IMG/VR virus record: IMGVR_UViG_3300047553_000579
Coordinates: 1 to 20,304 of that record
From: a virus
DNA length: 20,304 nucleotides
Reading direction: 5' to 3' (one strand)
In this document: positions 1 through 20,304 of the stretch, one piece after another
Numbering within the stretch: the stretch's first letter is position 1
Layout: each line of letters starts with the position of its first letter
Notes under the pieces: model-generated
Databases searched by the model: none
The model's input: only the letters and a program-made list of their open reading frames with translations
What the model was told of the DNA's origin: nothing
Program-made: the position numbers and the translations under genes

Positions 1-78
1 GAACCCGCACCATCCCCCCTATTTTAACGCTAGTGCCTGATATCACCTGTACAAAGAGTTTTTGATTCCGGCTGATAT
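1..78. other. Intergenic leader, likely upstream of the next minus-strand gene
   Basis: No gene is complete here. On the minus strand an ATG at 13-11, followed by an in-frame GTG, sits directly behind a run of six G (14-19). It could start a gene that continues left of the window; a terminase small subunit would be the usual neighbour after an HNH gene, but that is inference. Two copies of CTGATATC (37-44 and 72-79, 35 bp apart) occur in the leader, the first inside the palindrome TGATATCA. Their role is unknown. Confidence 0.3.
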
Positions 79-735
79 CTATTTTTTTAGGCGTTTTTCG
101 TCTCGGCTGACGTTTTGACTGCGTGGCAGCTTCGGCACAGCGGTTGAAGGTTTGCTGGATCGAGCCGCAGGTCGGGACGCAGGCGCAGCGGGATGATGTG
201 ATCGACCAGGCTGGCCAGAGTCGTCCGACTGGCCTGTTCGCACATTCGGCAGAGCGGGTTTTGCTTGAGGTACAGCTTGGCGTACCGAGTCCACACGCTG
301 TCGTACCCGCGCGCGTGCCTGCTCTGGTTGGCCTGCCGGCTGTCGGCTGACTGGAACTGGTTTGGCTTGTGGCTCGACATTTTGCGCGGCATTGTTTGAA
401 TCGTCCTGGTGTTGCCAAAGGTCGAGGCCTCGCGCTGCTCGCCGGCGCAAGCGCCGGATCTTTTCGTAGCTGCCAGCCGGCGCATCGCTTGGCCAGCAGG
501 ACTGTCGAGGCGTGCCGAACATTTCTGGTGCCAGCCTCAAGACAATTTCTCCCCACTGTTCCAGCGTCCATTCGTCTAGCTGCTTGGCTACGACTTCTAT
601 GATGTCGGCCAAAGTTTCTCCGGTGATCTTCTTTTTGCGACCAATTGCCTTGGCCAACGCGTCTACCCAGTGTGCCGGATACCCCGAACCCAGCAGGCGT
701 TTTTTGATGCGCTTGACTGGCAAAACAGGAATCAC
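79..735 (-). CDS. Hypothetical protein; N-terminal third plausible, rest overlaps the HNH gene
   Basis: A 218-codon frame that I do not recognise. The first ~75 residues look genuinely coding: a basic start (RIKKRLLGSGYPAHW), then helical acidic sequence ending near LRLAPEMFGTP. The remainder is low-complexity Q/R/P/S sequence and overlaps the HNH gene for about 300 bases, so it may be only a by-product of that overlap. The start is GTG at 735 with a weak upstream signal. GGGAGG (at the end of rusA) lies 9 bases before an in-frame CTG, a speculative alternative. It follows rusA by 25 bases. Either a long protein fully overlaps the HNH gene, or a frameshift or sequence error hides a shorter end. 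Confidence 0.5.
   Translation of the reverse strand: MIPVLPVKRIKKRLLGSGYPAHWVDALAKAIGRKKKITGETLADIIEVVAKQLDEWTLEQWGEIVLRLAPEMFGTPRQSCWPSDAPAGSYEKIRRLRRRAARGLDLWQHQDDSNNAAQNVEPQAKPVPVSRQPAGQPEQARARVRQRVDSVRQAVPQAKPALPNVRTGQSDDSGQPGRSHHPAAPASRPAARSSKPSTAVPKLPRSQNVSRDEKRLKK
87..392 (-). CDS. HNH endonuclease (terminase-proximal type)
   Basis: Predicted 101-residue HNH nuclease. It has a C48-x2-C51 knuckle, the VDH motif (D64, H65), the LDPANLQPLC segment with N81, and C86-x2-C89-H90, so a complete Cys4 zinc-braced HNH site. HNH proteins of this size commonly sit just upstream of terminase and can assist DNA packaging; that role here is inferred from position. Start chosen: ATG at 392 with AGGA about 12 bases upstream. 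The frame stays open to 485, but that extra N-terminus looks non-coding. The whole gene overlaps, in another frame, the 3' half of the reading frame ending at 79. Confidence 0.85.
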   Translation of the reverse strand: MPRKMSSHKPNQFQSADSRQANQSRHARGYDSVWTRYAKLYLKQNPLCRMCEQASRTTLASLVDHIIPLRLRPDLRLDPANLQPLCRSCHAVKTSAETKNA

Positions 736-760
736 ATCCCAACGGACGCGGCACAGGGCT

Positions 761-1123
761 TCAGTCCTCCCACGGTGTCACACGCACCAGCAACCGCGCC
801 TCGGTGCCATCGCCTTTTCCGATCGATGCGCTGATCTGGCGCACCACCGAGCAGTTATCGTCGAGGATCAAACCAGACCGGCAGAGCGCATCGAGGACTG
901 GTTTGAAAATGTTGTCGAGGTCTCGGTTAGCGCGCCAGCCTTTGCCTGGATGAATCACCAGATCGACCGTCACCGGACCGGCGATCGGATCCTCCTGTCG
1001 CATGAGCAGGCAGAGATTGATCTGGTTGAGCCAGCGCTTGTAGTTGGCGCTCAGGTAGGTGCTTTTGCCGTGTCTCCGCCAGATGTGGTTGACGCTCGGA
1101 GGAATCGGCCATTCGAGAAGCAT
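761..1123 (-). CDS. rusA: RusA-family Holliday junction resolvase
   Basis: A 120-residue protein matching the RusA family in length and motif order. It begins with PIPPSVNHIW and carries the active-site region RDLDNIFKPVLDAL (D68, D70, K74, D78), then LILDDN (D88/D89). These correspond to the Asp/Lys catalytic set known from E. coli RusA. The enzyme acts as a dimer, cutting four-way DNA junctions at recombination or packaging intermediates. Its ATG follows the upstream gene's TGA with no gap (TGAATG), implying translational coupling. It fits the recombination set with the annealing protein (9021-9758) and DUF669 protein (8543-9007). Confidence 0.92.
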   Translation of the reverse strand: MLLEWPIPPSVNHIWRRHGKSTYLSANYKRWLNQINLCLLMRQEDPIAGPVTVDLVIHPGKGWRANRDLDNIFKPVLDALCRSGLILDDNCSVVRQISASIGKGDGTEARLLVRVTPWED

Positions 1124-1357
1124 TCAGCGGTTGTCTTTGTCCCATCGAACGATGGTATTTCTCCACAGTCTCTTGTCGGGTCTCGTCGGTAGCTGGATCA
1201 TGTCCCGGTGCCAGCGTATCGATTCGAGCAGATCGTCCCGGTGTTGTTTCAATCGATGGATGATGTCGTTCGCTTCGTGAATCAGGCCGACCAGTCGCTC
1301 CAATTCCCTTCGGAGCTTCTGGTTCTCGTCCTCGGGATCATCAGTGGTATCTGACAA
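1124..1357 (-). CDS. Small acidic coiled-coil protein, TTG start
   Basis: A 77-residue protein that I do not recognise by family. It begins with an acidic stretch (SDTTDDPEDENQ), then a charged heptad-rich helix (QKLRRELERLVGLI, IIHRLKQHRDDLLESI) typical of a coiled coil, and ends basic and Trp-rich (WRNTIVRWDKDNR). The frame is open further upstream to 1666, but that part overlaps the secreted protein in another frame and looks non-coding. I chose TTG at 1357 because GGCGGATGG precedes it by about 7 bases and it gives a 17-base overlap with the upstream gene. The stop abuts the rusA ATG, so the two are probably co-translated. Confidence 0.6.
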   Translation of the reverse strand: MSDTTDDPEDENQKLRRELERLVGLIHEANDIIHRLKQHRDDLLESIRWHRDMIQLPTRPDKRLWRNTIVRWDKDNR

Positions 1358-1685
1358 CTGCGAACCATCCGCCAGATCCCTGGCAAACTCCGATGTCTCT
1401 CGGGGTGCGTTTACCCCAAAAACAGCAGTTGCAAACCGCTGCGTCTGCGCTAACGGTGCTGAATCCGACACCTTCGTATCCACCGGTCGGGTTGCCGTAG
1501 TGGCCGATGCGTGCGCGTGAGGCGCAATACGCTGCGGCCTGCGCTGCGGTCCACAGGCCGGATGCCGCCGCCTGGGCTGTCGATTGAACTGCTCCAGGAC
1601 TGCGGCGATTAACCAGACCAAACGGGCCAGCGTTAGCACCGCCAGCACACAGAAGCAGACCAGCAACCAGAAGAAAGTTTTTCAT
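1341..1685 (-). CDS. Secreted CNCCFWGKR-type protein
   Basis: A 114-residue exported protein. Residues 1-19 form a clear signal peptide: K3, hydrophobic core LLVAGLLLCAGG, likely cleavage after ANA. The mature part has AQAAAYCASRARIGHYGN, GGYEGVGFSTVSADAAVCNCCFWGKR and IGVCQGSGGWFAVVRY. I recall similar sequences as uncharacterised secreted proteins in planctomycetes, which supports the host guess; this is memory, not a search. The many Cys suggest disulfides or metal binding outside the cytoplasm. It sits in the early operon near another signal-peptide protein (1710-1958), so the phage may alter the lysogen's envelope. Function unknown. Confidence 0.8.
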   Translation of the reverse strand: MKNFLLVAGLLLCAGGANAGPFGLVNRRSPGAVQSTAQAAASGLWTAAQAAAYCASRARIGHYGNPTGGYEGVGFSTVSADAAVCNCCFWGKRTPRDIGVCQGSGGWFAVVRYH

Positions 1686-1709
1686 GCTGGAATTCCTCTG
1701 GGTTGCGAT

Positions 1710-1958
1710 TTAGTTCTTGGCCTTGGCTGGAAGCGGCACCACCTCGACGGTCTTGCCGGCGGGTTTGGTGGTCACCCGGAATTTCTCGCGGGTGATGATT
1801 TCCGCAGTCTGCTTGGTTTCCTTGACCACCTCGGTGGTGGTGGCGCATCCGGCGCATCGAGCCGCGCGGCGCTCCTCGATGCGCTTGAAAGGTCCGGCCT
1901 GGCTGAACAGGACACCGATGGAACCAAAAGCAGCAACGGTCAGAAATGCTTGTTTCAC
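1710..1958 (-). CDS. Small secreted protein, GTG start
   Basis: An 82-residue protein starting at GTG 1958, chosen because GGAGG lies 7 bases upstream; the frame remains open to 2045 without a better signal. Residues 2-20 (KQAFLTVAAFGSIGVLFSQA) look like a signal peptide. The remainder is short and charged, with a CAGC pair followed by TTTEVVKETKQ and a Lys/Val-rich tail (TTKPAGKTVEVVPLP). No family recognised. Together with the neighbouring secreted protein it forms a two-gene envelope-directed pair between DUF3310 and rusA. Confidence 0.65.
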   Translation of the reverse strand: MKQAFLTVAAFGSIGVLFSQAGPFKRIEERRAARCAGCATTTEVVKETKQTAEIITREKFRVTTKPAGKTVEVVPLPAKAKN

Positions 1959-2061
1959 GATCAACCCTCCGTGGAATTGGATGGCTAATCCTACCCAAGC
2001 GGATAGACTAAATGCAAACATCTGCCACAAGTCGCAGTCGTACAAAGGTTTGTAAAACTTT
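1959..2061. other. Short intergenic stretch between the DUF3310 gene and the small secreted gene
   Basis: About 100 bases with no convincing gene. It holds AT-rich sequence just after the DUF3310 stop (AGTTTTACAAACCTTTGTAC on the minus strand) and the GGAGG of the downstream GTG start. It is one of the few real gaps in the early operon, so it could carry an internal minus-strand promoter. I could not identify a -10/-35 pair with confidence. Confidence 0.25.
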
Positions 2062-2283
2062 TTAGGTTTTCTCGGTTTGCAGGTCGATCAGGAATTGCAA
2101 ACAGCGCTGCGCTTTCCGCAAGTCTTCAACACCGTTTTTGCGCTCCCAGCGCCAAAGGTATTTCAGCGCCGTGGCTGTCCAATAGGCTTTCATGCCAGCA
2201 GCGCCGACTATGGCGCGCTGGGAGTGATGGCACTCGATCCCGTTTTCGCCAAGGTAGTGGTTTGGGTTAATACTGTCGCTCAT
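2062..2283 (-). CDS. DUF3310 family protein
   Basis: A 73-residue protein with the DUF3310 signature: NPNHYLGENGIECHHSQRA, then TATALKYLWRWERKNGVEDLRKAQRCLQFLIDL. The family is widespread in phages and often annotated as a nucleotide-kinase-like protein, but its biochemical role is not settled. ATG at 2283 is preferred to ATG 2295 because it forms an ATGA overlap with the upstream stop (2280-2282). It is in the early operon, consistent with a nucleotide-metabolism or replication role. Confidence 0.85.
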   Translation of the reverse strand: MSDSINPNHYLGENGIECHHSQRAIVGAAGMKAYWTATALKYLWRWERKNGVEDLRKAQRCLQFLIDLQTEKT

Positions 2284-2714
2284 TCGTTTTCCCATTCGTC
2301 GTACGATTCGATGTGGTTTTTAATTGTTTGCTGAATAAATTCGTCGGGAATCTGAGATGGTTTTTTGTATGGGCAACCTTCAACCCAACCTTCGGATTCA
2401 ATGATTTCAATTCGCAATGCTTTTGTTAGGTCTAATTTTTCTTTCTCTAACTTCAGAATTCGTGCCATCAACTCATCTACCACTTGATCCCGCAAATCCG
2501 GATGTAATTCCAATTTTGAATCAACTGGCAGGTCTATTACTCGAATAACCAATTCACTGGGGATCCTTTGTCCTGGCTTGCTTGTAGGTTCACCATTAGG
2601 ACCATATCCGCGAATCTCTTCCCGGCCTTCTGGCACAAAATGAACGCTTTTAATGCCGGGAACCTTTACCCCGTACAGATACAGATTCCCGCCATCAACT
2701 GACCAGCCTGCCAT
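2280..2714 (-). CDS. Hypothetical protein with central coiled-coil segment
   Basis: 144 residues, not recognised. The N-terminal part (MAGWSVDGGNLYLYGVKVPGIKSVHFVP) reads as beta-rich, followed by a Gly/Pro-rich linker (YGPNGEPTSKPGQR). A helix rich in Leu, Glu and Lys (DELMARILKLEKEKLDLTKAL) comes next, and the tail is acidic. The start is supported by GGGGGTGG a few bases upstream. The region is more AT-rich than its neighbours, which may mean a separate origin. Its stop overlaps the DUF3310 start (ATGA). Confidence 0.7.
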   Translation of the reverse strand: MAGWSVDGGNLYLYGVKVPGIKSVHFVPEGREEIRGYGPNGEPTSKPGQRIPSELVIRVIDLPVDSKLELHPDLRDQVVDELMARILKLEKEKLDLTKALRIEIIESEGWVEGCPYKKPSQIPDEFIQQTIKNHIESYDEWENE

Positions 2715-2758
2715 AATCCACCCCCAAATAAAATCAGATTAAAACATATTACTCGACA

Positions 2759-2938
2759 TCACTCCCCTCCTTCGCCCGGCAACGAGCCGATTGCCTTCCA
2801 CAACTCCTCGTCATAAAACGCGCCCTTGTATTCCCGCATCTCATGCTGATGCTTTTTGATCGCCTTCCGCAATCGGTCCAGTTCCGCCCTGGCTTCCTGC
2901 AACTCGGAAAGTGTGTGGTTTGCGTCTCGGTCGCTCAT
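2759..2938 (-). CDS. Small charged coiled-coil protein
   Basis: A 59-residue frame beginning MSDRDANHTLSELQEARA, continuing with a strongly heptad-like helix (LDRLRKAIKKHQHEMREYKG) and ending ELWKAIGSLPGEGGE. Its ATG overlaps the stop of the upstream transglycosylase-like gene as ATGA (2935-2938), which is good evidence that it is translated. Short coiled-coil proteins of this sort are common in phage early operons. No specific role can be assigned. Confidence 0.75.
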   Translation of the reverse strand: MSDRDANHTLSELQEARAELDRLRKAIKKHQHEMREYKGAFYDEELWKAIGSLPGEGGE

Positions 2939-3699
2939 GCGAATAATTCTCCCTGTGTCTGCAAATTGATGTCAAAAACAATGCTGGCTGAATTGTGCTG
3001 TTCAATTCTTTGCCGCATAAGTATTCCGCGAGCAGCCTTGGTGGGCGGCCTGTAGGAACCAGTCCACCTGCAATCCAATCCAATTGACCTCGCCACCGCC
3101 GTGGAATCAGCAGACGAGAGCGGCAGCTTGGTAAAAATCTCCGGATCCAGCATCCTTAAACCATGCAGTTTGCATGGCAGCTTTCCAGAACTATCCGATA
3201 TATGCCTCATTGCTTTCCCTATCCTTGCCCACCAAGCTGGTGTTTTTGGTGTGGCGAATTCACCAGATGATCCCAGTGCCACCCTCGTAAACCATGAAGC
3301 CAAGCGGGCCAACCGCCCAAAAGATTCATGAAGGTGCCAAACCGGAACGCATTCAGCGTTTCCATACTTTCGACGAGCTGCCCATTTAGACAGAAACCAT
3401 CCGATTAGTTCGTCGTTTTCACGCTCACTGCCATCAATAACATCTGGCACTATCACCCAGTCGCAATTCGGATGAGTCATCGCCTCCAATGACCATTGCA
3501 AATATGGTTGCCAATCGGTTACGGGTTCGCCTTTTTTCCATGCGGAAAACGCGCCGTTATCCAAAACAAAAGATTTCGCTGCTGAGGCAGCAATGCCAAG
3601 CTGTTCTGGGTACCGATGGCTTATAAGTACATGCGCGCCATGAATGATTTGAGCGCATGCCGAATCGGGATTAATTGGCAAACCGTGGTAGTGAATCAT
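2935..3699 (-). CDS. tRNA-guanine-transglycosylase-like (DpdA-like) phage protein
   Basis: A 254-residue protein with a motif pattern I associate with phage TGT-like barrel proteins. It has VLDNGAFSAW (D47), DWVIVPDVIDG (D86), VWHLHESFGRL (H122, H124), VALGSSGEF (S144-G146), KLHGLRMLDPEIF (H179) and SSADSTAVAR (D198). The DNGAF and SADST motifs parallel the DSGAF/DSGGF and SVDS motifs of TGT/DpdA enzymes, which exchange guanine for 7-deazaguanines in tRNA or DNA. Substrate here is unknown: no queC/D/E/F or folE-type gene is in the window, so precursors would come from the host or elsewhere in the phage. ATG at 3699 overlaps the upstream stop (ATGA) with AAGGTGA just before it. Gene presence is near certain; the TGT assignment is moderate. 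Confidence 0.6.
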   Translation of the reverse strand: MIHYHGLPINPDSACAQIIHGAHVLISHRYPEQLGIAASAAKSFVLDNGAFSAWKKGEPVTDWQPYLQWSLEAMTHPNCDWVIVPDVIDGSERENDELIGWFLSKWAARRKYGNAECVPVWHLHESFGRLARLASWFTRVALGSSGEFATPKTPAWWARIGKAMRHISDSSGKLPCKLHGLRMLDPEIFTKLPLSSADSTAVARSIGLDCRWTGSYRPPTKAARGILMRQRIEQHNSASIVFDINLQTQGELFA

Positions 3700-3956
3700 G
3701 TGGTCACCTTCTTTTTCGCTGGGTCTTTTTGGTTTTTGATAGCCCAGACAATTCGATGGCAGTAGTAATGTTTTTTCCTCCAGATAACTTGCCAGTACTG
3801 CTTGTAGCCTTTGTCGACTAGGCAACCCGCCGGCTTTCCAGAGTTGGTGTTGCCGTGGCCAAAATTCCAGCGAAGACCGCTAGGCGTGGAATCATCAAGG
3901 CTAAAAGCTTCGCTTGCCCTAATTAGGTCAATCTTGTTTCGATATGGTTTGCTCAC
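3696..3956 (-). CDS. HNH homing-endonuclease-like N-terminal fragment
   Basis: 86 residues starting at GTG 3956 (GTGA overlap with the upstream stop). The C-terminal half, YKQYWQVIWRKKHYYCHRIVWAIKN, resembles the region of phage HNH homing nucleases or AP2-like domains leading to the first catalytic His (HRIVWAI). The expected continuation (IDHINGD..NR..NLR) is missing: the protein ends KKKVTT and the next gene starts by ATGA. This is either a truncated nuclease reduced to its DNA-binding part or a stand-alone small DNA-binding protein. Intact coupling on both sides suggests it is still translated. Confidence 0.6.
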   Translation of the reverse strand: MSKPYRNKIDLIRASEAFSLDDSTPSGLRWNFGHGNTNSGKPAGCLVDKGYKQYWQVIWRKKHYYCHRIVWAIKNQKDPAKKKVTT

Positions 3957-4420
3957 GCCATCACCCTCCGCCGAATCCTTCGCAGCGCCGCATCGTGCCA
4001 GCGCTGGATGGTTCTTCCGCTAACGCCGTATGCCATGCCAATCGTCGGCCAGCGACCGCCTGCCAACCTCAAGCGGATGATGTCCGAATCCATGGGACTC
4101 ACACCTTCCAACACATCGTCGAGCGTGTGCCGCTTCTGCGGCCTGCACTCCGGATCGAATGCCAAGGCCGCGTGGGTGCGCCGGTACTTCTCAATCAGGC
4201 TTAACTTTCGCCAACGGCATTTCATGAAAAAATATGCCTCAAAGTTCGTATTAGGACTACAGGTCGCAACCGTCTCCACCAGCACCATCATCACCTCGCA
4301 TTCCCATTCGTCCGCGCTCATGCTTGGTGGCGGCCTGAACCGCCTGGCCATGCGCCTGGCCAACTCCACTTTGGAACCGGCATCGTCGCGTTGTTTATCC
4401 GTCAATCGAATCACTGGCAT
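3953..4420 (-). CDS. Sigma-factor-like regulator with C-terminal HTH
   Basis: 155 residues with the architecture of a small sigma-70-like protein. A helical N-terminal part around 18-90 (ARRMARRFRPPP, FEAYFFMKCRWRKLSLIEKYRR) resembles region 2. The C-terminal helix-turn-helix (SDIIRLRLAGGRWPTIGMAYGVSGRTIQRWHDAALRRIRRR, about 112-152) resembles region 4. It may redirect host RNA polymerase, for example to late genes, or act as a simple DNA-binding regulator; the sequence does not decide. Start ATG 4420 has GAGG about 10 bases upstream. The gene ends in a GTGA overlap with the HNH-like fragment. Confidence 0.6.
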   Translation of the reverse strand: MPVIRLTDKQRDDAGSKVELARRMARRFRPPPSMSADEWECEVMMVLVETVATCSPNTNFEAYFFMKCRWRKLSLIEKYRRTHAALAFDPECRPQKRHTLDDVLEGVSPMDSDIIRLRLAGGRWPTIGMAYGVSGRTIQRWHDAALRRIRRRVMA

Positions 4421-4463
4421 CGAAAAATAACCTCATGGTTGGACCGTCCATGGTGGTCTGTTC

Positions 4464-4670
4464 CTAATCGCCTAACACTTCCCACAACTCGTAATCCGCC
4501 TCACTCAGTCGCACTGCCGGGTTGTTCTGGATCAGTTCCAGACTGTGTTCCTGGTGGACTCGTATCGCCAACCGCAAGCGCTCGATCTCATCCCGGTAGG
4601 ATTCGTCGAGCGCTTCCAGCAGTCGTGCCAGAATGCGTTGCGCCTTGGCCTTGCGTTCATCCGTGAGCAT
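4464..4670 (-). CDS. Small helical protein of unknown function
   Basis: 68 residues, almost all predictable as helix: RKAKAQRILARLLEALDES, YRDEIERLRLAIRVHQEHSLELI, then an acidic end (SEADYELWEVLGD). No family recognised. Its ATG (4670) lies 14 bases inside the end of the upstream Cys-rich gene, as in other overlapping pairs here. Likely a small accessory or host-takeover protein, but that is a guess from context only. Confidence 0.65.
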   Translation of the reverse strand: MLTDERKAKAQRILARLLEALDESYRDEIERLRLAIRVHQEHSLELIQNNPAVRLSEADYELWEVLGD

Positions 4671-5301
4671 TGCCGTTCATCCTCGCTTTCAGTCGTTCGA
4701 CTACTGCCATCCATTCCGGGTCACCGTGCTGCTGCCGATGCGCGGTTAGTTCGGCCTCGACCTCTAATCGCCTCATCTGCACCTGTGAGCGCCAGTGCGG
4801 GTTGCGGCGCTCGTATTCGTTGAACGTCATCACCGGTTTTTCCATGCTCAGCCACTTCTGCCGAGACTGCTGGCCTTGCGCACAGTCGCAGGTTGCGGAC
4901 TGTGTGTAGCGCGGCCTGTTCCAATTCACACCGTCCACAAAATCCACATGCGGCAGGCCGGTGATCATTCCCACGTCCCGGCATTTGCGGCAGCGTGTCG
5001 GTTGTGTCAGGTCGGCCAACCGTGCGTCCTCACGCTGGCGTGCGAAACTGGCATCCTGTCGGCTGAGTTCCTCGCGGATAGCTTGCAAGAACTCTGGAGC
5101 AAACCGGGGAATGGTTGTGCGCTTGGCGATGCTATGGCAGGCTGAAACCATCTCCGAGTTAGATCGGGACTCGGCCTCAAACAGTTGCTTCCATGCCAGG
5201 AGCGTTGGTCCCCATGTCGGACTATGAGCCGAGAACAGCGCTTGAAACAAATCCACCCAGTTGGTGACCGGTGGCAGACCACTTGGAACCATCTCACCCA
5301 T
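4657..5301 (-). CDS. Cys-motif protein, possible replication accessory
   Basis: 214 residues. The first ~100 are helical (WVDLFQALFSAHSPTWGPTLLAWKQLF, FAPEFLQAIREELSRQDASFARQRED). Then CRKCRDVGMI ... CDCAQGQ gives a C-x2-C plus C-x-C set about 30 residues apart, resembling zinc knuckles in helicase-loader-type phage proteins. The C-terminus is charged and helical. No Walker A motif is seen, so it is not an ATPase loader by itself. It lies two genes downstream of the replication initiator, so a primosome accessory role is possible but unproven. Its ATG overlaps the upstream gene end by 8 bases. Confidence 0.65.
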   Translation of the reverse strand: MGEMVPSGLPPVTNWVDLFQALFSAHSPTWGPTLLAWKQLFEAESRSNSEMVSACHSIAKRTTIPRFAPEFLQAIREELSRQDASFARQREDARLADLTQPTRCRKCRDVGMITGLPHVDFVDGVNWNRPRYTQSATCDCAQGQQSRQKWLSMEKPVMTFNEYERRNPHWRSQVQMRRLEVEAELTAHRQQHGDPEWMAVVERLKARMNGNAHG

Positions 5302-5485
5302 GGGTTGATTCCTCCGATTTGGCTATCGCAATAAGTTTTTCCAAATCGTCCTTGGCAACCTTCAGCCAAACGGATTTGATTCCCGGCTTTGTCTCCATCC
5401 ATCTTTCTTGAGCCAACTCAATTCCTTCAATGAGCCGGATAAAAAGATCAGCGATAGGCATTTCCTTTTCCAAAGGTCTTTTCAT
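5294..5485 (-). CDS. Small hypothetical protein downstream of the initiator
   Basis: 63 residues (MKRPLEKEMPIADLFIRLIEG ... KDDLEKLIAIAKSEESTHG), helical and charged, not recognised. The frame is open up to 5551, but ATG 5485 is chosen because it makes an ATGA overlap with the initiator's stop (GAATGAAAAG). Transcribed with the initiator and the Cys-motif protein, so perhaps replication-linked. Confidence 0.7.
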   Translation of the reverse strand: MKRPLEKEMPIADLFIRLIEGIELAQERWMETKPGIKSVWLKVAKDDLEKLIAIAKSEESTHG

Positions 5486-6348
5486 TCCACCACCTCGATT
5501 TCGATCAACTTGGCTTTTTCTTGCTCCTGCTCTGCGAACACCTCGGACCATGGCCGGGGTGCCGGTGGTGGTTGCTTTGATGCGGCTGGTGCGCTGCGCT
5601 GCGGGTTATCCACGGTGCGGTTAAACCAGCGCAGCAAGAACGCTGGCATACCTCGCGCCGTCTTGCGCTTCTCAGGGTTGGCCATGATCCAGGCGCGCGC
5701 CTTTTTGATTTCGGCAAAGACATCCAAACCTGGATATGTCGCTTGCCATTCAGCGATAGTAGGTGCAAGCAGATGCCACTCTTTTTGTTTCCCCTGACAC
5801 GGGAAGGTGGCGACAGGCTGAACCGCGACCGGCGGCGAGTCGGTGGGAACCGGCTCGCTGCTATCTTCTACTTGGCTTGAATTGGCTTGGTCTTGGTCTT
5901 GGTCTTGGATTGGTCTTGGAGTAGGCGACTCTAGTACGCTACTCAGTACCGTACTAGAGTACGTTACTGAGTTAGGTACTGAGTACGGTACTGAGTTGCC
6001 TACTGAGTTCGGGTCGCTGGCAAACTCTTTTTTCATGCGCCGGATGTTTCCTTTCACGAATTCAGGACAGTGATCGTGCCAGTCGTGAACAACCAAACGG
6101 TTCACCTCGCACACATCCAGCCAGCCGGATGACACCAAAGCATCTATCAGTTGGTCCGGATCGCCTTCCCATCCGATAGCGTTGGCTATGTCTTCGTTGG
6201 TAAAGGTTTTCCCAAGCGCTCCGTCCTTGGCGTGCTGCGCGGTGAGATGCCAAAGGCTCTCAAGCAGGCCAACCGCTCCCCAAGCTGGGAGAGTCAACCG
6301 GCGGCGCAGGCGCAAAACCTTTGGGTGATTAATGGTGTTTAACTTCAT
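5482..6348 (-). CDS. Replication initiator (winged-helix type) containing an embedded origin
   Basis: 288 residues from ATG 6348, which has TAGGTG 7 bases upstream and follows the ParB-like gene. Residues ~1-105 form a winged-helix-like domain (NHPKVLRLRRRLTLPAWGAV, FTNEDIANAIGWEGD, LVVHDWHDHCPEFVKGNIRR) typical of phage replisome organisers/DnaD-like initiators. Residues ~110-160 are a low-complexity Ser/Val/Asn repeat and a QDQDQDQ run, exactly where the DNA carries iterons and a long palindrome. The C-terminal part (ARAWIMANPEKRKTARGMPAFLLRWFNRTVDNP) is a conserved-looking basic domain that may recruit a helicase or loader. This resembles lambda O, whose gene carries ori. No helicase or polymerase is encoded in the window. 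Confidence 0.8.
   Translation of the reverse strand: MKLNTINHPKVLRLRRRLTLPAWGAVGLLESLWHLTAQHAKDGALGKTFTNEDIANAIGWEGDPDQLIDALVSSGWLDVCEVNRLVVHDWHDHCPEFVKGNIRRMKKEFASDPNSVGNSVPYSVPNSVTYSSTVLSSVLESPTPRPIQDQDQDQANSSQVEDSSEPVPTDSPPVAVQPVATFPCQGKQKEWHLLAPTIAEWQATYPGLDVFAEIKKARAWIMANPEKRKTARGMPAFLLRWFNRTVDNPQRSAPAASKQPPPAPRPWSEVFAEQEQEKAKLIEIEVVE
5886..5920. repeat. CTTGGT hexanucleotide tandem run
   Basis: Three exact tandem CTTGGT units (5886-5903), then CTTGGA, TTGGT and CTTGGA. It encodes the QDQDQDQ run of the initiator on the minus strand and is strongly strand-asymmetric (G/T on plus). It directly abuts the palindrome and iterons, so it may be part of the origin, for instance as a strand-biased segment. 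Confidence 0.7.
5928..5960. repeat. 33-bp near-perfect palindrome in the initiator gene
   Basis: Centred on base 5944: ACTCTAGTAC (5928-5937) pairs with GTACTAGAGT (5951-5960), G5938 with C5950, and the core TACTCAGTA (5940-5948) is itself palindromic. Only the 5939/5949 pair mismatches. The core is an iteron-like unit of the adjacent array. A palindrome of this size beside iterons inside an initiator gene is a strong origin signature. Confidence 0.8.
5965..6009. repeat. Iteron array: four TACTGAGT(T/A) units with 12-bp period (candidate ori)
   Basis: TACTGAGTT at 5965, TACTGAGTA at 5977, TACTGAGTT at 5989 and at 6001, each exactly 12 bp apart, so on roughly the same helical face. A variant TACTAGAGT lies at 5952 and an inverted copy at 5940. 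The spacers (AGG, CGG, GCC) differ, so the 9-mer rather than the period is conserved. This is the expected layout of initiator binding sites. Confidence 0.8.
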
Positions 6349-6358
6349 GGTGTGGCAC

Positions 6359-7279
6359 CTACCGCATATTTGCGAGATCGGCCAAACAGTTCCCATGGCA
6401 CCGCTCTGGGTAGCAGTGGCACACCAGCACCTTGCCGCATAGTTCTCCAGACTTTATGCGGCTATTGATGGATGGTTTGTGTGGCAGGTAGTGCATCTCA
6501 AAGGCATCGCAAACATCATCGCGAGTGCCATCCTCACCCATCACAAATGGGTTGCCGTATCTGGTGCTACGGTCAATCCGAATAGCTTTGCCTTCACGCT
6601 CAGCCCACAAAATAAGGTTCTTGTCAGACTGAGCATTGGCAACAACTGTCTCGCCAGCTTTCACTTTGGCTTGCCGCTCCCGCTCATCTTTTCGCCAATC
6701 GTCTACGGGAATCTTTGCGACTTCCCGCTTGGCATCTTGCAAGGTAATCTTGCCCGCCTTCAAGCGGTCGAAGACTTCCGGTGCTTCTTGCTTGACCTTC
6801 TTTGCGTCAGAAATGTAGCGATGATTGACACCAACAGACCTGGACGCCTCTTCGGTAGCCTTGGGGTTTCTTTCTGTTGTCTTTTCATGTTGTGGAATAA
6901 CTTGGGGAATTTTTTCCCCAAGTTTTTCTTGCTCTTTCTTTGGTCTCCCCTCGGTCTCCTTTCTTCTTTTTGCCGCATCAGCTTCAAAAAACGGAAGCAA
7001 TTCAACGGCAACAGCAGCACGGACCCCGGCGGTCATATGCCGCCGCTTATCATTCAGGGAAACGGCAAACGCTGTCGGTTCATCTCCTGTATACGGTTGC
7101 GTCTTCGGCTCCACACCGATCATCTTGCAGGCCGCGTATCGGTTGCGCCCGTCAAGTATCATTCCCTCGTACAACCAGACGGGAACAAGCTGGCCATTCT
7201 TCTTGATGTCCTCGGCCAGTGCTTGAAGCATGTCCTGCTCCATCATTGGCCAAACATCTGCAATTGGGTGATTCTTCAT
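6359..7279 (-). CDS. ParB-like N-domain / DUF4326 fusion protein
   Basis: 306 residues with two domains. Residues ~1-100 are a ParB/sulfiredoxin-fold N-domain (MLQALAEDIKKNGQLVPVWLYEGMILDGRNRYAACKMIG), followed by a charged linker (GRPKKEQEKLGEKIP) and a KorB-like helical part (ASRSVGVNHRYISDAKKVKQ ... LKAGKITLQDAKREV). Residues ~225-305 match DUF4326 (IRIDRSTRYGNPFV ... GTRDDVCDAFEMHY ... GKVLVCHCYPERCHGNCLADLAN). ParB N-domains can bind CTP and DNA; DUF4326 has no established function but keeps a Cys/His cluster (CHCYPERCHG). Here it may be a DNA-binding regulator or nucleotide-dependent enzyme. ATG overlaps the HNH stop (7276-7279). Confidence 0.8.
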   Translation of the reverse strand: MKNHPIADVWPMMEQDMLQALAEDIKKNGQLVPVWLYEGMILDGRNRYAACKMIGVEPKTQPYTGDEPTAFAVSLNDKRRHMTAGVRAAVAVELLPFFEADAAKRRKETEGRPKKEQEKLGEKIPQVIPQHEKTTERNPKATEEASRSVGVNHRYISDAKKVKQEAPEVFDRLKAGKITLQDAKREVAKIPVDDWRKDERERQAKVKAGETVVANAQSDKNLILWAEREGKAIRIDRSTRYGNPFVMGEDGTRDDVCDAFEMHYLPHKPSINSRIKSGELCGKVLVCHCYPERCHGNCLADLANMR

Positions 7280-7575
7280 CTTCCGTGAATCCTCTTATGG
7301 CAGGCCTTGCAAACAAGCATGTAGTCAGAGTCTTGGTACTCCCAAGGCTCAAGTTCTGGGTCGTACTTCAAATGGTGAACAGCAATCCCTGTCCCGTGGA
7401 TGCCACACGCCTGGCATCTATGTCCACGGGCAGACAGTAAGGCCAATCTCTTGGCTTTCCACTGTTGATCCACCAGCTTGCGCCGATATGTTGCTGGGTT
7501 GTTTTTTTTAAACGGTGAACCTGAACGACAACCCAGGTGGATTGAAAAGCGACAATGTTGCCAATGACAAACCAC
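7276..7575 (-). CDS. HNH nuclease domain in the -1 frame of the upstream gene
   Basis: The recognisable part runs from about KKNNPATYRRKLVDQQWKAKRL to the stop: HRCQACG (C-x2-C), IAVHHLKYDPELEPWEY, CKACHKRIH. This is a complete zinc-braced HNH domain of roughly 75 residues. The first ~20 codons after GTG 7575 look non-coding, and neither that GTG nor any other start has a Shine-Dalgarno. The frame is exactly -1 relative to 7368-8177, and the coding signal switches frames at a TTTAAAAAAAA run. The domain is thus probably made as a C-terminal extension of the upstream protein by -1 frameshifting, or the A8 run has an indel. Its stop overlaps the ParB-like start. Confidence 0.75.
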   Translation of the reverse strand: MVCHWQHCRFSIHLGCRSGSPFKKNNPATYRRKLVDQQWKAKRLALLSARGHRCQACGIHGTGIAVHHLKYDPELEPWEYQDSDYMLVCKACHKRIHGR

Positions 7576-8177
7576 TTGTCGTAATCAATGTTGGATAACT
7601 GCATGTTTTCCCAAAGCCTGTCAGGCCTGCTTGGGTTTTTGCGTATCCATTCATAAGCTTCGTGTGAGCAAAGCTGGCTTTCATGCGGCTTACCAGACTG
7701 GCCAACCCACCGCACATATGGCTTTTGCGGTGTCTCGCTTTGTGTCTGATAAAGGTCCGGCGATTCCTCAAATTCACGATGCGTCATCGTGTAGCCAATG
7801 CCACTTTGATTAACGCGCACAACGCCAATGCTGTCCTTTTCTTTGTTCAAAACATCAACAGGATCGCCTTGGAAATCTCGACAGCATGAATCAAGTATTT
7901 CCCTTTTATGCTCGCGATCCACAATTTTTCCTGGCACCTGTCTAGCCGAAACTAGTTTCCAACTCCTTTTCCTTGAGTCTTTGTTGCTGGCAATTACATC
8001 CACTTCGCATCTGTCCCACAGGCTCAGGCCATCCATTTTGCCTTGGTACTCAGAAAAGACTCGAAAAAACCCAAGGTCGTCATCGCCAAGCAATATGGCG
8101 CATTGAACAACTCGCCGGTCCTGCGTCCTGTTTGGCGCACCTATTCCAATTACTGTGCCAGTTAGCTTTTCGCTCAT
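7368..8177 (-). CDS. Unknown protein, probable N-terminal part of an HNH fusion
   Basis: 269 residues from ATG 8177 (GGGAGGTG just upstream; ATGA overlap with the previous gene); the frame opens to 8216 but the extension is not needed. Family not recognised. The N-terminus is beta-rich (KLTGTVIGIGAPNRTQDRRVVQCAILLGDDDLGFFRVFSEY, then CEVDVIASN), perhaps OB-like. The middle is charged, and a Trp-rich stretch (DKWFVIGNIVAFQSTWVVVQVHRLKK) ends at the slippery A8 run. After that the zero frame continues 45 codons over the HNH gene with poor-looking sequence. The functional product may be the -1 fusion with HNH, perhaps a DNA-binding nuclease. Confidence 0.65.
   Translation of the reverse strand: MSEKLTGTVIGIGAPNRTQDRRVVQCAILLGDDDLGFFRVFSEYQGKMDGLSLWDRCEVDVIASNKDSRKRSWKLVSARQVPGKIVDREHKREILDSCCRDFQGDPVDVLNKEKDSIGVVRVNQSGIGYTMTHREFEESPDLYQTQSETPQKPYVRWVGQSGKPHESQLCSHEAYEWIRKNPSRPDRLWENMQLSNIDYDKWFVIGNIVAFQSTWVVVQVHRLKKTTQQHIGASWWINSGKPRDWPYCLPVDIDARRVASTGQGLLFTI
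7473..7512 (-). promoter_or_regulatory. Candidate programmed -1 frameshift signal
   Basis: Minus strand: slippery heptamer T TTA AAA (7512-7506) in the zero frame of the upstream gene, inside an A8 run. Eight bases later comes CCAGC (7497-7493), able to pair with GCTGG (7477-7473) across a 15-base loop. The -1 frame enters the HNH domain directly. Heptamer type, frame and spacing all match the bacterial/phage rule, though the 5-bp stem is weak. Confidence 0.5.
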
Positions 8178-8524
8178 GCCACCACCTCCCAAACTGCAAT
8201 CGGCCTTCCATGACATTCCGGCCTGCGACTAGAAATCACCCGGTCAGTTTTCCGGATGATGTTTCGGCGTGCTGCTTCCTGAAACGCTGCACCCATAGCG
8301 CGTGGTTCTGGCGGATGAATGACCAGCGGCCACACGTCATCCGAACTGATCAGCCGATGAGTAAGTGACACATGCCGAATGGCGTTGATCGTGTCCTCAA
8401 TCCAGTTAGGTGGAGCGTTTGCGGCCACCTGCTGAATCGCCTTGTCCCGCAATTCCGCTCCTGTTGGTGGCGGCAACTGCATACCGTAGGCATCCACGCC
8501 TCCAAAAAGGTCGTTCTGTTTCAC
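8174..8524 (-). CDS. Conserved phage protein of unknown function
   Basis: 116 residues from GTG 8524 with GAGGG 8 bases upstream. The pattern ELRDKAIQQVAANAP ... FRRAA-like RAMGAAFQEAARRNIIRKTDRVISSRRPECHGRPIAVWEV is one I recall in many actinobacterial and proteobacterial phages, usually unnamed and near replication genes. SSDDVWPL followed by the Ala-rich helix and basic SRRPECHGRP reads as a winged-helix-like DNA-binding fold, but this is inference. It is coupled to the following gene (ATGA). Confidence 0.75.
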   Translation of the reverse strand: MKQNDLFGGVDAYGMQLPPPTGAELRDKAIQQVAANAPPNWIEDTINAIRHVSLTHRLISSDDVWPLVIHPPEPRAMGAAFQEAARRNIIRKTDRVISSRRPECHGRPIAVWEVVA

Positions 8525-8542
8525 GTCTAATCCCTCAAATTG

Positions 8543-9007
8543 TCAGAATGGGAAATCGTCGTTGCCGAATTCCTTGCCGGGTTGCGGATTAACCACCGGC
8601 GGTTCGGAATGGTACGAGTCGTACTCGACAACCTCCGCAGACTGCTTGCCGTTCCACTCACGCAAACGAGTTTTTACCCGCAACTTGTGGCCAACCAGAT
8701 CTGCGGAGGATCCCAGCTTTTCAATGCCGCAGGCGCGTTGGATGGAGCGCAGAGTTGCCAAGGCAATCTCTACAGCTTTGGTGGAACGGTTCTTCAGGTT
8801 CAGCCGGTCCCAAATCCGCTGGCCGGCAAACTCGCCATGCTCAATCCGCAGCACCAGTTCGAGGTATTCACCGTCTCCGGCCTTGGTGGACTTGGTGTCC
8901 TCAGAAACAATCTCGACAAAGTAGGTTCCCGGTCGAATGGTCTCGTACTGGCGCTTTTCCTGTGGTTTGGTGCCGGCCAGCATCGCATCGAATTCGCTCA
9001 GATCCAT
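8543..9007 (-). CDS. DUF669-family ssDNA-binding-like protein
   Basis: 154 residues from ATG 9007, with GGAGGG upstream. It begins MDLSEFDAMLAG, as DUF669 proteins often do, then a beta-rich core (PGTYFVEIVSEDTKSTKAGDGEYLELVLRIEHGEFAGQRIWDRLNL) and ends FGNDDFPF. This acidic, Phe-terminated tip is the hallmark of SSB-type proteins that recruit partners. It follows the annealing-protein gene by 13 bases, the usual pairing of recombinase and ssDNA-binding protein in phages. It probably coats ssDNA during replication and recombination. Confidence 0.82.
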   Translation of the reverse strand: MDLSEFDAMLAGTKPQEKRQYETIRPGTYFVEIVSEDTKSTKAGDGEYLELVLRIEHGEFAGQRIWDRLNLKNRSTKAVEIALATLRSIQRACGIEKLGSSADLVGHKLRVKTRLREWNGKQSAEVVEYDSYHSEPPVVNPQPGKEFGNDDFPF

Positions 9008-9020
9008 TGGTATTCCCTCC

Positions 9021-9758
9021 TTACTGTGCAATTGCCGAACGCTCGGCAATCATGGTTTGCAAACTGTCCAAAACTTCCTCGGCCTGCGCCTCGGTGAGAT
9101 CCTTGGCGCTTTTCACGCCGTAGGTTTGGCGCATCTCGCTGCGGAATTTCTCCGCGTCATCGATCACGCCTTCCCGCTTAGCTCGGGAAATAAGGCCGAC
9201 GATCTTTTGCATGGTCTGCTCGGATACATTGCGCTCGACCTTTGCCTCGGGTGTTTCCACCGCAGGCATCGATGTTGTCTGCACCGGCATCGCTCTTGTT
9301 TCAATTTCAGCGTGTGGTATCTCTTCCGCCGGCGTGGTCTCCAATCCGGCATCGAGCAGCGGAACAATCCACGCCAGCGCCGAGCGACAAGCCCGACTGG
9401 TGGCTCGGGTCTGCGCCATCGCACGGCGCGCATACCGTGGCCGGCGTGCCCAGGTGGATTCATCCACGCCGAGATAACCTTCAGCCGATGCGACGATTTC
9501 GCCATCGCTCAGGCGCACCAGATCGCACACGGCGCGGATGTCACCGTTGCTCAGTTCCTCAACGGTGCCGATGCGTGGCGAATACCCGCACGATGCGGCC
9601 AGCGCTTGCCAGCCCTCCGCTTTGATGTAGGTCTTACCCTGCAACTGCATCGAGCATTTGAGGACAATCTGCCGGCAGGCATTTGCCGTCGCTTGCCCTC
9701 GGGTCACAACCAACTGCGGATTGTTCGGTTCGATCACTGCGATTGCTGTCTCACTCAC
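9021..9758 (-). CDS. Putative ssDNA-annealing recombinase
   Basis: 245 residues from GTG 9758, chosen for AGGAGGTG about 9 bases upstream. The core motif set is YIKAEGWQALAASCGYSPRI, GDIRAVCDLVRLSDGEIVASAEGYLG, RPRYARRAMAQTRATSRACRSAL and TPAEEIP. This matches a phage family with MAQTRA/TPAEE motifs usually found beside ssDNA-binding proteins and exonucleases, which I regard as a likely Rad52/Sak-like annealing protein (not proven). A Pro/Thr/Ala-rich linker (160-185) leads to a helical C-terminal domain (VSEQTMQKIVGLISRAK ... AEEVLDSLQTMI). It would pair homologous ssDNA during recombination. No exonuclease is visible in the window. Confidence 0.65.
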   Translation of the reverse strand: MSETAIAVIEPNNPQLVVTRGQATANACRQIVLKCSMQLQGKTYIKAEGWQALAASCGYSPRIGTVEELSNGDIRAVCDLVRLSDGEIVASAEGYLGVDESTWARRPRYARRAMAQTRATSRACRSALAWIVPLLDAGLETTPAEEIPHAEIETRAMPVQTTSMPAVETPEAKVERNVSEQTMQKIVGLISRAKREGVIDDAEKFRSEMRQTYGVKSAKDLTEAQAEEVLDSLQTMIAERSAIAQ

Positions 9759-9771
9759 GGTCCACCACCTC

Positions 9772-9954
9772 CTAGTTAACATTCATCAAACGACGCATCA
9801 GATTCCGTCTGGCCGGTGGCTTATGCTTCAGGCAGGTCGTGCTGCCAGGCATCGCCATGAATTTTTTTGAGCCTCGACACATCACGCAGAACCCAACCAG
9901 TTGCCGATACCGCTCCGTCTCCCGGCGCTGTTTTTCCACTTTCGATCTGTGCAT
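9772..9954 (-). CDS. Small Cys/His protein overlapping the preceding gene
   Basis: 60 residues. ATG 9954 has a textbook AGGAGG six bases upstream. The sequence is basic with a possible metal site: GFCVMCRGSKKF (C-x2-C) and TTCLKHKPPARR (C-x2-H). The gene overlaps the end of the TTG-start gene (9821-10102) by 134 bases in another frame, so both may be translated or only one. Small zinc-finger-like proteins are frequent in this operon. No specific function can be given. Confidence 0.6.
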   Translation of the reverse strand: MHRSKVEKQRRETERYRQLVGFCVMCRGSKKFMAMPGSTTCLKHKPPARRNLMRRLMNVN

Positions 9955-10102
9955 CCAAAGCCTCCTGCCGATTCGAAAAAATCAAAGCCGCGCCAGCGTG
10001 TCGAAACGCCGATGATGCCGACCATCGCGCGGGCCTGTGGTGGTTGGGTGCCACAAGCGTGGTAAAAGGCTCGCCGTTCGGTTCAGAGTTTGGAAGGTTC
10101 AA
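9821..10102 (-). CDS. Hypothetical protein, TTG start
   Basis: 93 residues beginning NLPNSEPNGEPF after a TTG at 10102 with GGGAGG about 7 bases upstream. Middle part: AFRHAGAALIFSNRQEALDAQIESG; end: ATGWVLRDVSRLKKIHGDAWQHDLPEA. The sequence looks genuinely coding but no family is recognised. It overlaps the next gene by 134 bases. The alternating charged/hydrophobic pattern near the end suggests a compact alpha/beta domain. Confidence 0.55.
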   Translation of the reverse strand: MNLPNSEPNGEPFTTLVAPNHHRPARWSASSAFRHAGAALIFSNRQEALDAQIESGKTAPGDGAVSATGWVLRDVSRLKKIHGDAWQHDLPEA

Positions 10103-10328
10103 GGCTCCGCCTCCCAGTCCTAAACATCAAGCGCCAACCCGTACCACCATTTCACCCCCAGGGAATCGAACCCTGGCGCACACGCCAGCAGGTGAACACC
10201 AGATCTAAACTGCAAAGAAAGAATCAGCACCAATGCACTTACTGTTGAAAGGGAGCCTCCTTTACTGTCCTCCGGGTTTAACTTGATCCACCAGCACCGG
10301 AGCATCTGGCGGACTCCACGACAGTGGC
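10103..10328. other. Gap with no convincing gene; holds a tRNA-like hairpin
   Basis: Minus-strand frames are open here (to 10120 and 10262) but have no good start, and their sequence does not look coding except for a short Cys-rich stretch, FCVACPTARHCWTCLEP, encoded at about 10340-10390. This may be a frameshifted end of the 10329-10673 gene. GGAGG motifs at about 10250 and 10265 lack a matched start codon. Confidence 0.35.
10151..10196 (-). other. tRNA T-arm-like hairpin (degenerate tRNA or RNA element)
   Basis: On the minus strand, CAGGG-TTCGATT-CCCTG is a perfect T-arm with consensus T-loop (GGTTCGATTCC). It is enclosed by TTCACC (10196-10191) and GGTGAA (10156-10151), which pair fully. 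An alternative hairpin CTGGCG-TGTG-CGCCAG (10188-10173) competes with it. No D-arm or acceptor partner for GGGGGTG is seen upstream, so it is not a working tRNA. It may be a tRNA remnant, an old att site or a tRNA-mimic. Confidence 0.45.
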
Positions 10329-10673
10329 TCAAGGCATGTCCAGCAGTGACGCGCGGTCGGACAGGCCACGCAAAACCAAGGCAAACCATTCGCTTGGGTG
10401 TCTCTTGTGGCATCCGAAAACTTTCGGAAACATCCAGAATTTGCCAGGGCCGGATGGAGCATTGCGCCGTTCCTCCACCCACACGCTGGGCTGAAGGTAT
10501 CCGTCCTGGTCGATCTCAGTTCTGACCAGAAACCTCCAGCACCCATCGACCGTCGTTCCCTGCCAGTGTCCTTGGCACCCGGCCTGCACCCACGCGTTGT
10601 AGAACTCGACGAAGCGCAGCGACTGGTCATCCGCGTTCTGGCGCAGCAGCTCGGGCAGAATGTTGGCACTCAT
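10329..10673 (-). CDS. Hypothetical Trp-rich early protein
   Basis: 114 residues; ATG 10673 overlaps the upstream stop (ATGA) with AGGAGG four bases before it. Sequence: MSANILPELLRQNADDQSL, FVEFYNAWVQAGCQGHW, GCWRFLVRTEIDQDGYLQPSVWVEER, GKFWMFPKVFGCHKRHPSEW. Not recognised. After about residue 90 an alternative frame carries a C-x2-C / C-x2-C stretch ending at 10262, so the true C-terminus might be reached by frameshift; either end is possible. Confidence 0.65.
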   Translation of the reverse strand: MSANILPELLRQNADDQSLRFVEFYNAWVQAGCQGHWQGTTVDGCWRFLVRTEIDQDGYLQPSVWVEERRNAPSGPGKFWMFPKVFGCHKRHPSEWFALVLRGLSDRASLLDMP

Positions 10674-10921
10674 GCCGCCTCCTTTCGCTTCGCCTCAAAA
10701 TGCATCAACCGGCAATCGGTACACCACGGTCGGTTTGTTTCCGGCACTCGGCTGTTGGCGCTTTGCCCAATCCAGCCTCTGGCTCGGTAGACCATCGTGT
10801 CGGTCAGTTCATCGCGCTTCGCGTCGTATGGAATCTGGAACCGCTGGCAGATCGAGCAGACCGACAGGCGTGTCGCTGCTGACAGATCCAGACTGTTGAA
10901 GTGCGGGTCGGTTATCTGCAT
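10670..10921 (-). CDS. Small zinc-ribbon-like protein
   Basis: 83 residues from ATG 10921 (AAGGA about 7 bases upstream). It has VCSICQRFQIPYDAK (C-x2-C) and, about 45 residues later, RPWCTDCRLMHFEAK (C-x2-C): a four-Cys zinc ribbon with a tyrosine/arginine-rich middle (TMVYRARGWIGQ). No named family. It overlaps the end of the preceding gene by 113 bases and is coupled to the next by ATGA. Probably nucleic-acid or protein binding. Confidence 0.7.
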   Translation of the reverse strand: MQITDPHFNSLDLSAATRLSVCSICQRFQIPYDAKRDELTDTMVYRARGWIGQSANSRVPETNRPWCTDCRLMHFEAKRKEAA

Positions 10922-11006
10922 CGTCAAATCCTTCGTTAAGCATCTTCCTGATGTGGTCTTCCCAAATGGTTCCTTCAAGAGCCGCGCTGATCTGTTCGAT
11001 GGTCAT
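10809..11006 (-). CDS. Small hypothetical protein, 3' part overlapping the zinc-ribbon gene
   Basis: 65 residues. ATG 11006 has GGAGG upstream and an ATGA overlap with the previous stop. The first ~35 residues look coding (MTIEQISAALEGTIWEDHIRKMLNEGFDDADN). The remainder overlaps the zinc-ribbon gene in another frame and may be read-through until the first stop. Not recognised. Confidence 0.5.
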   Translation of the reverse strand: MTIEQISAALEGTIWEDHIRKMLNEGFDDADNRPALQQSGSVSSDTPVGLLDLPAVPDSIRREAR

Positions 11007-11197
11007 GCGTCCTCCTCAATTGGTTCGTCGTGGTCGTAGTTGCGGTCGGTCAGCACCTCGGGCCGGAATGCTCCCATTCGGCGCTCGATGCAATGACCGC
11101 ACACCCGAGCCAGGTACAGGCCGCGCGCGTCGTACATGTCCCTGGACATTTCTCCTGAACCGCATGGGCAGTCCTTGAGGGATGCAATGATCTTCAT
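11003..11197 (-). CDS. Small Cys-rich phage protein
   Basis: 64 residues: SLKDCPCGSGEMSRDMYDARGLYLARVCGHCIERRMGAFRPEVLTDRNYDHDEPIEEDA. The C-x-C-x-S-G motif, DARG(L/I)Y and V-C-x2-C, followed by FRPE..TD.NY, define a small zinc-knuckle protein I have seen in several phage early operons, always uncharacterised. It is coupled on both sides by ATGA and has GGAGG before ATG 11197. It probably binds a metal; partner unknown. Confidence 0.8.
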   Translation of the reverse strand: MKIIASLKDCPCGSGEMSRDMYDARGLYLARVCGHCIERRMGAFRPEVLTDRNYDHDEPIEEDA

Positions 11198-11442
11198 TGG
11201 TCAATCCTCCTGCTCAGCCCGGAAGCAGCGCCAGCAAAGGCCGGAGATGTCTCCGAAATCGGCGCTTCCGCACTTGCCGCAGGTTCCGATTCGCACAGGT
11301 TCTCCCGCAGCACCTGAAGCGCCTTGGGACCGCTGACATAGACGCGGATCTTTCCGTTGTGCTTCTTCAGCGTGATCCATACTTCGACCCCTTCGTGGCT
11401 AACCCGGAATGACTCTTTGTCCCGGCATGTGATGACCAACAT
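11194..11442 (-). CDS. csrA: CsrA-like RNA-binding protein with extended tail
   Basis: 82 residues. The first ~48 align well with CsrA (MLVITCRDKESFRV..VEVWITLKKHNGKIRVYVSGPKALQVLREN): MLxIT start, E10, the G-K-IRV strand, the GPK turn and V44-L-R46-E47. R46 corresponds to the RNA-binding R44 of E. coli CsrA; the Arg normally at position 6 is Cys here. A Glu/Ala/Ser-rich tail of about 34 residues is extra (typical CsrA is ~61 aa). CsrA binds GGA motifs in mRNA leaders, repressing or stabilising them. In a lysogen it could reset host expression or control this GGA-rich operon. GGGGAGG lies upstream of ATG 11442. Confidence 0.8.
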   Translation of the reverse strand: MLVITCRDKESFRVSHEGVEVWITLKKHNGKIRVYVSGPKALQVLRENLCESEPAASAEAPISETSPAFAGAASGLSRRIDQ

Positions 11443-11458
11443 CAGCTGACCTCCCCTA

Positions 11459-11596
11459 TCAGTTCCCCATCACCCTTGCGGTGACGGCGCAATCCATTGC
11501 AGGCGAATAAGACACCTGAACCTCGTACCTCATCGCCGAACATCCACACAGCACGGCGCACACCAGAACGACACACAGATTCCACAGGTTGTTCAT
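11459..11596 (-). CDS. Small predicted lipoprotein (45 aa)
   Basis: Frame from ATG 11596 to TGA 11459: MNNLWNLCVVLVCAVLCGC, then SAMRYEVQVSYSPAMDCAVTARVMGN. The hydrophobic segment followed by LCGC matches a lipobox (L-x-G-C), so it is likely a lipid-anchored envelope peptide. AAGGCGG lies about 6 bases upstream, and it is the first gene of the leftward early operon, 16 bases before csrA. A superinfection-exclusion or host-envelope role is possible but unproven. Confidence 0.6.
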   Translation of the reverse strand: MNNLWNLCVVLVCAVLCGCSAMRYEVQVSYSPAMDCAVTARVMGN

Positions 11597-11614
11597 GTTG
11601 CACCGCCTTGGCGT

Positions 11615-11636
11615 ATGTTTACCCGGAAGTAAACAT
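11615..11636. promoter_or_regulatory. Operator palindrome ATGTTTAC-N6-GTAAACAT
   Basis: Perfect 8-bp inverted repeat with a six-base spacer in the divergent control region. A related half-site, GTTTAC, recurs at 11649-11654 inside TAGTA-GTT-TACTA (11644-11656), so three GTTTAC half-sites alternate in orientation. A good candidate binding site for one of the two DNA-binding proteins encoded nearby. Confidence 0.6.
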
Positions 11637-11643
11637 GAGTCAA
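11615..11643 (-). promoter_or_regulatory. Leftward early promoter overlapped by an operator
   Basis: Minus strand: -35 TTGACT (11643-11638), 17-bp spacer, weak -10 AAACAT (11620-11615), just upstream of the lipoprotein/csrA operon. The operator palindrome lies over the spacer and -10, as in repressor-controlled phage early promoters. The -35 is good; the -10 is poor. Confidence 0.45.
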
Positions 11644-11656
11644 TAGTAGTTTACTA
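11644..11656. promoter_or_regulatory. Second operator-like dyad TAGTA-GTT-TACTA
   Basis: A 5-bp inverted repeat with three-base spacer, carrying the same GTTTAC as the main palindrome. It lies upstream of the leftward -35 and about 80 bp upstream of the rightward gene, so it could influence both transcripts. Confidence 0.45.
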
Positions 11657-11738
11657 CCGGTTTCTACATCGACACCAAACGCCTTTGTTGTTGACGCAAA
11701 ACGGCTAGAATTGTTGGTTAGGGAGGTGCATCAGAAAA

Positions 11739-11987
11739 ATGGTCAGACAACCGCAACCAAACTATCCGGTGAGACTTGATGCCTTGACTCATGCAAGGCT
11801 CAAATTGGCATCCGAACAGTCCAAACCGCAGTCAACGATGAACGCAATTGCGATTCATGCGATAACCATTTACTTGGAGCAGCATTTCCCAGAAATCATT
11901 TCTTCCGTAACTGCCGCTCTAGGCTCCGAGACTCCCGCCGAGACGGAAGGCGCAAAACCGAAGGCGCGGAAGCCTCGGAAGAAATAG
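11739..11987 (+). CDS. Small Arc/ribbon-helix-helix-like regulator
   Basis: 82 residues, one of only two plus-strand genes. The core NYPVRLDALTHARLKLASEQS ... MNAIAIHAITIYLEQHF has the beta strand (YPVRL) plus two helices expected of a ribbon-helix-helix protein. A Lys/Pro/Ala-rich basic tail (KPKARKPRKK) could bind DNA. ATG 11739 has GGGAGG 12 bases upstream; TAGAAT at 11706-11711 is a fair -10, with no good -35. It faces the leftward early operon across the GTTTAC operators, so it may repress it. Its 3' end overlaps the convergent HTH gene by 92 bases. Confidence 0.6.
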   Translation: MVRQPQPNYPVRLDALTHARLKLASEQSKPQSTMNAIAIHAITIYLEQHFPEIISSVTAALGSETPAETEGAKPKARKPRKK

Positions 11988-12180
11988 GGTTGTTGGGCTG
12001 CATTTCAGCCAGAAATCTGTAAACCGAATCTTGGGTGATCCGGAAATTGCGCCCGATGCGTTGCGCGTCGAGCCGATGATTCTTGCCGGCAATGTGTACG
12101 CCGGTGGTGATCCAACTCAAAACAGTGTTGGGTGAAACGGCCAACTGGTTGGCCACTTCAGTCGTTCGCAGATACTCCAC
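11896..12180 (-). CDS. MerR/excisionase-type HTH protein
   Basis: 94 residues from GTG 12180. EYLRTTEVANQLAVSPNTVLSWITTGVHIAGKNHRLDAQRIGRNFRITQDSVYRFL is a typical excisionase-family winged HTH: HTH at about 4-25, then the R-I-G-R-N-F-R-I wing with DSVYRFL. The Ser/Arg-rich tail (SRRESRSLERQLRKK) is basic. Located next to attP and integrase, on the opposite strand, it is a strong candidate for the excisionase/recombination directionality factor, though it could be a repressor. The 3' end overlaps the convergent gene, so the two messages would be antisense. Confidence 0.75.
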   Translation of the reverse strand: MEYLRTTEVANQLAVSPNTVLSWITTGVHIAGKNHRLDAQRIGRNFRITQDSVYRFLAEMQPNNPISSEASAPSVLRLPSRRESRSLERQLRKK

Positions 12181-12364
12181 TGATTGTTATCCCGGAAATC
12201 GTCCAGGCCTTGCTGGCACCTGGCAGACCGCCGACTTGGCGATCAGGGTAGAGGTCAACTGCCCCCTACACTTCTACTGTACGCATGTTCAGTACAACCG
12301 GTCAACCCGGTGTACCCGGATTAAATTACCAGCGACTGCTTTGTTGGCAACTAAGAAAAACAAG

Positions 12365-12401
12365 AATTACCGAATTACCGAAATTGCACTTCCGTACCGA
12401 A
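12365..12401. repeat. Left cluster of TTACCGAA repeats (putative integrase arm sites)
   Basis: AATTACCGAA at 12365-12374, AATTACCGAAA at 12373-12383 (sharing two bases with the first) and TACCGAA at 12395-12401, all in the same orientation, about 95-130 bp left of the tRNA-half core. They match the copies on the right, as arm-type sites of a tyrosine integrase would. Confidence 0.6.
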
Positions 12402-12495
12402 GAAATCAGGGGAAAATGGGGGTAAGTGTTGGTCGCCAGAACGGTGGCTGAACTGCAAAAACAGCTTGTTTTGTAGTCTTTTCCCGATTTTTCAA

Positions 12496-12542
12496 TTTGG
12501 TTTGGGACCAAGAAGTCGCAGGTTCGAATCCTGTCGCCCCGA
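12496..12542 (+). other. attP core: 3' half of tRNA-Pro(UGG)
   Basis: The bases fold as the 3' half of tRNA-Pro: anticodon stem TTTGG (12496-12500) with loop TTTGGGA (12501-12507: U33, anticodon UGG, G37) and CCAAG (12508-12512). Variable loop AAGTC follows, then T-arm GCAGG-TTCGAAT-CCTGT (12518-12534), acceptor 3' strand CGCCCCG (12535-12541) and discriminator A12542. There is no D-arm or 5' acceptor strand and no CCA. This is the classical phage attP that rebuilds the host tRNA gene on integration. The integrase starts 66 bases downstream. Confidence 0.85.
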
Positions 12543-12595
12543 ATACCCAAAACCTCTGGAAAACAAGGGAAAAACGCAAAGGAGCAAGCTCGGTT

Positions 12596-12682
12596 AGGAT
12601 TACCGAAAATGCCTGAAGATTACCGAAAAAAGAAGCAGGTACCGAAGGACTCTACCGAAATTCCGTCAGGATTACCGAAAAT
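12596..12682. repeat. Right cluster of TTACCGAAA repeats, running into the integrase gene
   Basis: AGGATTACCGAAAAT occurs exactly twice (12596-12610 and 12668-12682). ATTACCGAAAAA is at 12619-12630, TACCGAA at 12640-12646 and TACCGAAA at 12653-12660. The copies fall in different codon frames of the integrase start, so conservation is at DNA level. With the three left copies this gives eight same-direction sites around attP. Confidence 0.7.
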
Positions 12683-13760
12683 CCGGGTGCCTACCCTGCG
12701 CCAGCACAAGGCATCCGGTCGGTCCTATGTGACGATCCCTGGCACAAAACGGGTGGTCTACTTTGGTCCAACCGGGGTAATCGAAACTCAATTGGCTTAT
12801 GCCAAATGGGTAGAAGAATATATCAGAGAAAATGTTGGGGAAATCAAAACACGCATCCCTCAAAAGGTTCACACCTGGGCAGGCCTGCTGGCATGGTGGT
12901 TGGAGGAATGCCGGCGTGAGTATGTCCGGCTCGATGGCAGGCCCACCGGGGAATACGGCGTATGCAAGCGCGCGGCCCAGCTGATTGCCGATTTCGGCCT
13001 TGGAACGGTGCCGCTCAAGAAGATCTCCCGCCAGCACATGCACCTCGTCCGCGACCGTCTGGCGATGGGAAAGAAAAAGGTAAGCGCCAAGACGATCCGA
13101 GAGTACATGGGTCGACTGGTCAGGTGTTTTTCCAAGGCCGAAAAACAGGACTGGATTACCAGCGAACAGTTCATCCGATTGTCCAGGTGGGAGCGTGTCC
13201 GGGGATTCGGCAAGAAATCCAAACAGATCGAGCCAATCCCGATTCGCCACCTGGCCATGCTGCGACATTCACTTACCGGACGATGGCGACAGATTTTTGA
13301 TTTTCATTTGTATACCGGCCAGCGTGCCGAGACCGCCATCACCGCCAGCGCCAAGGAATTCAAGCGAACTGGCACCACATGGCAATACATTCCCCGCCAG
13401 CACAAAGGCCGGCATCGAGGCCAAAAATTGGTGATCCTGTTGGGACCGAAGGCGCGCCGAGCGGTAGCGCCGTTCATTGATTCGGCCAAGGCCGGCGGGT
13501 TGTTGTTTCCCACAAGCAAAGGCGGAACCATTCTTAAGGACACATACCGAAATGTGTTTGTCAGGAAATGTCAAGAACTCGGCTTGCCAGCGTACACGCC
13601 GCGCCAGATCCGACACACGGCAGCGACCTATCTAAAGCTGAAAGGCGTGGACACCGATGTGATCGGGTCCATTCTTGGCCACCAGTCGGGAAACATCACG
13701 CTGAGATATGCTCAGATCACCGAGGCGCAAAGGCAATCGGTGGTTGAAAAGTACGGTTAA
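12609..13760 (+). CDS. int: Tyrosine recombinase (phage integrase)
   Basis: 383 residues. N-terminal arm-binding part: RQHKASGRSYVTIPGTKRVVYFGPTG (about 31-56). A core-binding SAM-like domain (~90-200) comes next. Catalytic domain: R239 in TGQRAET, K266 in RQHKGRH, R335-H336 in IRHTAA, H358 in LGH, nucleophile Y367 in LRYAQ. The usual box-II His (H-x-x-R) is Arg332 here, a substitution also seen in relatives of this layout. The start at ATG 12609 has TTAGGA about 9 bases upstream; GTG 12687 is an alternative that would leave every arm repeat outside the gene. It integrates the phage at tRNA-Pro(UGG), with the HTH gene as likely directionality factor. Its stop overlaps the convergent C39 gene. 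Confidence 0.92.
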   Translation: MPEDYRKKKQVPKDSTEIPSGLPKIRVPTLRQHKASGRSYVTIPGTKRVVYFGPTGVIETQLAYAKWVEEYIRENVGEIKTRIPQKVHTWAGLLAWWLEECRREYVRLDGRPTGEYGVCKRAAQLIADFGLGTVPLKKISRQHMHLVRDRLAMGKKKVSAKTIREYMGRLVRCFSKAEKQDWITSEQFIRLSRWERVRGFGKKSKQIEPIPIRHLAMLRHSLTGRWRQIFDFHLYTGQRAETAITASAKEFKRTGTTWQYIPRQHKGRHRGQKLVILLGPKARRAVAPFIDSAKAGGLLFPTSKGGTILKDTYRNVFVRKCQELGLPAYTPRQIRHTAATYLKLKGVDTDVIGSILGHQSGNITLRYAQITEAQRQSVVEKYG

Positions 13761-14188
13761 CCCACCACAATTCCCCACCGCCTGAACACCGTCCCATGCC
13801 GGTCCACATCGTGCCAGCGCTTATCGAACCGCCTCGGCGTTTCGACGATCGGTCCGCGTGTGGGACATTGAAAATGCAACCGCCGGTCCCGGCTGCCAGC
13901 GCAGACCATGTAATGACCAGTCACAGGTTCACCAATAGTTTTTGCCAGGACAATGGTCGGCCTTTTGCTGCGCGCAAAATACACCAGATCCGATACCGTC
14001 ATTTCCCCGCTGAGGACCGGCAGGCCTGAAACTCGCAGCGCAGCTTCGAGCGTTCTGGGATCGGTGCCATCGATCTGGTTGGAATCGACCTTCCGGCGTG
14101 GCATCCCGAAATACTGCCACACGATCTGGCAGCACACGGCACCGCAGTCGTAGTCGGTTTGCTGCCGCAGGTCCGGCAACTGAATCAC
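13757..14188 (-). CDS. C39-like cysteine peptidase domain protein
   Basis: 143 residues from GTG 14188 (GTGA overlap with the upstream stop). It has the C39-like signature QQTDYDCGAVCCQIVWQYFG with catalytic C15 after Q10, and GHYMVCAG with H92. The Asp normally found in the DP-x-x-G motif is Cys108 (FQCPTRGP), so catalysis is uncertain. C39-like domains cleave peptides or peptidoglycan-linked peptides; in a late phage block it may aid lysis or virion processing. It has no signal peptide. Its 3' end overlaps the integrase stop (13757-13760). Confidence 0.75.
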   Translation of the reverse strand: MIQLPDLRQQTDYDCGAVCCQIVWQYFGMPRRKVDSNQIDGTDPRTLEAALRVSGLPVLSGEMTVSDLVYFARSKRPTIVLAKTIGEPVTGHYMVCAGSRDRRLHFQCPTRGPIVETPRRFDKRWHDVDRHGTVFRRWGIVVG

Positions 14189-15051
14189 GGCGCAATCGCC
14201 TGCGGTGTGATCTCGATGCTGCCGTCGTGTTTAGAGACGCGCTTGCAATTGAACTGGAGGATCCATCCGCCAAGCGGACGAGCGGCGCGGCCTTTCTCCG
14301 CGTGCCAACCATCGATCTCGTCCTTGTAGGTCGAACACCTCAAAAACAGTTGTTTTTGCTTCCGGAGTTTCCCCAGGCTACTCACGCCGAGCATAATGTT
14401 TTCGTCGTAGTTTTTGCGGTGGATGTGTCCGGATATGTAGATGTCTGCCGAGTACATCGAGCGTATGCGATTCTGGTCTATAAATCCGCGAGTGACCTCG
14501 GCTCCTCCTCCACTGCCATGTGTAAAATGTAACAATATTTGTCCTTTATGACTATTTTTTTGGGCGACCTGAATCTGCACAAATCCCCAGTACCCGGCCT
14601 CCAGCGTGGTGGCTCCCATACGGGTAAGGCCTTCCACGAACCGGGAGATCAAGTTTGTGTCGTGGCGCTTGGCGATTGATGTCTCGTGATTGCCTGGTGC
14701 GACTACTGCCAAGATGTCCTTGTAAGGTTTGAACCAATCGAGCGCCGTGCTAATCACGCTGTCGAAGTATCTACCGCCTCGATGCTCTTCCCGCAAACTG
14801 TCCTGGCTGGCTCGCGGATCCCAGCGCCCTTGCATGACATCGAACAGGTCGCCACCGATCAGGATCGGGATCTTTCGGGACAGCGCCAGATCCATGTGCT
14901 GTTTGAGCAGACCCAGATCGCATTGCGCCGAGTCCCAGTGCAGGTCGGTGAGGACCAGTAGCTCGGGAACATCCTTCCCGACCGAGTCGATGGTGTAGGT
15001 GAGACGATGGACTTTATCGTCCACCTTGGACACGGACCACTGAATTGGCAT
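14185..15051 (-). CDS. Calcineurin-like metallophosphoesterase
   Basis: 288 residues from ATG 15051 with GAGG six bases upstream (the frame opens to 15153 over the HNH gene). All motifs of the superfamily are present: DLH (D36, H38), GGDLFD (D68), GNHE (N121, H122), HFTHG (H175/H178) and GHIH (H209, H211), so a complete dinuclear metal site is expected. Members hydrolyse phosphomonoesters or diesters or nucleic acids (Mre11/SbcD-like); the substrate here is not evident. Phage copies are common in early or late blocks. It is coupled to the C39 gene (GTGA). Confidence 0.88.
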   Translation of the reverse strand: MPIQWSVSKVDDKVHRLTYTIDSVGKDVPELLVLTDLHWDSAQCDLGLLKQHMDLALSRKIPILIGGDLFDVMQGRWDPRASQDSLREEHRGGRYFDSVISTALDWFKPYKDILAVVAPGNHETSIAKRHDTNLISRFVEGLTRMGATTLEAGYWGFVQIQVAQKNSHKGQILLHFTHGSGGGAEVTRGFIDQNRIRSMYSADIYISGHIHRKNYDENIMLGVSSLGKLRKQKQLFLRCSTYKDEIDGWHAEKGRAARPLGGWILQFNCKRVSKHDGSIEITPQAIAP

Positions 15052-15058
15052 GGGAACC

Positions 15059-15385
15059 TCACGGTCGGGTGCGGACTTTAGCCAGGAACGCGGCTGAATC
15101 TTCACGGACTGCGGGGTTGTAGCTTTGCCAGTCAAACAAGTGGCCAAATGCAAGATGGCAGGAATCTCCGCACAGTGTGAGGAGATTGGCCGGGTCTAGC
15201 TCCGCATCGCGGTTCAGGTGAAATGGCACCACATGGTGGACCTCCAAGTCCTTGGAGCGTCCGCAAGCGGCGCAGGTCGGGAACTGCGTTAGATGCTTGG
15301 ACCGGACGGCGCGCCAGCCGGGAGATCTGGGAACACCCAGCCACATTTCAAACTGTGGCTGGAGCAGTTTCCGCCAGAGGCTCAT
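15059..15385 (-). CDS. HNH endonuclease (late block)
   Basis: 108 residues from ATG 15385, which overlaps the upstream stop as TAATG. Motifs: RSPGWRAVRSKHL, C-x2-C (FPTCAACG), LEVHHVVPFHL (catalytic HH), LDPANLLTLC, and SCHLAFGHLFDW. This variant (EVHHVVPF ... GHLFDWQSYNP) is the type I associate with planctomycete phages and genomes. It is the fourth HNH-type protein in the window, between a membrane protein and the metallophosphoesterase. Packaging nuclease, homing nuclease or phage defence are possible. Confidence 0.88.
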   Translation of the reverse strand: MSLWRKLLQPQFEMWLGVPRSPGWRAVRSKHLTQFPTCAACGRSKDLEVHHVVPFHLNRDAELDPANLLTLCGDSCHLAFGHLFDWQSYNPAVREDSAAFLAKVRTRP

Positions 15386-15699
15386 TAATGCGTGATCTTG
15401 TTGAGAAGCAGGCCAAGCGCCCACTGAGCCAACAGGAGCCACGGGATCGGCAGAAACTGCTTGGCCTCGTCGCCTGCTTTCGCCTGGCTGATGGCGGCCT
15501 CTAGTGCGGCCTCAGGGCTGAAGTCCTCACCGGTTGCCATGCTGGGAGCCGGCACCGCAATCTGTGCGCCGTAGAGTCCAACGGTTGCGGCAGCAGCCAG
15601 CACGTCCCGTCCCCATGGAGTCTTTGCGCGTGCGAAGTCCAAAAGGATTTTCAAGCTATTAACTGGGAGTTCGTTGGGAAGTTGAATCGGGTCGAACAT
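15385..15699 (-). CDS. Small membrane protein, holin candidate
   Basis: 104 residues from ATG 15699 (GAGGTG just upstream). It begins MFDPIQLPNELPVNSLKILLDF, has an Ala-rich weakly hydrophobic stretch (VLAAAATVGLYGAQIAVPA), a charged helix, and a clear C-terminal transmembrane segment FLPIPWLLLAQWALGLLLN. Position in the late block next to peptidases suits a lysis protein, but one or two membrane spans is the only solid evidence. The last base overlaps the HNH start (TAATG). Confidence 0.6.
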   Translation of the reverse strand: MFDPIQLPNELPVNSLKILLDFARAKTPWGRDVLAAAATVGLYGAQIAVPAPSMATGEDFSPEAALEAAISQAKAGDEAKQFLPIPWLLLAQWALGLLLNKITH

Positions 15700-15710
15700 G
15701 AAACACCTCA

Positions 15711-16019
15711 CTAGAACTGCGTAGAAACCACCTCAAAACTGCTCTCGTCTGCAACGGTATACGCACCAGTTCCGGACCAGTTGTAGTAATGGGTGCCGCT
15801 GGCGGTTATCGGGAAGTCGTAGTAATACACACCCGTGCTAGAGCGGGTGACCGTGCCGGGGTAATAGAAGGTCGAGACGGTGCCGGCTGGAACCTTTACC
15901 TTCAGCGTGATGTTGGTTGGATCAACCACCGCGCCGCCAATGTCCTTAAAGGTGGCCTGAACCCGGATCAAGTCTCCGATGTTGTATGAGTAGGTTCCGG
16001 TGTTTGCGTTGTACGGCAT
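15711..16019 (-). CDS. Ig-like beta-sandwich virion protein
   Basis: 102 residues from ATG 16019 (GGAGG 7 bases upstream). It starts with MPYNANTGTYSYNIGDLIRVQATFKDIGG and continues DPTNITLKVKVPAG and STGVYYYDFPITASGTHYYNWSG, alternating strands with the G-x-Y-x-Y pattern of Ig-like domains found on tail or capsid surfaces. No signal peptide. Such domains may bind carbohydrates at the host surface. It follows the other small virion proteins. Confidence 0.7.
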   Translation of the reverse strand: MPYNANTGTYSYNIGDLIRVQATFKDIGGAVVDPTNITLKVKVPAGTVSTFYYPGTVTRSSTGVYYYDFPITASGTHYYNWSGTGAYTVADESSFEVVSTQF

Positions 16020-16022
16020 GTA

Positions 16023-16289
16023 TCAGCCTCCAAACAGTTCCATCGTGATGCTGGTTGATTTGGATGCCGACAGGATCAGTTGGGTTGATTTCCCAATGGT
16101 GGATGTCGTGATAACGCCGGGCTCCGGTGCGCTGCCAGAACCACCGGCTAGAAGTCCGTAACCGGCTAGAGCAAAATTGAGCCGGTCGGTAAGCCTACGA
16201 GTCGGCAGAGACTTACCTGCGCTGGCATCTGAACCACCCAGGCTGGTGGCTGGCGATAGGCACAGGTTTAAATAGCTCTGATAACTCAC
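16023..16289 (-). CDS. Small virion-block protein of unknown function
   Basis: 88 residues from GTG 16289 (GTGA overlap). Ser/Thr/Leu/Gly rich (SYQSYLNLCLSPATSLGGSDASAGKSLPTRRLTDRLNFALAGYGLLAGGSG, STIGKSTQLILSASKSTSITMELFGG). Not recognised. Its position and composition suggest a small structural or tail-associated protein. Confidence 0.65.
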   Translation of the reverse strand: MSYQSYLNLCLSPATSLGGSDASAGKSLPTRRLTDRLNFALAGYGLLAGGSGSAPEPGVITTSTIGKSTQLILSASKSTSITMELFGG

Positions 16290-16684
16290 GGCAATTCAAC
16301 CTGGACAGCCTGCAAGACAACCGCCGTCAAGCATTTCTGCCAGTCCCAAGGCTGGCCAATGCTGGCCTGACTGGCTGGGTGGTTGGTAGTTTCAAGAATG
16401 CCTGCCGGGTTGCTACATCTCCAATAGACGATTCCTGGAGTCTGAGCCAATCCCATGCCTTCCAAGTTTTCCCGTATGGCTTCAGTCACGCTGAAAGCCG
16501 CACCGTAATGAGTGGCAGGCGCCTGACCATTGGCCGAAAGCTGGCACCCAACCTCTTCAGGTTTTGACGGGTCACGCGGCTGGCCATCGTCGCGAGGGAA
16601 TGCAATGTCTAGAGCAGCAATAGCACCCGGCATCGATGCCGATGCGCCAATCACAAAAACTTGGTGTTCCCAAATGGTCGACAT
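16286..16684 (-). CDS. Virion-block protein of unknown function
   Basis: 132 residues from ATG 16684, overlapping the previous stop as TAATG. It has STIWEHQVFVIGASASMPGAIAALDIAFPRDDGQPRD, a central PATHYGAAFSVTEAIRENL segment and a Trp-rich C-terminus (VYWRCSNPAGIL, QPWDWQKCLTAVVLQAVQVELP). No family recognised. Located between two tail-type genes, so most likely structural. Confidence 0.65.
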   Translation of the reverse strand: MSTIWEHQVFVIGASASMPGAIAALDIAFPRDDGQPRDPSKPEEVGCQLSANGQAPATHYGAAFSVTEAIRENLEGMGLAQTPGIVYWRCSNPAGILETTNHPASQASIGQPWDWQKCLTAVVLQAVQVELP

Positions 16685-17463
16685 TAGTACACACCCCATT
16701 TTCCACGCAGGTAGTTAAATACAGATGCAAGATTACCAGCAGACAAAACGCTGCTGTAAACAATTATTTCAGCAATGTCTCCGTTAAAAAAATCGGTTGT
16801 CCCGTTTTTGCTTGCTCCGTAACTCGTTAGTGAGTTCGTGGACAATCCAGTCAAAGTCAATGTGCTTGATGCAGACACTCCATTCGATTTAACATCAACG
16901 GAGACATTTCCAGACGAAATGCCAGAGCTTTGTGCTGACTGAATAAAAAATGTTCCGGCAGTCTGGACTAGATTAGATGCTGAAGTTGCAAGCCCTGTTT
17001 TGTGAATAGACAGATACGAGGAAGGGTCTAAACCAAATGCCAGATACCCATTAGCCGTTCCAGAATATTCTGCAATGAATGCTGGATAGTTTGAACCACC
17101 AGCCCTTTTTGTTACGGTGATTATCGTGAATGCCAAGTTGGCCCATTGCAGGGAATTAGATAAAAAATCATTCACGCCATCAAAACGCACTACTGGAAGG
17201 GAATTCAAAATAGATAATTTTAATGCCGGCTTATTTGTTCCACTTGCTTGAACCGCATTCCTCAATGTTCCACTCTTGTCTCTCCACTCTCCAACAGGAT
17301 CTCCGTCAGCAATTGCAAGGCTACCACCGCTGGATTGATAAAGTGTTGATAAATCAGAAGCATCGAGCCAAAGCTCTAAACCTGAAATCAAAGTTGGCTG
17401 AAATGATGGCCCGCTAGCCAATCTATATCCACTCAGCCCCAGCCCAATGCCCGTGCCAATCAT
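16684..17463 (-). CDS. LamG/concanavalin-A-like tail protein (receptor-binding candidate)
   Basis: 259 residues from ATG 17463, chosen over ATG 17505 because GGAGAG precedes it by 5 bases. GLELWLDASDLSTLYQSSGG ... GDPVGEWRDKSGTLRNAVQ ... LPVVRFDGVNDFLSNSLQWANLAFTIITV is the typical opening of LamG_3 jelly-roll domains. The C-terminal half carries the remaining strands (GYLAFGLDPSSYLSIHKTG, FFNGDIAEIIVYSSVLSAGNLASVFNYLRGKWG). It presumably binds a surface glycan and may define host range. The gene is more AT-rich than its neighbours, hinting at exchange. Confidence 0.75.
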   Translation of the reverse strand: MIGTGIGLGLSGYRLASGPSFQPTLISGLELWLDASDLSTLYQSSGGSLAIADGDPVGEWRDKSGTLRNAVQASGTNKPALKLSILNSLPVVRFDGVNDFLSNSLQWANLAFTIITVTKRAGGSNYPAFIAEYSGTANGYLAFGLDPSSYLSIHKTGLATSASNLVQTAGTFFIQSAQSSGISSGNVSVDVKSNGVSASSTLTLTGLSTNSLTSYGASKNGTTDFFNGDIAEIIVYSSVLSAGNLASVFNYLRGKWGVY

Positions 17464-17519
17464 GGATTCTCTCCGGTTGGTGCCGATGCTTAGAAGGTCG
17501 CGCATTGGCTACCCCGAAA

Positions 17520-17783
17520 TCAGTACAGGTTAACGATGGATGTAGCCGTGGTGCTGGTAGCCTTAACCCTGGTCACCCGCACCGGCAGAATGCTACCAGC
17601 CGGAACCGCTGTGAAGGTCACATCCCCACCGCCGGCCATTGTGGCGACGATATTGCCAGCGCCGCCCACATAGAGCGCTCTGGATGTGTAGGCCAAATCG
17701 GTGGAGTCACTCGGAGTGACCGCTACGGCATTGTCCGCCGGACTCGTCAGGCCTTCCGCTGCAAATTGATGCTGGTCTGCCAT
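17520..17783 (-). CDS. Small virion protein resembling GTA spike-base protein
   Basis: 87 residues. LTSPADNAVAVTPSDSTDLAYTSRALYVGGAGNIVATMAGGGDVTFTAVPAGSILPVRVTRVKATSTTATSIVNLY has the pattern TPSD-T-L--RALYVG-AG-----MAGG--VTF--VPAG--LPVRV-RV-ATGTTA I recall from the RCAP_Rcc01079-type spike-base family of gene transfer agents and many phages. It is probably a small trimer-forming spike or decoration protein. The stop-to-start gap with the previous gene is only 3 bases. Confidence 0.7.
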   Translation of the reverse strand: MADQHQFAAEGLTSPADNAVAVTPSDSTDLAYTSRALYVGGAGNIVATMAGGGDVTFTAVPAGSILPVRVTRVKATSTTATSIVNLY

Positions 17784-17786
17784 CTC

Positions 17787-18206
17787 TTAGTACTCCTCGA
17801 TTACTGCGACAATGTTTGCCGTCTTGGCACTGGTCATCGTGGCCAGCGCGCCCACTTTGAGAATGTGACCGTTCTTCAGCGGCAGGATGGCGCGGTTGTT
17901 CAGGTCGCGCGGCAGTCCTGGCAACAGGCTGGAGCCTAGAATGTCGACCGTTGCCGCTGCGCCATCGGTGCCGCTGGTGGCAGCGATGCGGACGGTGCCT
18001 AGAAGCAAATCAGTCGTGCCGTCATTGATTACAACCTTGAGGTTGATGGCAGCAGAATCATCGCTGGTTGCCGTTAGGCTCTTTACCACGCAGTCATTGG
18101 AACCGGCTGTGTACAAGGTTTGGAGCGCCGTGGTGCTGGCACTGGTCAATTGCTTGCCAGCAATCTCGATTTCCTGCGTGAAATTCAGATTGGTACTCTT
18201 TGGCAT
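17787..18206 (-). CDS. Virion protein of unknown function
   Basis: 139 residues from ATG 18206 (AGGAGG four bases upstream). Thr/Ser/Ala rich with repeating strands: FTQEIEIAGKQLTSASTTALQTLYTAGSNDCVVKSLTATSDD, NLKVVINDGTTDLLLGTVRIAATSG, GHILKVGALATMTSAKTANIVAVIEEY. The pattern is typical of small beta-sandwich phage decoration proteins. Not recognised by family. Confidence 0.7.
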   Translation of the reverse strand: MPKSTNLNFTQEIEIAGKQLTSASTTALQTLYTAGSNDCVVKSLTATSDDSAAINLKVVINDGTTDLLLGTVRIAATSGTDGAAATVDILGSSLLPGLPRDLNNRAILPLKNGHILKVGALATMTSAKTANIVAVIEEY

Positions 18207-18214
18207 GATTCCTC

Positions 18215-18634
18215 CTAGTTCTGAACCTTGATTGGGTCATTCATCGTCACTGCGAATGTTCCCGCGCTACTGCTGATGTCGGCACCGAAATCGATAAAGC
18301 AAACCAGTTCGTCCGCGCTCGATGCGCCGCCTCGGGATTTATAAATCACTGCGCCGCGAGCGGTGATTGTGCTGCTGGTCCAACTGGTAATTGAGAAACT
18401 GATTTCCACATCGTTGTTCGTGTTGTCCACCGCTGCCACAGTGCAGGTGGCTGAGTTACCGCCGCTGGTGTAACCGGTGCCGGTCACTTCATTCGTGATG
18501 TCGTTGCGTTTGTCGTGCGCCTTGTCGGCAGTGTAGCTACTGGTAACCAACATGCACTTGAACGTGTCGGATGCGCAATTGATCGCACCCGTGAACGAGT
18601 CGTAATAGAACGAGTTGTACACCAGACTCGCCAT
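18215..18634 (-). CDS. Conserved phage tail/virion protein
   Basis: 139 residues from ATG 18634 (TAATG overlap). Pattern: MASLVYNSFYYDSFTGAINCASDTFKCMLVTSSYTADKAHDKRNDITNEVTGTGYTSGGNSATC, then TITARGAVIYKSRGG and LVCFIDFGADISSSAGTFAVTMND. It is common in siphovirus late regions and annotated as tail or hypothetical protein; the EVTGTGYTSGG motif is characteristic. It probably forms a trimeric beta-structure. Context strongly supports a structural role. Confidence 0.8.
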   Translation of the reverse strand: MASLVYNSFYYDSFTGAINCASDTFKCMLVTSSYTADKAHDKRNDITNEVTGTGYTSGGNSATCTVAAVDNTNNDVEISFSITSWTSSTITARGAVIYKSRGGASSADELVCFIDFGADISSSAGTFAVTMNDPIKVQN

Positions 18635-18894
18635 TACGCTTTATCCTTGGGTTTGAACTGGCCACCTTGAATCATGTCGGTGATCCGCTCGATCTCGGTG
18701 CCTAGCTGCTGCTGGGTTTTCGCCAGGACAGACAGCGTGCTTTCCAGTGAGGACAAGAACGCAAAGTGGCGATCCCGCAGCGGCACAATCAATTCTTTGG
18801 CTATCCAGGCGCAGCATTGATAAAACGCATACCCAGCCACACACAGGCCCATGGTTGGCAAACCGAACTCGCGGATGAATTGGACAGCATCCAT
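18634..18894 (-). CDS. Small membrane-anchored coiled-coil protein (holin-like)
   Basis: 86 residues from ATG 18894. One transmembrane segment (FGLPTMGLCVAGYAFYQCCAWIA) is followed by a charged helical region (RDRHFAFLSSLESTLSVLAKTQQQLGTEIERITDMI) and a basic end (QFKPKDKA). This is the layout of small late-block holin-like or spanin-adjacent proteins. The frame is open to 19269, but the upstream part is only the other frame of the papain-like gene. It is translated just after that peptidase (8-base gap). Confidence 0.65.
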   Translation of the reverse strand: MDAVQFIREFGLPTMGLCVAGYAFYQCCAWIAKELIVPLRDRHFAFLSSLESTLSVLAKTQQQLGTEIERITDMIQGGQFKPKDKA

Positions 18895-18902
18895 GGACAA
18901 CC

Positions 18903-19802
18903 TCAGATCAGCCAATTGATGGAACGAGCAGGGAAACCGGTGAACCGTGAGAATGCAAAAGAATCCCGCTGGCGCAGCATGGAATCCGCCACCTCGGCAT
19001 CCACCCACCAGCCGGATGACGGCGCGTCCGGGTGCGATTTTGGACCGGTGGTTGACTGGAATCCCCAACTGTTCACGATGAACAATCCAGGCCGTTTCCC
19101 GGCGCGCCTGTAGCCTATAAACGACATCGAATGTCCCCACCGGCCACTGGGCGCGGAATAGCCATCCTCTGAGCGTTTGAGTGAGAATCCCCGGGTACTG
19201 GCCACCTGCACGCCGTAACCCTGGCCAATGGCTGAGACGGCATCCGAGAACGAGGTAATCAGAGTGCATTCGCCGATTGGATGTTTTTTCGCCTCGGCCT
19301 CGATCTCCGGTGGTACTCCACCGCGCCCCCAGTCCCGGCAGCGTTTTGGATCGTATTTCCGCAGGTCATAGGAGCCATAGACACCCTGCGCGACCACTCC
19401 CCAGTTGCGTACCCACTCGGCTGCCCAAGCGCCTACCGAGCCATCCCCGGAGATTTTGCCGCCGCCGACCTCGACACGGGAACCGCCGTAGATGGCCTCC
19501 ATGCACGGAATCTTGGTTTCCTCGTCATCACCGGCAAGGATTTCGCAGGCCATGGTGAACATCAACGCATGGCTGGTTCCGAACGAAACGCAGGAGCCAA
19601 CAGAACCCTGAGACAGTTCAGGCCATGCCGTTCCGCTGGCCTTTTGCCATGCCTGCCATCCCAACACCTCGTCCGGCAGTTTGGCCTCATCCACGGCGCT
19701 GGCCGGCGTGTCTCCCCATGTCGGCATGGGTAGCGAGGCCAACACCGCATCCACTGCGGCGGGGTCCTCGATCCATCCGAAGTCCTGAATCTCTTCAGCC
19801 AT
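18903..19802 (-). CDS. Papain-like (C1A) cysteine peptidase
   Basis: 299 residues from ATG 19802; the frame runs open to 20063 but the extension is only the other frame of the preceding gene. Complete papain catalytic set: Q65 (oxyanion) and C71 in SQGSVGSCVSFG, H224 in WGHSMSFIGYR, N244 in IVNSWG. There is no signal peptide. In a phage late region it may be virion-associated, acting on host surface proteins or on virion assembly, or be released at lysis. An acidic N-terminal segment (AEEIQDFGWIEDPAAVD) may be a pro-region. Catalytic residues are all present, so activity is likely. Confidence 0.85.
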   Translation of the reverse strand: MAEEIQDFGWIEDPAAVDAVLASLPMPTWGDTPASAVDEAKLPDEVLGWQAWQKASGTAWPELSQGSVGSCVSFGTSHALMFTMACEILAGDDEETKIPCMEAIYGGSRVEVGGGKISGDGSVGAWAAEWVRNWGVVAQGVYGSYDLRKYDPKRCRDWGRGGVPPEIEAEAKKHPIGECTLITSFSDAVSAIGQGYGVQVASTRGFSLKRSEDGYSAPSGRWGHSMSFIGYRRAGKRPGLFIVNSWGFQSTTGPKSHPDAPSSGWWVDAEVADSMLRQRDSFAFSRFTGFPARSINWLI

Positions 19803-19806
19803 TCGT

Positions 19807-20304
19807 TCACCGCGCCAGAGTGTTGAGAATTTGGCTGATCCGGCGGCACTGCGCGGCGCATCGTGCGCCGAGTCCCCCCGCAAGGATGGCCGCCGGATCA
19901 GTTCCAAGAGTGTTGGACAACTCGTCGGCAATACGCTGGCGCACCGCCAATAGCTTGTTCCCGAGGTTGGTTTGCTGGCTGAGTAGTCGCAATGCGCCGG
20001 TCCACGCGCCCAGCGTGCCGTGCTGGCTCGCCATGATTTCGCCTTGACGGTAAATTTCGGCAAGTGTTTTCAGGCTGGCTTGCTGGTCCGGTTCCTGCAA
20101 GCCGCCAAGGATGTTGGACAGAGCAACGTAGAGGGGATCCCGGGTGATGTCATCCGGCGTGGGTGTGGGAGCCGGTGGCACCGGAGCCGGTGGCGTGGGT
20201 GGCGGGACATCCCCGGCGATTATGTCAGTTGTGGCATATTCCGGCACATCGCCAGAAGCGCTTACGAACGTTAAACGGTACCTCCCCGGTGTGTAACAGA
20301 TCAC
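19807..20304 (-). CDS. Partial late protein with proline-rich linker
   Basis: The frame runs off the right edge, so the N-terminus is missing (a GTG lies in the last codon visible, but there is no reason to take it as the start). Visible parts: a beta-type segment (YTPGRYRLTFVSASGDVPEYATTDIIAG), a proline-rich linker (PPPTPPAPVPPAPTPTP), and a helical C-terminal domain (YVALSNILGGLQEPDQQASLKTLAEIYRQ ... LLAVRQRIADELSNTL ... RISQILNTLAR). Probably a multidomain virion or tail protein. It ends 4 bases before the papain-like start. Confidence 0.7.
   Translation of the reverse strand: MICYTPGRYRLTFVSASGDVPEYATTDIIAGDVPPPTPPAPVPPAPTPTPDDITRDPLYVALSNILGGLQEPDQQASLKTLAEIYRQGEIMASQHGTLGAWTGALRLLSQQTNLGNKLLAVRQRIADELSNTLGTDPAAILAGGLGARCAAQCRRISQILNTLAR

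Follow-up and report, generated by a model that had tools for sequence, protein, structure and literature searches.

The window analysed here, by which we mean the whole stretch of DNA, is the 20,304-base virus record IMGVR_UViG_3300047553_000579 (positions 1 to 20,304). On its minus strand lies a string of overlapping reading frames arranged around a run of eight A's (henceforth A8), the features of which are, in the order of decoding:

8174..8524, minus strand: small gene upstream of DuOB (phrog_27658), overlapping the DuOB start as ATGA
7503..8177, minus strand: common N-terminal part, a DuOB / phrog_25907 / PDC-M19B-like domain of 225 aa, putatively a tandem OB fold (family profile E=5e-18, PDB OB-fold matches)
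7501..7510, minus strand: putative slip site TAAAAAAAAC, with A8 at 7502-7509 and an in-phase A_AAA_AAA at 7509-7503, invariant in 16/16 sequences
7368..7502, minus strand: frame-0 C-terminal tail, 44 aa plus a TGA stop, the end of the non-shifted product
7377..7391, minus strand: frame-0 motif QGLLF (family consensus STGQxLLFTT), Q-x-x-[LM]-F in 16/16
7276..7503, minus strand: putative HNH nuclease segment in the -1 frame (PF01844 above cut-off), with its TGA stop at 7278-7276
6359..7279, minus strand: ParB-like plus DUF4326 gene (DUF4326 E=2e-15), the ATG of which overlaps the HNH stop as ATGA

The DuOB open reading frame (7368-8177) starts with an ATG at 8177 that is preceded by a strong Shine-Dalgarno sequence and overlaps the upstream gene as ATGA. 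The HNH frame is open from 7584 to 7276 and, as a first-pass annotation of this DNA had stated and the coordinates confirm, is offset by exactly -1 and meets the DuOB frame at A8; downstream of A8 the two frames overlap for 129 nt. Around the run, minus-strand positions 7517-7500 read CAC CGT TTA AAA AAA ACA, so that both T_TTA_AAA (7512-7506) and A_AAA_AAA (7509-7503) are in phase. One added A would fuse the two frames, and the shifted product (DuOB-HNH) would be ~301 aa in all, with HRLKKNNPATYR as the predicted junction peptide. Two more HNH genes lie elsewhere in the window (87-485 and 15059-15442 (-)), and the phage thus carries at least three HNH domains.

The two halves of the locus

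The upstream half had been annotated as an unknown protein. Searched against Pfam it has no match, DuOB included, and its direct matches in other libraries are weak (phrog_25907 at 0.0018 and PADLOC PDC-M19B at E=0.001). A divergent Haloquadratum plasmid protein opened the way to a family found in a cyanophage and on plasmids of archaea, cyanobacteria and Paraburkholderia, and a profile of eight such plasmid and phage homologues matches the window ORF over its full length (E=5e-18), the match ending at A8. Judged by this homology over the whole domain, the upstream half is a DuOB / PDC-M19B-like OB-fold protein and hence a member of a recognisable family. Its relatives match the PADLOC candidate defence protein PDC-M19B, and two from Sulfolobales weakly match Pfam DuOB (dual OB domain). 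A structure model built from 17 sequences had a mean pLDDT of 63.7, good over residues 1-120 and low in the tail (an earlier model from 4 sequences, with a pLDDT of 34, was unusable), and its likenesses in the PDB are to RPA, LEF-3, PriB, SSB and HIN domains, that is, to OB-fold DNA-binding proteins. The first OB region of the model is confident and resembles RPA, PriB and SSB; the second half is of low confidence.

Relatives of the upstream half can adjoin DUF488 (PDC-M19A) or DUF4326 proteins. A DUF488 partner is seen next to DuOB relatives in cyanobacteria, on the plasmids of which it comes after DuOB, and in unrelated phages (L025-L027) the DuOB gene comes immediately after a DUF4326 gene that overlaps it, the association of DUF488 or DUF4326 with DuOB being a recurring partnership. 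Since the PDC-M19A (DUF488) partner gene is not in the window and the ParB-DUF4326 gene is present in its stead, we do not file the locus as a PDC-M19 system. ADP-ribose derivatives have been proposed, and no more than proposed, as possible substrates of DUF4326 (PMC9503650); papers on DUF4326 or DUF488 with OB domains yielded nothing beyond that proposal.

The -1-frame segment scores 22.8 bits against PF01844 (cut-off 21.4) and keeps the C-x2-C, HH and CH residues common to standalone phage HNH proteins. By profile and residues it thus meets the description of the HNH endonuclease family PF01844, from which nuclease activity is inferred. HNH conservation begins at a Thr-Tyr pair (7491-7486), and the boundary between the DuOB domain and the HNH family falls at A8. 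Standalone phage HNH endonucleases (Pan5_49, Abp95, L119) have the same TYxxKLxxPxW ... C-x2-C ... HH ... CH domain and an ATG of their own just before the conserved Thr-Tyr, whereas in the window A8 and the codons that follow it take the place of that ATG and contain no start.

The A8 run is conserved in related loci

Single-protein scans of viral contigs with either half returned just one contig, identical to the window over the compared part (window 3024-20304) and also carrying A8, and so suggested a singleton. This reading was overturned by profile scans with HNH and DuOB alignments, which were needed to find 17 further contigs. The resulting comparison set consists of 18 other virus contigs from 18 metagenomes, and the 16 distinct sequences have a DNA identity of 62-96% and a tree length of ~2.6 substitutions per site. 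All of these relatives belong to one group of phage loci, and two scans of genome contigs gave no match. Phages related through neighbouring genes (L005-L010 and L035) have other cassettes at this spot: in L005, L006 and L007 the upstream genes are 74-85% identical, yet the DuOB-HNH-ParB segment is swapped for wholly different cassettes, which marks its position as a variable early-region slot. Two HNH genes in this group were considered and set aside. The standalone HNH gene of L006, with its own ATG, is of a different subfamily; in L035 (10593-11109) an HNH frame overlaps a small ORF in a different frame but without an A run, and may start at an internal ATG.

In every compared contig the DuOB ORF runs through A8 with the HNH frame at -1. 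The run is exactly A8 in all 18 other contigs and A7 or A9 in none, and among the 16 sequences the two bases before it are CT (14) or TT (2) and the base after it is C. In the 16-way alignment (530 aligned bases) the longest invariant stretch is TAAAAAAAAC. The third bases of the Leu, Lys and Lys codons within the run are all invariant, as against none of the 29 upstream codons in which the amino acid never varies and the third base is degenerate; local Lys codons are AAG 65 times and AAA 22 times, and CTA and TTA together make up 7/150 Leu codons. The first-pass annotation had placed the slip at a TTTAAAA heptamer and had proposed an alignment of homologues. Such an alignment shows both frames meeting at A8 in all relatives and A_AAA_AAA in phase in 16/16; TTTAAAA, while in phase in the window, does not hold up as the slip element, for T_TTA_AAA is found in just 2/16, and the conserved signal is therefore A8 (with A_AAA_AAA in phase). 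The 20.3 kb window has no other homopolymer of at least 8 bases, and A8 is the sole one in 15/16 loci. The exception, L098, also has a C13 (at position 495), which may be an assembly artefact or a tract of variable length. In codon-resampled regions, the chance of an A8 or T8 run in the 71-codon overlap is 0.8%, that of an in-phase [A/T]3AAAN heptamer is 3.2% and that of any heptamer is 24%. A8 thus meets both the trait of a slippage site (a conserved A/T run of about 8-9 or longer at which a one-base change restores a single ORF) and that of a programmed -1 frameshift (a conserved in-phase X_XXY_YYZ heptamer, here A_AAA_AAA).

Singleton frame transitions are mostly errors, indels or overlaps (PMC3711429), and on that base rate a private indel was the favoured reading until A8 was found in other metagenome contigs. 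A homopolymer sequencing error, a recent inactivating indel (the first-pass annotation had raised both such an error and a real indel) or an assembly error would create the same picture in a single sequence, and one relative, L100, breaks off at its 3' end inside the run (CTAAAAA), perhaps because assembly failed at the homopolymer. Against this, the run has the same length of exactly eight A's in another 18 contigs, drawn from 18 metagenomes, in which both frames are intact and under selection; the conservation of the site takes the locus out of the class of errors, indels and overlaps, and we regard an artefact or a recent lesion as virtually ruled out.

The ends of both frames are likewise shared. 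The DuOB frame stops at the same codon in 15/16; in L097 the frame-0 TGA is changed to GGA, which would lengthen the short product. In 15/16 the HNH stop and the start of the next gene overlap as ATGA, so the HNH frame seems to be in use right up to its stop, and the next gene is ParB-DUF4326 in those relatives in which it is readable.

The HNH frame has no credible start of its own

A different explanation would make HNH a distinct gene that overlaps DuOB and has its own, internal start codon in the -1 frame. In 14/16 sequences there is a GTG or ATG 72 bases before the HNH entry, in 12/16 there is a start codon at -33, and some have a moderate anti-Shine-Dalgarno energy. The codon at -72 is, however, forced by an invariant Lys-Trp that frame 0 encodes there. 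One relative (L092) has no HNH-frame start codon at all between the upstream stop and A8, and another (L095) has only the GTG at -33. In the window, no start of the HNH frame is preceded by a Shine-Dalgarno sequence that rises above background: the anti-Shine-Dalgarno energies are +0.4 for GTG 7575 and -1.7 for GTG 7473, compared with a random median of -3.2, which bears out the earlier judgement that HNH lacks a credible start. Furthermore, the -1-frame peptide before A8 is unconserved, and cross-species substitutions in that stretch follow frame 0 only and reveal no -1 coding constraint. An internal start would also leave the conservation of A8 unexplained, and we consider it very unlikely. 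The locus accordingly meets a further frameshift trait, namely frame-0 coding upstream, -1 coding downstream and no other way to start the HNH ORF.

Both frames are under selection in the overlap

Substitutions were compared in eight disjoint, independent sequence pairs, counting those silent in frame 0 but changing HNH against those silent in HNH but changing frame 0, with opportunities similar across the classes. The ratio is 197:22 before the overlap, 48:42 within the 129-nt overlap and 17:53 after it, and the near balance within the overlap indicates that it is constrained in both frames. Because the relatives all come from a single group of phage loci, the cells of these counts are not fully independent. 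The first-pass annotation had described the coding signal as switching to the HNH frame in this stretch; codon usage within the window does not agree, favouring frame 0 (+5.8 bits, against +0.6 for the -1 frame), and the substitutions between species show that both frames are used.

The frame-0 tail is free of stop codons in all 16 sequences, and random synonymous HNH codons would, on average, leave it open in just 56% of trials. The tail motif Q-x-x-[LM]-F occurs in 16/16. The Gln of STGQxLLF forces an invariant A at a four-fold site of the HNH frame in 16/16, while the HNH residue encoded there varies (Ala, Ser, Thr or Pro); this four-fold site is frozen because the frame-0 Gln is kept, so the Gln is selected independently of HNH. 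Part of the tail conservation, such as the final FTT, does follow from HNH residues.

The consensus of the C-terminal sliding-clamp motif is Q-L-x-L-F (PMC4549789). The tail motif resembles such a clamp-binding peptide (Q at position 1, a hydrophobic residue at 4 and F at 5), except that position 2 is not Leu, and there are no binding data. Distant DuOB homologues from bacteria end in EQLSLF (L018 and L019) and PQRALF (L022), and a haloarchaeal one in SQPGLDSF (L017). Again without binding data, EQLSLF and PQRALF look like beta-clamp peptides and SQPGLDSF somewhat like an archaeal PCNA motif, and on the evidence of these termini the whole DuOB family may be clamp-tethered.

The agent of the inferred slippage

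Programmed -1 frameshifting is usually, not obligatorily, assisted by a downstream structure or a Shine-Dalgarno-like element, and here that criterion is not met. The 5-bp stem noted in the first-pass annotation (CCAGC/GCTGG) is indeed present as bases, but it is absent from the minimum-energy fold, the energy of which is ordinary (z -0.97), and it is not conserved. Consensus folding of the 16 sequences gave no significant structure (z between -1.7 and +0.2), no upstream Shine-Dalgarno-like stimulator is conserved (anti-Shine-Dalgarno energies being mostly at background level), and Rfam has no match at the locus. In the absence of a conserved structure or stimulator the efficiency of recoding may be low.

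The lack of a conserved ribosomal stimulator also suits transcriptional slippage, in which RNA polymerase adds one A and the resulting A9 mRNA is read as a plain in-frame DuOB-HNH fusion. All eight A's are invariant, though A_AAA_AAA needs only seven, and IS elements of D. radiodurans and Nostoc have been suggested to make productive use of slippage by RNA polymerase on A8 (PMC1088944). The same work places the usual onset of selection against slippage in bacteria at nine A's (PMC1088944), and the eighth A is also part of a frame-0 Thr and an HNH Asn, so its conservation has other possible causes. Moreover, ribosomes of E. coli shift efficiently on A_AAA_AAA itself, and do so without stimulators (PMC4066793). 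From sequence alone, -1 frameshifting by the ribosome cannot be told apart from slippage by RNA polymerase. We lean, without much assurance, towards an inference of the ribosome slipping at A_AAA_AAA, and slippage by RNA polymerase remains a real possibility that we do not favour.

Discussion

The architecture of the locus, the nucleotide-level conservation of A8 and the dual coding of the overlap are direct observations, while slippage at a useful rate is inferred from them. In the absence of any expression, RNA, ribosome or peptide evidence, we are nonetheless highly confident that A8 is a site of conserved programmed -1 recoding, by either the ribosome or RNA polymerase. That such recoding joins the upstream protein to HNH alongside a shorter product, as first proposed from the window alone, is thus supported by conservation in 16 distinct sequences, with no expression shown. 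Normal decoding would give the DuOB protein with a 44-residue tail that carries a clamp-binding-like QxLLF near its end. A slip of one base back on A8 would join the same N-terminal, putatively DNA-binding domain to the HNH domain, which, having no usable start of its own, would be reached by the slip. The gene would in this manner set the ratio of a non-nuclease to a nuclease form.

What the two products do is far less certain. A short form that binds DNA while tethered to a sliding clamp, and a long form that acts as a nuclease, are inferred without binding or activity data, and we put this forward as a suggestion slightly short of an even chance. The fuller proposal, more tentative still, is that the A8 slip site is a C-terminal switch in a phage-borne relative of a candidate anti-phage-defence protein, in which the clamp peptide of the in-frame form would bring the OB-fold protein to the replication fork and would give way to HNH in the -1 form, the two C-termini sharing 129 dual-coding bases.

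The closest parallel in design is that of the IS3-type OrfA/OrfAB transposases, in which the DNA-binding part is made alone or fused to the catalytic part by -1 frameshifting. There too, -1 slippage on an A-rich run fuses a DNA-binding N-terminus to an overlapping catalytic frame. In contrast, the present locus is not an insertion sequence, its domains (OB-fold and HNH) are unrelated to those of IS3, its frame-0 tail is selected over 129 nt and no conserved stimulatory structure was found. Thermus dnaX and the A8-A9 IS elements, which employ transcriptional slippage, likewise have an A run before alternative C-termini and a one-A slip that alters the product; here, A8 is also an in-phase ribosomal heptamer and the agent is undetermined. 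Like the tail-assembly chaperones of dsDNA phages (G / GT), the locus has a conserved phage frameshift with a short and a long product, but in an early-region DNA-binding/nuclease gene, differing in position and function. Finally, its N-terminal 225 aa are homologous over their full length to PDC-M19B (PADLOC), DuOB and phrog_25907, the homologues of which on plasmids, in a cyanophage and in L025-L027 lack the HNH fusion.

The best-known conserved programmed frameshifts of dsDNA phages are those of tail-assembly genes, and in the literature searched (open-access papers only) we came across no description of programmed frameshifting for an HNH gene of a phage. The present site would join a putative nuclease to a DNA-binding relative of a candidate defence family, and both C-termini show signs of selection. 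The locus offers a compact system for a test of ribosomal versus transcriptional slippage. Ordinary gene callers would truncate or lose the DuOB-HNH enzyme. Finally, the locus suggests a route by which a standalone HNH gene may be captured by its neighbour via a homopolymer.
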